NCBI RefSeq assembly: GCF_003312875.1
Contig: NZ_CP015163.1
Span: 4,588,001 to 4,652,000 of the forward strand
Reading direction: 5' to 3'
Source of the DNA: Amycolatopsis albispora
GTDB taxonomy: Bacteria > Actinomycetota > Actinomycetes > Mycobacteriales > Pseudonocardiaceae
Length of the DNA: 64,000 bases
Shown: one piece after another, positions 1 to 64,000 of the stretch
Numbering within the stretch: position 1 is the first letter of the stretch
Layout of the letters: each line of letters starts with the position of its first letter
Made by a program: the position numbers and the translations under genes
Notes under the pieces: generated by a model
Seen by the model: the letters and a program-made list of their open reading frames with translations, nothing else
Told to the model about the DNA's origin: nothing
Database searches by the model: none

Positions 1-105
1 CGCGACCACGCCGAGTACGTGGCGAAGCTGGGTGAGCGGTACTGGGCGGAGCTGGCCGTTGACGAAGCGCTCAGCCTGCCGGTGAACTACGGGCGGCGAC
101 GGTGA
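1..105 (+). CDS. CoA-transferase alpha subunit, C-terminal end (partial)
   Basis: An open frame runs from the first base to a TGA at 103-105 and gives the last 34 residues of a protein ending in VNYGRRR. Only the C-terminus is visible, so the product cannot be named from its own sequence. The next gene, 14 bases further on, is a class I CoA-transferase beta subunit, and alpha and beta subunits are normally adjacent in that order. I therefore infer a CoA-transferase alpha subunit. The frame has the same codon bias as the genes that follow. Confidence 0.6.
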   Translation, partial: RDHAEYVAKLGERYWAELAVDEALSLPVNYGRRR

Positions 106-119
106 CGGGAGAACACACG

Positions 120-878
120 ATGGACACGACCTCCTCCGAGCTGCTCTCGGTGGTCGCCTCCCGGGAGTTGGCCGGGAAGCACACGGTTTTCGCCGGGATC
201 GGCCTGCCCACGCTGGCCGCGTCGCTCGCCCACCTCACCGTCGCGCCGGACCTGGAGATCGTCTACGAGTCCGGGGTCTGCGGCGCGCACCCCTCGCACC
301 TGCCGGAAACGATCGCCGACGCCGTGCTGATCACCGGCGCCGAAGCGGTGTTGCCGATGCCCGCGTTGTTCGGCAACGTGCTGCAGGGCGGGCACATCGA
401 CGTGGGTTTCCTCGGCGCCGCGCAGATCGACCGGTGGGGCAACCTGAACTCGTCGGTGATCGGCGACTGGGCCAAGCCCGCGGTGCGCCTGCCCGGACCC
501 GGCGGCGCGATGGAGGTGATGGCCAACTCCGGCGAGGTCTTCGTGGTGATGCGCCGTCACGATCGAAGGTCCTTTGTGGACCAGCTGGACTTCTGCACCT
601 CCCCCGGCCCGGACCGCGCGCTGGCCGACGGCATCCGGCCGCTGGGCGCCGGCGTCACCCGGGTGATCACCGAACTCGGCATTCTCGCGCGTGCCGGGGC
701 GGGCGAGCCGCTCCGGCTGGTCGCCGTCCACCCCGGCGTTTCGGCCGACCAGGTGCGCGCGGCCACCGGCTGGGACCTGGACGTCGCGGACGACCTGACC
801 ACCATCGAACCCCCGGGCGAGGCCGAACTCCGGCGGCTGCGCGAAGAAGTCGACCCGGAGCGGGTTTACCTGCGCTGA
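120..878 (+). CDS. CoA-transferase, beta subunit (class I, glutaconate/3-oxoadipate type)
   Basis: A 252-residue protein that would move CoA between acids, together with the subunit encoded just upstream. The segment IVYESGVCG at about residues 45-53 sits where class I enzymes carry the catalytic glutamate of the (S)ENG motif, and the glycine-rich GGHIDVGFLGAAQIDRWGN stretch is typical of the beta fold. I chose ATG 120 because GGGAG lies 8 bases before it; a GTG at 102 overlaps the upstream stop but has no ribosome site. The first gene of a tight operon with a hydroxyacyl-CoA and an acyl-CoA dehydrogenase, so it probably activates a carboxylic acid for degradation. The substrate is unknown; an IpdB-like hydrolase is less likely because the glutamate is present. 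Confidence 0.8.
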   Translation: MDTTSSELLSVVASRELAGKHTVFAGIGLPTLAASLAHLTVAPDLEIVYESGVCGAHPSHLPETIADAVLITGAEAVLPMPALFGNVLQGGHIDVGFLGAAQIDRWGNLNSSVIGDWAKPAVRLPGPGGAMEVMANSGEVFVVMRRHDRRSFVDQLDFCTSPGPDRALADGIRPLGAGVTRVITELGILARAGAGEPLRLVAVHPGVSADQVRAATGWDLDVADDLTTIEPPGEAELRRLREEVDPERVYLR

Positions 879-887
879 GGAGCGAGC

Positions 888-2381
888 ATGCGGATCAGGA
901 TCATCGGCACCGGCGTGATGGGCCGCGGCATCGCGCAGTGGGCGGCGACCGCCGGGCACATCGCCGAACTCGCCGACGCCAGGCCCGAGGCGGTCGGTGA
1001 GGCCGTCGAGTTCGTCGGGCAGCTGCTCGACCGCGCGGTCACCAAGGGACGCATGACGGCCGCCGAGGCGGAGGCGGTGCGCGGCAGGCTGGTGCCGCTG
1101 GACTCGGTGTCGGCTCCCGGCGACCAGGGCGACCAGGTGGACCTGGTGATCGAGGCCGTCCGCGAGGACCTGGACACCAAGGCGGAGCTGTTCACCGCGC
1201 TGGAAAAGGTGCTGCCGCCCAGCACGATCTTCGCCACGAACACCTCCTCGATCCCGGTCACCCGGATCGCCGCGAAGCTGGCCGATCCGTCGAGGCTGGC
1301 CGGGCTGCACTTCTTCAACCCGGTGCCGTTGATGAAGATCGTCGAGGTGGTGCCGGGTGCGGCGACCCGCGCCGACATTCCCGGCACGCTGGCCGAGCTG
1401 GTGCGCGCGTCCGGCCACCGCGCGGTGGTGGTCGCCGACACCCCCGGCTTCCTGGTCAACCACGCGGGCCGCGGGCTGGTCACCGAGGCGTTCGCGTTGC
1501 TGGAGGACGCGGTCGCGGAGCCGGTGGTGCTCGACCGGATCGCGCGCGACGTGCTCGGCCTGCGGATGGGCCCGTTCGAGCTGATGGACCTGACCGGCCT
1601 CGACGTGACGGCCGCGGTGATGGAGTCGATCTGGACCGGGTTCCGGTATGCCGACCGGCTGCGGCCGTCCTTTCTCACGCCGAACCGGGTGGCCGCCGGG
1701 CTGCTCGGCCGCAAGAGCGGACGCGGGTTCTACGACCACAGCGCCGAACCGCCCGCCGAGGCACCGATCGCCGCCGCCGAGTGTCCACTGTGGATAGCCG
1801 GATCCGGGCCGGACGCCGACGCCCTGCGCGCGGCCCTGCCGGAGACGCCGAATCATCCCGAAGCCGTGATGCTCGTGCCGACCTGGGGCACCACGGTGTC
1901 CGCGGCCATCGCCGAGCACGGGCTGCCCGCCGAGCGCACTTTCGGCGTGGACCCGCTGTCGCTGAACACCCGTCGCCGCGTGCTGGCGGTGACCCCCGCG
2001 TCGGACCCGGCCGCGGTCCGGGCCGCCACCGGGGCGCTCGCCGTGCACGCGGACGCGGTGTCGGTGGTGCGTGACACGCCCGGCTCGGTCGCGCAACGCC
2101 TGCTCGCGTCGATCGTCTCCGTCGCCGCGTCGATCGCGGAACGGGCGCTGGCCACGCCCGACGACATCGACCTGGCCGTCACCACCGCGCTCGGTTACCC
2201 GGCCGGTCCGCTCGCCTGGGGTGACCGCATCGGCGTCGGCAGGCTGCTGGACCTCCAGGAACGACTGCACGAGCACACCGGCGACCCGCGTTACCGGCCG
2301 ACGCGCTGGCTGCGCGAACGCGCCGAGCTGGGCCTGCCGCTGACCGCACCCGCCTACCCGCTGGAGAAGGGCACACCATGA
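888..2381 (+). CDS. 3-hydroxyacyl-CoA dehydrogenase (PaaH/FadB-like)
   Basis: A 497-residue NAD-dependent dehydrogenase that would oxidise a 3-hydroxyacyl-CoA. The N-terminus has the Rossmann motif GTGVMGRGIA at residues 6-15, and the middle has TNTSSIPVTRIA and HFFNPVPLMKIVEVV, characteristic of the 3HCDH N-domain. Two copies of the C-terminal helical domain follow (about residues 180-285 and 395-490), which makes it longer than single-domain enzymes (about 285 residues) and like PaaH-type proteins. GAGGAG precedes ATG 888 by 5 bases. It lies 9 bases after the CoA-transferase and its stop overlaps the next start (ATGA), so the three genes are very likely co-transcribed. Confidence 0.9.
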   Translation: MRIRIIGTGVMGRGIAQWAATAGHIAELADARPEAVGEAVEFVGQLLDRAVTKGRMTAAEAEAVRGRLVPLDSVSAPGDQGDQVDLVIEAVREDLDTKAELFTALEKVLPPSTIFATNTSSIPVTRIAAKLADPSRLAGLHFFNPVPLMKIVEVVPGAATRADIPGTLAELVRASGHRAVVVADTPGFLVNHAGRGLVTEAFALLEDAVAEPVVLDRIARDVLGLRMGPFELMDLTGLDVTAAVMESIWTGFRYADRLRPSFLTPNRVAAGLLGRKSGRGFYDHSAEPPAEAPIAAAECPLWIAGSGPDADALRAALPETPNHPEAVMLVPTWGTTVSAAIAEHGLPAERTFGVDPLSLNTRRRVLAVTPASDPAAVRAATGALAVHADAVSVVRDTPGSVAQRLLASIVSVAASIAERALATPDDIDLAVTTALGYPAGPLAWGDRIGVGRLLDLQERLHEHTGDPRYRPTRWLRERAELGLPLTAPAYPLEKGTP

Positions 2382-3538
2382 TTTCACCGGAGTTCGGCCT
2401 GACCGAGACGCAGCGCGACATCCGCGCCATGGCCGCACGCTTCGTCGACGAGGAGATCGTGCCGAACGCACGGGAGTGGGACCGCGCCGAGCAGGTCGAT
2501 CGCGGCATCGTGAAACGCCTGGGGGAACTGGGTTTCCTCGGCCTGATGGTGCCGGAGTCCTACGGCGGGGTGGACGCGGACATGCTGTCCTACGTGCTGG
2601 TGACCGAGGAACTCGGGCGCGGTGACTCCGCGGTGCGCGGGATCGTGTCGGTGTCGCTCGGGCTGGTCACCAAAACCATCGTCACGCACGGCACGGACGA
2701 GCAGCGCGCGCAGTGGCTGCCCCGGCTGGTCAGCGGGGACGCGCTCGGCTGCTTCGCGCTCACCGAGCCCGGCACCGGCTCCGACGCGGCGTCGGTCAGC
2801 ACCCGCGCCACCCGCGACGGCGGTGACTGGCTGCTCGACGGCGGCAAGATGTTCATCACCAACGGCACCTGGGCGCAGGTGGCGCTGACCTTCGCCCGCA
2901 CCAGCGAGCGCGGGCTCACCGCGTTCCTGGTGCCCACCGACTCGCCCGGCCTGTCGATCAGGGAGATCCACGGCAAGCTCGGCCTCCGCGGTCAGGCCAC
3001 CGCGGAGCTGAGCTTCGACTCCGTGCGCGTGCCCGACTCCGCGCGGCTGGGCGAGGTGGACCGCGGGCTGGGCATCGCGCTCGGCGCGCTGTCCCGCGGC
3101 CGGGTCTCGGTGGCCGCGGGCGCGGTCGGGCTGGCGCAGGCCGCGGTGGACGCGGCCGTGCGCTACTCCACCGAACGCACCCAGTTCGGCCGGCCGATCG
3201 CGTCCTTCCAACTGGTGCAGGAACTGCTCGCGAATTCCACTGTGGACGTACGTGCGTCCCGGCTGCTCACCCACCACGTGGCGCGGATCGCGGACGCCGG
3301 GGTGTCGCCCAAGGACTACGCGACCGACGCGTCCATCGCGAAGTACCACGCGAGCGAGACCGCGGTGCGCGTCAGCAACAACTGCCTCCAGGTCTTCGGC
3401 GGGTACGGGTTCATCGACGAGTTCCCGGTGGGCAAGTACCTCCGTGACGCGCGGGTGCTGACCCTGTACGAAGGCACCAGCCAGGTGCAGAAGCTGCTGA
3501 TCGGCCGCGATCTCACCGGGATCAACGCACTGACGTGA
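2378..3538 (+). CDS. Acyl-CoA dehydrogenase
   Basis: A 386-residue FAD enzyme of the acyl-CoA dehydrogenase family, translationally coupled to the hydroxyacyl-CoA dehydrogenase by a 4-base ATGA overlap. Visible marks are the FAD-binding segment CFALTEPGTGSD near residue 125, the WLLDGGKMFITNG strand, RTQFGRPIASFQ in the C-terminal helices, and LTLYEGTSQVQK near residue 365, where the Glu of YEGT is the catalytic base in short- and medium-chain enzymes. Length is normal. Its substrate is probably the acid handled by the CoA-transferase. Its 3' end overlaps the convergent DUF1479 gene by 17 bases. Confidence 0.92.
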   Translation: MISPEFGLTETQRDIRAMAARFVDEEIVPNAREWDRAEQVDRGIVKRLGELGFLGLMVPESYGGVDADMLSYVLVTEELGRGDSAVRGIVSVSLGLVTKTIVTHGTDEQRAQWLPRLVSGDALGCFALTEPGTGSDAASVSTRATRDGGDWLLDGGKMFITNGTWAQVALTFARTSERGLTAFLVPTDSPGLSIREIHGKLGLRGQATAELSFDSVRVPDSARLGEVDRGLGIALGALSRGRVSVAAGAVGLAQAAVDAAVRYSTERTQFGRPIASFQLVQELLANSTVDVRASRLLTHHVARIADAGVSPKDYATDASIAKYHASETAVRVSNNCLQVFGGYGFIDEFPVGKYLRDARVLTLYEGTSQVQKLLIGRDLTGINALT

Positions 3539-4796
3539 GACCAAGGCCGCGCCTCCCGATCTCGTTCAGGTCCTCCGGCCGGAACCGGTCGGGCCAGTCG
3601 CGTTCGTAGTGCTCGCCGGGGAAATCGCTGGGGCTGGCCCCGGTGCGGAAGGCTTCGCGGACGGCGGCGGCGTAGGTCTCGTTGCGCGGGCACCACGGCG
3701 CGGCGGGGATGTACATGACGTTGCCCCAGCCACGCTGGTTGGTCACCGGCGCGACGCTGTGGATCAGGTCGCAGTGCCACCAGACCGAATCCCCGGCACG
3801 CACGTCGGGAATACCGGTCAGCGCCCGCATCAGCAGCGGGTGCCACCGCTCGTTCGCCGGGAAGACCTGGTTAACGGTGACGCCGCACATGTCGTCTTCG
3901 GGCACGTCCGGCAGCAGCGGGCGCAGCATCAGGTAGGCCATCGCGCCCGGGATCGGCACGGTGTGCAGCACGCCCTGGTCGTGGTCCATGTCGGACAGCG
4001 CGGTCCAGCCCTGGAAGGTGCGGAAGGCCGAGCACATGGTGCTGCCGGGGTACTGCGGCCCGGCGGTGCGGTGCGCGGCGTCCCACGGGTCGTACGACTC
4101 GACGCTGCCGTCGAACAGGTGGCGGAACGCCCGCTGGTACGACTCGGTCATCCAGAGGTCGAGCGTGCCGGGATCGAGGTGCGTGCCGAGGCCGCCGGAG
4201 TCGGCACCCTCGGGCCGCCGGCGGATCCGGTCCGGGTACAGCGAATCGCGGCCCGGCTCGAACCAGCGCACGCCGTCGGACTCGTGCTTCCACTGGCCGT
4301 TGAGGAAGGCCTGCACCCGCGCCATCCGCTCGCTCTGCCTGGCCTGCATCTGCGGAGGTGACCAGTAGATCGGGTAGATCTCGGGCTTGGAGCCGACGCT
4401 GCCGAAGAAGTCGTCGCCGGGGCCGCGGTAGTTCTCGAAGAACCCGTTGCCCTCCACGTAGTCGACGATCTCGCGGTCCCAGGTCAGCGCCTGCTCGCGG
4501 TCGAAATGCCCGCGCACGACCAGGCAACCGCGCCGCCGCAGCTTGGCCAGCTCGGCGGCGGGCACGGTGCCCGCGGCGATGTCGGCGTAGTCGATGACCG
4601 GCCAGACCTGTTCACCGCGCGCCTTGGCGGCGTCGATTTCCGCCACCTCTTCGCCGATCTTGGCCTCCACCACGGCAAAAACCTCTTCGACGCCGCGTCC
4701 GGACGCGGCGATGCTGGCCCGCAGGGCGGCTTTGATCTCGCGGATCGCGGCAGGCAGCTCGGCGGGCGGCTGCTCCCAGTGCGGCAGTCCGGTCAC
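3522..4796 (-). CDS. DUF1479 family protein (YbiU-like putative Fe(II)/2-oxoglutarate oxygenase)
   Basis: A 424-residue protein of the DUF1479 family, whose members are distant relatives of phytanoyl-CoA dioxygenases. THLDPGTLDLW at about residue 200 gives the HxD pair and WWHCDLIHSV at about residue 360 the distal histidine expected of a facial-triad iron site; the NGFFENYRGPGDDFFGS and YPIYWSPPQ stretches are characteristic of the family. I place the start at GTG 4796 with AGAGG 7 bases upstream, although the frame stays open further 5'. The substrate is unknown. It is transcribed away from the ROK regulator gene with a palindrome between them, so regulation by that ROK protein is plausible. 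Confidence 0.85.
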   Translation of the reverse strand: MTGLPHWEQPPAELPAAIREIKAALRASIAASGRGVEEVFAVVEAKIGEEVAEIDAAKARGEQVWPVIDYADIAAGTVPAAELAKLRRRGCLVVRGHFDREQALTWDREIVDYVEGNGFFENYRGPGDDFFGSVGSKPEIYPIYWSPPQMQARQSERMARVQAFLNGQWKHESDGVRWFEPGRDSLYPDRIRRRPEGADSGGLGTHLDPGTLDLWMTESYQRAFRHLFDGSVESYDPWDAAHRTAGPQYPGSTMCSAFRTFQGWTALSDMDHDQGVLHTVPIPGAMAYLMLRPLLPDVPEDDMCGVTVNQVFPANERWHPLLMRALTGIPDVRAGDSVWWHCDLIHSVAPVTNQRGWGNVMYIPAAPWCPRNETYAAAVREAFRTGASPSDFPGEHYERDWPDRFRPEDLNEIGRRGLGLTSVR

Positions 4797-4811
4797 CACG
4801 GCACCTCTTTC

Positions 4812-4826
4812 AAGGAAGGGTTCCTT
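4812..4826. promoter_or_regulatory. Inverted repeat between the DUF1479 and ROK genes
   Basis: AAGGAA GGG TTCCTT is a perfect 6+6 dyad, part of a longer imperfect one (CAAGGAA...TTCCTTACTTG). It lies 16 bases upstream of the DUF1479 start and 61 bases upstream of the ROK start, a position fitting an operator for the divergent pair. A related string, CAAGGCCCTTTACT, lies at about 4861-4874 beside the ROK start. Binding by the ROK protein is inferred. Confidence 0.45.
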
Positions 4827-4887
4827 ACTTGAAGACACGCTACCCCTGCCGCGGTTTCCAGGCAAGGCCCTTTACTAGAATGGGCGC

Positions 4888-5973
4888 GTGGACCCCGCCA
4901 AACCGTCGCTGGCGCTGGTGCGCGCGGTGACCGACGAGCAGGTGCTCCGGGCACTGATCCGCCACCGCCGGCTGACGCGTGCCGAGTTGGCCGCCGACAT
5001 CGGCATTTCCAAGCCCACCGCGGGGGAAAGCGTGCGGCGGCTGGCCGAACGCGGGCTGGTGGTGGACACCGGTGAGCACACCCCCGGCGGCCGTGGGCGG
5101 GGCCGGGTCGGCTCGTACTACGCGCTGTCGGTCAACATCGGCTCGGCGATGGCGGTCAGCATCGCGCCGGAGGGCGTGGTCGCCGAGGGCGTCGACGTCT
5201 ACGGCACCACGGTCGTGCGAGACCACCAGGAACTCGGCAGACCTGCGCGGCAGTCACAGGTGGCCGCCGCGCTCCGGGACGCCGCCACCGAGGTGGCCCT
5301 CACCAGGCCGGTGCGGCTGGCCGTGGTCAGCGCGGCCGATCCGGTCGACCGCGCCACCGGCAGGCTGGTGCACCTGCCCGACGCGCCGTTCCTGGTCGGC
5401 GACCTGGACCCGGTGACGATACTGGCGCCGTACGTGGTCGGCCGGGTACTCGTCGACAACGACGTGAACTGGGCCGCCAAGGCGGAACGGGACCACGCCG
5501 GGCCGGATTTTGCCTACCTGCACCTTGGGGAAGGTCTCGGCGCGGCCGTCGTCAGCGACGGTGAGGTCCGGCGCGGGAGCACCGGGCTGGCCGGCGAAGT
5601 CGCCTACTTGCTGACCACCGGGCCGTCCGGGGAAGCCGTGCGGTTCATCGACCTGTTCGCCCAGCTCGAGCTGCGGCAGCCCGGCTCGACCGCGATCGAC
5701 GTCGAGCGGCTGCTGGAGCGCTGCGCCGACGCGGACACCCGGCGCGTCCTGGGCCAGGCGGTCGGCGGGGTGATCGCCGCGCTGGCCGCCATCTGCGATC
5801 CGGACCGCGTCATCGTCGGCGGCTCGTGGGGCCCGGAACTCCTGGACGACATCCCGTCCCCGATGCCGCGGCAACCCGTGCTCCAGGCCGCCACGCAAAC
5901 CACCGAACCCGGCTTGACCGGCGCACGCGCCGAGGCGCTTTCACTGCTGGCCGAGGCCATCGCCACCGGTTAA
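4888..5973 (+). CDS. ROK family transcriptional regulator
   Basis: A 361-residue regulator. The N-terminal winged helix (about residues 15-75, LTRAELAADIGISKPTAGES) is followed by an ROK sugar-kinase-like fold with DNDVNWAAKAE, YLHLGEGLGAAVV and GSTGLAGEVAYL. The Cys-rich zinc motif of classic ROK proteins (CxCGxxGCxE) is missing where it would follow GEVAYL, so either it does not bind zinc or it no longer senses a sugar in the usual way. GTG 4888 is the start. Its divergent position next to the DUF1479 gene suggests local control. The 3' end overlaps the convergent glycosyltransferase gene by 33 bases. Confidence 0.88.
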   Translation: MDPAKPSLALVRAVTDEQVLRALIRHRRLTRAELAADIGISKPTAGESVRRLAERGLVVDTGEHTPGGRGRGRVGSYYALSVNIGSAMAVSIAPEGVVAEGVDVYGTTVVRDHQELGRPARQSQVAAALRDAATEVALTRPVRLAVVSAADPVDRATGRLVHLPDAPFLVGDLDPVTILAPYVVGRVLVDNDVNWAAKAERDHAGPDFAYLHLGEGLGAAVVSDGEVRRGSTGLAGEVAYLLTTGPSGEAVRFIDLFAQLELRQPGSTAIDVERLLERCADADTRRVLGQAVGGVIAALAAICDPDRVIVGGSWGPELLDDIPSPMPRQPVLQAATQTTEPGLTGARAEALSLLAEAIATG

Positions 5974-7080
5974 CCGCTCGAGCACCGCCACCGGCGGCGG
6001 CATCGCGGCGATCTCGGCCGCCAGTACGCCCGCCGCCGCTCGATAGGCCGGATTTCTTCGCACCCGGCCAAGAGCGGCTCGAACCGCGTCCGGTGACGGT
6101 TCGGCGACCACCCCGGCACCCGCGTCGGCGACCTGGGCCGCCGTGTCGAACTGGTCGGTGGCCAGCGGAGTGAGCACGAGGGGCTTGCCGTGCGCGAGCG
6201 CGCCGAGAACGGTGCCCGCGCCCGCGTGGCAGACCACCACTTCGGCGTGCGGCAGCACCCGTTCCTGCGGCAGGAAGTGCGTGATCCGGACGTGGCCGGG
6301 CTGGGTGCCGAAGCGGTCGAGGTCGCCGTCGCGGCCGATGGTGGCGACAACGTCCACCCCGGCGTCGCGCACCCCTCCGATCATGGCTTCGAGCACGCCC
6401 GGCTTGGTGTTGTGCGCCGTGCCCGCGGTGACGTAGACAACCGGCGCGGGGTATGGCCGCTCCCCCTCGACCGGGAGCATTCCGTCGGGACGCACGGGCC
6501 AGCGATTCGGCAGGTCCCATTCGACTCCTGCCGGGCGCAGTCCGCCGGGCCAGATGTCGAGGTACGGCACGTTGTCGCGACTGGGCAAGCCGCCCGGCTC
6601 GAAGCGGCGCACCAGTTCGTCGACCACCGCCCAGCCGCCCGCCATCACCGCGGCGGACTTCGGCGGGCCGATCGCGTGCACGGCGAACGGCACGCCGGTC
6701 ACCACCGCGGCGGCCACCGCGGCGAACTCCCCGCTGGCCGCGACCACCAGTTCCGGCCGCCAGTCGCGGAAGAACGCCAGCATGTCGTCGAGCCTTCCGC
6801 CCGCGCCCGCTTCCGCCATCACGGTGACCACGAAGGCCAGCTTTTCCTCGGCGGACATCACGGCGAGTTCGGCGGGCGAATACCGGCCCCACGGCTGGGG
6901 ACCGGCCGCCGCCGCGCCCACCGCGACACCGTGCAGGCCCGCAGCCTCCAGGTGGCCGACCGCGCCGGGGCCGGTGACAAAAACCGTTGCGTGGCCCAGA
7001 TCGCGTGCCGCCGTGGCAAGCGGCAGCAGCGGCGCGATGTGGCTGTACCCGGCACCCGCGGAGAAGAGCAGACGCATCAT
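5941..7080 (-). CDS. GT1 family glycosyltransferase (macrolide-glycosyltransferase-like)
   Basis: A 379-residue GT-B enzyme. The N-terminus (RLLFSAGAGYSHIAPLLPLATAA) is the acceptor-domain opening of UGT/EryCIII-type proteins, and the C-terminal donor site shows CHAGAGTVLGALAHGKPLVLTPLATDQFDTA, with the HxGAGT loop and a terminal DQ pair that contact the nucleotide sugar. It probably glycosylates a small hydrophobic acceptor, either for natural product tailoring or for detoxification. ATG 7080 and ATG 7077 are adjacent; there is no strong ribosome site, so either may be used. No sugar-nucleotide or scaffold genes lie nearby. It starts just beyond a long hairpin that separates it from the upstream gene. 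Confidence 0.88.
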   Translation of the reverse strand: MMRLLFSAGAGYSHIAPLLPLATAARDLGHATVFVTGPGAVGHLEAAGLHGVAVGAAAAGPQPWGRYSPAELAVMSAEEKLAFVVTVMAEAGAGGRLDDMLAFFRDWRPELVVAASGEFAAVAAAVVTGVPFAVHAIGPPKSAAVMAGGWAVVDELVRRFEPGGLPSRDNVPYLDIWPGGLRPAGVEWDLPNRWPVRPDGMLPVEGERPYPAPVVYVTAGTAHNTKPGVLEAMIGGVRDAGVDVVATIGRDGDLDRFGTQPGHVRITHFLPQERVLPHAEVVVCHAGAGTVLGALAHGKPLVLTPLATDQFDTAAQVADAGAGVVAEPSPDAVRAALGRVRRNPAYRAAAGVLAAEIAAMPPPVAVLERLTGGDGLGQQ

Positions 7081-7100
7081 CACACCGTAGCGGCGGCGGC

Positions 7101-7157
7101 GTGCAATGAATGTGGCTTTCCTTGCGCCAGCCGCTATGAAAGCCACATTCATTGCAC
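7101..7157. terminator. Perfect 20-bp inverted repeat (hairpin)
   Basis: Arms GTGCAATGAATGTGGCTTTC (7101-7120) and its exact reverse complement (7138-7157) flank a 17-base loop. The arms are AT-richer than the surroundings. It lies 11 bases beyond the stop of the DUF4287 gene and 21 bases before the glycosyltransferase start, both on the minus strand, so a terminator is the simplest role. The core AAAGCCACATTC recurs at 33053-33064, which suggests a dispersed genomic repeat family. Confidence 0.7.
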
Positions 7158-7167
7158 GAGGCTCGGG

Positions 7168-7455
7168 TCAGGGGCGGTTTCGTTTTCCGTCCAGCCAGAG
7201 GGTGTCGGATTCGTCGCGGTGTGGGCCGCTGCTTCCGACGTGCTTCGCGCTGATCTTCGGGCCTTTCTTGATCACGTGCACCAGTGCCATCGCGTGCCCG
7301 CGGCCGAGGCCGTGGTCCTGCTTGAGCCAGTCGACGATCACCCCCGCCTTGGTGCCCGGATCGTCGAACCCGCGCTCGGCCGCCAGCGCGAGGAACTCAC
7401 GCGGCGTCAGCCCGGTCTTGTCCTCGATCGCGTCGAGATAAGCCTGGAAGGACAT
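7168..7455 (-). CDS. DUF4287 domain protein
   Basis: A 95-residue small protein beginning MSFQAYLDAIEDKTGLTPREF and continuing through DWLKQDHGLGRGHAMAL, the hallmark of the DUF4287 helical domain. GGAGG lies 5 bases before ATG 7455, and that ATG shares its first base with the stop of the cupin gene (TGATG), so the two are translationally coupled. The biochemical function of the family is not established. The C-terminal tail is basic. Confidence 0.85.
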   Translation of the reverse strand: MSFQAYLDAIEDKTGLTPREFLALAAERGFDDPGTKAGVIVDWLKQDHGLGRGHAMALVHVIKKGPKISAKHVGSSGPHRDESDTLWLDGKRNRP

Positions 7456-7826
7456 CAGAACCTCCGGAAGGTCGCGCCGGCTTCGGCGTCGTCGAGGAAT
7501 TCCTGCTGGATGCGGGGTGAGGCGTGGATGCACATCATCTTCAGCGGCTCCGGCCCGACCGCGCGGAACGCGTGCGGGGTACCGGCGCTGACCACCACCA
7601 CATCACCCTCGGTGACCGTCGCCTCGCCGTCGGCGCTGCGGATGAGCGCGCTGCCCGCGAGCACCACCCAGGTCTCCGAGTACGGGTGCACGTGGACGCC
7701 CGGCCCCTGCCCCTCGGTGTTGTGCACGTGGAAGAACGAGATGCCGGACCCGTAGGCCTCCCCCTCGAACCTCGCGGTGCGCCCGCTGCCGATGCGGAGG
7801 TCGTCCTCCTTGGCGATGACCAGCAT
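7455..7826 (-). CDS. Cupin domain protein
   Basis: A 123-residue single-cupin protein. Motif 1 is GPGVHVHPYSETWVVLAG (about residues 45-62), supplying two His and a Glu, and motif 2 is GTPHAFRAVGPEPL (about residues 82-95), supplying the final His, so a metal site is complete. The role is unknown; small cupins of this kind bind ligands or act on small molecules. A GGAG site precedes ATG 7826 and the frame extends further upstream without support. It is coupled to the DUF4287 gene and divergent from the LuxR-ATPase gene, 133 bases away. Confidence 0.85.
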   Translation of the reverse strand: MLVIAKEDDLRIGSGRTARFEGEAYGSGISFFHVHNTEGQGPGVHVHPYSETWVVLAGSALIRSADGEATVTEGDVVVVSAGTPHAFRAVGPEPLKMMCIHASPRIQQEFLDDAEAGATFRRF

Positions 7827-7959
7827 TTCCGTGCTCCGTTCCCGCTGTTGTGGTGATGGGCACCATCCTGCGGCCGGCACCGCGGCCCGGGCATCCGTGC
7901 TGACCACGGAACCGGCCACGGAGATCGAGCACGGACACCCGTTCGGGCAGACTGTGCCC

Positions 7960-10548
7960 ATGTCGATCTCTCCGCGTGAGCGCGAAGTGCTGCTCGCGGT
8001 GGCCGACCGGCTGACCAACGCCGAGATCGCCGAGCGGCTCTTCGTGTCGGTGCGGACCGTGGAGAGCCACGTGTCCTCGTTGCTGCGCAAGCTCGACGCC
8101 CGCGATCGCCGCGAACTGGTCCAACGTGCCGCCGGTTACGCCTCCGGCGGCACCGTGCCCGGCTTGCCCGCGCCCGCGACGAGCTTCGTCGGCCGCGGCG
8201 TCGAGCTGGACACCGCCGCCCGCCTGGTGACCGAAGCCCCGGTGACCACCGTGCTGGGCCCCGGCGGTGCCGGGAAAACCCGCTTGGCCACCGCGGTCAC
8301 CGCTCGCGCGGCGTCCGCTTTCCCCGGCGGTGCCGCCTTCGTGAAGCTGGTGCCCGCGCGTCCCGGCTACGTCGTCGAGACGGTCGCCGCCGCGCTCGGC
8401 GTTGAGCCCGCGCCGCAGCAACGCCTGGCGGACGTGGTCGCTGACCGGCTGCGTGGCCGGGCGCTGCTCGTGCTGGACAACTGCGAGCACGTGGTGGACG
8501 ACGTCGCCGACCTCCTCGCGGACCTGGCGGAGGCGAATCCCCGCCTGAGCGTGCTGGCGACCAGCCGCGAACGCCTCGGCGTGCCGGGTGAGACCGTGCT
8601 GCAGCTGGGACCGCTGCGTGACGCCGAGGAAGCGGTCGCCTTGTTCACCGATCGGGCGCGGGCGGTCGATCCGGCGTTCGAAGCCGACCCCGCCGAGCTG
8701 GCCGAGCTGTGCCGCAAGCTGAGCGGCTCGCCGTTGCAGATCGAGCTGGCCGCCGCCCGGGTCGCCTCGCTCGGCGTGCCCGGGTTGCTGGCCGGGCTCG
8801 CCGACGATCCGCTGCGGCTGCTTTCGGCCGGACGCGGCGACCGGCGTCACCGCTCGCTGCGTGCGGTGGTCGAGTGGAGCTACCGGCTGCTGACCGAGGA
8901 GGAACGCCTGCTGCTGACGCGGGTGTCGCGGTTCGCCGACCGGTTCGACCTCAACGCGGCCGCCGCGCTGTGCCCCGGCCTTTCGCTCGGCGCGGTGGCC
9001 GATCTGCTCGGCCGGTTGGTGGACAAGTCGCTGGCCGACCTCGGGTGGAGCCTGCCCGACGGGGTTCGCCAGTTCGCCCGCGAGCAGCTCGACGGCTCAC
9101 CGGACGCCGAAGACGTGGCGACGCGCTACCTGGCCTGGGCCGCACAACGCGCACACGACCTGGTCGGGCGGCTCGACGGCGACTGGCGAGCCGACTTCGA
9201 CCTGGTCGCGGGTGATCTGCGAGCAGCCGCCGGGTCGTACGAACTGCTCTCCGACCTGGCCCGGCTGACCTACGCCCGCGGTTTCCTCGCCGAAGCGAGC
9301 GAGCACTGGCGGGCGGCGGCCCGCCTGGCCCCCACGGCCACCGCCGCCGCGACCGCGCTCGACCAGGCAGGCACGGCCGCGCACGTGCTCACCGGCGGCG
9401 CCCGCGACCACTACGACCTCCTGCTCGAAGCGGCCCGGCTGACCGGCGACCACCCCACGGCCAAGGCGGGCTGCCTGGCGAGCGCGGTGGTGCTCGCGAC
9501 GAGGTTCCGCGGCGCGGGATTTGTCGCGCGGCCGGTCCCCCACGAGGAGCTGACCGCACTGCTGGCCGAAGCCCTCGCAACCGGTTCCGCCCAGGCGGAG
9601 ACGCAGGTGGCGATCGCTCGCGCCTGGCTGTCCGGCCCGGCCCCGCAGTCGGTCACCCGGCCCGCGGCCGAGGCCGCCGTCCGCGCCGCGACGGCGTTCG
9701 GTGATCCGCTGCTGCTCAGCGCCGCGCTGGACGCCGAATGCACCGCCGCCGCGGGTGCCCGCGATCCCGGGCACGCGTACCGGATCACCCTGCGGCGCCT
9801 GGAGTTGGTCGACACGTTCGACCGCACGGTTCCGCAGGCCGCGCTGGAGGTGGTGGACACGTTCCGCGCCGCGGTGGCGTACGCGCTGGCAACCGGCGCC
9901 ATCGCGGATGCCGTGCGGATCGGCGAGCGCGCCGAAACCGATCCGACGCTGTCCCGGCACACCTGCTGGGGTTCCGGCAGCGTGCTCACGCCGCTCGCGC
10001 TGGCCGGGCGCTTCCCCGAAGCGCTGGCACGAGCCGAAAAGCTGTGGGATGGCGCGTTGTCCTTCCGGCAGCAGAACAACAGCACGCTCGGTGTTCCGCT
10101 GCTGGGCGCCGCGCTGGCCGCCGGTCTCACCGGCGACGCCGAGGCGATGGCCACCTGGCGGCGGCGCGCCGCCAGCGCCGCCGGGGTGCCCGCGTTGTCC
10201 GCCTCGCCGAACCTCGCGCCGTTGGACGCCTTCGTGCGAGCACGGGTCGCGCTGCACAACGGGAGCGACGACCTGTCCCCGCTGCTCGCGGAGGCGGGTG
10301 GTGAGTTCGCGCCGGGCCGGTTCGACGGTTACGCCGCGGGCGTCGCCGCCGAGATCGCCGTGGTCCTCGGCCGTCCCGACGCCGACGCCTACCTGCGCCG
10401 GGCGGAACAGCACGCCACGCACAACCGGTGGGCCGCCGCCGCGCTGACCCGGGCACGCGGCCTCCGCAACGGCGACAACGGCCTGCTCGAGGACGCGGCC
10501 AACGCCTTCACCGACATCGGGGCAGCGTTCGACGCTTGCCGACAATAA
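7960..10548 (+). CDS. LuxR-type HTH regulator with STAND/AAA ATPase domain
   Basis: An 862-residue regulator with an unusual order. The LuxR/GerE helix-turn-helix is at the N-terminus (residues 1-60, SPREREVLLAVADRLTNAEIAERLFVSVRTVESHVSSLL), followed by an NTPase with Walker A GPGGAGKTRLA at about residue 102 and Walker B LLVLDNCEHV at about residue 168, then roughly 450 residues of alpha-helical, TPR-like sequence. Typical LAL regulators carry the HTH at the C-terminus. It probably integrates a ligand signal through the ATPase. ATG 7960 is chosen because the HTH begins there and the upstream extension overlaps the divergent cupin promoter. The target genes are unknown; the divergent cupin pair is the obvious candidate. 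Confidence 0.87.
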   Translation: MSISPREREVLLAVADRLTNAEIAERLFVSVRTVESHVSSLLRKLDARDRRELVQRAAGYASGGTVPGLPAPATSFVGRGVELDTAARLVTEAPVTTVLGPGGAGKTRLATAVTARAASAFPGGAAFVKLVPARPGYVVETVAAALGVEPAPQQRLADVVADRLRGRALLVLDNCEHVVDDVADLLADLAEANPRLSVLATSRERLGVPGETVLQLGPLRDAEEAVALFTDRARAVDPAFEADPAELAELCRKLSGSPLQIELAAARVASLGVPGLLAGLADDPLRLLSAGRGDRRHRSLRAVVEWSYRLLTEEERLLLTRVSRFADRFDLNAAAALCPGLSLGAVADLLGRLVDKSLADLGWSLPDGVRQFAREQLDGSPDAEDVATRYLAWAAQRAHDLVGRLDGDWRADFDLVAGDLRAAAGSYELLSDLARLTYARGFLAEASEHWRAAARLAPTATAAATALDQAGTAAHVLTGGARDHYDLLLEAARLTGDHPTAKAGCLASAVVLATRFRGAGFVARPVPHEELTALLAEALATGSAQAETQVAIARAWLSGPAPQSVTRPAAEAAVRAATAFGDPLLLSAALDAECTAAAGARDPGHAYRITLRRLELVDTFDRTVPQAALEVVDTFRAAVAYALATGAIADAVRIGERAETDPTLSRHTCWGSGSVLTPLALAGRFPEALARAEKLWDGALSFRQQNNSTLGVPLLGAALAAGLTGDAEAMATWRRRAASAAGVPALSASPNLAPLDAFVRARVALHNGSDDLSPLLAEAGGEFAPGRFDGYAAGVAAEIAVVLGRPDADAYLRRAEQHATHNRWAAAALTRARGLRNGDNGLLEDAANAFTDIGAAFDACRQ

Positions 10549-10591
10549 ATGCTGTCTTGACCAGAAGACTATTCGGTGCGACCCTCCACGG

Positions 10592-11290
10592 GTGTCGCGT
10601 GAGTTCGAACTGCCCAAGGAGATCGAGCTGCCCGCCTCGCCAGAGGAGGTCTGGACGGCCATCGCCACCGGCCCCGGTGCGGCGGCGTGGTTCATGCCGA
10701 TGGAGATCGATCCGGACGACCCGCAGGTCGTCCGGTGGGACCCTCCGCGCGAGCTGGCCATCCGCACCCCGGCCGCGGAAGACGGCACCACGCAGGCCTT
10801 CGAGTACCTGGTCGAGGCCCGGGCGGGTGGCGCGAGCGTGCTCCGGTTCGTCCACAGTGGAGTCCTCGGCGACGACTGGAGCGACGAGTACGAGGGCATG
10901 ACCAGCGGCGGCTGGGACATGTACCTGTTCACCCTCGCCCAGTACCTGCGGCACTTCCGCGGCGCACCGGCGACCTACGCGGAAGCCGAAGCACCCGCGG
11001 CTGGCGGCTGGGACCGGTTGCGCGAGCGGCTCGGCTCACCACAACTCGGCGCACCGGTGGAGATCGACCTGCCCGGCGGGTCACGACTGTCCGGCGAGGT
11101 GGACTACCTGACCGGCAACTTCATCGGGCTGCGCACCGCCGACGCGCTCATCCGGTTCCACGAACGCTCACCGCTCGGCATGCCGATCGCGGTCAGCGAC
11201 CACCACTACGGCCCCGATCCGCTGGACCGCACCGAAGCCTGGCGACACTGGCTCGCCGAAAGCGGCTCGGCCCCCGCCGAAGCCGGGTAA
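10592..11290 (+). CDS. SRPBCC (AHSA1-like) domain protein
   Basis: A 232-residue START/Bet v 1-like protein. The N-terminal half reads like an activator-of-Hsp90-homologue domain (EIELPASPEEVWTAIATGPGAAAWFMP, then GGWDMYLFTLAQYLRHF), a hydrophobic-pocket fold. The C-terminal 90 residues are less typical of the family. Function is unknown; such proteins bind hydrophobic ligands or sit beside ArsR regulators, which are not present here. GTG 10592 is used; the ribosome site is weak. It follows the LuxR-ATPase by 43 bases and could be co-transcribed. Confidence 0.8.
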   Translation: MSREFELPKEIELPASPEEVWTAIATGPGAAAWFMPMEIDPDDPQVVRWDPPRELAIRTPAAEDGTTQAFEYLVEARAGGASVLRFVHSGVLGDDWSDEYEGMTSGGWDMYLFTLAQYLRHFRGAPATYAEAEAPAAGGWDRLRERLGSPQLGAPVEIDLPGGSRLSGEVDYLTGNFIGLRTADALIRFHERSPLGMPIAVSDHHYGPDPLDRTEAWRHWLAESGSAPAEAG

Positions 11291-11301
11291 CCTCAGCCCG
11301 C

Positions 11302-12159
11302 GTGACAACCGTGCCAAGGCATCCAGCGGACCGCGAACTCGCCCAGAAGCAGGTCGACGTGCTCGCTTCGCAGATGGGCTTCTACGTCGACTACGTCGAA
11401 AAGGACGCGGCCGCACTGAAGAACGTCCTCGGCCGCGCGTTGACGCTCACCCGGTACGGATCCGTGCTGGATCCGGCCGCCGCCGAGGCACGGACCTGGA
11501 CGGATCTCCGGACCGCCGCCCAAGCCGCGACGGCCGTCTTCAGCGCGGCCGCCGGTTCCGGCGAACTCGAAGCCGTGGTGACGAAGCCCTTGCGCTTCAA
11601 GGCAACCGGCCCCGTCTCGTACGCGAACGCGGGTGCCTGGCTGTCCGCGGTCTGGCTCGCGATCGTCAACCGGGAGGACGAACTCGTCCAGCGGCTCTGC
11701 GCGATCGACGAGGAGACGCTGCGTGCTTCGGGCGCCGTGCACGACACCTACGTCCAGCCCTGGGTGCGGACCGTGCGGAACTTCCTCACCGGCCAGGAGA
11801 TCCCGCCCGCCCTGCTCGCCGCCGCGCTGGACGGCACGGACCCGGACACCGCGCGCGTCGCCCCGCCGCGCGCGCTGGCCCAGCTGTCCTATCCACCGGT
11901 CGAGATGTTCCACCACCTGCTCCGCCGCGACTCGGCGAAGTTCAACGCGTCACTGGCGCGTGCGCTGGAACAGCACCGGAAGTACTGGACCGCCGCGCCG
12001 GACCTCGCCGACGATCCGGAGGGGTTCATCGCCTTCGCGCCGCTCGCTGTCGCGGTGCTGGCGCGCTCGGCCGGGCTGCCCGTCGAGGTGGAGTCGCCGT
12101 ACCTGCCGTCGAACTTCCTGTCCGGCCGGCGAGTTCAGCCAGGTGGTGCAGTGAGTTGA
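11302..12159 (+). CDS. Imm49-family immunity protein
   Basis: A 285-residue protein resembling the immunity 49 family of polymorphic-toxin systems: an all-alpha protein ending in DDPEGFIAFAPLAVAVLARSAGLPVEVESPYLPSNFL, the most recognisable part. Imm49 proteins are predicted to neutralise partner toxins, and actinomycetes often carry them as orphans. No toxin gene is next to it. GTG 11302 begins 11 bases after the SRPBCC gene stop, so they may share a transcript. Its last 134 bases overlap the convergent SRPBCC gene on the other strand. Confidence 0.75.
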   Translation: MTTVPRHPADRELAQKQVDVLASQMGFYVDYVEKDAAALKNVLGRALTLTRYGSVLDPAAAEARTWTDLRTAAQAATAVFSAAAGSGELEAVVTKPLRFKATGPVSYANAGAWLSAVWLAIVNREDELVQRLCAIDEETLRASGAVHDTYVQPWVRTVRNFLTGQEIPPALLAAALDGTDPDTARVAPPRALAQLSYPPVEMFHHLLRRDSAKFNASLARALEQHRKYWTAAPDLADDPEGFIAFAPLAVAVLARSAGLPVEVESPYLPSNFLSGRRVQPGGAVS

Positions 12160-12589
12160 TCAGGTGGTCCGGCCCGAACGGCGGGAACTGGATGCGCTCG
12201 CGGACGGACGGCGGCGTCGCCGACCAGTCGTAGGTGAGCGTCACCTCGGTCCCGTCCGGGCCGGGCGCCAGGTCGTACCGCCAGATCCAGCCGCCGAACT
12301 CCAGCTCCCCGTTGTCCTTGCGGTACCCGGTCAGCCAGCCGATGGTGCGCGGCGCGTCGATCACCGCGACCTTGTTGACCACCTGGTAGTCGCCGTCGGG
12401 GTGCCGCGAATGGTGCATGTCCATCCGGAACAGCTGTCCCACCTCGGTCAGCGGCGCCCGGTCGACGGGTTCCTGCACCCACCCGGTGCCGTCGATCGCC
12501 GCGTGCGCGGCCGGATCGGCCAGCACGTCGAACACGCTGGTGGCGGGCACGCCGATGGTCAGGGTGGCGCTCACGTTCTCCGCGGCCAT
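12026..12589 (-). CDS. SRPBCC family polyketide-cyclase-like protein
   Basis: A 187-residue protein whose first 140 residues form an SRPBCC domain (VSATLTIGVPATSVFDVLADPAAHAAIDGTGWV, GWIWRYDLAPGPDGTEVTLTYDWS, FPPFGPDHLINSLHHLAEL). Family members usually end soon after the HLAEL segment. Here the frame runs on for about 40 low-complexity residues antisense to the Imm49 gene, so the native stop may have been lost. ATG 12589 has GAGGAG 10 bases upstream; GTG 12598 is the alternative. It is divergent from an AraC-type regulator, which probably controls it. Confidence 0.8.
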   Translation of the reverse strand: MAAENVSATLTIGVPATSVFDVLADPAAHAAIDGTGWVQEPVDRAPLTEVGQLFRMDMHHSRHPDGDYQVVNKVAVIDAPRTIGWLTGYRKDNGELEFGGWIWRYDLAPGPDGTEVTLTYDWSATPPSVRERIQFPPFGPDHLINSLHHLAELAGRTGSSTAGTATPPRRAARPSAPAPRQRAARRR

Positions 12590-12677
12590 GGTGGTCACGC
12601 TCCTCGTCTCGGTGGGTTCTCTCACCAAGGCGACGAACGCGCCCACGCCCGTTCGACACGTGTGTGAAACTTCGGGC

Positions 12678-13406
12678 ATGGGACTGCGGTTCGAGACACG
12701 CGCGTCGGACTCGGCGTGGGTCGACACCGTGTGGACCTGCCGCAGCGAGCAGGTCTCGGAGATGACCTCGGTCGCCTCCGAAACCTGGGGGCTGGCGTTC
12801 TGGCGCCAGCGGGGCCAGACCTACGCGGCGGTCACCGGGCCGGAAACCCGGGCCGGGACCGCGCCCGTGCCCGAGGACGCGAGCTGGGTGGGCATCCAGT
12901 TCGCCGTCGGCACCTCGTTGCGTGCGGTCGCCACGCCCGCCGTGGTCGACGGCGGGATCGTGCTGCCCGACGTGACCGGCCGGAAGTTCTGGCTCGACGG
13001 CGCGCACTGGGAGATGCCCGGCCCCGACGACGCCGAGGCGCTCGTGGCCCGGCTCGTCCGCAGCGGGGTGGTGGTCCGCGATCCGCTGGTCACCGAGGTC
13101 CTCCGCGGTCACCGGCCACCCGTCTCGGAGCGCACGCTCGAGCGTCGCTTCCGGACGGCCACCGGCCTCACCCAGGGTGCCGTCCGGCAGATCGAACGCG
13201 TTCGCTCGGCCGCGGTCCTGCTGTCCTCGGGCGCGACGGCGGCCGACGTCGTCGGGCGGTTCGGCTACTACGACGAGCCGCACCTCGCCCGCGCGCTGCG
13301 GCGGTACGTCGGACGCACCGCCCAGCAGCTGCGCGACGGCGAGGGCGGCGCGCTCGCCCTCGACTCAGCGCACGACGTCGTAGACCAGCTTGACCACGCC
13401 GTTTGA
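12678..13406 (+). CDS. AraC-type helix-turn-helix regulator
   Basis: A 242-residue regulator. The C-terminal part (about residues 150-225) has the two-HTH AraC layout: RTLERRFRTATGLTQGAVRQIERVRSAAVLL followed by ATAADVVGRFGYYDEPHLARALRRYVGRTAQQLR. The N-terminal 130 residues would be a beta-rich sensor. ATG 12678 lies 89 bases from the divergent SRPBCC gene, so that gene is the likely target. Its 3' end overlaps the convergent DHFR-like gene by 42 bases. Confidence 0.85.
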   Translation: MGLRFETRASDSAWVDTVWTCRSEQVSEMTSVASETWGLAFWRQRGQTYAAVTGPETRAGTAPVPEDASWVGIQFAVGTSLRAVATPAVVDGGIVLPDVTGRKFWLDGAHWEMPGPDDAEALVARLVRSGVVVRDPLVTEVLRGHRPPVSERTLERRFRTATGLTQGAVRQIERVRSAAVLLSSGATAADVVGRFGYYDEPHLARALRRYVGRTAQQLRDGEGGALALDSAHDVVDQLDHAV

Positions 13407-13940
13407 ATAGGCGGCCGAATCCCGCAGCTTCAGGTTCTGCTGGTCCCGGTCCGCCCGGCTGAACACGCTCTTGCCCGCGGCCAGCAACACCGGGAAGACC
13501 AGCAGGTGGTAGCGGTCGATCAGGTCGGCGTCCGCCAGCCGCCGCGCGAGTTCCGCGCTGCCGTGGATGAAGATCGGGCCGCCTTCGGACCGCTTCAGCT
13601 CCGCGACGTCCTCGGCCGACCGCAGGACGGTGATCTCCCCCCAGCCGTCGACCAGCGCGTCCTTCTCCAATGTGGACGAAACCACGTACTTCGGGAGGTC
13701 CTTGTACCCGGCGTGGTCCTCCGACCCAGGCCAGATCGGCGCGAAGGCCTCGTAGCTGCGGCGGCCGAACATCAGCGCCGTGGTCTCTTCGAGTTCCTCG
13801 GCCTTGAGCGAGTACGCCTCCGGCACGAACTCCGTGCCCATCACCCAGCCACCGCTGCGGTGGCCCTCGGCCTTGCCGCCCGGCGAGTCCACCACGCCGT
13901 CCAGCGACATGAATCCCGTGTAAACCAGTTCACGCGTCAA
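13365..13940 (-). CDS. Dihydrofolate reductase / RibD-C family protein
   Basis: A 191-residue protein of the RibD C-terminal (DHFR-like) superfamily common in actinomycetes: YTGFMSLDGVVDSPGG at the start, LMFGRRSYEAFAPIWPG, KYVVSSTL, and IFIHGSAELARRLADADLIDRYHLLVFPVLLAAGKSVF. These proteins bind NADPH-like ligands; the substrate is rarely known and this is not the housekeeping FolA. The start is TTG 13940, supported by GGAG 7 bases upstream. It is a stand-alone gene that meets the AraC regulator tail to tail. Confidence 0.88.
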   Translation of the reverse strand: MTRELVYTGFMSLDGVVDSPGGKAEGHRSGGWVMGTEFVPEAYSLKAEELEETTALMFGRRSYEAFAPIWPGSEDHAGYKDLPKYVVSSTLEKDALVDGWGEITVLRSAEDVAELKRSEGGPIFIHGSAELARRLADADLIDRYHLLVFPVLLAAGKSVFSRADRDQQNLKLRDSAAYSNGVVKLVYDVVR

Positions 13941-14034
13941 AACCGTGCTCCTACCCCATGATCGCGACTACCCAAGTACTGCGTACACCCTAATCACAGG
14001 CGAGTGCCGCGGTCTTGGACAGAACCGACAACGC

Positions 14035-14709
14035 TCAGGAGACAACGTCGATCAGCCGGTTGTACCGCAGCCGCAGCGCGCGTTCGACCGCGGCGAGCGC
14101 CCCGGCCGCGCCCATGGTGATCTTCGCCCAGGTGGGCAGGTGGATCGGCGAGGTGAACACGCCGAAGTTCGCGGCGACCGCCGGGATCTTGCTGATCGCT
14201 TCGGCGCCCTGGAGCAGGCTGACGGCGAGCGCCGCCAGCAGGATCACCACGGACACCACGCCGACGACCGCGCTGGTGCGCGGAAACCGCCTGCCGAACC
14301 GCGCGCGCAGCCCTTCCTGCGAGCGACGGTGCGGGTGCAGTGCGTGTTCGCGGCCGTCGTCGGAAACGAAGTGCATGCGCTTCAGCCCGAACGCACTGGT
14401 GGCCACCTCGATGACGCCGCCGGGCACCGGAAAGGTCGCCGGCAGGTTCGCGCGGTAGACCTGGACACCGTCGCGGTACAACGCGACGGGACTCTTCCCG
14501 ACGCCGTTCTCGTGCTGGCTCCTGGTTTTCGCGTCGGCGACGTAGCGGACGTCGACCGCGAAGGCGTGGCTGTCCCCCACCGGGTCCGGGAGCTGGATGA
14601 AGAACAGCGAACGCGCGAACAGCTGCCACAGGCGGTATTCGGCGAGCGCGCTCCCGTCACCCGGCCGGACCCGGCCGAGTTGCCACCGCCGCTTGAACTG
14701 CTTGACCAT
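14035..14709 (-). CDS. Membrane protein of unknown function (MerR-promoter linked)
   Basis: A 224-residue protein I do not recognise. The first 120 residues are soluble-looking (LFFIQLPDPVGDSHAFAVDVRYVADAK, then ALYRDGVQVYRANLPATFPVPGGVIEVATSAFG), followed by a clear transmembrane helix at about residues 145-168 (SAVVGVVSVVILLAALAVSL) and a possible second near residues 192-210. AGGGGAG precedes ATG 14709. It shares a palindromic MerR-type double promoter with the divergent regulator gene, so it is probably the regulated output, perhaps an envelope or drug response protein. Confidence 0.75.
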   Translation of the reverse strand: MVKQFKRRWQLGRVRPGDGSALAEYRLWQLFARSLFFIQLPDPVGDSHAFAVDVRYVADAKTRSQHENGVGKSPVALYRDGVQVYRANLPATFPVPGGVIEVATSAFGLKRMHFVSDDGREHALHPHRRSQEGLRARFGRRFPRTSAVVGVVSVVILLAALAVSLLQGAEAISKIPAVAANFGVFTSPIHLPTWAKITMGAAGALAAVERALRLRYNRLIDVVS

Positions 14710-14742
14710 GGTTCTCCCCTCGTCCGGACGCAGTACAGGGCG

Positions 14743-14786
14743 TGCCCCAGGGGCACGGTCAAGCGCTTGACCGTGCCCCTGGGGCA
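14743..14786. promoter_or_regulatory. 44-bp perfect palindrome with back-to-back MerR-type promoters
   Basis: Bases 14743-14786 are a perfect palindrome centred between 14764 and 14765; each half runs from TGCCCC at the outside to GGTCAAGC at the centre. On the plus strand TTGACC (14767-14772) is followed by 19 bases and TGGAGT (14792-14797). On the minus strand the mirror TTGACC is followed by 19 bases and TGTACT. A 19-base spacer is the signature of promoters activated by MerR-family proteins through DNA distortion, and both spacers hold the dyad GTGCCCCTGGGGCA. The plus promoter serves the MerR gene and the minus one the membrane protein. Confidence 0.8.
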
Positions 14787-14822
14787 GGGTGTGGAGTGGG
14801 TCGCGGACAAGGGAGGTGGCGC

Positions 14823-15569
14823 ATGCCGTGGAGCACCCGGCAACTCGCCGATCTCGCGGGCTCGACGGTGAAGGCCATCCGGCACTACCACGAGATCGGC
14901 CTGCTGGACGTGCCGGAGCGGGCCGCGAACGGGTACAAGCAGTACAAGGTCGCGCACCTGGTCCGGCTGATGCAGATCAAGCGGCTGAGCGAGCTGGGCC
15001 TGCCGCTTGCGCAGATCGCCGCGATGGGCCGGGCCGACGACGACCCGGACGAGGCGATCCGCGTGCTCGACGCCGAGCTGGCGGCGACGGTCGAGCGGCT
15101 CAACCGGGTGCGCGCGGAGCTGGCCGTCATCCTGCGTCACCGCGCGCCGATGCACGTACCGTCCGGCTTCGCGCCCCTGTCCCGCAAGCTCTCCGCCACG
15201 CAGGAGTCCTTGCTCCTGGTCTACTCGACCATCTTCAGCGAGCACGGCATGCGGGAGTTCCGGCAGATGCTCGCCACCCCCGACGAGACCGACGACGAGT
15301 TCGAGGCCCTGCCCGCGGACGCCGACGACGACACGATCGAGCGACTCGCCGAGCGGATGGTGCCCGCGGTCCTGGAAATCCAGGAGAAGCACCCGTGGTC
15401 GAAGGATCCGATGGCGGATTCACCGCAGGGGGTGGAACTGGCCAAGAACACCATGGCCCACGCGGTGGCGGAACTCTACAACCCGGCGCAGATACGCGTT
15501 CTGCAACGCCTCCACGCCCTGCTCGAAAACGTCACCGAGGTCACCCCGCCAGCGGAACCACCCCGATGA
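14823..15569 (+). CDS. MerR family regulator (TipA-like)
   Basis: A 248-residue regulator. The N-terminal MerR winged helix is at residues 4-70 (STRQLADLAGSTVKAIRHYHEIGLLDVPERAANGYKQY), followed by a coiled-coil dimerisation helix (about residues 80-110) and an effector domain of about 130 residues without the TipAS cysteine. GGGAGG lies 6 bases before ATG 14823. It probably activates its own gene and the divergent membrane protein from the 44-bp palindrome in response to a hydrophobic ligand. The 3' end overlaps the convergent Hsp70-like gene by 29 bases. Confidence 0.9.
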   Translation: MPWSTRQLADLAGSTVKAIRHYHEIGLLDVPERAANGYKQYKVAHLVRLMQIKRLSELGLPLAQIAAMGRADDDPDEAIRVLDAELAATVERLNRVRAELAVILRHRAPMHVPSGFAPLSRKLSATQESLLLVYSTIFSEHGMREFRQMLATPDETDDEFEALPADADDDTIERLAERMVPAVLEIQEKHPWSKDPMADSPQGVELAKNTMAHAVAELYNPAQIRVLQRLHALLENVTEVTPPAEPPR

Positions 15570-18072
15570 CCGGGGAGCCAGGTTCGAGACCGCTGAACGC
15601 GCAGACCAGGTGGTCGCCGACCCGCACCGTCTGCTTCGCGCCGGGCAGCTTGTCGGCCACTTCCGACGGCAGCTTGGGCGCCTCCCGCACCTGGTTCGGC
15701 CCCGTCACGGTGTAGAGCGCGGCCGGGCCCGGCTGGACCACCAGCAACGTCACGGCCTCATTGTGGGCGGCCATCAACCGCACGTCGGTGGCGTCGCGCA
15801 CGGTGTACTCCCATGACCGCCCGGTGGTGGTCACCACCACGCCGTTGCTGGTGTCGCGGTCGCCCCTCGGGAGGTAGACGTCGCGGTTGTCCAGCAGCAC
15901 GTTCTCGGGCGGGCGCCCGGTGCTCTCGCCGTCCCCGATCGCCGAGACGGCCTTCCCGTTGAGGTCGATCGAAGTGGCCGAGAGGCCGTCGGAGACAACG
16001 TGGTAGACGCGTTGCAGGGTCGACGCCGTGAAGCACCCGATCAGCAGCTGGCCGTCGCGGCCGGGGTGCATGAACGCGCTGCTGGTGAGGTTGGAGATCT
16101 CACCGCAGCCGTCCAGCGTCTCGCTCAAGCCCCAGCCGCCGCCGTTCTTCCGCCAGGTGAGCAGCTTCGGCGCGCTGTCGGTGCACATGGCGATGGCGAC
16201 CACGCTGTCCCGTTGCGCCTGCGCGTGGCCGGTCAGGCGGCAGCCGAGGTACACGGGCTCGGTACCGGCGTCGGTCTGCCCCAGGCGCTCGCCGGTCTCG
16301 GTGTCCACCCAGATCAGGTCCGTGCTGTGCTCGGCCTGGGACTTGGGGCCCGCGTAGGCCGCGGTGACCACGGTGTCGCTGATGGACAGTGACGCGCCAC
16401 CGAGCTTGCCCAGCCAGCCGCCGTACCCCTCCGCCGCCAGTGAAACCGGCTTCGCCCAGTTGAGTTCACCCGTGCGCACCGAGATGGTCTGGAGGTTGCG
16501 GCACTGCTCCTCGCCCTGCACGCCCTTCGGCCCGTAGGTGAACGCGCCGATCAGCCCCGCGACGGTCTGGCTCATGTTGCACAGGTAGTTGCCCTCCGGC
16601 ACTTGCCAGGACCAGAGTTCCTTGCCGGACTTGACGTCGTAGGCGGTCAGGCCCTTCCAGTGCCCGAACACCACGTGCTCGGGGGTGGCCCACAGGCCCT
16701 CGGAGAAGCCCGCCTCCTCACTGGTCAGCGACCAGTGGAAACCACCCTTGCCGTTGGGACCCTCCACAGTGGACGAGGGTAACGCCGTGGAGGTGGCCTG
16801 CCACGGCTTCAGCACGAGCACTGCGACCACCGCCGCTATCACCACAATGGACAGTGCACTGAGGACGGCGATCCGGCGCCGGAAGGTGCCTTTACCTGGC
16901 TGGACCGGTTGAACAGGCTGGACGGGCGGATACGGCACCACCCGCGGTGGCGCGGCCTGCTCGACCGGCTGGGTGACCGGGGCGAGCGCGGCGAGGCCCA
17001 CCTGGTGCGCGCCGAGCGCGACGGCGGTCTCCGGTTGGTCGAGCGCGGTCGGCACGATGCCCAGTTCCTCGGCCATCAGCGTGGCCACCAGCGGGATCCG
17101 GCTCGATCCGCCGACCAGGTACACCGCCGTCAGCCAGCCGACCTCCGCCCCGGCACCGCGGGTGGTCGTGCCCAGCAGCTCGACGGTGCGCCGCAGGCCC
17201 GGCCGGATCAGCGACTCCAGCTCGGCCCGCGTGACCAGCTCGGATCCGAACGGCTCCGGCAACGCCACCTCGGTCTGCGGGTGCTCGGACAGCACCTCCT
17301 TGGCCACCCGGACGTCCTCGCGCAACACGAGCGCGGCACGCCGGTCCTCGGCCGAGCGCGGGGTGAGCAGCCGCTGCCACGCCGCCTCGTCCCGCCCGGC
17401 GACCTGACCGCCGAGGTGGTCGAGCAGCGCCTGGTCGATGTCCAGCCCGCCGACGTCGGGCAGCCCGGACTCGGCCAGCACGCTCAGCCCCTGCGGTCCC
17501 GCGCCGACCACCGCCACGTCGAAGGTGCCCGCGCCCAGGTCGTAGACCGCCAGCGCCTGGCCCGGCGCCAGCACCCGGCCGGTCGCCGACACGAAGTGCG
17601 CGGCCGCCGCCACCGGCTCGGGGATCAGCCGGACGTCGGTGTGGAACCCGGCCAGCCGCGCGGCCTCCAGCAGCACCTCGCAGCGCACCGCGCCCCACTT
17701 GGCGGGATGGGTGAGCCGGACCTGGCCCGGCAGTGTTCCGCCGAGCTGGCGGCTCACCTCGGCGGCCACCTTGCCGAGCACCGCGCCGAGCGCGGCCGCC
17801 ACCGGCACCACGGCGTCACCGAGCAGCAACTGCCCCTCGTCGATGCGGCGCTTGGGATTCGGCTCGTACCGCGCGGGTGCCGTCCTCGCCAGCCGGACCG
17901 CCTCACGCCCGGCGACCAGCCTGCCGTCCGCCGCGGCGAACACCGCCGACGGCATCGCCGAAGCACCGTCCACCTCGACCAGTCGCGGTGACCAGCCGGG
18001 CAGGTGCAGCACCGCCACGGTGTTGGACGTGCCCAGGTCGACGGACAGCACACTGCCCGCGTCGTGCGCCAC
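15541..18072 (-). CDS. Hsp70-like ATPase fused to a transmembrane helix and extracytoplasmic beta-propeller
   Basis: An 843-residue protein in three parts. Residues 1-365 are an Hsp70/actin-type ATPase (VLSVDLGTSNTVAVL, LAVYDLGAGTFDVAVVGAG, VYLVGGSSRIP), without the Hsp70 substrate-binding domain. A proline- and glutamine-rich linker and basic residues lead to one membrane helix at about residues 402-423. The remaining 400 residues look like a PQQ-type beta-propeller (LTAYDVKSGKELWSWQVPEG, ISVRTGELNWAKPV, IWVDTETGERLGQ). The ATPase would be cytoplasmic and the propeller outside. Related Hsp70-propeller fusions occur in actinomycetes; their role, perhaps envelope sensing, is not established. 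GTG 18072 is the start. Confidence 0.85.
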   Translation of the reverse strand: MAHDAGSVLSVDLGTSNTVAVLHLPGWSPRLVEVDGASAMPSAVFAAADGRLVAGREAVRLARTAPARYEPNPKRRIDEGQLLLGDAVVPVAAALGAVLGKVAAEVSRQLGGTLPGQVRLTHPAKWGAVRCEVLLEAARLAGFHTDVRLIPEPVAAAAHFVSATGRVLAPGQALAVYDLGAGTFDVAVVGAGPQGLSVLAESGLPDVGGLDIDQALLDHLGGQVAGRDEAAWQRLLTPRSAEDRRAALVLREDVRVAKEVLSEHPQTEVALPEPFGSELVTRAELESLIRPGLRRTVELLGTTTRGAGAEVGWLTAVYLVGGSSRIPLVATLMAEELGIVPTALDQPETAVALGAHQVGLAALAPVTQPVEQAAPPRVVPYPPVQPVQPVQPGKGTFRRRIAVLSALSIVVIAAVVAVLVLKPWQATSTALPSSTVEGPNGKGGFHWSLTSEEAGFSEGLWATPEHVVFGHWKGLTAYDVKSGKELWSWQVPEGNYLCNMSQTVAGLIGAFTYGPKGVQGEEQCRNLQTISVRTGELNWAKPVSLAAEGYGGWLGKLGGASLSISDTVVTAAYAGPKSQAEHSTDLIWVDTETGERLGQTDAGTEPVYLGCRLTGHAQAQRDSVVAIAMCTDSAPKLLTWRKNGGGWGLSETLDGCGEISNLTSSAFMHPGRDGQLLIGCFTASTLQRVYHVVSDGLSATSIDLNGKAVSAIGDGESTGRPPENVLLDNRDVYLPRGDRDTSNGVVVTTTGRSWEYTVRDATDVRLMAAHNEAVTLLVVQPGPAALYTVTGPNQVREAPKLPSEVADKLPGAKQTVRVGDHLVCAFSGLEPGSPVIGVVPLAG

Positions 18073-18148
18073 GCTCTCGGATCCCTTCCTGGCCGGCTCT
18101 CGCCGGCTCAGGTTAGGGACGGCCGATGAAATCGCGATGAAACCGCGG

Positions 18149-19102
18149 TCAGTGCTGCGGCTGCCACCACCGGGCCTTGTAGATCCACGCGCCGCGCAGG
18201 GTCAGCTCACCGCGGGGCAGGTCGAGGTCCACGGTGTCCGTGCACCAGGTGCAGATGTGGTCCGCCTGCGGGGTGGCCGTGAGCACCTGGCCGGTCCGCG
18301 CGTTCGTGGTGACGCTCTTGACGTTGTGCCCGTTGATCGCGGCCGCACCCGGGTAACGCGTCGAGAAGGTGCCGCGGGACTTGCTGAAGCGCAGCACCTC
18401 CGTCTCGGTGGTCACCCACAGCTGGTCGCCGGAGCCGGGCACGGGCTGCAGATCGTGACCGCCTTCGCTGGGCAGGTGGAAGACCTGCTCGGCGGTGAGC
18501 ACCGGCGCGGCGGGCGTGCCGCCGACGCGCAGCGCGACCAGCTCGTGCGTGCCCAGCGCCCACAACACCTGCCGCTCGTGGTCCCAGACCACGCCGTGCC
18601 CGCCGACCAGCGGATATTCGGCGTAGGTGGTGGAGCGGGCGCCCTGCGAAGCGGTGTAGACGCGCAGCCAGCCGCCGGTGCTCGCGGCCACCGCGACGTT
18701 GCCGTCGGGCAGCAGCTCGATGCTGTGCGGATTGCTCGGGCCGCCGACGTTGGCGGCCCAGTAGGCGCCGGTGCCCTGCGGATACGGGATCACCCCGGCG
18801 AAACCGCCCGACGCGGTGGTCATCAGGTACTGCTGCCCGGCTCGCTCGGTCAGCTTCGCCTCGTCCGGTGAGACGAACGCGGCGGCGAGGTCACCGAGGC
18901 CGTTGGCCGCGGCCGGCGCCCACGACCAGGTGTACGCCCTGGTGCGCCAGGCCTCCTGGTCGGCGGGCAGCACGAGGATCCGCCGGGACGCCTGCTCGGT
19001 GAGCGCGACGAGCCCGCCGGGACGGCCGGGGGCCGCCGACACGGGCGAGGCGAGGACCAGTGCGGCAATGGCCGCCAGGAACACGAGTGCGGTTCTGCGC
19101 AT
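18149..19102 (-). CDS. Secreted DUF6528-type beta-propeller protein
   Basis: A 317-residue protein with a clear Sec signal peptide (RRTALVFLAAIAALVLASPVSAAPG, cleavage near residue 24). The mature part has repeated beta-propeller-like strands (ILVLPADQEAWRTRAYTWSW, HSIELLPDGNVAVAASTGGWLRVY, GHGVVWDHERQVLWALGTHELVALRV, GGHDLQPVPGSGDQLWVT). It matches what I know of the DUF6528 family, which has no assigned function. I start it at ATG 19102, where the signal begins; the frame is open further upstream. It ends 76 bases before the Hsp70-propeller gene on the same strand, so both may be envelope proteins of one transcription unit. Confidence 0.75.
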   Translation of the reverse strand: MRRTALVFLAAIAALVLASPVSAAPGRPGGLVALTEQASRRILVLPADQEAWRTRAYTWSWAPAAANGLGDLAAAFVSPDEAKLTERAGQQYLMTTASGGFAGVIPYPQGTGAYWAANVGGPSNPHSIELLPDGNVAVAASTGGWLRVYTASQGARSTTYAEYPLVGGHGVVWDHERQVLWALGTHELVALRVGGTPAAPVLTAEQVFHLPSEGGHDLQPVPGSGDQLWVTTETEVLRFSKSRGTFSTRYPGAAAINGHNVKSVTTNARTGQVLTATPQADHICTWCTDTVDLDLPRGELTLRGAWIYKARWWQPQH

Positions 19103-19165
19103 GGCAGGGACCCAATCGCGGCGAGGTGACCGCCAGGTGTCCGCAGCCCAACGCACCGTTGATCT

Positions 19166-19690
19166 TTACGCGCAGTCGTGCCGCCGCAGCCGCGGGTCGT
19201 GCGAGGGGTCCGGGTACATCGGCGGGCAGCCGTGCTCGACCGCTTCCGGGCGCAGTTCGTAGTGCCACGGTTCGTTGCGGTAAATCTGGCAGAGCCCGTA
19301 TTCGGCGCCGTGCTCGGACAACCACGCCTTCGCTTCGGCGGGCCCGATGTCGATCGCGTTCCCCGACACGTGCGGAGAGGTTTCGGGGGTGGCCACCCAC
19401 CGGGCCGCTTCCTTTTCCGACCCGTATTTGAAAACGGCGTCACGCAGCAGCTTTTCCTGGTATTCCGGCGACCGCCAGCCGCTGTTGACGTGGAACTCGA
19501 CGCCGTCGAGCGCGGCGTCCGCCGCGGCCCTGCGCAGGGCGGCGAGGAAGGCCGGGTCGAGATTCGCCACGCCCGGAATTGTGTCGTCGAACACGGTCGT
19601 GCCGCGCGGAACGGCGCCGTCGGCCACCCCGAGCACACCACCACGGCGGATCCGCCGGAGCATTGTTCGCACTGGTTCGTGGAGGGTCAT
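19166..19690 (-). CDS. vanY: VanY-like D,D-carboxypeptidase (M15B)
   Basis: A 174-residue zinc peptidase of the M15B family. The metal and catalytic set is visible: SGWRSPEYQEKLL, SPHVSGNAIDIG (His and Asp ligands) and EPWHYEL (catalytic Glu and third ligand). VanY removes the terminal D-Ala from residual pentapeptide and so reinforces glycopeptide resistance. An in-frame TAA 24 bases before ATG 19690 excludes a longer form, and no signal peptide or membrane anchor is present, unlike VanYn-type enzymes, so its location is uncertain. It is divergent from vanR, 87 bases away, and probably belongs to the VanR regulon. Confidence 0.8.
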   Translation of the reverse strand: MTLHEPVRTMLRRIRRGGVLGVADGAVPRGTTVFDDTIPGVANLDPAFLAALRRAAADAALDGVEFHVNSGWRSPEYQEKLLRDAVFKYGSEKEAARWVATPETSPHVSGNAIDIGPAEAKAWLSEHGAEYGLCQIYRNEPWHYELRPEAVEHGCPPMYPDPSHDPRLRRHDCA

Positions 19691-19737
19691 GAGCCCAGTG
19701 AAGACAGCGGGCCATTACCAGGGCGTATCCGGATTTT

Positions 19738-19757
19738 GATATGCCGCCGATATGCCG
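19738..19757 (+). promoter_or_regulatory. Direct repeat between vanY and vanR
   Basis: GATATGCCG occurs twice (19738-19746 and 19749-19757), one helical turn apart, in the 87-base gap between the divergent vanY-like and vanR genes. Tandem repeats with an 11-base period suit an OmpR-family response regulator such as VanR. I did not find an exact copy upstream of vanH. Confidence 0.4.
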
Positions 19758-19777
19758 TCGCCCGTAGGATCGAAAGC

Positions 19778-20461
19778 GTGCGTGTGCTGATCGTCGAAGA
19801 CGAGCCCTATCTGGCGGAAGCCGTTCGCGACGGCCTGCGGCTGGAGGCGATCGCCGCCGACATCGCCGGTGACGGCGACACCGCGCTCGAGTTGCTGGGC
19901 GTGAACTCCTACGACATCGCCGTGCTCGACCGCGACATCCCCGGCCCGTCCGGGGACGAGATCGCCGAGCACATCGTCGCCTCCGGCACCGGCATGCCGA
20001 TCCTCATGCTCACCGCGGCCGACCGGCTCGACGACAAGGCCTCCGGCTTCGGTCTCGGTGCCGACGACTACCTGACCAAGCCCTTCGACCTGCGGGAACT
20101 CGTGCTGCGGCTGCGAGCGCTCGACCGGCGGCGCGCCCACCACCGGCCGCCCGTGCGCGAGGTCGCCGGGCTGCGCCTGGACCCGTTCCGCCGCGAGGTC
20201 TACCGCGACGGACGGTACGTCGCGCTCACCAGGAAGCAGTTCGCCGTGCTCGAAGTGCTCGTCGCCGCCGACGGCGGGGTGGTCAGCGCCGAAGAGCTGC
20301 TGGAGCGGGCGTGGGACGAGAACGCCGACCCCTTCACCAACGCCGTCCGCATCACCGTCTCGGCACTGCGCAAGCGCCTCGGCGAACCCTGGCTGATCGC
20401 CACCGTGCCCGGTGTCGGCTACCGCATCGACACCGACGGTGACGGGTCCGGCCGTGGATAG
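19778..20461 (+). CDS. vanR: VanR response regulator
   Basis: A 227-residue OmpR-type response regulator. The receiver domain begins RVLIVEDEPYLAEAVRDGLRLEA and has the phospho-acceptor Asp in DIAVLDRDIPGPSG (about residue 51), then the conserved Lys in YLTKPF. The winged helix occupies residues 130-225 (YVALTRKQFAVLEVLVAADGG, NAVRITVSALRKRL). The sequence is very close to what I recall of the VanR of Streptomyces coelicolor. GTG 19778 is the start. It would switch on vanHAX when VanS detects a glycopeptide. The last 8 bases overlap vanS. Confidence 0.95.
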   Translation: MRVLIVEDEPYLAEAVRDGLRLEAIAADIAGDGDTALELLGVNSYDIAVLDRDIPGPSGDEIAEHIVASGTGMPILMLTAADRLDDKASGFGLGADDYLTKPFDLRELVLRLRALDRRRAHHRPPVREVAGLRLDPFRREVYRDGRYVALTRKQFAVLEVLVAADGGVVSAEELLERAWDENADPFTNAVRITVSALRKRLGEPWLIATVPGVGYRIDTDGDGSGRG

Positions 20462-21545
20462 GCCCCCCGGGCTGAGCGTCCGCTTCAAGCTCACCCTCAG
20501 CTACGCCGGGTTCCTCATGGTCGCCGGTGCCCTGCTGCTCGTGGTGGTGTGGTTGTTCCTGCTGCGGTACGTCCCCGAAACCACCTTCCGGATGCCCGGC
20601 CGGATGGTGCCCAGCAATCCCGGCCGGTACGACCTCTGGCGCGCGTTCGCGCCGAAGGCCGCGCTCGCCGCCGGGTTCCTGCTGCTGTTCGGCCTGGTCG
20701 GCGGCTGGATACTGGCCGGGCGCATGCTCGCCCCGCTGGCCCGCATCACCGAAGCCACCCGGCGCGCGGAGAAGGGCTCGCTGTCCCACCGGATCGAAAT
20801 GGACGGCCGCCGGGACGAGTTCCGCGAACTCGCCGACGCCTTCGACACCATGCTCGCGCGGCTCGAAGCGCAGGTCGCCGAGCAGCAGCGGTTCGCCGCC
20901 AACGCCTCCCACGAGCTGCGCACCCCGCTGGCGGTCACGCAGACCCTGCTCGACGTGGCCCGCAACGACACCAGCCGCGACACCGGCGAACTGGTCGAGC
21001 GCCTGCACACCGTCAACGCCAGGGCGATCGAGCTGACCGAGGCGCTGCTCCTGCTCACCCGCGCGGATCAGCGGTCGTTCACCAAGGAGCACGTCGACCT
21101 GTCGCTGATCGCCGAAGAAGCCGCCGAAACGCTGCTCCCCCTCGCCGAAAAGCGCGGCGTCACGCTCGAGACCTCCGGTGACAAGGCGTCCACCGCCGGG
21201 TCGCCCGCGCTGCTGCAGCAGATGACCACGAACCTGGTGCACAACGCCATCGCCCACAACCTGCCGGAAAACGGCAGCGTCTGGGTCACCACCAGCGTCC
21301 GTCCCCAGTCCGTGGTGCTCACCGTCGAGAACACCGGTGAGAAGCTCACCCCGCAGCTGATCTCGACGCTCACCGAACCGTTCCAGCGCGGTTCCCGGCG
21401 CGTGCGCACCGATCACGCCGGGGTCGGCTTGGGCCTGGCCATCGTCAAGAGCATCGCGCGCGCCCACGACGGAGTCCTCACCCTCACTCCGCGCGCGGAG
21501 GGCGGGTTGCGCGTCACGGTGCGACTGCCCGCCGTACCAGCGTGA
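20454..21545 (+). CDS. vanS: VanS sensor histidine kinase
   Basis: A 363-residue membrane kinase. Two transmembrane helices (about residues 13-37 and 68-90) bracket a short extracytoplasmic loop of roughly 30 residues, as in actinomycete VanS proteins that sense the glycopeptide directly. HAMP, then the H-box ASHELRTPLAVTQ (phospho-His near residue 150), N-box NLVHNAIAHN and G-box HAGVGLGLAIVKS follow. The start is GTG 20454 inside the last codons of vanR. It phosphorylates VanR in the presence of drug and acts as a phosphatase otherwise. Its 3' end overlaps the convergent murG-type gene by 32 bases. Confidence 0.94.
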   Translation: MDRPPGLSVRFKLTLSYAGFLMVAGALLLVVVWLFLLRYVPETTFRMPGRMVPSNPGRYDLWRAFAPKAALAAGFLLLFGLVGGWILAGRMLAPLARITEATRRAEKGSLSHRIEMDGRRDEFRELADAFDTMLARLEAQVAEQQRFAANASHELRTPLAVTQTLLDVARNDTSRDTGELVERLHTVNARAIELTEALLLLTRADQRSFTKEHVDLSLIAEEAAETLLPLAEKRGVTLETSGDKASTAGSPALLQQMTTNLVHNAIAHNLPENGSVWVTTSVRPQSVVLTVENTGEKLTPQLISTLTEPFQRGSRRVRTDHAGVGLGLAIVKSIARAHDGVLTLTPRAEGGLRVTVRLPAVPA

Positions 21546-22602
21546 GCACGTGCCGGGCGAGGACCACGTCCGCGTCGGGCGCACCAGCCGCCGTCGCCTT
21601 GGCCGACATGGCCGCGAGCCGCTCGTGATCGGTGAGCACCGGGATGATCCTCGCCTCGACCCACGTCGAGTCGAAGTCGGCGTCGTCGACGAGGAACGCC
21701 CCACCGGCCGCGACGACCGGCTCGGCGTTCAACCGCTGCTCCCCGCCGCGCGCCGGCAGCGGAACATAGGCGGCCGGTAGCCCGACCGCGGCCAGTTCGG
21801 CGCAGGTCATCGCACCCGAGCGGCACACCACGAAGTCGGCCGCGGCGTAGGCGTACCGCATCTCGTCCACATAGGACACCACCACGTAGGGCGGGTCGCC
21901 GTCCGGCACCTCGACCTGGTGCTGCGGCCCGGTGATGTGCAGGACCTGCACACCGGCCGCCCGCAACGCCGCGGCCGCGCCGGAGACCGCGGTGTTGATC
22001 GTCCGCGCGCCCTGCGAACCGCCGGTGACCAGCAGCACCGGTCCCTCGGGCCGCAGGCCGAACCGCCGCCGGGCTTCATCACGCAGCCCGGCCCGGTCGA
22101 GCCCGGTGATCGCCCGGCGCAGCGGAATGCCGATGGCGGTGGCGTGCGGCAGCCTGGCACCGGCGGTGAACACGTGCCGGGTCATCCTGGCCGCCATCCG
22201 GTTGGCCACGCCGGGCAGGGCATTCGCCTCGTGCACGACGATCGGCACACCCCGGCGCCGGGCGGCGAGATAGGCGGGCCCGGCCACGTAACCGCCGAAA
22301 CCCACCACCACGTCGGCCCGCACGCGGTCGAGCACCGCCCCGGCCGCGCGCACCGACTCGCGCAGCCGGACCGGCGTCCGGAGCAGCGCGCGGTTCAGCT
22401 CGCGCGGCAGCGGCACCGGCGGAATGAGTTCGAGCGGGTAACCGCGGGCCGGGACGAGCGTGGTGTCCAGGCCGCGAACGGTGCCGAGTGCGGTGATCTC
22501 GGCCGTGGGCTCCAGCCGGCGCACCGCGTCGGCGAAGTTCATCGCCGGCTCGATGTGCCCGGCCGAATGCCCACCGGCGACCACCACGCGTGGTGCCGAC
22601 AC
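21514..22602 (-). CDS. murG: MurG-type UDP-GlcNAc transferase in the van locus
   Basis: A 362-residue GT28 enzyme that transfers GlcNAc from UDP-GlcNAc to lipid I to form lipid II at the cytoplasmic membrane face. Motifs: VVVAGGHSAGHIEPAMNFADA at residues 5-25 (usual form GGTGGHIFPAL), VVGFGGYVAGP, VVHEANALPGVANR, LLVTGGSQGARTIN, and CRSGAMTCAELAAVGLPAAYVPLPARGGEQRLNAE. It has normal length. GTG 22602 with GGAGG 8 bases upstream, 3 bases after the acetyltransferase stop. Housekeeping murG sits in the division cluster, not beside vanX, so this looks like a dedicated paralogue for D-Lac-ending lipid I. Confidence 0.87.
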   Translation of the reverse strand: MSAPRVVVAGGHSAGHIEPAMNFADAVRRLEPTAEITALGTVRGLDTTLVPARGYPLELIPPVPLPRELNRALLRTPVRLRESVRAAGAVLDRVRADVVVGFGGYVAGPAYLAARRRGVPIVVHEANALPGVANRMAARMTRHVFTAGARLPHATAIGIPLRRAITGLDRAGLRDEARRRFGLRPEGPVLLVTGGSQGARTINTAVSGAAAALRAAGVQVLHITGPQHQVEVPDGDPPYVVVSYVDEMRYAYAAADFVVCRSGAMTCAELAAVGLPAAYVPLPARGGEQRLNAEPVVAAGGAFLVDDADFDSTWVEARIIPVLTDHERLAAMSAKATAAGAPDADVVLARHVLTLVRRAVAP

Positions 22603-22605
22603 GCG

Positions 22606-23031
22606 CTAGACCTCCTTGCCGTACACGTGCGAAGTCGCCTTCCGACGGAAGCCGATGTCTTCGTAGAACGGATGGGCTTCGGGCCGCACGACGTTCGAGC
22701 GCACCACCATGGTGTGCACGCCGTGCCGCACCGCCCACTGCTCGGCCGCCCGCACCAGCGCGCGGCCGAGGCCGACCCGGCGGCTCGCCGAATCGACCAC
22801 CAGGCCGGTGATCTCCACGCGTTCGTCCTCCAGCAGCGCCAGCCGCCGTTCGACGGTGATGCAGCCGTCGATGCGGGAGCCCGCCGCGACCAGCACGCCG
22901 TGCGCGGCCGAGTTCAGCACGAGCGCCAGCCTGCTGGTCACCACGTCGAGTTCGCTCGGATAGCCGAGCTGGGCCAGCAGCCCGGTGAGCCGCGGGCCGT
23001 CGTCGGCCCGTGCCGGACGGATCTCAACCAT
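22606..23031 (-). CDS. GNAT family N-acetyltransferase in the van operon
   Basis: A 141-residue acetyltransferase with the GNAT fold: an N-terminal VEIRPARADDGPRLTGLLAQLGYP, beta-strand GCITVERRLALLEDERVEITGLVVDSASRRVGLGRALVRAAEQWA (acetyl-CoA pyrophosphate loop RRVGLGRA near residue 80), and HPFYEDIGFRRKATSHVYGKEV at the end. ATG 23031 overlaps the last 8 bases of vanX, so it is part of the resistance operon. The substrate is unknown; wall-precursor amino groups or the drug itself are possibilities. Confidence 0.85.
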   Translation of the reverse strand: MVEIRPARADDGPRLTGLLAQLGYPSELDVVTSRLALVLNSAAHGVLVAAGSRIDGCITVERRLALLEDERVEITGLVVDSASRRVGLGRALVRAAEQWAVRHGVHTMVVRSNVVRPEAHPFYEDIGFRRKATSHVYGKEV

Positions 23032-23659
23032 GGACGAGCAGGGTTTCCACGCTGCTGATGGGGAAGTCGAAATAGGTGTCCGGATACGGCTCGTGCCGCA
23101 GCGTGTAGTGCCACCATTCGGTGTCGTACCCGGCAAAACCGGCTTCCTCCATGAGGGTGCGCAGCTGCCGCCGGTTCCTCGCTTCGGTGAGCGTGACCCC
23201 GTCCGCGTGGTGGTGGGAGATCGGGTCCATCAGGTCGTGGTCACCGCCCATCGCCACGAGTTCGCCGGTGGCCAGGTGGAACAGGGTCAGGTCGACCGTG
23301 CTGCCCCGGCTGTGGCCGGACTTCGCGGCCACATATCCGCGCTCGAACATGCTGGACCGGTCGATGTTGGGGTAGTGCCGCTGCTTGGTCCGGCCGTCCT
23401 CGGGTTCCTTCGACCACCGCAGGAAGCTGTCCACCGCGCGCTGCGGGCGGTAGCCGTCCCAGAGCAGCAGGCCGAACCCGAGCGCGGCGGCGCTTTCCCG
23501 CACCTTTTCCAGTGCCGCGCACAGTTCCCTGGTGCCGACGATGCGATTGGCGTCGTAGCCGTCCACCGGCTTTCCGGTGAAGTTGTCCCAGGTGGCGTAC
23601 TTGGCGTCCCAGCGAATTCCGGGGACGAGTTCGTCCACGAACACAAAATCGGGGTTCAT
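23024..23659 (-). CDS. vanX: VanX D-Ala-D-Ala dipeptidase
   Basis: A 211-residue zinc dipeptidase that hydrolyses D-Ala-D-Ala in the cytoplasm so that only D-Ala-D-Lac reaches MurF. The M15D signature is complete: SGHSRGSTVDLTLF supplies the His and Asp ligands and TEWWHYTL supplies the catalytic Glu and last His. VDELVPGIRWDAKYATWDNFTG and YDANR at the start are also typical of VanX. ATG 23659 shares its first base with the stop of vanA (TGATG). There is no signal peptide, as expected. Confidence 0.96.
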   Translation of the reverse strand: MNPDFVFVDELVPGIRWDAKYATWDNFTGKPVDGYDANRIVGTRELCAALEKVRESAAALGFGLLLWDGYRPQRAVDSFLRWSKEPEDGRTKQRHYPNIDRSSMFERGYVAAKSGHSRGSTVDLTLFHLATGELVAMGGDHDLMDPISHHHADGVTLTEARNRRQLRTLMEEAGFAGYDTEWWHYTLRHEPYPDTYFDFPISSVETLLVHG

Positions 23660-24696
23660 CACCGGTTTCCCGCCAGGGTCAGCGAAACGATCCGGTCGAG
23701 CAGCGCGGCCATCGGCAGGCCGGCGGCGGCCATCATTCGCGGATAGCGGCTGTAGGAGGTCAAGCCGGGCAGGGTGTTGACCTCGTTGAGGATCACCTCG
23801 CCCGCTTCGGTGAGGAACATGTCCACCCGCGCCAGCCCACCACAGCCGAGCGCGCGGTAGATGGCCTTCGCGGTTTCCTGGACGCGGGCGCGGGTCTCGG
23901 CCGGAATGTCCGCGGGCACCACGATCGTCGAGTTCTCCGAGCCGCTTTCGGGATTGCTCTCCTGGTGGATCTGGAAGAATCCGTGGGACAGGGTGATCTG
24001 GTCCACTTCGCCCGCGGTCAGGTCCGGGCCGTAACCCAGGATGGCGCAACCGACCTCGCTGCCCTCGACCGCCGCTTCGATCAGCACCTTCGAATCGAAT
24101 TCACGCGCGGTTTTCACCGCGCTCGACAGTTCTTCGGGGCTGGCCACCTTGGTGACCCCGAAGGACGAACCCGAACGGGCCGGTTTCACAAAAACCGGGT
24201 AATTGAGTTCGCCGGGATCAATGGCCTGCCCCGGTGTGACGATCCAGAACTTCGGCGTGGGAATCCCCGCGTCGCGGGCCACCACGTAAGCCAGCGATTT
24301 GTCCATGCAGACAGCCGAACTCGGCACGTCACAACCCGCGTAGGGAATGCCGGACAGTTCCAGCAGCCCCTGGATCGCGCCGTCCTCACCGAGCTTGCCG
24401 TGCAGCACCGGCAGCACGAGATCGACGCCGATCGCCTCGTACTTGCCGTGGTCCAGCACGAGCAGCCCGCGGAAACCGCTGTCCGGCGACAGCACGACCG
24501 GCTGGGTGTCGCCGTTCTCCCAGTCCGCGCTCGGGCCCTCGCAAAGCTTCCAGGCGCCGCTCCTGGTGATCCCGATCCAGTACGGTTCGTATTTGCCGAG
24601 GTCGAGGTGTTTCGCCACCTCCCGCGCGGATTTGACGGAAACGGGGTGCTCCTCGGAAGCGCCGCCGAAGAGGATTCCGACTTGAAGCCTAGCCAT
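23659..24696 (-). CDS. vanA: VanA-type D-alanine--D-lactate ligase
   Basis: A 345-residue ATP-grasp ligase that joins D-Ala to D-Lac. It begins RLQVGILFGGASEEHPVSVKSA and has PVFVKPARSGSSFGVTKV and GLARVDMFLTEAGEVILNEVNTLPG. The omega loop reads FFQIHQESNPESGSENS: the His near residue 243 replaces the Tyr of D-Ala-D-Ala ligases and marks lactate specificity in VanA-type enzymes. ATG 24696 overlaps the end of vanH by 8 bases. It works between VanH and MurF in the cytoplasm. Confidence 0.96.
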   Translation of the reverse strand: MARLQVGILFGGASEEHPVSVKSAREVAKHLDLGKYEPYWIGITRSGAWKLCEGPSADWENGDTQPVVLSPDSGFRGLLVLDHGKYEAIGVDLVLPVLHGKLGEDGAIQGLLELSGIPYAGCDVPSSAVCMDKSLAYVVARDAGIPTPKFWIVTPGQAIDPGELNYPVFVKPARSGSSFGVTKVASPEELSSAVKTAREFDSKVLIEAAVEGSEVGCAILGYGPDLTAGEVDQITLSHGFFQIHQESNPESGSENSTIVVPADIPAETRARVQETAKAIYRALGCGGLARVDMFLTEAGEVILNEVNTLPGLTSYSRYPRMMAAAGLPMAALLDRIVSLTLAGNR

Positions 24697-25684
24697 GCTG
24701 ATTCCCGCTTTCGAATTCCAGGCAGTTGAGCAGGCCGTTCTCGACGGTGTCACGCAGGGCGTGGTCCGTGTAGTAGGCCGTGTGCGGAGTGATGATCACG
24801 TTCGGCATTTCCTGCAGCCGCAGCAGCAGCTTGCTGTCGATGGGCTTTTCCCGGCGGTCGGCGTAGAATACGCCTTCTTCGCCTTCGAGTACGTCCAGCG
24901 CGGCGCCGCCCAGGTGGCCGCTTTCCAGTGCGTCGACCAGTGCCTCGGTGTCGATGAGGGGGCCGCGCGCGGTGTTGACGATGAACGAGCCGAGCTTCAT
25001 CCGCTCGATGCGCTCGCGGTTCAGCAGGTGGTGCGTGGCCGTGGTGAGCGGCACGTGGAGGGTGACGATGTCGCTCTGCACCAGGAGGTCGTCGAGGGGA
25101 ACGTAGTCGGCGGAGGTCTGCGGGCGGTCGTCGTGGGCCAGTGTCTGGCAGCCGAAGCCACGCAGCCGGTCGATCACGGCGGCGCCGATGCGTCCCGTGC
25201 CGACCACCCCGACGACGAGGTCGCGCAGTTCTTTCCCGCGCACCTCGTTGAGCCGGTAGTCGTGGGCTTCCGCGCGGCAGATGGTGGACTTCGCGCCCCG
25301 GATCGCCATCAGCATCAACATCAGCGTGTAGTCGGCCACGCTGTCGGGCGAGTAGGAAACGTTGCCGACGGTGATGCCGACGCTGTTCGCGTAGTCCACG
25401 TCGAGGTGGTTGAACCCGATGCTCCTGGTGGAGAGGTAGGCCACGCCGACCTGGCTGAGCGCGCGCAGCGCGGCGTTCGAAATCCGGCTCTTGTGGCCGA
25501 CGCTGACACACCGATTCCCCGACGCCAGTCCGGCGTTCGCCTCGGAAACCACCTCGTCGGTGATGGTCGGCACCACCCCGAAGTGAGGCGCCACCTTCCG
25601 GAACAGGGCGGCTTCGTCGCGTCCGCAGCCGTAGACCGTGATCCCCACCCTCGGCAGGCCCGCGGCTGGTGCTGGTTCGCTCAT
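24689..25684 (-). CDS. vanH: VanH D-lactate dehydrogenase
   Basis: A 331-residue D-2-hydroxyacid dehydrogenase that reduces pyruvate to D-lactate for VanA. The NAD site VVGVVGTGRIGAAVIDRLRGFG is near residue 150, the catalytic Arg is in VNTARGPLIDTEALVDAL near residue 238, and the catalytic His is in ITPHTAYYTDHALRD near residue 300. SIGFNHLDVDYANSVGITVGNV is typical of VanH. First gene of the minus-strand operon vanH-vanA-vanX-GNAT-murG. An AT-richer patch with GTAT and ATAC half-sites (about 25715-25740) lies about 40 bases upstream and may hold the VanR-dependent promoter. Confidence 0.96.
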   Translation of the reverse strand: MSEPAPAAGLPRVGITVYGCGRDEAALFRKVAPHFGVVPTITDEVVSEANAGLASGNRCVSVGHKSRISNAALRALSQVGVAYLSTRSIGFNHLDVDYANSVGITVGNVSYSPDSVADYTLMLMLMAIRGAKSTICRAEAHDYRLNEVRGKELRDLVVGVVGTGRIGAAVIDRLRGFGCQTLAHDDRPQTSADYVPLDDLLVQSDIVTLHVPLTTATHHLLNRERIERMKLGSFIVNTARGPLIDTEALVDALESGHLGGAALDVLEGEEGVFYADRREKPIDSKLLLRLQEMPNVIITPHTAYYTDHALRDTVENGLLNCLEFESGNQHG

Positions 25685-25933
25685 GCCAGGCAGTCAAGGC
25701 CGTGCGGTGTTGCCACCACGTATGCAATTTTCAATACACGGACGATAAGTCGCTGGCGCAGGGCGGATGGGAATCATTGCGGCGGTTCCGTCGTTGTACC
25801 GGGCACAGTGGCTCGCCGCACGGTGTGCGCGGCCCTCATCAGCCTCGGGTTTAGGCCGCCGCCGGCGGGTTACCCGGAACTTGATCGCCCCAGACCCTGG
25901 CGGACAGGTACGTCAAGGAAAGAAGCGATTGAG

Positions 25934-26944
25934 ATGACACATACGTTGGACCGGCCGCCGGTCCGGCCCCCCAAGGCCGCGGCGCCGATACTCGCCGGTG
26001 AGAAATCCCGTACCGAAACCTTCCTGGTCAAGCTGTTCGCGGTGGTGCCGTTGCTGGCGCTGGCCGCGGCGGTGCCCTTCGCGTGGGGGTGGGGCCTTGG
26101 CTGGCTCGACGTCGCGCTGGCGGTCGGCTTCTACTTCCTGACCGGGCTCGGGGTGACGATCGGTTTCCACCGCTACTTCACCCATGGCGCGTTCAAGGCC
26201 AATCGCGGCCTGCGGATCGCGCTCGCGGTGGCGGGCAGCATGGCCATGCAGGGCCCGGTGATCGGCTGGGTCGCCGACCACCGCCGCCATCACGCCTACG
26301 CCGACCGCGAAGGTGACCCGCATTCCCCTTGGCGCTACGGCACTTCCGCCGCGGCGCTGGCCAAGGGCTTCTGGCACGCCCACATGGGCTGGCTGTTCGA
26401 CCGGGAGAAGACCAACGCGGAACGCTTCGCCCCGGACCTGCTCGCCGACCGCGACATCGTCCGGATCGACCGCTGGTTCCCGGCGCTGACCGTGGCCACC
26501 CTGCTCGCCCCCGCGGTGATCGGCGGGCTGGTGACGATGTCCTGGTGGGGTGCGCTGACCGCGTTCTTCTGGGCGAGCCTGGTCCGGGTGGCCGTGCTGC
26601 ACCACGTCACCTGGTCGGTCAACTCGCTGTGCCACCTGATCGGGGACCGGCCCTACGCCGCCCGCGACAAGTCCGCGAACTTCTGGCCGCTGGCCATCGC
26701 GTCCATGGGCGAGTCCTGGCACAACTCCCACCACGCCGACCCCACCGGCGCCCGCCACGGCGTCCGCCGCGGCCAGCTCGACATGTCCGCCCGGCTGATC
26801 TGGGTGTTCGAGAAGCTCGGCTGGGCCACCCAAGTCCGCTGGCCCAAGCCCGACCGCCTGGCCCGCAAGCTCAACCCCGGCTACACACCCGCGCCACGCG
26901 GGTTCGCCACAGGCGGGCCGCGGGCCACCGGGCAATCGGGGTAA
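25934..26944 (+). CDS. Delta-9-type acyl-CoA/fatty acid desaturase
   Basis: A 336-residue integral membrane di-iron desaturase. The three histidine boxes are present: HRYFTH near residue 84, HRRHHAY near residue 122 and HNSHHAD near residue 262, with hydrophobic segments at about residues 35-75 and 185-220. It would place a double bond into saturated acyl chains and tune membrane fluidity. I use ATG 25934. It is a single gene divergent from the van operon with a 249-base gap; nothing ties it to resistance apart from position. Confidence 0.92.
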   Translation: MTHTLDRPPVRPPKAAAPILAGEKSRTETFLVKLFAVVPLLALAAAVPFAWGWGLGWLDVALAVGFYFLTGLGVTIGFHRYFTHGAFKANRGLRIALAVAGSMAMQGPVIGWVADHRRHHAYADREGDPHSPWRYGTSAAALAKGFWHAHMGWLFDREKTNAERFAPDLLADRDIVRIDRWFPALTVATLLAPAVIGGLVTMSWWGALTAFFWASLVRVAVLHHVTWSVNSLCHLIGDRPYAARDKSANFWPLAIASMGESWHNSHHADPTGARHGVRRGQLDMSARLIWVFEKLGWATQVRWPKPDRLARKLNPGYTPAPRGFATGGPRATGQSG

Positions 26945-27052
26945 CCGAACACACGCTTCCGGGTGCCGTCCGTCCCACTGCCGGGCGAGTAGGCTCGGTG
27001 CACGCAACCGCGGCCGCGGTGCTGATCCGGGCCTGGTCAGGTCCGAGTTGGT

Positions 27053-27841
27053 GTGGCGATCACGAACACCGACCTGGAGGTGACCGGATGCGGGAAGCTT
27101 GCCGGTGGTGGGCTGGCGGTGGCTGAGGTCGAGGTTCTGCGTACGAGTGTGCTGGCCGCGCTGGGCGAGGGCGGCGGCGAAGGGGTCGACGTTGTCGGCC
27201 GGGTGTGCCGGGGGTGTGTGCGCTTGCTGCCGGTGGACGGCGCGGCGGTGTCGGTGATGGCCGACGCCGGGCGCCGCGAGATCGTCTACGCCAGCGACCC
27301 GGTGAGCACCGCGCTGGCCGAGCTGCAGTTTTCCCTGGGCGAGGGGCCGTGTTTCGAGGCGTCCGCCGCCGGCGGGCCGGTGCTGGTGCCGGAGTTGGCC
27401 GCGGGTTCGCCCGCGGCGTGGCCGGTGTTCGCCGCCGAAGCCGCCGCGTACCCGGTGGCCGCGTTGTTCACCTTCCCCGTGCAGATCGGGGCGGTGCGGG
27501 TGGCGACGCTGGACACCTACCGCTCGACACCGGGCTCCCTCGGTACCGCTGAGCTGGCGACGGCGCTGCAGGTGGCCGACATCGCCGCGCTCGCCCTGTC
27601 GGGGCTGAGCGGTGGGGGCGAACGCTGGCTCGACGGCGACGGGCGGTGGATGGACGGCGCGGGGATGCGGCACCGGGAGGTGCACCAGGCCACCGGGATG
27701 CTGATCGCGCACCTGGACCTGCCCGCTTCGGCCGCGCTGGCCCGGTTGCGGGCCTACGCGTTCGGGCACGGACGTTCCCTGCTCGAGGTCGCGGGCGACA
27801 TCGTGGCCGGACGGCTGCGACTGGACGAGGAGTTCCGGTGA
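27053..27841 (+). CDS. GAF-ANTAR regulator (first of a pair)
   Basis: A 262-residue protein with a GAF sensor (about residues 30-180: AAVSVMADAGRREIVYASDPVSTALAELQFSLGEGPCFEA) and a C-terminal ANTAR RNA-binding domain (REVHQATGMLIAHLDLPASAALARLRAYAFGHGRSLLEVAGDIV). ANTAR proteins act as antiterminators on nascent RNA. The start is uncertain: GTG 27053 gives the full open frame. It is followed by a second GAF-ANTAR gene 45 bases downstream, and both may answer the same stress. Confidence 0.85.
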   Translation: MAITNTDLEVTGCGKLAGGGLAVAEVEVLRTSVLAALGEGGGEGVDVVGRVCRGCVRLLPVDGAAVSVMADAGRREIVYASDPVSTALAELQFSLGEGPCFEASAAGGPVLVPELAAGSPAAWPVFAAEAAAYPVAALFTFPVQIGAVRVATLDTYRSTPGSLGTAELATALQVADIAALALSGLSGGGERWLDGDGRWMDGAGMRHREVHQATGMLIAHLDLPASAALARLRAYAFGHGRSLLEVAGDIVAGRLRLDEEFR

Positions 27842-27886
27842 ACATCACCATGGAAGCTGCTGTTGACGAACCAGGAGATGGTGGGC

Positions 27887-28633
27887 ATGGCCGGCCGTGA
27901 ACGACAGGTTGTCCGGGCGTTCGTCGCGCTGGCGGACACGCTGGTCAACGACTACGACGTCGCCGACCTGCTGCACACGCTGGTGCAGCAGTGCGTGGAA
28001 CTGCTCGACGTCGCGGCGGCCGGGCTGACGCTGGCCGACGAGCGAGGCGGCCTGCAGGTGCTCGCCTCCTCCACCGAGCAGGCACGCCTGCTCGAGTTGT
28101 TCCAGCTCGACATCGACGAGGGCCCGTGCGTCGAATGCTTCACCACCAGCACGCCGGTGCTGGTCGCCGACATCGCCGCCCAGTCGGCGCGCTGGCCGCG
28201 GTTCGCGGCCGAAGCGGCCAAGGACGGATTCGCCTCGGTGCACGCGGTGCCCCTGCGGCTGCGCAAGCAGACGATCGGCGCGCTCAACCTGTTCGGGCAC
28301 ACACCGGGAGCGCTGTCCGCGGACGATGTCGCGCTGGCGCAGGGACTGGCCGACACCGCCACCATCGGCATCCTCCACGAACGGGCCGTCCGCCAGGGCG
28401 AGGTCCTGTCCGAGCAGCTGCAGACCGCGTTGAACAGCCGGGTGATCATCGAGCAGGCCAAGGGTGTGCTCGCGGTGAGCGGGCGGTTGAGCATGGACGC
28501 GGCCTTCACGGCACTGCGTGGCTACGCCCGGCGGAACAACCTCCGGCTCAGCGACGTGGCCCGCGCACTGGCCGATCGCCACCTCGCCCCCACGGTCGTG
28601 CTGGCCGCGGCCCCGGCGAGCGGTCCCCGCTGA
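27887..28633 (+). CDS. GAF-ANTAR regulator (second of a pair)
   Basis: A 248-residue protein with a GAF domain (residues 20-170: LLDVAAAGLTLADERGGLQVLASSTEQARLLELFQLDIDEGPCVECF, VPLRLRKQTIGALNLFG) and an ANTAR domain (residues 175-235: QLQTALNSRVIIEQAKGVLAVSGRLSMDAAFTALRGYARRNNLRLSDVARAL). ATG 27887 has GGAG 9 bases upstream; ATG 27878 is too close to the same site. The GAF core GEGPC/DEGPC is shared with the first gene, which suggests duplication and divergence. Confidence 0.9.
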   Translation: MAGRERQVVRAFVALADTLVNDYDVADLLHTLVQQCVELLDVAAAGLTLADERGGLQVLASSTEQARLLELFQLDIDEGPCVECFTTSTPVLVADIAAQSARWPRFAAEAAKDGFASVHAVPLRLRKQTIGALNLFGHTPGALSADDVALAQGLADTATIGILHERAVRQGEVLSEQLQTALNSRVIIEQAKGVLAVSGRLSMDAAFTALRGYARRNNLRLSDVARALADRHLAPTVVLAAAPASGPR

Positions 28634-28646
28634 AACCGGGCGCCGG

Positions 28647-29121
28647 TCAGTCCGGAAGGCGCACGGCGAGCTCGTCGCCCAGTGCGGCGCCGCCCGCCAG
28701 TTCGAGGTGGTCGCCACTCCAGAACCGGCCCGCGTCGTACCAGTTCGGCCGGCGGCCCCGGGGCAGCAGTCCCATGGCCTCGTAGGTCACCGCGACGATC
28801 TCGGCGCAGTAGCCCGTCTCGAGCGCGGTGGTCTCCCGCTTCCGGGACGGCAGCCTGCCGCCGAGCCAGCGCGACGCCAGGCGCGCGGTCGACGGGAACG
28901 GGGTGCCGTCCAGCCGCGCGATCGTCCGCAGCACGGCGTCCTCCATCTCCCGGTCGACCGGGTGGTCGAGCTGGCGCAGCCAGACCTGCTGGTGGTACTT
29001 CTCGGCCCAGACCAGCACAGCCCGGCGAAGGTCGTGCAACTGAGCGCCCCCGGAACAACCACAGGTCGCCCGTGCGCGTCACGGCCACGGCTTCGTCGAG
29101 ATCGAGCGCGGTCCCCGGCAC
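28647..29121 (-). pseudogene. Decayed permuted-papain-like (YiiX/C92) peptidase gene
   Basis: Two frames of one gene. From GTG 29121 the frame gives PGTALDLDEAVAVTRTGDLWLFRGRS, the N-terminal strand of YiiX-type proteins. The rest continues in another frame from about 29045 (QLHDLRRAVLVWAEKYHQQ... to stop 28647) and includes TGYCAEIVAVTYEAMGLL, the likely catalytic Cys region. The segment expected in between, holding the catalytic His of the NHVG-type motif (some 50-60 residues), is absent and the frame is broken at the junction near 29045-29050. An insertion sequence sits 13 bases upstream of the start. The gene is therefore almost certainly dead. Confidence 0.65.
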
Positions 29122-29134
29122 GGCAGTAGCCTAG

Positions 29135-30720
29135 CTTGAGTTTTAACCTGTTCGTCGTGGTCGAGGTGTGCTCGTTTTGGTGTTCTTGCTGTGCTTGGGT
29201 TTTCGGGTGTTCGTGCTGGTGACGGTGTGGACGTCGTGGCGTGGTGCGGGTCGGTGATTGGGTGTTCCGGCGGAGCGTCCGGGGCCGGGCCGTGAGGGTT
29301 TCGGGACACCGGCGGGACAGGTGAGTTGTGGGCGCAGGTTCCGAAACCCTCGGCGGACTCTGGCCGGGGTGAGCCGCTGGGCTGGTCGGGGTTTCTCCCA
29401 GGGGCGGCGCAGGTCGGCGGTGAGGTCGCGGGTGAGGCGGAGTTGGGTGTAGGCGGTGATCAGCAGCCAGGTCCAGCGGTCGGCGGCCTCGGGTGAGCAG
29501 AGTTTCGGGGTGGTCCAGCCGAGGGTTTGCTTGAGCATGCGGAAGGTGTGCTCGATGTCGAAGCGGCGCAGGAACGCCTGCCAGGCCAGATCGACCTCGG
29601 CCTGGTCCAGGCCGGTGCCCGAGTGCCAGAGCCACACAGGTTTCGGGATCGCCCCGGAGGGCAGACGCTGGACCTGCAACCGGATCACGGTGCCCTCGAT
29701 GATCGGCAGGGCGCCGTTGTGGCCGGCCCAGGCGATGCGGTGGGTCAGCCGTGGATGCAGCCGATCCCAGGCCCGGATCAGCGCGGGACCATAGAGCCGG
29801 GTCGTGGTGTCGGTGACGACATCAGGCTCGCCCCAGGTGTTCGGGTCGCCGAAAGCGAACTCGTCACCGTGGCGGCGGGGCCTGCCCATCGTGCCGGGCG
29901 GCTGCGGCGGGACCGGGCGATGCAGCACCCGATCGGTGCGCATCCGCACCAGCACGGTGATCGGAAGATCGGCCAGCACATGGGCCAGGCGGGGACCGTC
30001 GTAGCCGGCGTCGGCGACCAGCAGGATGTGCGGGTCTCCCGGCCGCCAGTGCCCGGCTGCGGTCAAGCGGTCCACCACGCCCCGGATCTGCCGGGCGGTC
30101 ACGCTCGCGGCGTTGTCCCCCGGGCGCGAGCCGGACCGCGTCCAGCGGCGCGGTCCACGAACTCCGTCCCGCTTCCAGCGCGACGACGACGGAGTAAGGC
30201 CAGCCGGGCACCATCATGTGCTGGTCCTTGCCGCGGCCGTAGGTGTGACACAGGACCCGCTGCGGACACGTGTGCGCCTCCGGGCGCAGCCAGCAGGTCA
30301 CATCCACCGCCAGCACCAGCCGCCCGTCCGCGGCACGCGGCAGCGACACGCTGGTCAGCGCGGTCCGCAGCCGGTTGACCTCGACACGACCCCGCGCCAG
30401 CGCGGCATAGCCACTGCCATGACCACGGCGATGCTCACCGGCCAGCGATAACTCCGCGACCGACCGCACCGGCCCGTCAGCGCACAACACCGCGTCGGCC
30501 AACTCGAACAACGCGTCCGCCCGCCGGGTCAGGCACCGGTAGAACTCCTGCCGGAACACCGACAGCTCCCCGGACGCACCGGCGTCACGGGCGTGATGCA
30601 CACTGATCAACTGAAGCCCTTGGTCTCGATCTTCCTCTGTCGCAAGAAGAAGGATCCCCCAAGGGCTTCACTCATGATCAACAGGGGTCACCGCCGACCA
30701 CTCAGGCGTTAAAACTCAAG
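29135..30720 (-). mobile_element. Insertion sequence with 13-bp inverted repeats and CTAG target duplication
   Basis: The ends are CTTGAGTTTTAAC (29135-29147) and its exact complement (30708-30720). CTAG flanks both sides (29131-29134 and 30721-30724), so the element is 1586 bp. YTAR duplications of 4 bp are typical of the IS701 group of IS4-like elements. The target before insertion reads GCCTAGGCCG. One DDE transposase is encoded on the minus strand and is frameshifted. The element sits between a decayed peptidase gene and a small membrane protein gene. Confidence 0.88.
29143..30610 (-). pseudogene. IS701/IS4-like DDE transposase, frameshifted
   Basis: The N-terminal half (from TTG 30610: ISVHHARDAGASGELSVFRQEFY) includes LVLAVDVTCWLRPE, the first catalytic Asp region. 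The C-terminal half lies in a second frame ending at 29143 and includes LLVADAGYDGPRLA and FLRRFDIEHTFRMLKQTLGW, matching the R-x3-E-x6-K part of the IS4 signature with Phe for Tyr. The frames meet near 30110-30120 at a run of five G residues; removing one G restores LAPGDNAASVTARQIRG. Either the gene is inactive or the run is a sequencing error. A programmed shift is less likely, because a +1 slip would be needed. Confidence 0.8.
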
Positions 30721-30728
30721 CTAGGCCG

Positions 30729-30908
30729 ATGCGCTGGTGGAAGACAGTGGGACTGGCCGGGCTCGTCGGAGTGACCGCGACCGGCGTGGTGATCGCCCGC
30801 CAGGAACGACGGCGGCGGGCCTGCACCCCGGACGAAATCCGGGAACGGCTGCACGCCCGCCTCGCCGCCACGCCACCGGAGTCCGGCGGTACGACTCCGC
30901 GGGATTAG
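30729..30908 (+). CDS. Small membrane-anchored protein
   Basis: A 59-residue protein starting MRWWKTVGLAGLVGVTATGVV, one hydrophobic helix followed by a basic ERRRR segment and a cytoplasmic tail with TPDEIRERLHARLAA. Function unknown. ATG 30729 is only 5 bases from the CTAG duplication of the insertion sequence, so the element has replaced or displaced its upstream region; transcription may now start inside the element. It may be the first member of the small stress-type operon that follows. Confidence 0.6.
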   Translation: MRWWKTVGLAGLVGVTATGVVIARQERRRRACTPDEIRERLHARLAATPPESGGTTPRD

Positions 30909-31108
30909 CCGCCGAAGTCCGTGGCGGGCACGTGCCACCACGGCGTGCTCGTGCCGCGAACGGCGGGCAACCGGCGTATGCTGAGGGTATCGCCCCAGCC
31001 CCCGGCGACACCGACTGTGATCCACCGGTAGCCGGGGAAGCCGAACCCGCCTCGCGCCTGCCGAATCCGGCCGGAGTGCTTACCGCAACCGGGTTCGTGA
31101 GGTGCCAC

Positions 31109-31276
31109 ATGTTGGGAACCATCCTGCTCGTCCTGGCGCTCAGTGTCGTGCTGATCGTCGTCGGCGCCTTCGTCGAGGGCCTCATCTGGCTCCTCGTCAT
31201 CGGCGTCGCGTTCTTCGCCGGAACGGCCGCCATCGGGTTCGTCAAACGCAAGGCGCTCACCAAGGGCTCGCGGTAA
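31109..31276 (+). CDS. Small two-helix membrane protein
   Basis: A 55-residue hydrophobic protein (MLGTILLVLALSVVLIVVGAFVEGLIWLLVIGVAFFAGTAAIGF, then a basic tail) with two predicted transmembrane helices at about residues 3-21 and 25-44. GAGG lies 7 bases before ATG 31109. Proteins of this size and pattern often accompany Asp23 genes in actinomycetes. The function is unknown. It is followed 5 bases later by the next small gene. Confidence 0.75.
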   Translation: MLGTILLVLALSVVLIVVGAFVEGLIWLLVIGVAFFAGTAAIGFVKRKALTKGSR

Positions 31277-31281
31277 ATCGC

Positions 31282-31494
31282 GTGCGACAGCTGCTTCCGC
31301 CCTTGACCGTGCTCTCCTCGTATCCGCCGTCGGGCGGGCTCCAGTTGCACAGCCTCACCGAGATCTCCAGCTATACCTGCGATTTCTGCCTCGAATACGC
31401 GGAGTCCGCGATGGTCGCCACCGCCGCCGACGCGCTGGTCTGCCCCGGCTGCTACGCGCGGGCCCGAGTGCCGGGGCGCGGAGGGCGGTCCTGA
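31282..31494 (+). CDS. Small zinc-ribbon-like protein
   Basis: A 70-residue protein with two CxxC pairs, TCDFC and CPGC (about residues 36 and 57), spaced as in a zinc ribbon. Nothing else is recognisable. GTG 31282 begins 5 bases after the previous stop, and its TGA overlaps the ATG of the next gene (TGATG), which supports real translation. The role is unknown. Confidence 0.6.
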   Translation: MRQLLPPLTVLSSYPPSGGLQLHSLTEISSYTCDFCLEYAESAMVATAADALVCPGCYARARVPGRGGRS

Positions 31495-31676
31495 TGGCCC
31501 ACCGGGATCTTCGGCTCGACGCCGATTTCTCTGATTTCTCTCAGGTCGCCGAAACCCACTTCAACACCCTCACCGCGATCCTGGACGCCGTCCAGCGCGG
31601 CCTGATCACCCCGGCCGAAGCCGGCCAGCTCATCGACCGGATCCGGCACCACCCACCAGCCAAGGAGAAAAAATGA
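31494..31676 (+). CDS. Small conserved-looking protein, unknown
   Basis: A 60-residue soluble protein (LRLDADFSDFSQVAETHFNTLTAILDAVQRGLITPAEAGQLIDRIRHHP), predicted mostly helical. I do not recognise the family. It is coupled on both sides: its ATG overlaps the stop of the zinc-ribbon gene and its stop overlaps the Asp23 start (ATGA), so it belongs to the Asp23 operon. Confidence 0.65.
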   Translation: MAHRDLRLDADFSDFSQVAETHFNTLTAILDAVQRGLITPAEAGQLIDRIRHHPPAKEKK

Positions 31677-32125
31677 CAAGCGCCTCAACGGTGCACGCTC
31701 CGTCCGGCGAGGCCGGAGGCGCCCGGGCCAGCGCGCTCGCCTCCGCCCAGGGTGCCACCACCATCGCCGACACCGTGGTCCGGAAGATCGCCGGGCTCGC
31801 CGCGCACGAAGTTCCCGGCGTGTTCTCCCTCGGCGGCGGCACCGCCCGTGCTCTCGGTGCCATCCGCGAACGCATTCCCGGTGCCGCGGCCAGCGCCGGA
31901 CAAGGGGTCTCGGTCGAGGTCGGCGACACCCAGGCCGCCGTGGACCTACAGGTGCTCGTCCACTACGGGTACGCCATCGCCGACCTGGCCAACGCGGTCC
32001 GCGCCAACGTGATCACCGCCATCGAGCAGATGACCGGCCTGCAGGTCGTCGAGGTCAACATCAGCGTCACCGACGTCCACCTGCCCGACGAAGAAAGCAC
32101 GCCAGCCCAAGACCGCGTCACCTGA
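31673..32125 (+). CDS. Asp23/Gls24 family envelope stress protein
   Basis: A 150-residue protein with the Asp23/Gls24 domain (residues 27-135: GATTIADTVVRKIAGLAAHEVPGVFSLGGGTARALGAIRERIPG, VSVEVGDTQAAVDLQVLVHYGYAIADLANAVRANVITAIEQMTGLQVVEVNISVTDVHLP). Asp23 proteins associate with membrane anchors and respond to cell-wall or alkaline stress. The small membrane proteins in the same operon may serve as the anchor. ATG 31673 overlaps the preceding stop. Confidence 0.93.
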   Translation: MTSASTVHAPSGEAGGARASALASAQGATTIADTVVRKIAGLAAHEVPGVFSLGGGTARALGAIRERIPGAAASAGQGVSVEVGDTQAAVDLQVLVHYGYAIADLANAVRANVITAIEQMTGLQVVEVNISVTDVHLPDEESTPAQDRVT

Positions 32126-32230
32126 GCCAGGGTGGCAAACCTTCGCCCAGCCGAAAAGACCGACTGGTAGTAGGATGTGGGCAATCGCCCCGGCCCCCGG
32201 CGCCACGCGGACCGGCCTCCGGGAGACGAC

Positions 32231-32668
32231 GTGACCAGCAAAATCCGCCAGACCGCCATGATTGTCGCGAACACCGCCGAACTGTCAGCTTTCGGGGTCG
32301 GCGAGCTGAAGACCTTCGCAGTGGCGGTGAAGTCGAGCCACCGGGCTCCGGTGCTCACGGTGACCGGCGACCTCGACCTGCGCACCGCCCCGCACCTGGT
32401 CGCACTCATGGCACGTGAGCTGCGGCAGCGCCCGGCACTGCTGATCCTCGACCTGACCGAGGCCGATTTCCTGGGAGTGCCCGCCGTCGCCGCCATGATG
32501 ACCGGCTGGCGGCAGTGGGGCGCCCCCAGCCAACTGCGACTGGTGGCCAGGAAAAAAGCGATCCTGCGGTCGATTCACCTCACCGGCTGGGATGAATTCG
32601 TGGCCGTTTACGATTCACTGGAAAGCGCGATCCGGGAAACACCGCCGTTGCCGAAGCTTCGTGCGTAG
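32231..32668 (+). CDS. STAS-domain anti-sigma factor antagonist
   Basis: A 145-residue protein with a STAS domain at about residues 38-130 (APVLTVTGDLDLRTAPHLVALMARELRQRPALLILDLTEADFLGVPAVAAMMTGWR). The usual phospho-acceptor Ser of LDxSG is replaced: the strand reads LTEADFLGVPA, so control by phosphorylation is unlikely. GTG 32231 has GGGAG 5 bases upstream. It lies 105 bases after the Asp23 gene, beside a motif that also precedes the small-protein operon. Confidence 0.87.
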   Translation: MTSKIRQTAMIVANTAELSAFGVGELKTFAVAVKSSHRAPVLTVTGDLDLRTAPHLVALMARELRQRPALLILDLTEADFLGVPAVAAMMTGWRQWGAPSQLRLVARKKAILRSIHLTGWDEFVAVYDSLESAIRETPPLPKLRA

Positions 32669-32669
32669 G

Positions 32670-32978
32670 TCAAGTCGCCGGCCATTTGGCTGCCGCCTGC
32701 CGCAACACCGAGGCGATTTCCTGGAAAGTCTCACCGCTGTCGTACTGCTCGACGAGCGTGTCGGTCACCCCCACGACCGCCACGGTCGCCCGGCGGCACG
32801 CTTTGACCATGGCCACCGCCACATCGCCGGGCAGCAAGGAGGAAGCGCCGGTCCCCGCCCCGGCCGCCCGGGTGGCTTCCCACGCCGCATCGACCTTTTC
32901 GAGCGCTTCGACCAGATCTTTCCAGACGGCCAGTTGGTCGGTTCTTCGCATCGCATCGGTGGTGGCCATCAGCGTCAT
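32670..32978 (-). CDS. Hypothetical small helical protein
   Basis: A 102-residue protein I cannot place. It is predicted helical (RRTDQLAVWKDLVEALEKVDAAWEATRAAG, VAMVKACRRATVAVVGVTDTLVEQYDSGETFQEIASVLRQAAAKW). The start is uncertain: ATG 32978 and ATG 32969 are possible and neither has a strong ribosome site. It ends one base from the STAS stop, tail to tail. A copy of the dispersed repeat core AAAGCCACATTC lies upstream at 33053-33064. Confidence 0.55.
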   Translation of the reverse strand: MTLMATTDAMRRTDQLAVWKDLVEALEKVDAAWEATRAAGAGTGASSLLPGDVAVAMVKACRRATVAVVGVTDTLVEQYDSGETFQEIASVLRQAAAKWPAT

Positions 32979-33098
32979 CCCGTGGTTGCCTGCCGGTGGC
33001 GAGTACCCGATCAGCTCCGGCACCCCGAAGTCTACGCCGGAGCCGAGCGAGCCAAAGCCACATTCGTGACGCCTCGGCCGCACCGGGCCGCGTGCCGG

Positions 33099-33707
33099 TC
33101 AATCCAGTACCGGGGCCAGGTATCCGACCAAAGCCCGGTTCAGCTCCGTGACCCATCGCGAGCGTTCCGCCGCCGGGGCTCCGACCACGGTCCCCAGCAG
33201 CGCGCCGAAGATCTGGGTGGACACCACGGCGACCGTCCGCACGCGGTCGGCCGGTAGTTCCGGCCGGCGCGTCCGGATGACCTCGGCGATCCGGCCGACC
33301 ACCGCCTCGTGCAGTGCCCGCGTCGGGGCGGTGAGCCGTTCGGGCAGGTCGACGCCGGTGAACAGCGCCTTGAACCCGGGGTTGGCCAGGTTCACCTCGA
33401 TCATCGGCGCGGTCATCCGCTCCACCAGTTCCGGCAGCGGCAGTCCGGCCGCCGCCGGGTCGAAGGCCTTTTCGTGCGCGGACCGCAGTTGCTCCTGGTA
33501 CCGCTCGGCGAGCGCCTCGGCCAGCGCCTCCTTGTTCGCGAAGAACTGGTACAGGGTGCCCGGCGACACCCCGGCCCGCGCCGCGATGGCGTTGGTGGTC
33601 GCCTTCGCGTAGCCGGTCTCGGCGAACACCTCGGCCGCGGCGTCGGTGAGCTGCTCCATCCGTCGTTGCCCACGCGCCTGGCGGCGCGGGCCTTGTTGTG
33701 CGGGCAC
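33099..33707 (-). CDS. TetR family repressor
   Basis: A 202-residue TetR regulator: N-terminal HTH at about residues 20-65 (RRMEQLTDAAAEVFAETGYAKATTNAIAARAGVSPGTLYQFFANKEALAEAL) and an all-helical ligand domain with NPGFKALFTGVDLPERLTAPTRALHEAVVG. GTG 33707 has GGAGAGG just upstream. It is divergent from an MMPL exporter with a 112-base gap containing nested dyads, so it most likely represses that exporter and itself until a ligand binds. Confidence 0.92.
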   Translation of the reverse strand: MPAQQGPRRQARGQRRMEQLTDAAAEVFAETGYAKATTNAIAARAGVSPGTLYQFFANKEALAEALAERYQEQLRSAHEKAFDPAAAGLPLPELVERMTAPMIEVNLANPGFKALFTGVDLPERLTAPTRALHEAVVGRIAEVIRTRRPELPADRVRTVAVVSTQIFGALLGTVVGAPAAERSRWVTELNRALVGYLAPVLD

Positions 33708-33728
33708 ACCTCTCCTCACCGGACGCGG

Positions 33729-33783
33729 TTGACAAACACGAGCAAACGCTCGTAATTTCAAAGGCGAGCGCTCACTCGTGTTT
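33729..33783. promoter_or_regulatory. TetR operator and MMPL promoter region
   Basis: TTGACA (33729-33734) and a TAATTT-like hexamer (33753-33758) form a plausible promoter reading toward the MMPL gene. AAACACGAG (33734-33742) and its exact complement CTCGTGTTT (33775-33783) are an inverted repeat enclosing a second dyad with GAGCAAACGCTC and the palindrome GAGCGCTC (33766-33773). Overlap of the dyads with the promoter suits repression by the divergent TetR protein. Confidence 0.65.
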
Positions 33784-33819
33784 CTACCCTAACCCGTTCC
33801 CTCCACCGGAGGTCCCGCC

Positions 33820-36012
33820 GTGCCCCGACAACCCGCACTCGAGCGCCTCGGCCGGTTCGCCGTCCGACGGCGCCGCTGGGTGCTCCTCGCCGCCGCCCTG
33901 CTCACGGTGGTCACCGCCGTGCTCGGCGCCGGCGCGCTCAGCGCGCTCTCCCTGTCCAGGATCGACGCGCCAGGCTCCGAATCCGACCGCGCCGCCGAGA
34001 TCCTCGACCAGCAGTTCCACACCGGTACGCCCAACCTCGTCTTCCTGCTCACCGCGAAGCAGGGCACGGTCGACGACCCCGCCGCACGAGCCGAGGGCAC
34101 CCGGTTCACCGACGTGCTCGCCGCGCAGATCGGCGTCGCCGAAGCCGGGTCCTACTGGAGCCGCGGCGACAGCCCGGCGTTGCGCGGCAACGACTCCCGG
34201 CAGGCGCTGGTGCTCGCCCGGGTGCCGGGCGAGGTCAACGAAGCGCGCGCCCGCGTCGGCGAACTCGCCGCCCAGTTCAGCGGGGAGACCGCCGGGTTCC
34301 GCATCGAGGCGGGCGGCCAGGACGTGGTCTTCCGCGAGATCGGCGCGCAGGCCCGCACGGACTTCCTGCGGGCCGAGATCATCGTCATCCCGCTGGTGCT
34401 CGTGCTGCTGATGCTGCTGTACCGCCGGATCACGCTCGCCTTCCTCACCCTCGGCATCGGCGTGTTCGCCATCGTCGGCACGCTCAGCCTGTTGCGCGGC
34501 GTCGCGGCCTTCACCGACGTGTCCACCTTCGCCGCGAACATCGCGCTCGTCATGGGTCTGGCCCTCGGCGTCGACTACTGCCTGTTCGTCATCGCGCGGT
34601 TCCGCGAGGAACTCGGCCGCGGCGCGGAGGTGGGCGACGCCGTGGTCACCGCGGTCCGCACGGCCGGGCGGACGGTGTTGTTCAGCGGGATCACCGTGGC
34701 CGCCTCGCTGCTCGCTCTGTTGCTGTTCCCCTTGTCGTTCCTGCGTTCCTTCGGTTATGCCGGGGCGTTCGTGGTGCTCACCGCGTTGATCGGCGCGCTG
34801 GTCATCCTGCCCGCCGCGCTGGCCACCCTCGGCCACCGCGCGGCCCGGCGCACGCCGGCGCAAACCGGCACCTTCTGGTTCCGGCTCTCCAGCGCGGTGA
34901 TGCGGCGGCCCGTGCTCACCGGCGGGGCGGCCCTGCTGCTCGTCGTGCTGGTCGCGGCCCCCGTGCTCGGCCTGCGGTTCGGCCTGCCTGACGCGCGGAT
35001 CCTGCCCGCGGAAGCGTCGAGCCGGATCACCGCGGAACAGGTGCGGCAGAACTTCGGCCAGGAGGAGTCGGACGCGCTGTACCTGGTCGCCCCGGCCGCC
35101 GAGCCGGGCGCGTTCGCCGACTACGCCCGCCGGGTTTCCGAGGTGCCCGGCGTCGCCCAGGTCGATTCGGCCGCCGGATCATTCCAGAATGGACAGTCCA
35201 TTCCGGGCGGTGCGAACGAGCGCTTCACCCGTGACGGCGGCACCTACCTCACCGCGATCCCGACGCAGTCCACCCTCGAAGGGGACGTGCCCGCCTGGGT
35301 CGCCGACGTACGGGCGGTGCCCGCACCCGCCGAAGTGCTCGTCGGCGGCAGCCCCGCCGAGATGACGGACTGGCGGTCGAGCATGACCGAGCGGATCCCG
35401 TTGGTGCTGGCGGTGATCCTGCTGCTCACCTTCGCCGTGTTGTTCCTGCTCACCGGCAGCGTGCTGCTGCCGCTGAAGGCGACCGTGCTGAACCTGCTCA
35501 GCATCGGGCTGATGTTCGGTGTGCTGGTCTGGGTGTTCCAGGACGGCAACCTGGCCGGTGCGCTCGGCTTCACCGCCACCGGAACGCTGGAGTCCAGCAT
35601 GCCGATGCTGATGTTCTGCGTGGTCTACGGGCTGTCCATGGACTACGAGGTGTTCATCGTGTCCCGCATCCGCGAGGAGTTCCTGCGCACCGGCGACAGC
35701 ACGGCCGCCGTCCCGATCGGGCTCCAGCGCAGCGCACCGCTGGTCACCGCGGCGGCCGCGGTGCTCGCGGCGTCCTTCGCGGTCTACACCACCGGCGGTG
35801 TGGTCTATCTCAAGATGATCGGCCTCGGCATGGCGGTGGCGGTGCTGGTCGACGCCACGCTGATCCGGGGGGTGCTGCTGCCCGCGCTGATGCGGCTGGC
35901 CGGGCGGGCCAACTGGTGGGCACCGCCCGCGCTGCGGCGGATCCACCGGCGGTTCGGCATCGAGGAAGCAGCCAGCGCGCCACCGGTCCAGGACCGGGTG
36001 CCCACAGGCTGA
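33820..36012 (+). CDS. MMPL family RND transporter
   Basis: A 730-residue exporter with the two-fold MMPL layout: one N-terminal helix, an extracytoplasmic domain, five to six helices (about residues 185-340), a second extracytoplasmic domain and five to six helices (about residues 525-700). LGVDYCLFVIARFREELGRG and MSMDYEVFIVSRIREEFLRTG carry the GxDYxxF-type motif used for proton coupling. It would export lipids or drugs. GTG 33820 has GGAGG 7 bases upstream. Control by the divergent TetR gene is likely. Confidence 0.93.
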   Translation: MPRQPALERLGRFAVRRRRWVLLAAALLTVVTAVLGAGALSALSLSRIDAPGSESDRAAEILDQQFHTGTPNLVFLLTAKQGTVDDPAARAEGTRFTDVLAAQIGVAEAGSYWSRGDSPALRGNDSRQALVLARVPGEVNEARARVGELAAQFSGETAGFRIEAGGQDVVFREIGAQARTDFLRAEIIVIPLVLVLLMLLYRRITLAFLTLGIGVFAIVGTLSLLRGVAAFTDVSTFAANIALVMGLALGVDYCLFVIARFREELGRGAEVGDAVVTAVRTAGRTVLFSGITVAASLLALLLFPLSFLRSFGYAGAFVVLTALIGALVILPAALATLGHRAARRTPAQTGTFWFRLSSAVMRRPVLTGGAALLLVVLVAAPVLGLRFGLPDARILPAEASSRITAEQVRQNFGQEESDALYLVAPAAEPGAFADYARRVSEVPGVAQVDSAAGSFQNGQSIPGGANERFTRDGGTYLTAIPTQSTLEGDVPAWVADVRAVPAPAEVLVGGSPAEMTDWRSSMTERIPLVLAVILLLTFAVLFLLTGSVLLPLKATVLNLLSIGLMFGVLVWVFQDGNLAGALGFTATGTLESSMPMLMFCVVYGLSMDYEVFIVSRIREEFLRTGDSTAAVPIGLQRSAPLVTAAAAVLAASFAVYTTGGVVYLKMIGLGMAVAVLVDATLIRGVLLPALMRLAGRANWWAPPALRRIHRRFGIEEAASAPPVQDRVPTG

Positions 36013-36052
36013 CGGCCAGCGGCGGCGGGCCCGGTTGTCTAGGGTGTGCCCC

Positions 36053-37150
36053 ATGCGTGTGTCGCTGGATGCCGTGAAGACCCGCGCCGCGCTGCGCACG
36101 TCGGCGCGGATCTCCCTGCAGGTGCTGGTGGTGCTGGCGCTGACCGGGGTGGTGCTGTGGCTGCTCGGCCGGATGTGGGCGGTGGTCTGGCCGGTGGTGA
36201 TCGCGCTGCTGATCACCACGCTCACCTGGCCGATCGCCCGGTTCCTGCGCCGCCGCCGCTGGCCGGCCGCACTGGCCGCGGCGGCGGTGACCGTGTTGTT
36301 CCTGCTGCTCGTCGCCGGGATCGTGCTGCTCATCGTGCTCCCGGTGGCGAGCCAGTCCGGCGCGCTGGCCGACGGGGTGGTCGACGGCATCCAGCAGCTG
36401 CGGCAGTGGGCGGCCGGGCCGCCGCTGAACATCGGCGAGGCCCAGATCAGCGGCGCGCTGGACACCGCGGTCACCCGGATCCAGGACAGCGTCGGCAGCA
36501 TTCTCACCGCGACCGCCACCGGTGTCGGCACCGTGGCCAACGGCCTGGTCACCGCGGTGCTGTCGGTGTTCCTGATGTTCTTCTTCCTCAAGGACGGGCC
36601 GCGTTTCCTGCCGTGGCTGGGCCGTCAGCTGCCGGGGCGCCTCGCCACCGACGTGCCGGTGGTGGCGGAGCGGTGCTGGGGCACGCTCGGCTCGTTCGTG
36701 CGGTCACAGGCCTTCGTCGGCCTGCTCGACGCGGTGTTCATCGGGCTCGGCCTGTGGATCGTCGGGGTGCCGCTGGTGCTGCCGCTGGCGGTGCTGACCT
36801 TCGTCGCGGCGTTCGTGCCGATCATCGGCGCGCTGTTCGCCGGTGCGGTGGCGGTGCTCATCGCGCTGGTGTTCAACGGCTGGGTCGAGGCGCTGATCGT
36901 GCTGGGCATCATCATCCTGGTGCAGCAGCTGGAGGGCAACGTCTTCCAGCCCATGCTGCAGAGCCGCGGGCTCGGCCTCCACGCCGGGGTGGTGCTGCTG
37001 GCGGTGACGCTGGGCGGCAGCCTCGCGGGCATCACCGGCAGCCTGCTGGCCGTCCCGGTCGCGGCGATGTTCGCGGTGATCTGGACCTACGTCCGAGACC
37101 AGCTGAGCACGGCGCCGGAAGAAGACGAGCCGCTCGAAACTCCCACCTGA
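36053..37150 (+). CDS. AI-2E family transporter (YdiK/PerM-like)
   Basis: A 365-residue membrane protein with about eight hydrophobic helices and the family pattern FLMFFFLKDGPRFLPWL, followed by FVRSQAFVGLLDAVFIGLGLWIVGVPLVLPLAVLTFVAAFVPIIGALFAG and VQQLEGNVFQPMLQSRGLGLHAGVVLLAV. The family name comes from an AI-2 exporter; most actinomycete members have unknown cargo and some work as Na+/H+ antiporters. ATG 36053 is preferred over a GTG 18 bases upstream because the helical N-terminus starts there. Confidence 0.9.
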   Translation: MRVSLDAVKTRAALRTSARISLQVLVVLALTGVVLWLLGRMWAVVWPVVIALLITTLTWPIARFLRRRRWPAALAAAAVTVLFLLLVAGIVLLIVLPVASQSGALADGVVDGIQQLRQWAAGPPLNIGEAQISGALDTAVTRIQDSVGSILTATATGVGTVANGLVTAVLSVFLMFFFLKDGPRFLPWLGRQLPGRLATDVPVVAERCWGTLGSFVRSQAFVGLLDAVFIGLGLWIVGVPLVLPLAVLTFVAAFVPIIGALFAGAVAVLIALVFNGWVEALIVLGIIILVQQLEGNVFQPMLQSRGLGLHAGVVLLAVTLGGSLAGITGSLLAVPVAAMFAVIWTYVRDQLSTAPEEDEPLETPT

Positions 37151-37214
37151 CGGAAGTGGGCTCAGTGGAACGGGGAGCCCGCCATCGAGTACTTCGCCTG
37201 TCCGTGGCAAGGTC

Positions 37215-39269
37215 GTGAATCGGCGTGGCTTTCGGCCGAACCGGCCGGTCGAGAGCGGGCAGCCCACCGTCGTGGTGGCTGTGCACGACGGGTTCTACGG
37301 TTGCGGCACCGGCGCCGGTTACGCCAATCGCGGCTTTCTGGACGCGCTCATCACGCTCCTGCCGCCGGGCGTGCGGCTGGTCGTGCTCCCGGTCTGGCTC
37401 AGCGAGCGATCCCACGAGCGGCACCCCGAGTGGCACGCCTCGGCGCGGCGGTTGCTGAGCCGGGTGAACGCCAAGGTGCTGCCCGTCGACAACGGCACCG
37501 GCGGCCGCGACCGCTGGGGTGGCCTGGCCAATTTCCGCCGGCTCGCCGTGCACACCGCGCAGCGCATCCGCGAGCTGCCTTCGGCCGGTTCGTTGCTGGT
37601 GATCGCCTTCGACGTCCCGTTCCTCGGCCTGGCAGCCGAACTGCCGCCCGCGGTCCGGGAGCGCACGGTGCTCGTGCCGCGGTCGAGCGGGCTGCTGCAC
37701 ACCCCGTGGGACCACGCCCGGATCCGCTGGGAACGAAATGCGCTGCAAACCGACGGAACGCGCATCGGCGCCATTTCCGGCTACATGGACGCTCACCTGC
37801 GCGCCGACTACGGCGTGCCCCGGAGCGCCATGGTGTCGTTGCGGGACGGCCTGTCCCACCGCGAGTGGCCCCGGTACCAGCGGCGCCCATCGGCGTTCCC
37901 GGGCTTGCCGCCGGAGTTCCTGCTGTCCATGGGAAGAGCCCAGCCCTACAAGGGTTTCGACGACCTGCTCGACGCACTCGCCCTGCTCCGCGCCGACGGC
38001 TCCCCGGTTCCGCCGCTGGTGCTGGCGGCGAGCGACGAGTCCCCCGAGACCACCGGCTACCAGCAGGCGCTCGTCGCCCGGTTGCGCGAGCTGGACCTCC
38101 CGGTGACGCTGCTGTCCAGGTTCCGCCCGCAGGTCGCCGACCTGCTCGGGCACCCGGGGCTGCGCGGCGTGGTCGTGCCGTCCCGGGTGGAGCCGTTCGG
38201 CCGGATCCCGCTGGAAGCGTTCGCGGCCGGTGCCGCGCCGGTGATCACCACCACCGCGGGCGGGCTGGCCGAGCAGGTCACCGACGGCGTCACCGGGTTC
38301 CTGTGCCCGCCGAGCTCTCCCGCGCGGCTCGGCGACGCACTCCGCCGGGCGCTGGCTCTCGACCCGGCGGAGCGGGCCCGGATGCGCCGGCGTGGGTTCC
38401 ACCGCGCGGTGCACGCGCACGACCACGTCGACGCGGTCCGCCGTTTCGTGAGCCACGTCGCCCCGTGGCTCGAGCTACCCGATCCCGATGGTCGGTTACG
38501 GTTGCTGGGCACCACCGCGCCACCTCGTCCAGCAGGGAGATCCGTGTCCACCGTGCCCCCGGTCAAAGTCCCGATCGGCCTGCAGGCGCGGCACTGGAAC
38601 ACCGTCGAGCCGCAGCGGCTGGTCCTCGTCGTCGCGCACCACGTCACCTCGCTGCTGAGGCTGCTCGACGTCGTGACGGTGTTCGACTCGGATCCCCGGA
38701 TCCAGGTGGTGTTCAGCTGGAACGGCTCGGACCCCTTCCGGCACGGGCTGCACCGGTTCCTCGACGAGCTGGGCGTGGTCACGATCCCGTGGCACCAGGC
38801 CATCGACACCCGGTTCGACCTGGCGATCGCGGCCAACTTCGGCGGGCTCACCGAGCTGGATGCCCCGATCGTGATCTTGCCGCACGGCGCTGGCTATGCT
38901 AAATATTCGCCCGGAGCCCGGAGCCCGGAGCCCGGAGCCCGGAGCCCGGAACCCGGAACCCGGAACCCGGAACCCGGAACCCGGAACCCGGAACCCGGAA
39001 CCCGGAACCCGGAACCCGGAACCCGGAACCCGGAACCCGGAACCCGTTCGGCTTCGGTCCCGAGTGGCTGCTCTACGACGGCCGTCCCATCGCGGATTCG
39101 CTGGTCCTCTCCCACGAAGACCAGTTGCCGCTGCTCCAGGCCAGCGCCCCCGCCGCCGTGCCCACCGCGGTCGTCGCCGGGGATCCGTGCTTCGACCGGA
39201 TGTTGCGCAGCGCGCACCTGCGTGAGAGCTACCGCGCGGCGCTGGGCGTCAGCCCCGGCCAGAAGCTGA
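37215..39269 (+). CDS. GT4 glycosyltransferase joined to a second GT-B-like domain; frame broken at a heptamer repeat
   Basis: GTG 37215 opens a frame with a GT4 glycosyltransferase at residues 15-420 (VHDGFYGCGTGAGYANRGFLDAL, FLLSMGRAQPYKGFDDLLDALALL, and SRVEPFGRIPLEAFAAGAAPVITTTAGGLAEQVTDGVTGF with the ExFGRIPLE donor motif). It continues with no stop into a second domain (IGLQARHWNTVEPQRLVLVVAHHVT, IVILPHGAGY), which may start independently at GTG 38544 behind AGGGAG. At 38913 it meets 19 copies of a 7-base repeat and leaves in the wrong frame, ending with nonsense residues at 39269. The correct frame resumes at 39047. One more or two fewer repeats would give a single chain to 40303. Confidence 0.8.
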   Translation: MNRRGFRPNRPVESGQPTVVVAVHDGFYGCGTGAGYANRGFLDALITLLPPGVRLVVLPVWLSERSHERHPEWHASARRLLSRVNAKVLPVDNGTGGRDRWGGLANFRRLAVHTAQRIRELPSAGSLLVIAFDVPFLGLAAELPPAVRERTVLVPRSSGLLHTPWDHARIRWERNALQTDGTRIGAISGYMDAHLRADYGVPRSAMVSLRDGLSHREWPRYQRRPSAFPGLPPEFLLSMGRAQPYKGFDDLLDALALLRADGSPVPPLVLAASDESPETTGYQQALVARLRELDLPVTLLSRFRPQVADLLGHPGLRGVVVPSRVEPFGRIPLEAFAAGAAPVITTTAGGLAEQVTDGVTGFLCPPSSPARLGDALRRALALDPAERARMRRRGFHRAVHAHDHVDAVRRFVSHVAPWLELPDPDGRLRLLGTTAPPRPAGRSVSTVPPVKVPIGLQARHWNTVEPQRLVLVVAHHVTSLLRLLDVVTVFDSDPRIQVVFSWNGSDPFRHGLHRFLDELGVVTIPWHQAIDTRFDLAIAANFGGLTELDAPIVILPHGAGYAKYSPGARSPEPGARSPEPGTRNPEPGTRNPEPGTRNPEPGTRNPEPGTRSASVPSGCSTTAVPSRIRWSSPTKTSCRCSRPAPPPPCPPRSSPGIRASTGCCAARTCVRATARRWASAPARS
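38913..39045 (+). repeat. Heptanucleotide tandem repeat (5 x GGAGCCC then 14 x GGAACCC)
   Basis: Nineteen perfect 7-base units, 133 bases. The first five are GGAGCCC and the next fourteen GGAACCC, with no other variation. Seven is not a multiple of three, so each gain or loss of a unit changes the reading frame of the gene that contains it. The in-frame reading of the tract is a seven-residue cycle (RNPEPGT). With 19 units, the frame entering from upstream and the frame of the downstream domain do not match; 17 or 20 units would join them. Nothing similar occurs elsewhere in the window. Confidence 0.97.
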
Positions 39270-40303
39270 TCACCATCACCAGCACCTGGTCCACCCGATC
39301 GCTGCTCGGCACCTGGCCGTCGTTGTTCCGCGAGACCCTCGCCGGCCTGGACGCCGAGACCCACCGGGTCTGCGCCGTTCTCCACCCGAACATCTGGCAC
39401 GGCCACGGCCCCTGGCAGGTCCACACCTGGCTGGCCGACTGCATCCGGGCCGGCCTGATCGTGGTCCCGCCGACCGAGGGCTGGCAGGCCACGCTCATCG
39501 CCGCCGACCTGGTCCTGGGCGACCACGGCGCCACCACCTGCTACGGCGCCGGGATCGGCACCAAGGTCCTGCTCGCCGCGTTCCCGGACGCCGACGTCGT
39601 CCCCGGCTCCGCGGCCGGGGTGCTCGGCGACACGGCCGGACGCCTGCACCGGCATTCCCCGCTGCACCAGCAGATCACCCGAGCACTGGCGGCTCCTCCG
39701 GCCGACGCGGAGCCCGTCGGCTCGGCGCTGACGTCCTGCCCCGGCGAGTCAGCCGCTCGCCTGAGGACCTTGTTCTACCGCCACCTCAACCTGGACGAGC
39801 CGACGTCCGCGGCCCTCGTGCCACCGATCCCACCAGGCGCCCTCACCGTCCAATCGCGACAGAACGCCACCGCGGACCACGTGGTGTGCACCATCGGCGA
39901 CACCGTCCACGCCGTCCGCTACCCGGCCGAGATCACCGGGACCAGCGCGACCGAAGCACTGCTGGACACCGCTTGCCTGGTGGTGCACGAGGACCACGCC
40001 CAACCCGACCTGGTGACCAAGGCGACCGCGGTGCTCATCGAAGGCACCGACCTCGCCGAGGCACGCCGGCGCCACCCCACCGCAACGGTGCTGGCCACCG
40101 CCGCGCCGGGTGACGGCCGGATCCTGGTCCGCGACAGCTGGCAAGTGGCGCTGCACACCGATTCCCCGGCCCTGGCCGCCGCGGCCGTGCACACCTGGCT
40201 CGCGACCCGCGGTGACCTCGGCACGTTGCCGCCGCGGTTCGTGATCACCACCGGTACCAGGACCGTGCCGGTGGAGTCAGTCGTCGTCCGCCGACTGCCC
40301 TGA
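39047..40303 (+). pseudogene. Downstream half of the split glycosyltransferase (out of frame in this copy)
   Basis: From 39047 the proper frame resumes as FGFGPEWLLYDGRPIADSLVLSHEDQLPLLQASAP and runs about 418 codons to TGA 40303. It includes AVVAGDPCFDRMLRSAHLRESYRAALG, WHGHGPWQVHTWLADCIRAGLIVVPPTEGWQATLIAADLVLGDHGATTCYGA, which looks like the donor half of a GT-B or CDP-glycerol-type transferase and completes the domain begun at about 38544. No convincing start codon with a ribosome site opens it, so it is probably silent unless the repeat length changes. The last 27 bases overlap the convergent STAND gene. I label it a pseudogene only in the sense of the present OFF state. Confidence 0.7.
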
Positions 40304-42286
40304 CGCCAGCTCCCTGGCCCGCGCCCGATGGCCCCGAGCCTCCTCCGCGCGGCCGGTGCGTTCCAGCAGACCGGCGAGGACCTGGGCGGTGTGCGCCTCC
40401 CAGGACTTGAGCCCCAATTCCCGTTCCTGGCCAAGGGATTCCCGCAGCAGCCGCTCCGCTTCCGCGAACTGTTCCTCACCGGCCAGCGTCAACGCCTCGC
40501 CGAAGTTGGCCGTCGCCTTCACCCGGTTGTGCAGCTCTGGCCCGTCGGCGAAGAACTCGATGGCCTGACGGCCCACCTCACTCGCTTCGGCGTGCCGTCC
40601 GGCGCGCGCAAGCATCGTCACGCCGTTGAGGCCGATCAGCGCCAGCTCCCTGGCGCGGTGCGCTTCCGGGAAATCCGGGACCAGAATCAGTTCGCGTGCC
40701 TGGAGAATCCGCGTGACCGCCGCCTCGTTCCTGCCGAGCCGTTGGTCCACAAAGGACTGCCACTGCACCGCCTTGGCCCGGGTGAACACCACAACTTCGT
40801 CCCCGGGCAGCTCGGCGGCCAGCGCGGCGGCGGCCTCGAACTCTGCCTCCGCCCGCTCGTTTTCCACCAAGCCGAAGTAGGACATGCCTCGCTGCAACCG
40901 CAGCATCAGCAACGGCCGCGCGTCGCCGGTCGCATCCTTGACGCGCTCCGCGGCGCCCAGGCCGACATCGCAGACTTCCAGGCTCTTACCGTGCAGTTCC
41001 AGTTGGTAGAGATAGGTCGACAAAGCCTCACACAGCTGCCAGCACAGCGAGTCGAGCTCGGTCTCCTCGGCCAGCTCGACCGCGCGAAGCAGATTGGCCT
41101 GCTCCAGCTCCAGATCGGCCACCGCCGCTTGCCACGCTCCGGGACCCGTGTAAGCCGCGGCCACCCGATCGAAGGACTCGCCGAACCGCAGCCGATCACT
41201 CAGCGAACGGGCGCGGGCCACCGCGAACTCCAGGTAGTACCCGACCACGTTCTCCAGCGCCTGCCGCCACTCCGTGTCGTGGTCGTCCGCGGTGAGGCCC
41301 TTGGCGTGGTCCCGCAGCAGGCTGTGCTGCTCGTACCGGCCTTCGTCGACGCGGGTGAGCAGATTGGCCGTCACCAGCGACTCCAGCCTGCGGAGCGAGG
41401 TGTCCTCGTCACGGCCGAACAGCGCCGCCGCGGCCGGGAGCCCGAACCGCGCGCCGGGGTGCAGGCTGAGCAGCCGGTGCGCCTCCTGTGCTTCCGGCGG
41501 CAGGTCCGCGTAACACACGTCGAAAAGCTGGGCGACCAGCAAATCGCTGTCCACCGCCAGCTCCCGCACCAAGGACGGGGCCGCCCGCAGTTCCTCGACG
41601 AAGTCCGCGACGGGCTGGTGCCGCCGCGCCCGCAGGCGCGCGTTCGCCACCCGCAGCGCCAACGGCAGGTGACCGCACAGCTCGGCGAGCACCGGCAGGT
41701 GGTCGGCCGCCGCCGTCAGCCGCTCCCCGGCGAGCTTGGTCGCCAGCAACTCCACCGAACTGGGTGGCGCGAACGGCCGCACCTCCACCACAGTGAAGTC
41801 CTCCAGCTCGAACGCCTCGGCCCACTTGCGGCTGGTGGCCAGCACCAGGCTGTGCGGCGAGTTCGGCAGCAGGTTCTTCAGCTGGGCGGCGGATTCGACG
41901 TCGTCGAGCACCACCAGCAGCTTCCGGTCCGCGGTGAGGTCCTGGTACTCCGCCACCAGGTCGTCCCACGATTCCGGCGGCTTGTCCACGCCGAACCGGC
42001 GCAGGAACCGGCGCAGCACGTCGGCCTGCGACACCGTCTCACCGGACGCACCGAGCGACGCGTACAGGACCCCGTCGGAAAAGCCCTGCCGGATCCGCTC
42101 GGCGAACGCCGCGACGAGCGCTGTCTTGCCCACCCCGGGAATCCCGGTGACCACGATGACCGCCTGGTGACCGCTCCGGCGAGCCTCGACCAGCTCCGCT
42201 TCGAGGCGGCTGAACTCGTCCACGCGGTTCACCACCACCCGCGGCACCGGCAACCTCGCCGCCGGCACCCGGCCCGCACCCGTCAC
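40277..42286 (-). CDS. STAND NTPase (NB-ARC) with TPR-like repeats
   Basis: A 669-residue protein: NB-ARC ATPase with Walker A VTGIPGVGKTALVAAFA near residue 48, Walker B KLLVVLDDVESAAQL near residue 127, and the GLPLAL-like CGHLPLALRVANARL motif; then about 350 residues of helical repeats (EAEFEAAAALAAELPG, AEASEVGRQAIEFFADG, FAEAERLLRESLGQERELG) typical of TPRs. Unlike SARP or LuxR relatives it has no DNA-binding domain, and no effector domain is fused. It may be a signalling scaffold or part of a defence-type system whose partner is missing. GTG 42286 is chosen for GGGGAC upstream; GTG 42346 is the alternative. Confidence 0.82.
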   Translation of the reverse strand: MTGAGRVPAARLPVPRVVVNRVDEFSRLEAELVEARRSGHQAVIVVTGIPGVGKTALVAAFAERIRQGFSDGVLYASLGASGETVSQADVLRRFLRRFGVDKPPESWDDLVAEYQDLTADRKLLVVLDDVESAAQLKNLLPNSPHSLVLATSRKWAEAFELEDFTVVEVRPFAPPSSVELLATKLAGERLTAAADHLPVLAELCGHLPLALRVANARLRARRHQPVADFVEELRAAPSLVRELAVDSDLLVAQLFDVCYADLPPEAQEAHRLLSLHPGARFGLPAAAALFGRDEDTSLRRLESLVTANLLTRVDEGRYEQHSLLRDHAKGLTADDHDTEWRQALENVVGYYLEFAVARARSLSDRLRFGESFDRVAAAYTGPGAWQAAVADLELEQANLLRAVELAEETELDSLCWQLCEALSTYLYQLELHGKSLEVCDVGLGAAERVKDATGDARPLLMLRLQRGMSYFGLVENERAEAEFEAAAALAAELPGDEVVVFTRAKAVQWQSFVDQRLGRNEAAVTRILQARELILVPDFPEAHRARELALIGLNGVTMLARAGRHAEASEVGRQAIEFFADGPELHNRVKATANFGEALTLAGEEQFAEAERLLRESLGQERELGLKSWEAHTAQVLAGLLERTGRAEEARGHRARARELASGQSADDD

Positions 42287-42390
42287 GCTGCGTCCCCCAT
42301 CACCGTCAACCCAGTAACACGCCGCCACTCTACCCAGCACGTCCACCCGAACTCCCCGGCCGACGAGCGGAACGGCGCGCCGTCCGGGTC

Positions 42391-43134
42391 TCAGGTAGGC
42401 AGCCGATCCGCGATGGGAACCCGAACCGCGCCGGCGACCAGAGCCTTGACTTCCGCGGCTGGCACCCCCGGCCCCGGATTGTCGGCGAACCAGCGCCGCA
42501 ACTCGGCCGGGCTCGCCGCGAACGGTGGCTGCGCCGGGAAATACGGCAGCACGTACACCGGCATGCCCGGTTCGCTGCGCCAGCTGTCGGCCAGCGTGCC
42601 GATGTCGACCACGTCGTAGCCGATCCGGTCCAGCAGCTCGGTCACGTCCGCCTTGGCACCGGCGTCGTCACCGGCGATGGGCAGTGCGCTGCGGTCGGCC
42701 GCGCCGGCGGGCCGGACGGCGGTGAGCAGGCTGAGGAAGAACAGGTTGTTGCACGCCTTGACCACCCGTGAGCCCGACAGGTGACGCTGCACCAGTGCAC
42801 TGGAGGTCAGTTCCCCGTTGTCCAGCACGGTGATGTGGCCGTCGCGCCCCGGGTAGTAGTTCATCGTGTCGATCACGGTTTTACCCACCAGCGCGGTGCT
42901 GGGCAGCCGGTCGTAGGCGGACAGCGGGATCGTCGCCACCACGAAGTCACCCGATTGGGCGGCTTCGGCGGGCGTCGCCGCTCGTGCTCGCGGGCCGAGT
43001 TCGGCGACCAGGCCGTCGAGGGTCTCGGGGCCGCGTGAGTTGCTCAGCACGACGTCCAGGCCGGCATCGACGGCAAGGCGGGCCAGCACACCGCCGATCA
43101 TTCCGCTGCCGATCAGTCCGAGGGTGTACGTCAC
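42391..43134 (-). CDS. NADPH-dependent F420-reductase-like / NAD(P)-binding oxidoreductase
   Basis: A 247-residue Rossmann protein (TLGLIGSGMIGGVLARLAVDAGLDVVLSNSRGPETL) of the NADP_F420 group, with DTMNYYPGRDGH and VKACNNLF and a C-terminal helical part. It would reduce or oxidise a substrate with NADPH, or pass hydride to F420. GGAG precedes GTG 43134. It is the last gene of the minus-strand isonitrile cluster, 31 bases after the flavoprotein gene. Its place in the pathway is inferred; it could supply reduced F420 to the LLM enzyme of the cluster. Confidence 0.82.
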   Translation of the reverse strand: MTYTLGLIGSGMIGGVLARLAVDAGLDVVLSNSRGPETLDGLVAELGPRARAATPAEAAQSGDFVVATIPLSAYDRLPSTALVGKTVIDTMNYYPGRDGHITVLDNGELTSSALVQRHLSGSRVVKACNNLFFLSLLTAVRPAGAADRSALPIAGDDAGAKADVTELLDRIGYDVVDIGTLADSWRSEPGMPVYVLPYFPAQPPFAASPAELRRWFADNPGPGVPAAEVKALVAGAVRVPIADRLPT

Positions 43135-43165
43135 GGGTTCTCCACTTCTTCCGGCGAGCCGGTGG

Positions 43166-44311
43166 TCACGCGAACGGGGTCACGGTGTTGGGCACGCCGA
43201 GCAGCGCCGCGCCGTAGATCTCCAGGTTGACCTGCGGCACGAGCATTCCGTGGCGCGCGGCCACGCTGGCGTCCCGCCAGATCCGCTGCACCGGGCTGGC
43301 GTCGGCGAAACCGCTCGAACCGTGGGCGGTCATCAGGGTTTCCAAGGCGCGGTTGATGCTGCGCGACGCCACCGCGGCGTCGGAGCGGTAGCGGGCGCGG
43401 AGCAGTTCCCCGGGGTAGACGGCGTCGGCGGCGTGCTGCTCCAGCGCGCCGGCCGCTCGGTACAGGTGCAGTTCCGCGGTGTCCATGGCCGCGGCCGCCT
43501 CGGCGACCTGGAGCTGGAAGCCGACCGACTCGGCCTGCCTGGCGAAGCTGGTGAACGCGATTCCCTTGTGCGCCGCGGCTTCGACCACATGGGACAGCGC
43601 GGCGCGGCCGAGTCCGAGCTGTGGCGCGGCGACCATCAACACCAGCGTCGGGACCATCGCCGTGCGGTAGGCGGGGGCGACCTCGGGCGTGACGTTCGCG
43701 CCGCCCACCACCGGCCCCAGCGGCAGTACCCGGTGGTCGGGCACAAACGCGTCATCGACCACGAACCGGTTGCTGCCGGTCGACCGCATGCCCGCCATGT
43801 ACCACTCGTCGACGACTTCGAAGTCCTCGCGCGGGACGAGGAAGGCCGCCGGGCCGTCGTCCAGGACGGCGGCGGCGATCGTCCACTCGGCGTGCCAGAT
43901 GCCGGAGGCGTAGCTCCACGCACCGCTGAGCCGGTAGCCGCCGGGCACCTTGCGGACCGGGCCGCTCGGCTTCAGCGCTCCGCTGACCAGCGCATCGGGA
44001 TTGCCGCCCCAGACGTCGTCCTGCGCCTGTTCGGGGAACAGGGCCACGCACCAGTTGTTGCCGTTCCACAGGCCGGTCAGCCAGCCCGCGCTGCCGTCGA
44101 TCGCGGCCACCGCGGCCGCCACGTCGATGTGCGTGCGCAGCGACGCCTCGCCACCGCCGTACCGCTTCGGCACGGCGGCACGGAACAACCCGGCCTCCTG
44201 CATCGCGGCCACGGTCTTGTCGGCCAGCCGCCGTTCGGCGTCGGCCTCGCCGGCGGCCTCGGTCAGCTGCGGGGCAAGGCCGTCGATGGCGGCCATCAGG
44301 TCCTGGCGCAT
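43166..44311 (-). CDS. Acyl-CoA-dehydrogenase-like flavin-dependent monooxygenase
   Basis: A 381-residue protein of the acyl-CoA dehydrogenase fold, group D flavin monooxygenase type (HsaA/HpaB relatives): RYGGGEASLRTHIDVAAAVAAIDGSAGWLTGLWNGNNW, PGGYRLSGAWSYASGIWHAEW, WYMAGMRSTGSNRFVVDDAFVPDHR. The catalytic Glu of true acyl-CoA dehydrogenases is not evident, and the HGSSGFADASPVQRIWRD C-terminus is typical of hydroxylases that use reduced flavin from a partner. AGGAGG lies 7 bases before ATG 44311. The flavin reductase of the same cluster is a likely supplier. It may hydroxylate an aromatic or N-containing intermediate. Confidence 0.83.
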   Translation of the reverse strand: MRQDLMAAIDGLAPQLTEAAGEADAERRLADKTVAAMQEAGLFRAAVPKRYGGGEASLRTHIDVAAAVAAIDGSAGWLTGLWNGNNWCVALFPEQAQDDVWGGNPDALVSGALKPSGPVRKVPGGYRLSGAWSYASGIWHAEWTIAAAVLDDGPAAFLVPREDFEVVDEWYMAGMRSTGSNRFVVDDAFVPDHRVLPLGPVVGGANVTPEVAPAYRTAMVPTLVLMVAAPQLGLGRAALSHVVEAAAHKGIAFTSFARQAESVGFQLQVAEAAAAMDTAELHLYRAAGALEQHAADAVYPGELLRARYRSDAAVASRSINRALETLMTAHGSSGFADASPVQRIWRDASVAARHGMLVPQVNLEIYGAALLGVPNTVTPFA

Positions 44312-44343
44312 CGCGCACCTCCTCTGCTCGGGATGGATCGGGA

Positions 44344-45201
44344 TCAGCGACTGCCGTCGCCGCGTTCGACGGGCACACCGACCAGCGAGCCGTACTCGCC
44401 CCAGGACCCGTCGTAGTTCTTGACATCGGGCCTGCCGAGCAACTCGCTCAGCACGAACCACGTGTGCGCCGAGCGAGCGCCCACCCAGCAGTAGGTGATG
44501 GCTCCGCGTGCCAGGTCCAGCCCGGCGTAGCACCGTTCCAACTCCCGCTCGGACTTGAACGAGCCGTCCTCGTTGAGCACCGCGTCCCATTCCAGGTTCA
44601 CCGCCCCGGGCACATGACCCGCGCGCTGCGCCACCTCGTGCGGGTTGTTGCCCGGAGCGAATGCCTCACCGGCGAACCCGGGGGCGAAGATGCGGCCCGC
44701 ATACTCGTCCGGGGTGCGGACGTCGATCAGTTCCTTGGTGCCGATCGCCGCCAGCACCTCGTCGCGCGTCGCCCGGATGGAGAGGTCGGGGTCCGCGGCC
44801 TGGTAGCTGGTCGCCGGGCGAACCGTCTCTTCGGCGGTGAGCGGGTGGCCGTCGCGCTCCCATTTCTCCCTGCCGCCGTCGAGCAGTTTCACCGCCCGGT
44901 GGCCGTACAGCCGGAAATACCACAGTGCCAGCGCCGCGAGCAGGTTCTTGTTCCCCGAATAGAACACGACGGTGTCGTGGTTGCCGATGCCTTTCCGGCT
45001 CAGCAGCTTTTCGAACGAGCCGCGGTCGATGACACCCAGCCGCAGATCGTCCTGGAACTCGTCCCAGCCGATCCAGACGGCGCCGGGCACGTGCCCCTGA
45101 CGATAGTCGGCGTCGCTGTTCCCGGTTTCCACGAATACCGTTTCCGGGTCGCCGACCTGGCCGGTCGCCCACGCCGCGTCGACGACGGAGTCGTGTTCCA
45201 T
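44344..45201 (-). CDS. sseA: Two-domain rhodanese-type sulfurtransferase
   Basis: A 285-residue thiosulfate or mercaptopyruvate sulfurtransferase. The N-terminal domain (residues 15-120: SDADYRQGHVPGAVWIGWDEFQDDLR, YSGNKNLLAALALWYFRLYGHRAVKLLDGGREKW) is inactive-type; the C-terminal domain has ELIDVRTPDEYAGRI and the active Cys in TYCWVGARSAHTWFVLSEL near residue 236. The CxxGxR loop resembles thiosulfate-using forms. It carries a persulfide and could donate sulfur to an isonitrile or another acceptor, or detoxify cyanide released from isonitriles. It sits inside the isonitrile operon between the exporter and the flavoprotein. Confidence 0.88.
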   Translation of the reverse strand: MEHDSVVDAAWATGQVGDPETVFVETGNSDADYRQGHVPGAVWIGWDEFQDDLRLGVIDRGSFEKLLSRKGIGNHDTVVFYSGNKNLLAALALWYFRLYGHRAVKLLDGGREKWERDGHPLTAEETVRPATSYQAADPDLSIRATRDEVLAAIGTKELIDVRTPDEYAGRIFAPGFAGEAFAPGNNPHEVAQRAGHVPGAVNLEWDAVLNEDGSFKSERELERCYAGLDLARGAITYCWVGARSAHTWFVLSELLGRPDVKNYDGSWGEYGSLVGVPVERGDGSR

Positions 45202-45251
45202 GGACCGCTCCTCTGCGGTTGGCGAAGAAGGTGGAGTTGCTCAGCGGCGCG

Positions 45252-46427
45252 TCACGTAGTTGCCGTGACTTCGGGCTCCGCCGCCGGACGGCGGTCCCGC
45301 TGCCAGGCGAAGAGCGTGACGAGGATGCCGGCGACGGTGACCGCGGCGGCCACCAGATAGACCGGGCGCAGGCCCAGACCACCGTCGATCACCAAGCCGC
45401 CGAGCCACGCCGCGAACGCCACGGCGATCTGGTAGGCGGACGCGTTCACCGCGAGCGCCAAGGTGGGTGCCTGCGCGGCGTTCTTCAGCACGTTCGCCTG
45501 CATGCCGGGAACGATCGAGAAGCCGAGCGCCCCGATGAAGAAGACCAGGATCGCGGTGCCGACGAGGTTCGAGCTGGCCAGCCACATGCCGAGCAGGACC
45601 GCGGTGGTCACCGCGAGCATGCCGATCAGCGACGGCATCAGCGCGCGGTCGGACAGCCAGCCCCCGGCGAGGTTCCCCGCCGTCGCACCGACCCCGTAGG
45701 CCAGCAGCAGGATCGGCACCGCGGCGGTGGAGAACCCGGTGAGGTCGGTCATCAGCGGGGCGAAGTAGGTGAACGCGATCAGCTGGCCCGCGCTGCCGAC
45801 GGCGGTGACCAGGATGGCGAGCTGCACACCGCGCTTGCGGAGCACCTTGAGCTCACCGAACGCCGAGGTCGTCACGTCGTTGGGGACCGACGGCACAAAG
45901 CGCAGCACCAGCAGCAGGCCGACCGCGCAGGTGATCGCGATGGCGACAAAAGTCGCCTCCCACCCGAAGCTGTTGCCGACCCAGGTGCCGAGTGGCGCGC
46001 CGAGAATCATCGCGAGCGTCAGACCGAGGATCAGCTTCGCCACGGTGGACGCCTGCTTCTCCGGCGGCGCGGTGGACGTGGCGATCACGATCGCGTTGGC
46101 GAAGAAAGTCGAAGTCACCGTCGCGGTGATGAAGCGCGCGACGAACAACACGGCGTAAACGGGCGCGAGCGCGGAAACCACGTTTCCGACGATCGCGATC
46201 ACCAGCAGGATCAACAGCAGCCGCTTCCGCGGATATCGGGCGGTGAGCGCGGTCACCAGCGGGCCACCGATGATCATGCCGATGGCGTACGCGGTGACCA
46301 GCAGACCGGCCGAGGAAATGGACACGTCGAGATCGTTGGCGATGTCCGGCAGGATCCCGGCCGGCACGAACTCACCTGTGGTGATGCCGAATACGCACAC
46401 CATGAGGGACAGGACGCTGATGGGCAT
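45252..46427 (-). CDS. MFS exporter of the isonitrile cluster
   Basis: A 391-residue transporter with about 12 helices, of the AraJ/DHA1 drug-export group: GEFVPAGILPDIANDLDVSISSAGLLVTAYAIGMIIGGPLVTALTARYPRKRLL holds motif A near residue 55, and FITATVTSTFFANAIVIATSTAPPEKQA and LGAPLGTWVGNSFGWEATF (antiporter motif C region) follow. It probably exports the cluster product and protects the producer. ATG 46427 is 12 bases from the end of the FAD monooxygenase gene. Confidence 0.9.
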   Translation of the reverse strand: MPISVLSLMVCVFGITTGEFVPAGILPDIANDLDVSISSAGLLVTAYAIGMIIGGPLVTALTARYPRKRLLLILLVIAIVGNVVSALAPVYAVLFVARFITATVTSTFFANAIVIATSTAPPEKQASTVAKLILGLTLAMILGAPLGTWVGNSFGWEATFVAIAITCAVGLLLVLRFVPSVPNDVTTSAFGELKVLRKRGVQLAILVTAVGSAGQLIAFTYFAPLMTDLTGFSTAAVPILLLAYGVGATAGNLAGGWLSDRALMPSLIGMLAVTTAVLLGMWLASSNLVGTAILVFFIGALGFSIVPGMQANVLKNAAQAPTLALAVNASAYQIAVAFAAWLGGLVIDGGLGLRPVYLVAAAVTVAGILVTLFAWQRDRRPAAEPEVTATT

Positions 46428-46439
46428 TTTTCTCTCGAA

Positions 46440-47693
46440 TCAATCGGTTTTGCCGGCGGTTTGCGGTGAACTGGTCAGCTCGGTGCAGCTCTGGACGAAG
46501 GCATCCACCCCTTCCGGACTGGACAGCACGGCCCACATCGCGACCGGGTCGTGGAAGCCGCTGACAAACGCGTCCGCGATCCGCTTGTCCTCCGCCGCGC
46601 GGCCGAACAGCTCGACGACGTGCGGCGGGGGCGGGGCCAGGAACGCGTTGCTCCACTCGACGACGTGCCGCGCGTGCTCCCACAGCCGAGCGGACGCGGC
46701 ACGGCAGAACCCGGCGTCGAGCGGCCCGTTCGCCGAGGCGATGAGCTCGGCCAGCGTGAATGCCGTGTGTGAGCCCAGGTTGGCACCCTGGGCGGTGAGC
46801 GGGTCGTTGGTGATCCAGGCGTCGCCGATGGCCAGCGCGCAGGTCCCGTCGCCGAGCTGGGCCCACTGCCGCCGGACCACCGGAGTGACCCCGCCCTGCG
46901 CCAGTTCACCGGGCGCGACGAGGTCGAACCGCGTGGTGTCGATGCGTTCGCGCAGGCTGGGTGCGTGCTCGGCCACCAGGCGCAACACCTCCCGGCGGAA
47001 ACCGTCCGGATCGGCGTCGGCGTCGAGATGGGCGGGCGGCTCCAGCGGGCCGCCGGGGACCGCCTCGAACGCCAGCACGTGTGCCGGGCCGAGGCGGGAC
47101 AGGAACGGAATCCGCAGGATCTCCCCGATTCCGGGCAGGAAGTACAGATCCAGCGAGTGCGGGACGTCCTCGACGATGCCGTGGTAGAAGCCGCTGCAGA
47201 GAATCCGCTGTGGTGTGGTGTGCGGTGACCGCGCCGGATCCACCGGGAACACCTCGCGCAGGGACCGGTCACCGTTGGCGACGACCACCAGATCGTGCCG
47301 TCCGGCGACCTCCGCCGCGGTGACGGCACCGATCATCACGTCGCCACCGCGGTTGACGAACTCTTCGAACAGGTGCGGGAGGTAGCGGCGGAAGTCCACC
47401 ACGCTCGACGGTGGCGTCAGTGTCGCGGCGAACTCCAGGTCGAGGCCGCCGCCGTTGATGGTGATCGACCAGCTGCGCACCCGGGCGTCGTCGGACTCCC
47501 ACGCCCGCACCCCGAGCGTCTTTTCTCGTTGCTGCGTCGGGCCGAACCGCGCCGGGAAGTTCCGCGGCCGCGCGGTGGCGAGTTCGCCGGGCGTCTGCGC
47601 GGAATACAGCGTCACCGGCACGCCGAGCTGCTGCAGGCGCAGGGCCAGGTGCAGCCCGGCGATCCCGGCGCCGATCACGCCGATGCCGGTCAT
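46440..47693 (-). CDS. Styrene-monooxygenase-type (StyA) FAD epoxidase
   Basis: A 417-residue FAD monooxygenase that follows StyA along its length: IGVIGAGIAGLHLALRLQQLGVPVTLYS (FAD GxGxxG at residues 7-12), SVVDFRRYLPHLFEEFVNRGGDV, ERIDTTRFDLVAPG and IGDAWITNDPLTAQGANLGSHTAFTLAEL. StyA needs reduced FAD from a separate reductase and epoxidises styrene-like alkenes. The ATG overlaps the LLM gene stop (ATGA). In an isonitrile cluster the product of the PvcB-type enzyme is a styryl isonitrile, so alkene epoxidation is an attractive role. That role is inference; the family assignment is firm. Confidence 0.86.
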   Translation of the reverse strand: MTGIGVIGAGIAGLHLALRLQQLGVPVTLYSAQTPGELATARPRNFPARFGPTQQREKTLGVRAWESDDARVRSWSITINGGGLDLEFAATLTPPSSVVDFRRYLPHLFEEFVNRGGDVMIGAVTAAEVAGRHDLVVVANGDRSLREVFPVDPARSPHTTPQRILCSGFYHGIVEDVPHSLDLYFLPGIGEILRIPFLSRLGPAHVLAFEAVPGGPLEPPAHLDADADPDGFRREVLRLVAEHAPSLRERIDTTRFDLVAPGELAQGGVTPVVRRQWAQLGDGTCALAIGDAWITNDPLTAQGANLGSHTAFTLAELIASANGPLDAGFCRAASARLWEHARHVVEWSNAFLAPPPPHVVELFGRAAEDKRIADAFVSGFHDPVAMWAVLSSPEGVDAFVQSCTELTSSPQTAGKTD

Positions 47694-48826
47694 GCGGTCA
47701 CCTGCCGGGCGAAATCGGCCGACCGCACCTCGGCGGCCAGCCAAGCCAGACTGTCCACTGTGTACTCGGCGGCCTGCGGGGAAGCCAGGGCCGAGACCGG
47801 AATCAGCACGGGCAACCGCAGACCGGCGTCGGCCAGTTCGCCGAGCCGGTCGAGCACGGTCTGCCTGCTGCCCACGATCGCCACCTCGGCGACCAGTTCG
47901 TCGGTCACGCGGGACAACGCGTGCTCGACCTCCTCACGGGTCAGCCGATGCGGCAGCAACTGGGACAGCCCCTGGTAGTCGTCGCCGAACGGATGGGAGA
48001 CACCGCATTCGTGCCACTTGGCCGCACCGGCGTGCAGTGCCACGAACCGGATTGCCTTTGTCCTGGCCAGTTCCCGGGCGTCGGCGTCGGTTTCGGCCAC
48101 CACGATCGGCACTCCCCCGGCGGCCACGATCCGATCCGGGTCACGCCCGGCCGCGACGGCGGATTCCCGGACGACCGCCCATTTCCGGGCGTATTCGGCA
48201 GGCGGCATCAGCTCCGGCGGGAGCCAGCCGTCGCCATAACGCCCGGCGAGCGCGGTCATCCGGGGACCACCGCCACCCACCCAGATCTCCGGCACACCAC
48301 CGTCCGGCGCCCGAAGGTCCATGATCGCGTGGTCGAGGGTGAAGAACCGGCCTTCGAAGTCGTACGGGCCCTTGGTGTCGAAGAGCATCCGCAGCAGGCG
48401 CAACGCCTCCTCGACCCGGCCGGCCGGGTGGTCGTGGCCGATGCCGTACGGCTGGAGGTTCTCCAGTGCGCCCGCGCCGATACCGAGCACCGGCGGGCGT
48501 TCGGTGAGCTGGGCCAGGGTCAGCGCCGCCTGGGCCAGCACCGCCGGATGCCGGCGGCGTGGATCGGTGACACCGACCGCGAGTCGCACCGACCCGGCGC
48601 GCGAGGCGAAGTCGCCCAGCACGGTCGCGTATTCGAGCGACTGGTCGGGTGTCGGCAGGCCGGTGGCCAGATAGCTGAAGCCGGCATCCCACGCCTGCCG
48701 CGGGAAGACGTTGATCAGGTGGTCGAACACCAGGAACGTGTCGAACCCGGCGGTCCTGGCCAGCTCGAGCAGGCCGCGCCCGCCGTCGATCGGCCCGACC
48801 GCGTCCCACGCCAAGCCCACCTCCAT
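47690..48826 (-). CDS. LLM class (luciferase-like) oxidoreductase
   Basis: A 378-residue TIM-barrel enzyme of the luciferase-like family: GFDTFLVFDHLINVFPRQAW, VRLAVGVTDPRRRHPAVLAQAALTLAQLTERPPVLGIGAGALENLQPYG, VPEIWVGGGGPRMTALAGRYGDGWLP. The SxRHP-type and GGGGPRM loops bind FMN or F420; the GIGAG segment favours the F420-dependent group but does not prove it. GAGGAG lies 6 bases before ATG 48826; an ATG 33 bases earlier has no site. It lies between the PvcB-type and StyA-type genes. The substrate is unknown. Confidence 0.88.
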   Translation of the reverse strand: MEVGLAWDAVGPIDGGRGLLELARTAGFDTFLVFDHLINVFPRQAWDAGFSYLATGLPTPDQSLEYATVLGDFASRAGSVRLAVGVTDPRRRHPAVLAQAALTLAQLTERPPVLGIGAGALENLQPYGIGHDHPAGRVEEALRLLRMLFDTKGPYDFEGRFFTLDHAIMDLRAPDGGVPEIWVGGGGPRMTALAGRYGDGWLPPELMPPAEYARKWAVVRESAVAAGRDPDRIVAAGGVPIVVAETDADARELARTKAIRFVALHAGAAKWHECGVSHPFGDDYQGLSQLLPHRLTREEVEHALSRVTDELVAEVAIVGSRQTVLDRLGELADAGLRLPVLIPVSALASPQAAEYTVDSLAWLAAEVRSADFARQVTA

Positions 48827-48864
48827 GCCCCGCTCCTCACTCGGTGTCGTGGCTGCCATGGGAC

Positions 48865-49707
48865 TCAGATGACCTCGACCCGCTGGAGATGGCGCTTGGT
48901 CGGCCCGGTGAACGCGTTGCGCCCGTGGATCAGCGAGAAGTTGTCCGCCAGCACGATGTCGCCAGCCCGCCAGTCGTGGTCGTAGCAGTACTCGGGCCGG
49001 TGCACGAGTTCCGCCAGCGTGGTGAGCAGTTCGTCCGCTTCGGACTCGTCGACGCCGTTCACCTTGACGTGGACCGGGTTCTTGTACTTCTCCGGCGCCA
49101 GCGGCTCGGCGAACCGCAGCACGGGCAGCCCGGTCGCGGGGTGCTGGGAGACCAGCCGTTCGGTGATCTCACCGCCGTAGTGCACGACCTTCTCGGTCGA
49201 GTAGGTCATGCTGATCCGGCTCCACCGCTCGCGCAGCTCTTCGTTCACGTCGCGGTAGACCTGCGTGGTGTCGGAGAAAACCGTTTCCCCGCCCACGCCC
49301 GGTGTCGCGTCGAGGCACTGGAACATGAAGTACCGCGGGTTCGCTTCGACAAACGCGCCGTCCCAGTGGAATGGGACGTCACCACTGCCGAAAAGGTAGT
49401 TCTTCGGATTCTCCTGGATGACCAGGTCGATCACTTCCTGGTCATCCCACTTGAGCACCTCGCCCCATTGACGGCAGTAGTCCGCGAATTCCAGCGGGTC
49501 CAGCAGGTCGAACCCGCGCAGGACCAGCACCCGCGACTCCTCCGTCCAGCGGCGGACCATCTCGACCGGGATGTCCTGGATCCTGCCCCGGCCACCGGAT
49601 GCCTGCACCACGCGGCCGAACGGGCGAAGCGGAACGTGCCTGAGCTTGGTGTGCTCGGTGGAACCACAGGGAAAGCTCGGGGCGGAGGGTACTGCCGAAT
49701 TCGTCAT
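48865..49707 (-). CDS. isnB: Isonitrile-associated Fe(II)/2-oxoglutarate oxygenase (PvcB/IsnB family)
   Basis: A 280-residue TauD-fold oxygenase. The iron triad is visible: FHWDGAF near residue 113 (His and Asp) and SLIHGRNAF near residue 262, and the 2-oxoglutarate Arg is in LQRVEV. YMLFGS-like KNYLFGSGDVPFHWDGAFVEANPRYFMFQCLDATPG resembles PvcB rather than taurine dioxygenase. PvcB/IsnB convert an isonitrile amino acid to a vinyl isonitrile by oxidative decarboxylation or form related unsaturated products. ATG 49707 with GGAAGG upstream. A 245-base gap before it may hold a second promoter; the synthase gene is four genes upstream. Confidence 0.86.
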   Translation of the reverse strand: MTNSAVPSAPSFPCGSTEHTKLRHVPLRPFGRVVQASGGRGRIQDIPVEMVRRWTEESRVLVLRGFDLLDPLEFADYCRQWGEVLKWDDQEVIDLVIQENPKNYLFGSGDVPFHWDGAFVEANPRYFMFQCLDATPGVGGETVFSDTTQVYRDVNEELRERWSRISMTYSTEKVVHYGGEITERLVSQHPATGLPVLRFAEPLAPEKYKNPVHVKVNGVDESEADELLTTLAELVHRPEYCYDHDWRAGDIVLADNFSLIHGRNAFTGPTKRHLQRVEVI

Positions 49708-49952
49708 GTGATCGCCTTCCTGCTATTTGCTGCGACGTGAGCGCCCGGAATCACCCGAGCTGGAAATGATTTACGACACGGCTGATCACGTCGGTCGAGA
49801 ATTCGCCTCCCCGGCGACTCCCGTAGAATTTCACATCCGATCGAGCCGACGCAACAACCGAGCCATTGGATAACCGGAGCCGACCGATAAAGAAAACCCT
49901 ATCGATCCCGCGACGGGGTGCCGCGGGCGGGCGAGTCCTCCTTCCGGTGTGT

Positions 49953-50591
49953 TCACGGGCTGGCGTAGACCGGCCGGTGGTGGTCCGGCAGAAGATCGGC
50001 GAGGTGCTCCGTCGCGTTCAGCGCACGGAGGACCGGGTACTTCCCGTCGAAATACACCTCGGACACCGAGGCGTTGTCCGTGTGCAACTGGCTCCGGCGA
50101 TGCTGGGGAACGCCGAGCAGCCGGCAGAGCAGCACCCCGATGAACCCGCCGTGCGTGGACCAGACAACCGTGCCCGGCGGCAGGTTCTCCGCGGCCCGCA
50201 TGGCGCGGTCCGCCAGCGCGGCCACGCTCTCCCCGCCTTCGGGCACAACCCGGTCCGGGCGGGCGCGCCAGGCGTCGAAGGTGGCGGGCTCGCGGGCGCG
50301 GATCTCGCGTGGCGTTCGCCCCTCCCATGCCCCCATGCCCAGTTCACGCAGATCGTCGTCGAGCCGCACACCCAGCCCGTGCGGTGCCGCTATCGCTTCG
50401 GCCGTCGCCACCGCGCGAGCCAGCGGCGAGCTGACGACGTGATCGATCCGCCGATCCGCCAGCCGCCGGGCCAGCGCGGCGACCTGGCAGTCGCCCGGTC
50501 CGGTGAGCGGCACGTCGGCCTGCCCGCTGACCACCCCGCTGGCGTTGTAGGTCGTCTCCCCGTGCCGGACGAGCAGCAGCCTGGTCGCCAT
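49953..50591 (-). CDS. Histidine phosphatase (phosphoglycerate-mutase-like)
   Basis: A 212-residue member of the histidine phosphatase superfamily: LLLVRHGETTYNASGVVSGQADVPLTGPGDCQVAALARRL (RHG motif, phospho-His at residue 10), SSPLARAVATAEAI, LRELGMGAWEG and WSTHGGFIGVLLCRLLG (second His). It starts 2 bases after the flavin reductase stop, so it is in the cluster operon. Isonitrile synthases use ribulose 5-phosphate as the carbon donor; whether this phosphatase acts on sugar phosphates of that reaction or on a phosphorylated intermediate is unknown. Confidence 0.87.
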   Translation of the reverse strand: MATRLLLVRHGETTYNASGVVSGQADVPLTGPGDCQVAALARRLADRRIDHVVSSPLARAVATAEAIAAPHGLGVRLDDDLRELGMGAWEGRTPREIRAREPATFDAWRARPDRVVPEGGESVAALADRAMRAAENLPPGTVVWSTHGGFIGVLLCRLLGVPQHRRSQLHTDNASVSEVYFDGKYPVLRALNATEHLADLLPDHHRPVYASP

Positions 50592-50593
50592 GC

Positions 50594-51067
50594 CTAGGCC
50601 ACCCGGTGGAACGCGCCGCCGAAGAACACCAGCGCCTCCTCGCCCGTACCGCAGTGCGCGCTCAGCACCTGGCCGATGACGATCGAGTGGTCGCCGCCGC
50701 GGTAGGCCTCGACGAGCCGGCATTCCAGCCAGGCCAGCGATCCGGCCAGCAACGGCGCGCCGGTGCGGACACCCGGCGTCCAGCGCACGCCGTCGAACTG
50801 CGCGCGGCCGCTCGGCCTGCTCCGGTCGGCGAAGTACCGGGCGATCGGTTCCTGGTCGGCCTTCAGCACCGACACCGCGAACGAGCCGGCGGACACGATC
50901 GCCGCGTGCATCCGCGCCTTGCGGTTCACGCAGCACAACACGAGCGGCGGTTCGAGCGAGACGGAGCTGAACGCGTTGGCGGTCATGCCGTGGCAGTGCT
51001 CACCGGCCACGGTCAGCACGGTGATCCCGGTGGCGAACCGCGCCATCACCTCGCGCAACCCGGTCAT
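50594..51067 (-). CDS. Flavin reductase (StyB/HpaC-like)
   Basis: A 157-residue flavin:NAD(P)H reductase: REVMARFATGITVLTVAGEHCHGMTANAFSSVSLEPPLVLCCVNRKARMHAAI, FAVSVLKADQEPIARYFADRSRP, and VEAYRGGDHSIVIGQV. The TGIT and GMTANAFSSVSLEPPL segments are diagnostic. It would supply FADH2 or FMNH2 to the StyA-type enzyme and the acyl-CoA-dehydrogenase-like monooxygenase in this operon, since both families depend on a reductase partner. ATG 51067 overlaps the stop of the PLP gene (ATGA). Confidence 0.92.
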   Translation of the reverse strand: MTGLREVMARFATGITVLTVAGEHCHGMTANAFSSVSLEPPLVLCCVNRKARMHAAIVSAGSFAVSVLKADQEPIARYFADRSRPSGRAQFDGVRWTPGVRTGAPLLAGSLAWLECRLVEAYRGGDHSIVIGQVLSAHCGTGEEALVFFGGAFHRVA

Positions 51068-52386
51068 CGCAACTCCGGCACTGGCCGGGGATCGGGCCGC
51101 GGCCGCCAGCCGCCGCCGGTGTCCGCGTATGCCCACTTCGGACCGTTCGACACCAGCTCGCGCAGCCCGTGCACCAGCCGGTCGACGTGCTCGGTGGTGG
51201 TGCCGAGGCCGACGCTCACCCGCACCGCCTGAGCGGCCCCGTCGTGACCACAGCGGTCCAGCAGGAACCGCACGGCCAGATGGGCGCAGAACGCGCCGTC
51301 CCGCACGCCGATGCCGTACTCGGCCGCCAGCGCGGTCGCGACCAGCCGCGGATCGGGCCGGGTCAGGCTGAACGACACCACCCCCGTTCGCGGATGGTCC
51401 TCGTCCCACAACCCGAGCAGCCGCACGCCGGGAACACTCGCGAGACCGTCGCGCACCCGGGCCGTCAGCGCCTGCTCGTGTTCGACCAGCGGGCCCCAGC
51501 CCAGCCTCGTCAGCGTCTCGCACGCACCCGCCATCGCGTGCGCACCGACGACGTTCGGTGAGCCGCCCTCGTGCAGGTGCGGCAGCCCGGTCCAGGTCAC
51601 CGTCTCGGCACCGGCGTCGTCGGCGACCGACTCGGTCGCACCACCGCCGACCAGGTACGGCTCGGCGTCGGCCAGCCAGTCGCCCGACCCGACCAGTGCG
51701 CCCGTCCCGAACGGCGCGTACATCTTGTGGCCGGACACCGCGACCCACGAAAGGCCCCAGCCCGCCTGGTCGATCGGCCGGTGCCCGGCCAGTTGCGCCG
51801 CGTCGAGCACGGTGTGCGCCCCGAACAGCCGCGCCACTTCGGCCAGTTCGGGTATCGGCCACAGCTCGCCGGTGACGTTCGACGCCCCGGTCAGCACCAC
51901 CAGCCGCGGACCGCTGGGCGCGTCGGCCAACGCGCGCGCCAGGCTGCGGACGGCGTTCTCGGGGCTGGCCGGTATGCCGAGCCGGTGCAGCCGGGCGTTC
52001 CGCCACGGCAGCAACGCCGCGTGGTGTTCGGAGGCGAACCGGAACACCTGGGTGCCGGCCGGCAGCGATCGGCCGAGCAGGTTCAGCGCGTCGGTGGTGT
52101 TCCGGGTGAAGATCACCGCGGCGTCGGGCTTCGCGCCGACGAAGGTCCGCACCGAGTCCCGCGCCCGTTCGTACGCCATCGTCGACACCTGCGACGCCAG
52201 CCCCGCCCCTCGATGCACGCTGCTGTACCACGGCAGCAGCCGGTCGATGCCGTCCCGGACGTCCACCAGGCACGGGGTGCTCGCGGCGTAGTCCAGATTG
52301 GCGTACTCGACGTGCCCGCCGGTCACCAGCGGCACCCGCAGGCCGGCGCCGAGCAGGGCCGGGGTGCTTTCGACGGCGACGGTCAC
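51064..52386 (-). CDS. Class V aminotransferase / cysteine-desulfurase-like PLP enzyme
   Basis: A 440-residue fold-type I PLP enzyme related to SufS/Csd: EYANLDYAASTPCLVDVRDGIDRLLPWYSSVHRGAG, FTRNTTDALNLLGRSL, ASEHHAALLPWR, VLDAAQLAGHRPIDQAGWGLSWVAVSGHKMYAPFGTGALVG with the PLP Lys in SGHK near residue 222. A Cys in VRDGAFCAHLAVRFLL sits where desulfurases carry the persulfide Cys. It may mobilise sulfur from cysteine, or act on another amino acid. It starts at GTG 52386 overlapping the isonitrile synthase stop (GTGA), a coupling that ties it to the first step of the pathway. Confidence 0.86.
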   Translation of the reverse strand: MTVAVESTPALLGAGLRVPLVTGGHVEYANLDYAASTPCLVDVRDGIDRLLPWYSSVHRGAGLASQVSTMAYERARDSVRTFVGAKPDAAVIFTRNTTDALNLLGRSLPAGTQVFRFASEHHAALLPWRNARLHRLGIPASPENAVRSLARALADAPSGPRLVVLTGASNVTGELWPIPELAEVARLFGAHTVLDAAQLAGHRPIDQAGWGLSWVAVSGHKMYAPFGTGALVGSGDWLADAEPYLVGGGATESVADDAGAETVTWTGLPHLHEGGSPNVVGAHAMAGACETLTRLGWGPLVEHEQALTARVRDGLASVPGVRLLGLWDEDHPRTGVVSFSLTRPDPRLVATALAAEYGIGVRDGAFCAHLAVRFLLDRCGHDGAAQAVRVSVGLGTTTEHVDRLVHGLRELVSNGPKWAYADTGGGWRPRPDPRPVPELR

Positions 52387-53429
52387 CTGGCCGCCTCCTC
52401 GGGCCTGATGCTGAGGTGCGGGGCGACGAAGTGGCTGGGCCGGTCTTCCCGCCAGACGATGGTCGCGTCGACCCGTTCGGCGTCGGACCGCTTCACCAGC
52501 GACACGGAGCGCCCGTCGTCGAGCGCGACGCCGTGCCACGGCGTCAGCCAGCTGTCCCCGGTCCGCATCAGCTGCAAGCCGAACTTCTCCGAATGCGCGG
52601 GCTGTGGGTGAATGGACAACCGCATCGCGTCGGGAAACTTTTCCGCGACGACCCGGCTCCACGCATTGCTGCGGCGGATGGTGTGATAGGTCCGTTCCTT
52701 GGACTCGGTGCGCAGCTTGGTCCGCGAAACCTCACCACCGTGCACGCCCACCGCGTCCTCGAACAGGAAGCGGTGAATACCATTGAACAGTGAACGCGTT
52801 CCGTCGTCTACGCGAATTTTTTCTTTCAGCTCGGTAACGGTGTCCGAATAGTCGCGTTCCAGGATGTCCCGCAGCACCGGGTAGTTCATCATCCCGAATG
52901 CGTCGTCCAGTCCGTAAATCGCCAACGAGGTCAGGTTTCCGGTTCGGATGATGTTGGCGAGGCTCTCCCGGTAGGCGGTGACCGTGGCGTCGCTGACGCC
53001 GACCACGTCACCGAAGACGTGGCCGTCCGAGCAGATGGTGATCCGTGCGCCAGGCGGGTAGAAGTGGCTGATGTAGTCGCACAGGGACTGCAGGAAGGAC
53101 AGGGCCAGCCGTTCGCTCAGGTCCGGCAGCTCGCCCAGCACCTTGGTGCGGTTGGGAGACTTGGCGGGAAAGGCCGGAATGACGAACTCGATCCGCTCGC
53201 AGTTTTCGACGAATCGATCGATCTTCGTCCGTCGCGCTTCGAAGCAGTCGATGCACGCGCTGTCATCGCCGTCCGGCGAATCGATGATGCGCCGGAACCG
53301 GTAGAGCACTTCCAATACCCGGCGGGCCACATCCGCGTGCGGCAGCGTATCAGTTGATTTGACTTCGGAAATTTCTCTCACCGAGACAGAATCTCCCCAG
53401 TATTGATCATGCGAGCGTTTCGGCACCAA
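52383..53429 (-). CDS. isnA: Isonitrile synthase (PvcA/IsnA/DIT1 family)
   Basis: A 348-residue protein of the isocyanide synthase family, which turns the amine of Tyr or Trp into an isonitrile using ribulose 5-phosphate. IEFVIPAFPAKSPNRTKVLG at residues 79-98 followed by ELPDLSERLALSFLQSLC, ARITICSDGHVFGDVVGVSD near residue 131, NGIHRFLFEDAVG, SRTKLRTESKERTYHTIRRSNAWSRVVAEKFPDAMRLSIHPQP and SWLTPWHGVALDDG are the conserved blocks. GGGGAGG lies 5 bases before GTG 53429. First gene of an operon of tightly spaced minus-strand genes. Tyr versus Trp preference cannot be told from sequence alone. Confidence 0.95.
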   Translation of the reverse strand: MVPKRSHDQYWGDSVSVREISEVKSTDTLPHADVARRVLEVLYRFRRIIDSPDGDDSACIDCFEARRTKIDRFVENCERIEFVIPAFPAKSPNRTKVLGELPDLSERLALSFLQSLCDYISHFYPPGARITICSDGHVFGDVVGVSDATVTAYRESLANIIRTGNLTSLAIYGLDDAFGMMNYPVLRDILERDYSDTVTELKEKIRVDDGTRSLFNGIHRFLFEDAVGVHGGEVSRTKLRTESKERTYHTIRRSNAWSRVVAEKFPDAMRLSIHPQPAHSEKFGLQLMRTGDSWLTPWHGVALDDGRSVSLVKRSDAERVDATIVWREDRPSHFVAPHLSIRPEEAAR

Positions 53430-53603
53430 AGCCTCCCCAGTTCTAGTGCCAGCTGATTTCCCATTATCGCCTGACGCCGGTCGCGATTAGCAAGGAAGGA
53501 TCAATCAGAGTTTGGCGCGATTCGATAGCCGGTCACTTATCGATCGTTTCGCGCATACCACCGGATGGCCCACCCGGCACGCGGCGTTCGCCGAAACGTC
53601 CGG

Positions 53604-54569
53604 TCAGCACTCGATGGGCTGCAGATCCGGCCGGACACCGGCGTCCTGCGTGACCCCGGCGGGCAGGCCCTCGCCGCGCAGTTGCTCGCAGATCTCCTCG
53701 AGCGCCGCGATCTGCGGCCGTTCCCGGTGCGCGGCGGGCCAGACGACGCCGAACGTGCAGTGGGGCAGGTCCACTACCGGCACGTACCGGATGTCCGGGC
53801 GGGGGTAGAGGTCGGCCGCCACGGCCGGGACGAAGGCGATCGCACCGCCGAAGGAGGCCATCGACAGCAGCGACTCGAACCGGGTGACGCGGTGGTCGGT
53901 GTAGCGGACCGGGGAGCCGTCCGGCCGCGGGTCGGCGGCCCAGAACTGCTGGCCGCCCTGGAACATCTGCGACGCCAGGCTGACCACCGGAAGCCCGGCC
54001 AGCTCCGCCAGGGTCACCGACGAGCGCGCCGCCAGCGGGTCCGAGCTGGCGATGCACACCACGCGGGGCTCCGTGGTCAACGGCACCGCGTGCAGGCCGT
54101 CGGGCACCGGCAGGTAGACGAACGCGGCGTCGATCTCGCCGCTGTCCAGCGCGGTGGTCTGCTCGACGAAATCGAGCACGTGGATGTCCGGGCCGAGGCA
54201 GGGGTACAGCGCCCGGTAGGCACCCAGCACACCCCGGGTGGCGGTCAGGGCGGCCACGTTCTCGCACATGCCGACCCGCAGCCGGGACGCGCCGGCCACC
54301 GAGCGGGACGCCGCCGTGCGAAGGTGGTCGGTCGCTTTGACCACCTTCTCGACCAGCGGCAGGAGCGCCTGCCCGGTGGGCGTCAGCTCGACGTGCCTGC
54401 TGGTCCGGGTGAAGAACTGCACGCCGAGGCGCTGTTCCAGCGAATGGATTTGCTGGCTGAGCGCGGGCTGCGTGAGGTAGAGGCGGCTGGCCGCGCGCTT
54501 GAAGTGGAGTTCTTCGGCCAGCGTGAGCAGCATGCGCAGCTGGTGAATCGATGGGTCCTTAGCCGCCAC
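53604..54569 (-). CDS. LysR family regulator of the isonitrile cluster
   Basis: A 321-residue LTTR: HTH at residues 5-65 (IHQLRMLLTLAEELHFKRAASRLYLTQPALSQQIHSLEQRLGVQFFTRTSRHVELTPTG) and a periplasmic-binding-type effector domain (SRLRVGMCENVAALTATRGVLGAYRALYP, VSLASQMFQGGQQFWAADPRPDG). GTG 54569 has GAGGGGG 4 bases upstream. It lies directly upstream of the isonitrile synthase, in the same direction, with a 174-base gap that contains AT-rich sequence suited to a promoter. It is the only regulator in the cluster and probably activates it, perhaps sensing a pathway intermediate. Confidence 0.9.
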   Translation of the reverse strand: MAAKDPSIHQLRMLLTLAEELHFKRAASRLYLTQPALSQQIHSLEQRLGVQFFTRTSRHVELTPTGQALLPLVEKVVKATDHLRTAASRSVAGASRLRVGMCENVAALTATRGVLGAYRALYPCLGPDIHVLDFVEQTTALDSGEIDAAFVYLPVPDGLHAVPLTTEPRVVCIASSDPLAARSSVTLAELAGLPVVSLASQMFQGGQQFWAADPRPDGSPVRYTDHRVTRFESLLSMASFGGAIAFVPAVAADLYPRPDIRYVPVVDLPHCTFGVVWPAAHRERPQIAALEEICEQLRGEGLPAGVTQDAGVRPDLQPIEC

Positions 54570-54728
54570 AATTCCCCCTCGTCGCAACCGTCCCTGCCGA
54601 GGGTACACAGGAAACCACCTGGCAGCGCCTGTCCGCCGGGCCAGCGGCCCCGTTGATCTTTGACTGGCCTGTGGCAATCGGCAGCTCCCGAACGAATAGG
54701 GGCAATCCACTGCAGAGGGGGACAAAAA

Positions 54729-54824
54729 ATGAAGCGAAAGATCCTGACCGCCAGCGCACTGACGGCCGGGACATCCTGTGCCTCACCGACCATCTCTCGC
54801 CAGCAGGCACGTCCGTCGGCCTGA
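54729..54824 (+). CDS. Short signal-peptide-like ORF, probably a gene remnant
   Basis: ATG 54729 has GAGGGGG 6 bases upstream and encodes 31 residues beginning MKRKILTASALTAGTSCASP, which looks like the start of a secreted protein or lipoprotein but stops at TGA 54824. Good translation signals with a truncated product suggest a broken gene; a real short peptide cannot be excluded. It is divergent from LysR. Confidence 0.3.
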   Translation: MKRKILTASALTAGTSCASPTISRQQARPSA

Positions 54825-54912
54825 CGGTGAGGTTCGGTTCATCGACCTGCCGAACAGTTTCACCACTGGTGACACGGCCTATTTTGATGCCTGCGTCAAC
54901 TGAAGCGACTGA

Positions 54913-54945
54913 CGCCCCGGGCCAGGAGCCACCTCGCCCGGGGCG
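54913..54945 (-). terminator. Hairpin downstream of the SDR/membrane operon
   Basis: CGCCCCGGGC (54913-54922) and its exact complement GCCCGGGGCG (54936-54945) form a 10-bp GC stem with a 13-base loop, starting 5 bases beyond the stop of the minus-strand membrane gene. No T run follows, as is usual for actinomycete terminators. Confidence 0.7.
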
Positions 54946-54949
54946 GTCG

Positions 54950-55348
54950 TCACCCCTTTTCGAGCTTGCTGGTGAGCGGAAGCAGCACCAGCGGGATCAC
55001 CACGGCCGCCGTGAGGGCGGCCAGCAGCGGCACGCGTTCGCCGGGCGTGAGGTGGTGCAGCAGTTGGACGTGGATCCCCAGGTGCGGCACGGCGAACACC
55101 AGGTACACGGCGAGCGCCGTACGGGCCATGCTCCGCCGCACAAGGAAAACGCTCACGCCCAGCACCACCGACGTGGCCAGGCTCATCGCGCCGTAGTCCA
55201 TCATCAGGTGCGCGTTGTACGGCATGCGCATCCCCACCCACGGAATGTCGAAGAACGAGCGGGGCGACAACAGCGCCCAGCCGCCCACGGCGAACTGCGC
55301 CACGGCAAGGAAGCCCAGGCCTGCCCGCAGCCAATTGCGGGCACTCAT
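54950..55348 (-). CDS. Four-helix membrane protein
   Basis: A 132-residue integral membrane protein with four predicted helices (LRAGLGFLAVAQFAVGGWALL, HLMMDYGAMSLATSVVLGVSVFLV, MARTALAVYLVFAVPHLGIHV, VPLLAALTAAVVIPLVLLPL). It looks like a small DoxX/DUF4345-type protein but no definitive motif is visible. Its ATG overlaps the stop of the SDR gene (ATGA), so they form one operon. Function unknown. Confidence 0.78.
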   Translation of the reverse strand: MSARNWLRAGLGFLAVAQFAVGGWALLSPRSFFDIPWVGMRMPYNAHLMMDYGAMSLATSVVLGVSVFLVRRSMARTALAVYLVFAVPHLGIHVQLLHHLTPGERVPLLAALTAAVVIPLVLLPLTSKLEKG

Positions 55349-56088
55349 GCGGCGAGGAACTGCTCGAAGGTGATGCGTCCGTCGGCGTGCTCAGGGGTCA
55401 GGTGTCCCCCTTCGCGGTAGCCGCGGATGCCGGCCCCCGGCATCGGCAGCGACACCACCGGCCGGCGGCTGGCACGCGAGCGAGCGTAGGCGCGGGCCAG
55501 CTCGGCGGCGGGGCGCACCTCGGGCCCGCCCATGTCCGGCACCCGGCCGGCCGGTGGCGCGCCGGCCAGCCTGGCCAGGCGGGCGGCGACCTCGCCCGCG
55601 TCGACGGGCTGGAAGCTGACCCCGCTCGGCATCACGATCATCGGCAACCAGCGCTGGCTCGTGCACATCCAGACGATGAGCTCGTGGAACTGGGTCGTGC
55701 GCTGGATCGTCCACGGCAGGGCGGAGCGCTCCACGAGCTGCTCGCAGGCCAGCTTCGCCCGGTAGTAAGCCAGGTCCACCTGCCCGACGCCGACGATGGA
55801 CACGTACACCAGGTGCGGGCGTCCGGCTCGCGCCGCCGCCTGGATGAGGTTGCGCGTACCGGCGATGTCCGCTCGGCCGTTGCCGGTCGCGCAGTGGATG
55901 ATCACGCCGACGCCGTCGACCGCCTGCTCCAGGCCCTCGCCGGTGAGCAGGTCACCGCGCCACGTCCGCTCGTCCGATGGCGGCTTGCGGCTCAGGACGC
56001 GGACGGCATGACCGTCCGACAGAAGCTGCGGCACGAGCGCGCGGCCGAGCCGGCCGGTGCCGCCCGTCACCAGTATCTGGTTCGTCAC
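55345..56088 (-). CDS. SDR / NmrA-like NAD(P)-binding protein
   Basis: A 247-residue atypical short-chain dehydrogenase: ILVTGGTGRLGRALVPQLLSDGHAVRVLSRKP (NADP-type GxxGxxG and following Arg), GVGVIIHCATGNGRADIAGTRNLIQAAARAGRPHLVYVSIVGVG, and YYRAKLACEQLVERSALPWTIQRTTQFHELI. Members act as redox sensors or quinone/ubiquinone-type reductases. GTG 56088 is the start. Its partner is the four-helix membrane protein translated from the same mRNA. Confidence 0.88.
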   Translation of the reverse strand: MTNQILVTGGTGRLGRALVPQLLSDGHAVRVLSRKPPSDERTWRGDLLTGEGLEQAVDGVGVIIHCATGNGRADIAGTRNLIQAAARAGRPHLVYVSIVGVGQVDLAYYRAKLACEQLVERSALPWTIQRTTQFHELIVWMCTSQRWLPMIVMPSGVSFQPVDAGEVAARLARLAGAPPAGRVPDMGGPEVRPAAELARAYARSRASRRPVVSLPMPGAGIRGYREGGHLTPEHADGRITFEQFLAA

Positions 56089-56220
56089 GGGTAGGAATCC
56101 TCCGAGGAGAGCTGTCAGGTCACCCGTTAAGAACCGGACAGGCCTCCGGAATGTGACAACCGGAGCTTGGCGTCCTAGCCGGAGGCCAGCGGCGCTACCC
56201 TGAAATCACGTCCTACGGTG

Positions 56221-56580
56221 TCAAGCTCCGTCGCCCGGCTCGACCCATTCCGGCACCCGTTTGACCCGGTCCAGGATCAGGTCCGCCTGCCCGGGCTTGC
56301 GGGTGAGAACGGTTTCCTCGATGTGCACGGTGAGCAGGTTGAACGCCCCGGCCTCCTGTTCGGTGTTCGGCCACAGCGCCGCCGCGTCGCTGTACAGGAG
56401 GGACAGGTGCTGTGCCAGCGTGCCCTCGTCTACGGCCAGCCGAACCGGTGGCTCCAGCGGCTCGTCCCGCCACGCCGAAATGACCACGCTTTTCTCCTCG
56501 GCGTGGTAGGCGGCTTGCCCGCCGACCAGGTTCAGCCGGCGGACAAGCTCACCGAGCAAATTCGGCTCCCGCCTCAACAC
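56221..56580 (-). CDS. Hypothetical protein
   Basis: A 119-residue protein (LRREPNLLGELVRRLNLVGGQAAYHAEEKSVVISAWRDEPLEPPVRLAVDEGTLAQHLSLLYSDAAALWPNTEQEAGAFNLLTVHIEETVLTRKPGQADLILDRVKRVPEWVEPG). No family is recognised. The evidence is the codon bias and acid/base balance of a real protein. The start is uncertain: GTG 56580 or TTG 56577. It lies between the SDR operon and a serine hydrolase of opposite strand. Confidence 0.6.
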   Translation of the reverse strand: MLRREPNLLGELVRRLNLVGGQAAYHAEEKSVVISAWRDEPLEPPVRLAVDEGTLAQHLSLLYSDAAALWPNTEQEAGAFNLLTVHIEETVLTRKPGQADLILDRVKRVPEWVEPGDGA

Positions 56581-56768
56581 ATGTCCCGCCAGTTCCACCC
56601 GCCCATGAAGGCGATGTTCTCCCAGTCCGTCATGTGCCCGTTCTTGATGTGACGATAGCCGTATCCGAGACCCGAAATCCTCGCAAGGCAAGCAGAAAGC
56701 GCAAGCCACTGAAGCCGGAGAACCAGCGACTTGACCCCGCCCCAAGGTCAATCCGGAGGGTGGCGGTC

Positions 56769-57944
56769 ATGAAGAACACTTCCACGACAAGATCGCCTCG
56801 AGGTTTCCGCAAGCTGGCCGCTCCGGCGGTGGCCGTCGCGCTGCTGACCGGGGTGGCCGCGCCGGCGGTGGCCGCGCCGGAACGTCCGGAGCTGCGGGAA
56901 GCCGTACAGGGCTTCGTCGACATCGGATTCGCCGGGATCCAGGTGCGGGTGGACGACGAGCGCGGCACCTGGACCGGCAGCGCCGGGGTGCGCAAGCTGG
57001 GCGAGCCGGCGAAACCTCCGAAGAACGCGATGGGCCGGATCGGCAGCAACACCAAGACCTTCGTCGCGACCATGGTGCTGCAACTGGTCGCCGAAGGCCG
57101 GATCGGGCTGGACGCCCCGGCGCGGGACTACCTGCCCGAGTTCGCCCTGGACCGGCGGATCACCGTGCGGATGCTGCTGCAGCACACCAGCGGGGTGTTC
57201 AGCCACACCGGCGACTACTACAACGGGCAGGAACTACCAGGCCTGCCTTCGACCGGGCAGGACTGGGTGGACAACCGGTTCCGCACCTACCAGCCCGCTG
57301 AACTGGTCCGGTACGCACTGGCCAAGCCGCTGCTGTTCACGCCCGGAACGGACTGGAACTACTCCAACACCAACTACACGCTGGCCGCGCTCCTGGTCGA
57401 AAAGCTCAGCGGCCGCCCGTTCGCCGAGGAACTGCGGCGACGGATCACCGGTCCGCTGGGGCTGAAGGGCACGGTGGCGCCGGGGGCCAGGTCCGTGCTC
57501 CCCGGACCGCACTCCCACGGCTACTACCGCTACCAGCACAACGGCGTGACGAAGACGGTCGACGTCACCCGCCAGAACCCGTCCCTGCTGTTCGGCGCCG
57601 GTGACCTGGTCTCGACCGCCGAGGACCTGCACACCTTCTTCGCCGCACTGCAGGGCGGGAAGCTCCTGCCCGCGTCACTGCTGGCCGAGATGCGGAAGCC
57701 GCACCCGAAGGTCGGCTACGGCCTCGGCGTGTTCGTGGAGGACGCGGGCTGCGGCACCACCGTCTTCCGGCACAACGGCAGCACCATCGGGTACGGGGCA
57801 CTGATGTACAGCACACCCGACGGGAGCCGGACGCTGACCGCGTTGCTCACCGGCGGGGACCGCGACGTCGACGTGGTCAACGAGTACCCGCGGGCGCTGA
57901 GCAAGCTCCTCAAGGCGGAGTTCTGCGACCAGGCCGCGAGCTGA
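56769..57944 (+). CDS. Secreted serine hydrolase (class C beta-lactamase / D,D-peptidase fold)
   Basis: A 391-residue exported protein. The signal peptide covers about residues 1-36 (RGFRKLAAPAVAVALLTGVAAPAVAA). The active-site triad motifs are GSNTKTF (SxxK, Ser near residue 98), YSNTNY (YxN) and RHNGSTIG (HxG). It would act outside the membrane as a D,D-carboxypeptidase, esterase or amidase; class C beta-lactamase is possible but the KTG is HNG here, which favours peptidase or esterase. GGAGGG lies 8 bases before ATG 56769. TTGACC...GGTCAA dyad halves lie just upstream at 56731-56751. Confidence 0.9.
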   Translation: MKNTSTTRSPRGFRKLAAPAVAVALLTGVAAPAVAAPERPELREAVQGFVDIGFAGIQVRVDDERGTWTGSAGVRKLGEPAKPPKNAMGRIGSNTKTFVATMVLQLVAEGRIGLDAPARDYLPEFALDRRITVRMLLQHTSGVFSHTGDYYNGQELPGLPSTGQDWVDNRFRTYQPAELVRYALAKPLLFTPGTDWNYSNTNYTLAALLVEKLSGRPFAEELRRRITGPLGLKGTVAPGARSVLPGPHSHGYYRYQHNGVTKTVDVTRQNPSLLFGAGDLVSTAEDLHTFFAALQGGKLLPASLLAEMRKPHPKVGYGLGVFVEDAGCGTTVFRHNGSTIGYGALMYSTPDGSRTLTALLTGGDRDVDVVNEYPRALSKLLKAEFCDQAAS

Positions 57945-57970
57945 GCACCCCCGAGGGGGCCATGGGCGGG

Positions 57971-58001
57971 TTGACCTTGACCTCGGGTCAGGCTCCAGAC
58001 T
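57971..58001 (+). promoter_or_regulatory. MerR-type promoter with 19-base spacer (leaderless)
   Basis: TTGACC (57971-57976), 19 bases, CAGACT (57996-58001). The spacer carries the dyad TGACCTCGGGTCA, the usual site of a MerR dimer. The predicted transcription start falls at about 58008, which is the A of the MerR gene's ATG, so the mRNA would have no 5' leader. This points to autoregulation by the MerR protein. Confidence 0.72.
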
Positions 58002-58007
58002 CGTCGC

Positions 58008-58811
58008 ATGGCTCCCTCGACCACCTCCGCCATGCTGACCGGCGTCACGATCGGTCAGGCGGCGGCCTTCGCCGGGGTGACGGTGAAAACCGTGCGGCAC
58101 TACCACCGGCACGGGCTGCTCGACGAACCACCGCGCGACAGCTCCGGCTACCGGCGGTACGGCTCGGCCGACCTGCTGCGGCTGGTCCAGGTCAGGGCGC
58201 TGGCCGCGGCCGGGGTGCCGCTGGCCGAAGTCGGGCCGCTGCTCGACGCCGACGCCGAGCAGTTCACCACCGGGCTCGTCGACGTCGAGCGGCGCCTCAC
58301 CGAGCGGATCGCCGAACTGACCGCCCGGCTCGACACCCTGCGCCGGCTCGCCGACGGCGACCGGCTCCTGCTCCCCGGCCGCGCGCTCGCGATCCTGGAC
58401 CGGCTCACCGAACTGGGCTTCAGCGACGACTACGTGACCGGTCAGCGAGAAGCGCTGGTGCTGTCCAAGGCGCTGTCGCCGGAGTTGTTCGACCTGTTCC
58501 TGACCCAGTTCGAACACCGGCTCGACGATCCCGAGTTCGGCGACCTGACCAAACGCGGCTGGGAGGCGCGGTCCTGGGATCCGCACGATCCCCGGATCGA
58601 CGAGCTGGCCGCCGCCCTGGCGGACAACCTGCTGGCCAAGCGCGAACTGCTGGAGGTACCGGCCGGCTACGAACCGGGGCCCGATGCCGCCACCCGGTAC
58701 GGCCTGGTCAACCACCACCTCGAAGACCAGTCGTCGGCGGCGTGGACCCGCCTGAACGCGCTCGTCGAGGCGAAGCTGCGCGCCGCAGGCGTGCCCATCC
58801 CGCACCAGTGA
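58008..58811 (+). CDS. MerR family regulator
   Basis: A 267-residue regulator: HTH at residues 11-80 (GVTIGQAAAFAGVTVKTVRHYHRHGLLDEPPRDSSGYRRYGSADLLRLVQVRALAAAGVPLAEV), a coiled coil at about residues 95-130 and a helical effector domain (LSPELFDLFLTQFEHRLDDPEFGDLTKRGWEARSW) that resembles TipA-like or thiostrepton-independent MerR proteins. No cysteine metal ligands are evident. No target beyond its own promoter can be assigned; the decayed acyl-CoA-dehydrogenase-like gene follows it in the same direction. Confidence 0.9.
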   Translation: MAPSTTSAMLTGVTIGQAAAFAGVTVKTVRHYHRHGLLDEPPRDSSGYRRYGSADLLRLVQVRALAAAGVPLAEVGPLLDADAEQFTTGLVDVERRLTERIAELTARLDTLRRLADGDRLLLPGRALAILDRLTELGFSDDYVTGQREALVLSKALSPELFDLFLTQFEHRLDDPEFGDLTKRGWEARSWDPHDPRIDELAAALADNLLAKRELLEVPAGYEPGPDAATRYGLVNHHLEDQSSAAWTRLNALVEAKLRAAGVPIPHQ

Positions 58812-59315
58812 CACCCTCACCGACGACGTGGTGCTCGCGCTGGAAAGCACCGGGGTGCTGCGGATCGGCATCCCCAGCGAGCTCGGCGGGTACGAGTTCT
58901 CGCCGTCGCAGGTGGTGCGGACCATCGAACAGCTGTCGTACCACGACGCTTCCGTTGGCTGGACGGTGCTGGCGGTCCAGTTCGTCACCGGCTCCACCGC
59001 GGGTTACCTCGGTACCGCGGTGCGAGCCGACGGCGGTTACCGGATCAGCGGCCGCTGGGGGTTCGCGTCCGGGATCCCGCTGGCCACGCACATCCACACC
59101 GCCGCGTTCTGCGCGGAGACCGGTGAGGCGCTGGTCTTCACGTTCCCAAGGAACTCGCGACGCTCGTCGACAACTGGGGTGTGCCGGGGACGTTCACCTT
59201 CACTCCCACCGGACCGAGGCATCTACTCGGTCATCGCGTGGGGCAACACACGGCCGATGGCACCAAGTCGGGCGGGGCCGCATGCCCAGTCGACACCAGA
59301 GCGGTCGATGATCGC
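58810..59315 (+). pseudogene. Remnant of an acyl-CoA-dehydrogenase-like flavoprotein gene
   Basis: DTLTDDVVLALESTGVLRIGIPSELGGYEFSPSQVVRTIEQLSYHDASVGWTVLAVQFVTGSTAGYLG is the N-terminal domain of an acyl-CoA-dehydrogenase-type monooxygenase. GGYRISGRWGFASGIPLATHIHTAAFCAETGEALVFTFP follows after a jump in the fold, so an internal segment is missing. The frame then shifts near 59147 (KELATLVDNWGVPG continues in another frame), and everything stops at the insertion sequence. It has no start codon of its own and overlaps the MerR stop. It is dead. Confidence 0.75.
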
Positions 59316-59319
59316 CTAG

Positions 59320-60786
59320 GCCCAATGCCGGTCGGTTAGTTCGTGGGGTGGTCGGTAGCCTGCGGTTTGTGGATCTTGAGGTGGGTGGGCGGCTGAGCTT
59401 GGCCGATCAGGCCGCTATCGGTGTGCTGACCAGGACTTTTCCGGTTGAGCTGGTCGATCGGGTGATCGATCAGTATTGGCGGCGTGAGCAGCGGACGCGG
59501 GCGTTGCCGGCCAGGCTGGTCTTCTACTTCACGCTGGTGTTGTGCCTGTTCCCGCATGAGTCCTACCGCTCGGCGATGGCGATCCTGATGTCGGTGTTCG
59601 GTCGTGGCGGGCGGGGTTACCGGGTGCCCACGACCGGCTCGATCGGGGACGCCCGCCGCCGGCTGGGGGCGGGTCCGATGGAAACCGTGGCGCGGGCGGT
59701 GATGAAGCCCGTGGCGCAGCAGGAAACACGGGGTGCCTGGTATCGGGAGTGGTTGCTGACCGCGGTGGACGGGACCACCTTCACCGTGCCCGACACCGAA
59801 GACAACGAACGCGAGTTCGGCCGCCCGGGTTCCGGCCGTGGCGAGGGCAGAACGGCGTATCCGCAGATCCAGGCGGCGTGTCTGGTCGAGGTGGGCACGC
59901 ATGCGGTCTTCGACGCCCGGATGGACGCCTATGCCGCCGGGGAGGCGATGCTGATCGAGGAGATGTTTCCCTCGCTGCGGCCGGGCATGCTGGTGCTGGC
60001 GGACCGGCACGTCTACTCGTTCCGGCGCTGGCTGGCGGCGGCGGCCACGGGTGCGGATCTGGCGTGGAGGGTGTCGGCGAACCTGGGGCTGCTGCCCGCG
60101 CAACGCCTGGGTGACGGGTCTTTCATCGCTGAGATCACCCCGCCGAAGTCCTCGGGGCAGCGGCCGTTCCGGCTTCGGGCGATCGAGTACACGCTGCCCG
60201 GTTCGCAGGAGGTCTACCGGTTGGTGACCACGGTCCTGGACCCGGTGCGGGCTCCCGCGGCAGAACTCGCCGCGGTCTATCACCAGCGCTGGGATATCGA
60301 GGGATTCTTCAAGCAGGTCAAGAGTGTCCAGCTTAACGAGGAGAAGATCTTCCGGTCGAAGTCGCCGGAGGGGGTGCGGCAGGAGTTCTGGGCGCATCTG
60401 GCGGTGCACTACGCCACGATGTGCGTGCAGGTGGACGCCGCCGGTCAGGCCCTGCTGGATCCTGACCGGCTCTCCCACAAGAACACCGTGCGTGTCCTCC
60501 GGTCCCGGATCTGGCGACCGGAGTCTTTTCCCCCTGCGCCACAATGATGATCACTACCGGCTGCTGCTGGCCGACGTCATCGCCGGGATCAACCCGCAAC
60601 GCCGGGACCGGCGCTATCCCCGTGTGGTCAAAAGGAAAATGAGTAACTTCCCTGTCAAACGGGCAGAGCATCGACAGCAACACAAGGCCAGCAGGCCACC
60701 GACCTCAACAATCGCCATTGTCCCGCCCGCCACGACCGGACACCGCCGCCGACCAGCCAAGATCACCTAATCGACCGGCATTGCGC
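59320..60786 (+). mobile_element. IS4-family insertion sequence with CTAG target duplication
   Basis: Imperfect inverted repeats of about 20 bp (18 of 20 match): GCCCAATGCCGGTCGGTTAG at 59320-59339 and, reading inward from the right end, GCGCAATGCCGGTCGATTAG at 60767-60786. CTAG flanks both ends (59316-59319 and 60787-60790), so the element is 1467 bp. The target was GCCTAGGCCGG. It carries one plus-strand transposase gene with a late frameshift. Its right-hand CTAG contains the TAG stop of the neighbouring marR gene. Confidence 0.9.
59348..60770 (+). pseudogene. IS4-type DDE transposase, frameshifted near its C-terminus
   Basis: From GTG 59348 the frame encodes about 400 residues: RTFPVELVDRVIDQYWRREQRTRALPARLVFYFTLVLCLFPHESYRSAMAIL, LTAVDGTTFTVPDTEDNEREFGRPG (first Asp), MLVLADRHVYSF (second Asp), and VYHQRWDIEGFFKQVK, the Y-x2-R-x3-E-x6-K signature. 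It ends early at TGA 60545-60547. The normal C-terminus (FPLRHNDDHYRLLLADVIAGINPQRRDRRYPRVVKRKMSNFP) lies in the next frame to 60770. Dropping one C from the CCCCC run near 60530 restores it. The core catalytic residues are intact, so partial activity is possible. Confidence 0.85.
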
Positions 60787-61248
60787 CTAGGCCGGTGGCT
60801 GGTCTGCTTGCAGGTTCTCCAGGATCGTGGCGGCGATGTCGGCGAACTGGTCGAGTTCTTCACGCGTGAGGCGGTCGATGACCAGGCGGCGGACCTCTTG
60901 GGCGTGGCTGGGCGCGGCTTGCGTGAGTGCGGTGAGCCCCTTCGCGGTGATCACCGCCTCCATGCCGCGTGAGCCGCACCGCTCCCGCGCGACCAGGCCA
61001 CGCTTGCACATCCGGGTGAGCTGGTGGTGCATGCGGCTCTTCTCCCAGTTGGCCATTCGGCTGAGCTCGTAGACGCGCATCCGCCCGTCCGGTACCTCGG
61101 ACAGCAACGCGAGCACGGTGAAGTCGGCGTTGGACAGCCCGCTGCTGGCCTGGAGCTGCTGCTCGATGCGTGTCCGCAGCAGCTCCAGCATCTGGAAGGA
61201 GACCCGCCATGCGCGGAGCTCGTGTGCGGTCAATCCTTGCTGCTTCAT
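60787..61248 (-). CDS. MarR family regulator
   Basis: A 153-residue winged-helix regulator: QMLELLRTRIEQQLQASSGLSNADFTVLALLSEVPDGRMRVYELSRMANWEKSRMHHQLTRMCKRGLVARERCGSRGMEAVITAKGLTALTQAA, the MarR HTH and wing (GxRG-type hairpin). ATG 61248 faces the divergent amidohydrolase gene 108 bases away, with two identical-type palindromes in between, so it should repress that gene. Its stop codon TAG is inside the CTAG duplication made by the IS4-type element and is therefore retained. Confidence 0.92.
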   Translation of the reverse strand: MKQQGLTAHELRAWRVSFQMLELLRTRIEQQLQASSGLSNADFTVLALLSEVPDGRMRVYELSRMANWEKSRMHHQLTRMCKRGLVARERCGSRGMEAVITAKGLTALTQAAPSHAQEVRRLVIDRLTREELDQFADIAATILENLQADQPPA

Positions 61249-61267
61249 ACCGTCATCCTAGCCCGCG

Positions 61268-61315
61268 AGTTGACAAATCAACTCCGCGGCGTAGCCTTCA
61301 GTTGACTCATCAACT
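61268..61315. promoter_or_regulatory. Twin MarR operators
   Basis: AGTTGA-N4-TCAACT occurs twice, at 61268-61283 and 61300-61315, both perfect 6+6 palindromes. The centres are 32 bases apart, about three helical turns, so two dimers would bind on one DNA face. They fill the space between the divergent marR and amidohydrolase genes, which is what a self-repressing MarR system looks like. Confidence 0.85.
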
Positions 61316-61356
61316 CAGCCTGCTCACCCAGGCGTCCGCGCGCAGGAAGGCGCCCC

Positions 61357-62856
61357 ATGACCGAACGACGTGACGATGGTGAGCCGCCGGAGCGGGCCAC
61401 CGCGGACGGTGGTGCCGAGGCGCAGCCGCCGAAGGACAGCGGGCAGCGGGGACGCCGCTACGTCATCCGCGGCGGCGCGGTGATGTCCATGGACCCGAAC
61501 GTCGGCAACTTCGCGGTCGCCGACGTCCTGGTCGAGGGCAGCAAGATCGTCGACATCCGGCCCCGCATCCACGCCGCCGGCGCCGGCGTGATCGACGCGC
61601 GGGGGCGCATCGTCCTGCCGGGATTCGTTGACACGCACCACCACCTGTTCGAGACCGCGGAGCGTGCGTTTCTCGCCAATGGTCTGCTTCTCGATGACCA
61701 TTCGGGCTCGCCGAGCGCGCACCCGAACTACGGCGAGCACATACTGCGGGGATTCGCGCGGCACTACCGGCCGGCGGACGTCTACGTCAACTCGTTGTTC
61801 GCCGGGCTTTCGCAGCTGGATACCGGGGTCACGACGGTGCTGGACGTTTCCCAGATCCACCACTCCCCAGAGCACACCGACGCGGCGATCCAGGCGCTGG
61901 TCGACACCGGGCGGCGTTCGGCGTTCGGGTTCTTCGAGGGTGACGGCCGCGCGACAGCCCGGTATCCGCAGGACGCCTACCGCCTCAAGGATCAGTGGTT
62001 CTCCTCGGACGACCAGCTGGTGAGCATGGTCATGGGCGGCGAGCTGCACCTCGGCAGGCAGGTGTACACCCGCGCCTGGGCGATCGCCCGCGAGCTGGGT
62101 CTCAGGATCGCCGCGCGCTCCGTCGGCTCGTGGGGGATGCGGCCCATCTTCGACGACCTCGCGCGGGGTGACGCCGGGGTCGATGTGGGGCCGGACAACC
62201 TGTTCATCCACATGACCGGCATGTCCGACCAGACCTGGCGACGGTTGCGGGACGCCGGAGCGCAGGTATCCCTGGCCTTCCCGATCGAGATGACGATGCG
62301 GCACGGCACGCCGCCCATCCTCACGATGCAGCGACTGGGCATGGAGCCCTCGCTGAGCTCCGACGTCGAGACGACGATGGCCGCGGACCCGTTCACCCAG
62401 ATGCGCTCCGCGATGATCATGCAGCGCATGACCGTCAACCAGCTGATTCTCGACCAAGGCGACCTCGTGCCGCCGAACAACTGGCCGACGCCGGCCCCGG
62501 GCACTCCCGAACTCCTTACCGTCCGCGACGTGCTGCGGTACGCGACCGTCAACGGCGCCAAGCACCTCGGACTCGACGGCAAGACCGGCACGCTCACGCC
62601 CGGCAAGGAGGCCGACATCGTCCTGCTCGACGCCACCGCACTCAACGTGGCCCCGCTCAACAGCGTTCCCGGAGCGGTCGTGTCGCTGATGGACCGCACC
62701 AACGTCGAGACGGTGATCGTCGCCGGCAAGGTGCGCAAGTGGAAAGGCCAACTGCTCGACGCGGACCTGCCCCGGTTGCGCCGGGAACTCGAATCTTCCC
62801 GCGATCACCTCTTCGCAGCGATGGGCCTGGCGCAGGACCTATTCGCGTGGAGCTGA
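61357..62856 (+). CDS. Amidohydrolase family protein (TrzA/chlorohydrolase-like)
   Basis: A 499-residue metal-dependent hydrolase: GGAVMSMDPNVGNFAVADVLVEGSKIVDIRP at the start of the beta-sandwich, LPGFVDTHHHLFET with the HxH pair near residue 92, FIHMTGMSD (third His region), SLSSDVETTMAADPF (Asp position) and a C-terminal LDGKTGTLTPGKEADIVLLDATALN. The pattern matches cytosine/triazine/hydantoin-type deaminases of the AtzA group. The substrate is unknown. GGAAGG lies 6 bases before ATG 61357. Induction by loss of MarR binding at the twin operators is expected, possibly by the substrate. Confidence 0.9.
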   Translation: MTERRDDGEPPERATADGGAEAQPPKDSGQRGRRYVIRGGAVMSMDPNVGNFAVADVLVEGSKIVDIRPRIHAAGAGVIDARGRIVLPGFVDTHHHLFETAERAFLANGLLLDDHSGSPSAHPNYGEHILRGFARHYRPADVYVNSLFAGLSQLDTGVTTVLDVSQIHHSPEHTDAAIQALVDTGRRSAFGFFEGDGRATARYPQDAYRLKDQWFSSDDQLVSMVMGGELHLGRQVYTRAWAIARELGLRIAARSVGSWGMRPIFDDLARGDAGVDVGPDNLFIHMTGMSDQTWRRLRDAGAQVSLAFPIEMTMRHGTPPILTMQRLGMEPSLSSDVETTMAADPFTQMRSAMIMQRMTVNQLILDQGDLVPPNNWPTPAPGTPELLTVRDVLRYATVNGAKHLGLDGKTGTLTPGKEADIVLLDATALNVAPLNSVPGAVVSLMDRTNVETVIVAGKVRKWKGQLLDADLPRLRRELESSRDHLFAAMGLAQDLFAWS

Positions 62857-63029
62857 AACGACCTGAACGGTGTCCCGCAAGCTGATTGCTGGAGGCAGCA
62901 CCCAAACAAACTTCTGGCGGCGAACCTGAGCAAGGCCACCAGCATGAGCAGCCAGAGCGCTCCTGCCACGATCGCCACCGGCCAGTGCGTCACGAACGCC
63001 ACCGGCGGAATCAGCACCGCGCCCTCCAT
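62805..63029 (-). CDS. Possible small membrane protein
   Basis: ATG 63029 opens a 74-residue frame with hydrophobic residues (VLIPPVAFVTHWPVAIVAGALWLLMLVALLRFAAR), one or two helices, followed by a Cys- and Arg-rich tail that does not look natural. It overlaps the end of the amidohydrolase gene by about 50 bases on the other strand. A damaged or short membrane gene is possible; a chance frame is nearly as likely. Confidence 0.25.
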   Translation of the reverse strand: MEGAVLIPPVAFVTHWPVAIVAGALWLLMLVALLRFAARSLFGCCLQQSACGTPFRSFQLHANRSCARPIAAKR

Positions 63030-63163
63030 CAAGGCTTCATGTATGCACGCTAGCAAGTAGTTTCCAGCTTGAAAGCAATCACGAAGGGAACCATGTCGGG
63101 TCAGGTGACATCCAAGGCGCAGATGTCACGGACAGCTCGGCTCGCCGAGCTCGGGAGGGGACA
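62857..63163. other. 307-base gap before the WXG-like gene
   Basis: Apart from the doubtful minus-strand membrane frame I see no gene here. The stretch 63040-63100 is AT-richer (TGTATGCACGCTAGCAAG, TTTCCAGCTTGAAAGCAATC) and may hold the promoter of the gene that starts at 63164. Confidence 0.5.
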
Positions 63164-64000
63164 ATGGTTTCGTACGATCTCGCCATCTTGCGGGATGCCG
63201 CTGAGGCGGTCGGCAAGCTGGGGCGCGACCAGATCAAGATGAACGCCTACGTGGCCACCGTGGCGACGTTGCCCCTGCCGTCGGCGGGATCGGCCGCCGA
63301 GAAGGCGCTGTCGTGCCGACCGGAGGTGATCTCCTACACCCAGGACCTCGTACTGGAGATCGACCGGCAGCTGACCACGCTGGCGCAGAACCTTCGCGAC
63401 ACCGCCGATGCCTACGAACGGGGCGAGGCCGAGAACGTCGTCAAGGTCAACCAGTTCTGGGACGACCTCGGCGTGTCGCCGGCACGCAAGCCCAGCGACC
63501 CCGGCGACCATCCCAAGCGCGAGAAACTGGATTTCGAGGAACCGTCGAAAGCCCTGACCGACCCGGTCGAACTCGTGGAACCGAGCCTGCTGCCGAACCA
63601 CGTGCTCGATCTGGTCGCGCTGGTCAGCGACATTCCGTCCGAAGTCGCTGACTTCCTCATGATCTACTTCAAGTTCCTGCTGGTGGTGACCCCCGGCGAA
63701 ACGACGGAAAACAACGACTGGGCGAAGGCCGCGATGGGCCAGTACGGGCCCATTTCGAAGGTCGGCAACGGTTACACCCAGCTAGGCCGAGCGTATTTCG
63801 AGTTGAGCAATCAGTTCGAGCAGATCGGTTATCAGCTCAAGCACGGCTGGACCGGTGACACCGCCGAACTCGCCGCCGATTACTTCCAGGTGTTGTTGTA
63901 CTGGATTCGCAGCGAGATCGCTTTTGGCATGACCTCCATCGGCGGCAACTACACCAGCGCGGCCGCCGGGCTGTACCGCAACGCCGCCCGCGCCGCCGGT
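63164..64000 (+). CDS. WXG100-like / type VII secretion substrate (partial, runs off window)
   Basis: ATG 63164 with GGGAGGGG 4 bases upstream opens a frame that stays open for all 279 codons to the window end. The first 90 residues are helical (SYDLAILRDAAEAVGKLGRDQIKMNAYVATVATLPLP, LVLEIDRQLTTLAQNLRDTADAYERGEA), like the N-terminal half of EspC/WXG100 proteins; a second helical part has GNGYTQLGRAYFELSNQFEQIGYQLKHGWTGDTAELAADYF, where HGWTGDTA carries a W-x-G turn. Such proteins are exported by ESX-type systems and may carry toxin domains at the C-terminus, which is outside the window. Confidence 0.75.
   Translation, partial: MVSYDLAILRDAAEAVGKLGRDQIKMNAYVATVATLPLPSAGSAAEKALSCRPEVISYTQDLVLEIDRQLTTLAQNLRDTADAYERGEAENVVKVNQFWDDLGVSPARKPSDPGDHPKREKLDFEEPSKALTDPVELVEPSLLPNHVLDLVALVSDIPSEVADFLMIYFKFLLVVTPGETTENNDWAKAAMGQYGPISKVGNGYTQLGRAYFELSNQFEQIGYQLKHGWTGDTAELAADYFQVLLYWIRSEIAFGMTSIGGNYTSAAAGLYRNAARAAG

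Follow-up and report, generated by a model that had tools for sequence, protein, structure and literature searches.

An isonitrile synthase cluster with a distinctive rhodanese in Amycolatopsis albispora and its predicted route to an isothiocyanate

Sinapigladioside is a glycoside whose biosynthetic pathway includes an isonitrile synthase, and we know of a single worked-out system in which bacterial isothiocyanates are made by a rhodanese. The gene clusters for paerucumarin (PvcA/PvcB) and rhabduscin (IsnA/IsnB) have PvcA- and PvcB-type enzymes in common with the locus described here and, to our knowledge, carry no rhodanese, cysteine desulfurase, StyA or luciferase-like (LLM) gene. Excerpts of a 2025 paper cite a Burkholderia rhodanese as turning an isonitrile into the isothiocyanate sinapigladioside, with thiosulfate named as the sulfur donor (PMC12112954). 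What the Burkholderia gladioli pathway, as given in these excerpts, would share with our locus is an isonitrile followed by rhodanese sulfur transfer to an isothiocyanate; the Amycolatopsis albispora cluster differs in having StyA, HsaA/XiaF-like, LLM, flavin reductase and desulfurase genes.

This cluster occupies positions 42391-54569 of the analysed window, a 64,000-nt stretch of the A. albispora genome, and open reading frame and domain calls place all of its named genes on the minus strand (Table 1). A sequence-only reading had proposed an isonitrile cluster with an unusual set of tailoring genes; domain matches bear out every gene that it named, including the synthase (DIT1_PvcA) and the PvcB-type oxygenase (TauD, with PIsnB 7TCL and PvcB 3EAT as the top solved relatives), and add the PF03807 oxidoreductase, which it had left unnamed. 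Its description of overlapping starts and stops holds for three junctions, which overlap by 4 nt; the others are gapped, six by 2-50 nt, phosphatase-pvcB by 245 nt and lysR-pvcA by 174 nt. For the flavin reductase (51067), the desulfurase (52386), the HsaA/XiaF-like gene (44311) and styA (47693), the likely starts lie downstream of the mechanical ORF starts.

Table 1. Genes of the A. albispora cluster, in window coordinates.
Gene product	Coordinates	Strand	Matches and remarks
LysR-family regulator, GTG start	53604..54569	-	HTH_1, LysR_substrate; orthologues 71-76% in type A; in 4/4 type-A clusters
PvcA, isonitrile synthase, TTG start (GTG at 53381 possible)	52383..53429	-	PF05141 252.6 bits; solved PvcA 3E59 245 bits
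SufS-like cysteine desulfurase, 4-nt overlap with pvcA	51064..52386	-	PF00266 231.6 bits; 5J8Q 160 bits
NAD(P)H:flavin reductase (HpaC/StyB-like)	50594..51067	-	PF01613 153 bits; StyB 107.5 bits, below cut-off 200
Histidine phosphatase	49953..50591	-	PF00300 (His_Phos_1) 192.5 bits
PvcB/IsnB-type Fe/2OG oxygenase	48865..49707	-	TauD 161.8 bits; 7TCL 177 bits; 3EAT 159 bits
LLM oxidoreductase, closest to F420-dependent families	47690..48859	-	PF00296 163 bits; 8QPL 70 bits
StyA-family flavin monooxygenase, pocket N-P-R-V-W-S	46440..47693	-	
MFS exporter (predicted), Cmx/AraJ-like	45252..46427	-	PF07690 159 bits; Cmx/CmrA 301 bits, below cut-off 400
Two-domain rhodanese, active loop YCWVGARS	44344..45201	-	proposed isonitrile sulfurtransferase
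Acyl-CoA-dehydrogenase-fold flavin monooxygenase (HsaA/XiaF-like)	43166..44311	-	HsaA 252 bits, below cut-off 450; XiaF 5LVU 243 bits
NADP-binding oxidoreductase, F420-oxidoreductase Pfam family	42391..43134	-	PF03807 57.5 bits; nearest solved 4HUJ, STEAP3

Eleven of these genes are again clustered, in other arrangements, in Kutzneria sp. 744, Streptomyces vilmorinianum and Streptomyces sp. NBC_00335, which we group with the window as type A (orthologues 59-83% identical; four arrangements over four genomes). Because eleven orthologues are kept together in three other genomes, their grouping is not due to chance: the cluster is real, conserved and common to a few distant relatives, which are few and related enough that co-occurrence does not count as independent evidence. 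A sister type, found five times, retains PvcA, PvcB, LLM, StyA and MFS genes and has the rhodanese in three of the five. The earlier view of the gene set as unfamiliar is supported by our search of open PMC papers, which turned up no published account of the eleven-gene cluster, itself weak evidence of absence; one apparent literature match, DfmD, was a false lead that belongs to dehydrofosmidomycin.

The synthase covers PF05141 at 1-268 of 273, near full length, and the stretches CSDG, IHPQ and LTPWH are kept in the window protein and the other aligned cluster copies shown, so that by sequence it fits the PvcA/IsnA isonitrile synthase family. It scores 268 bits against a Tyr-specific NCBIfam model, short of the cut-off of 600, and the literature passages searched held no residue rule for Tyr versus Trp use by PvcA. 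In the PvcB-type oxygenase the Fe/2OG ligands are kept, with HWD and IHGR aligning to H101, D103 and H250 of PIsnB. According to the consulted portions of one study, vinyl isonitrile (PIsnB-type) oxygenases have K/R at 107 with N/H at 188, isocyanoacrylate (PvcB-type) oxygenases have L at 107 with C at 188, and single changes at these positions leave the product unswitched (PMC9467999). The window enzyme differs from both types, having Val at the K107 position and Ala at the N188 position, and this two-residue rule yields no product type for it.

The window rhodanese has its catalytic Cys, followed in the active loop by Trp. Among the best 120 of 7489 matches, this Cys-Trp loop is present in all 50 close homologues and in none of the next 70, and across 11 genomes it occurs in every pvc-linked rhodanese (9/9) and in none of 15 other copies. 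All 11 genomes additionally carry a CR-type rhodanese, from which the cluster enzymes are set apart as a separate clade. A rhodanese gene is found in seven of nine clusters with both PvcA and StyA, as well as in two short Nocardia pvcA-pvcB loci (L040, L042); it is scarce at PvcA loci overall (3 of 27 genome-contig loci and 1 of 13 order-sample pieces). In Burkholderia, 65 genomes from the genus of G1390 included ten with PvcA at E 1e-20, and tblastn found no rhodanese in nine PvcA pieces from eight of these ten (one piece repeats L049; the remaining two genomes are those of loci L051 and L052). The rhodaneses of four PvcA-bearing Burkholderia genomes are distant (31-32%) and lie away from pvcA, and the sinapigladioside cluster may be absent from this sample.

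Since conversion of an isonitrile to an isothiocyanate by a rhodanese is reported for sinapigladioside in the excerpts cited above (PMC12112954), we predict an isothiocyanate pathway, the end product of which is probably an isothiocyanate or a derivative of one. With moderate confidence, we read the locus as directing the synthesis of a secondary metabolite, an oxidised isothiocyanate or its ring-closed form, built from an aromatic amino acid; this proposal draws on protein families, co-conservation, retained catalytic residues and cluster-specific motifs. With ribulose 5-phosphate, PvcA would convert the Tyr or Trp amino group to an isonitrile; desaturation by the PvcB-type oxygenase would follow, accompanied or not by decarboxylation. 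Cysteine would supply sulfur to the SufS-like enzyme, which may in turn charge the rhodanese; a persulfide on the rhodanese Cys would then donate sulfur to the isonitrile carbon, giving R-N=C=S. Using reduced flavin from the flavin reductase, which probably serves the flavin monooxygenases of the cluster, StyA and the HsaA/XiaF-like oxygenase could place oxygen onto the alkene and/or the ring; the LLM enzyme might add one more redox step, for which the PF03807 oxidoreductase perhaps provides reducing equivalents, and the MFS and LysR proteins would provide export and regulation. Because the end product is likely an isothiocyanate, the isonitrile IR band alone could miss it. If the prediction is true, the loop motif of this actinomycete rhodanese clade separates isothiocyanate clusters from plain isonitrile clusters by sequence.

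The rhodanese could instead act in detoxification or self-resistance, in which case the product would be an oxidised vinyl isonitrile, and the rhodanese and desulfurase would serve only to shield the producing cell, capturing escaped cyanide or isonitrile in the form of (iso)thiocyanate. Rhodaneses do scavenge cyanide, according to the same excerpts (PMC12112954), and the sister clusters of G1350 and G524 hold PvcA, PvcB, LLM, StyA and MFS genes without rhodanese or desulfurase, and at E 1e-30 each of these two genomes yields a single rhodanese match, an ordinary CR-type copy. We nevertheless regard a protective role as unlikely, as cyanide removal would not obviously need a separate clade with a changed catalytic loop.

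For the predicted isothiocyanate pathway, a candidate source of sulfur lies within the cluster. The desulfurase motifs GAFCAH, GHKMY and EHHA align with the catalytic Cys, PLP Lys and His of SufS, and these residues are kept in all six cluster copies; the enzyme has group II residues and scores 231 bits against the NCBIfam SufS model, below the cut-off of 475. Its gene is present in six of seven rhodanese-positive StyA-bearing clusters and in neither of the two rhodanese-negative ones, or in six of nine rhodanese-positive loci once L040 and L042 are counted. The other three, Nocardia alba, L040 and L042, have no desulfurase in the examined pieces, and relatives at 50-52% lie in other parts of their genomes. 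Five genomes carry relatives at 50-60% away from pvcA that also keep the catalytic Cys and may do other work. A sulfur relay from desulfurase to rhodanese is possible on these sequences; it is not required, since the donor cited for sinapigladioside in the excerpts is thiosulfate (PMC12112954). If the isothiocyanate prediction is true, this cluster family would allow a direct test of cysteine-derived sulfur in place of thiosulfate. As a tentative extension, which we put forward as a possibility rather than an expectation, actinomycetes would make aromatic vinyl isothiocyanates through a dedicated relay from a cysteine desulfurase to a re-tooled Cys-Trp rhodanese, after which a StyA-family oxygenase with an altered pocket would oxidise the N-vinyl bond and so lead to closure of a sulfur-containing ring, for instance an oxazole- or oxazolidine-2-thione; if true, relay and ring closure would constitute a new route to a new natural-product class.

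The flavin enzyme invoked here had been described as a StyA-type epoxidase, of which the family assignment stands: the protein shares fold and family with two-component styrene/indole monooxygenases (3IHM, VpIndA1, 9J0H). Its pocket, however, departs from the N-V-H-Y-H-S set seen in the styrene monooxygenase structure 3IHM, and is not that of a true styrene monooxygenase. The predicted model reached a pLDDT of 93 with a 29-sequence alignment and 39 from one sequence; the G1136 StyA, its frame flagged with a stop, was left out of that alignment and is covered by the pocket comparison as P0132. Relatives at 47-56% occur without pvcA in seven of seven pieces (G668, G630, G1352, G1115, G1371, G1354, G1318), and StyA alone is therefore no pathway marker. 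In a decidedly improbable alternative, the desulfurase-rhodanese pair places sulfur elsewhere and forms a thiol, a thioamide or a thiocarbamate, for instance through opening of a StyA-made epoxide. Epoxides react readily with persulfides as a matter of general chemistry, and the cluster does include an epoxidase-family flavin enzyme; against this, the known precedent in the excerpts puts sulfur onto the isonitrile (PMC12112954), and the pocket is unlike that of 3IHM.

That the PvcA half and the remainder are two unrelated operons adjoining by chance is very improbable and largely refuted, for although pvcA and desulfurase trees group the window and Kutzneria with the type-B G065 rather than with the Streptomyces type-A clusters, one set of eleven genes is kept intact across four genomes in four arrangements, with pvcB invariably on the LLM-styA side. 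The tree grouping indicates that parts of the cluster have partly different histories. The histidine phosphatase, counted as part of the cluster in the sequence-only reading, is not conserved, with no tblastn match in the three other type-A pieces (G577 and G1058 at E 1e-10, G1136 at 1e-8); we rejected it as a pathway member for this absence, and it probably lies outside the pathway. Also rejected, for want of equivalents in the remaining type-A pieces, were the NB-ARC/AAA-type gene at 40277-42346 and the genes at 54950-56088. A search for extra shared genes among ORFs of at least 100 aa, leaving out stretches already matched (including the phosphatase), gave a sole three-way type-A match, a shadow ORF antisense to the G577 LLM gene.

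Among the remaining redox enzymes, the LLM protein reaches no cut-off among its 25 best NCBIfam families, and the PF03807 protein scores 23 bits against NpdG (cut-off 149.8), which does not identify it as an F420:NADP oxidoreductase. The product of 43166..44311 belongs to the same family as the flavin hydroxylases XiaF and HsaA and differs from them in its isonitrile-cluster setting, and the cluster family offers flavin enzymes with altered pockets. At 80-82% identity, the structure 9J0H carries a PDB title that presents it as a styrene monooxygenase, StyA of Streptomyces vilmorinianum, and mentions no isonitrile role; the StyA copy in the S. vilmorinianum genome sits in a type-A cluster, which gives this enzyme a likely natural context.

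The window occupies positions 4588001-4652000 of one 9.12-Mb contig, and the cluster in it is real and conserved. All of the genes that the sequence-only reading had listed were found there. Starting at pvcA and ending at the PF03807 gene (an NADP-binding oxidoreductase), consecutive genes are separated by -4, -4, 2, 245, 5, -4, 12, 50, 32 and 31 nt. We assign the cluster putatively to the biosynthesis of an isonitrile-derived isothiocyanate, the substrate, the order of steps and the product all being predictions; searches of open-access papers turned up no account of this set of genes.

The conversion of isonitrile to isothiocyanate by a rhodanese is reported in PMC12112954, with reference to Dose 2021 and Mlotek 2024. 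The solved structure nearest to the window rhodanese (321 bits) is the putative thiosulfate sulfurtransferase 3AAX. We take 3AAX to be of the mycobacterial CysA type; in the window protein, however, the catalytic-cysteine loop reads CWVGARS in place of CRIGERS, a change that may suit an organic isonitrile. A protein search scored 8000 candidates, 7489 of them past 1e-60, and among the best 120 of these 7489 the loop begins with CW in the top 50 (50/50, at least 64% identity) and with CR in 69 and CG in one of the remaining 70. Across 24 matches in 11 genomes, CW occurs in 9/9 copies beside pvcA, the other 15 comprising 11 CR, two SR and two with no loop detected by pattern. Within the genus of Streptomyces vilmorinianum (G1058), matches at E 1e-100 occur in 3 of 295 genomes, all three within the cluster, in a sample that overlaps, and is not independent of, the 343-genome StyA sample of the same genus.

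A rhodanese is not general to PvcA loci, most of which have none: one is present in 3/27 loci from a PvcA scan of the genome contig collection, 1/13 order-sample pieces and 0/9 Burkholderia pieces (two of which, L211 and L212, contain two PvcA-like stretches apiece). In Nocardia aurea and N. amikacinitolerans, pvcA, pvcB and a rhodanese gene that also encodes the Cys-Trp loop form short loci with no StyA match, perhaps representing a minimal isothiocyanate cluster. The SufS-like desulfurase retains its Cys, Lys and His in 6/6 cluster copies; because relatives elsewhere also retain the Cys, this residue is a family trait rather than cluster-specific. The desulfurase was found neither in the pieces of the two rhodanese-less clusters nor in the rhodanese-positive N. 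alba cluster and the two short Nocardia loci.

Window PvcA matches Pseudomonas PvcA (3E59, 245 bits) and two other distinct solved sequences, and the PvcB-type oxygenase matches PIsnB (7TCL, 177 bits) and PvcB (3EAT, 159 bits). In Kim et al. 2022 (PMC9467999), a residue rule separates vinyl isonitrile from isocyanoacrylate products, and product type also depends on residues outside it. At the rule positions the oxygenase has Val and Ala, in the window and likewise in all 7 rhodanese-positive StyA-bearing clusters; this pair fits neither class of the rule as given there, which therefore makes no prediction on CO2 loss.

The fetched pieces fall into two types. Type A (n=4: the window, Kutzneria sp. 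744, S. vilmorinianum and Streptomyces sp. NBC_00335) comprises lysR, pvcA, desulfurase, flavin reductase, pvcB, LLM (luciferase-like oxidoreductase), styA, MFS, rhodanese, HsaA/XiaF-like and PF03807 genes; among ORFs of at least 100 aa outside already-matched stretches, no additional gene recurs in three type-A pieces except a shadow ORF. Type B (n=5: N. alba and genomes G065, G1237, G1350 and G524) has pvcA, pvcB, a second StyA, LLM, StyA, cupin and MFS in 5/5, lysR in 4/5, rhodanese and a second LLM in 3/5 each, and desulfurase in 2/5 (G065, G1237). In G1350, pvcA (51%) and pvcB (43%) are more distant and are found on the opposite strand, ~6 kb away from the StyA block; G1350 shares a short-chain dehydrogenase gene with G1237 and N. 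alba, G065 having a short match. In the rhodanese-less G1350 and G524, related flavoproteins (62% to each other) adjoin pvcB, and a tryptophan-halogenase-family match for the G1350 copy suggests a halogenated isonitrile branch.

The window and Kutzneria join type-B G065 in the pvcA and desulfurase trees (support 0.956 and 0.919), whereas the pvcB, MFS and rhodanese trees separate both of them, together with the two Streptomyces, from the remaining rows (0.983, 0.999, 0.996); these differences, in small trees with some rows missing, hint at exchange between cluster parts. An IS4-type transposase gene lies near the cluster, consistent with horizontal acquisition of this region.

Coordinates of individual features in the window and in fetched pieces
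Feature	Position	Remark
Sensor kinase gene	window 20412-21542	same region as the next two (20412-25684)
D-Ala-D-Ala-ligase-family gene	window 23662-24753	
D-2-hydroxyacid dehydrogenase gene	window 24692-25684	side by side with the ligase-family gene
IS4-type transposase gene	window 59348-60544	~5 kb upstream of lysR
Rhodanese gene, short Nocardia locus	L040:12645-13499	
Rhodanese gene, short Nocardia locus	L042:12710-13564	
Flavoprotein beside pvcB, rhodanese-less type B	L158:4775-6652	
Flavoprotein beside pvcB, rhodanese-less type B	L139:13508-15292	

PvcA matches (E up to 0.001) occur in 39/397 genomes of the order, spanning at least 249 residues in 14 of the 39, own genome counted. Since the window's own is the sole match above 45% identity among those in 8/80 genomes of the genus, the cluster is rare and patchy there. 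In 13 order-sample genomes (L016, L019-L030), a PvcA-like segment of ~70-100 residues lies inside an open frame of 1127-1231 aa, possibly a fused or larger synthase family. StyA searches across 390 genomes of the family, 394 of the class and the 343 noted earlier supplied the closest relatives; StyA relatives at 47-56% lie without pvcA in 7/7 further pieces.

Among the other enzymes, the HsaA/XiaF-like protein matches HsaA at 252 and XiaF at 243 bits. The LLM protein falls below cut-off for all of the best 25 NCBIfam families listed, the nearest being F420-dependent, and the PF03807 protein is distant from NpdG, so that F420 chemistry is at most suggested. The StyA pocket has Cys in the crystallised S. 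vilmorinianum protein (9J0H) but Trp in that species' genome copy, reflecting either another strain or an engineered variant. Elsewhere in the window, the adjacent dehydrogenase and ligase-family genes (23662-25684) look like a vanHA-type pair, as occurs in glycopeptide-related actinomycetes.
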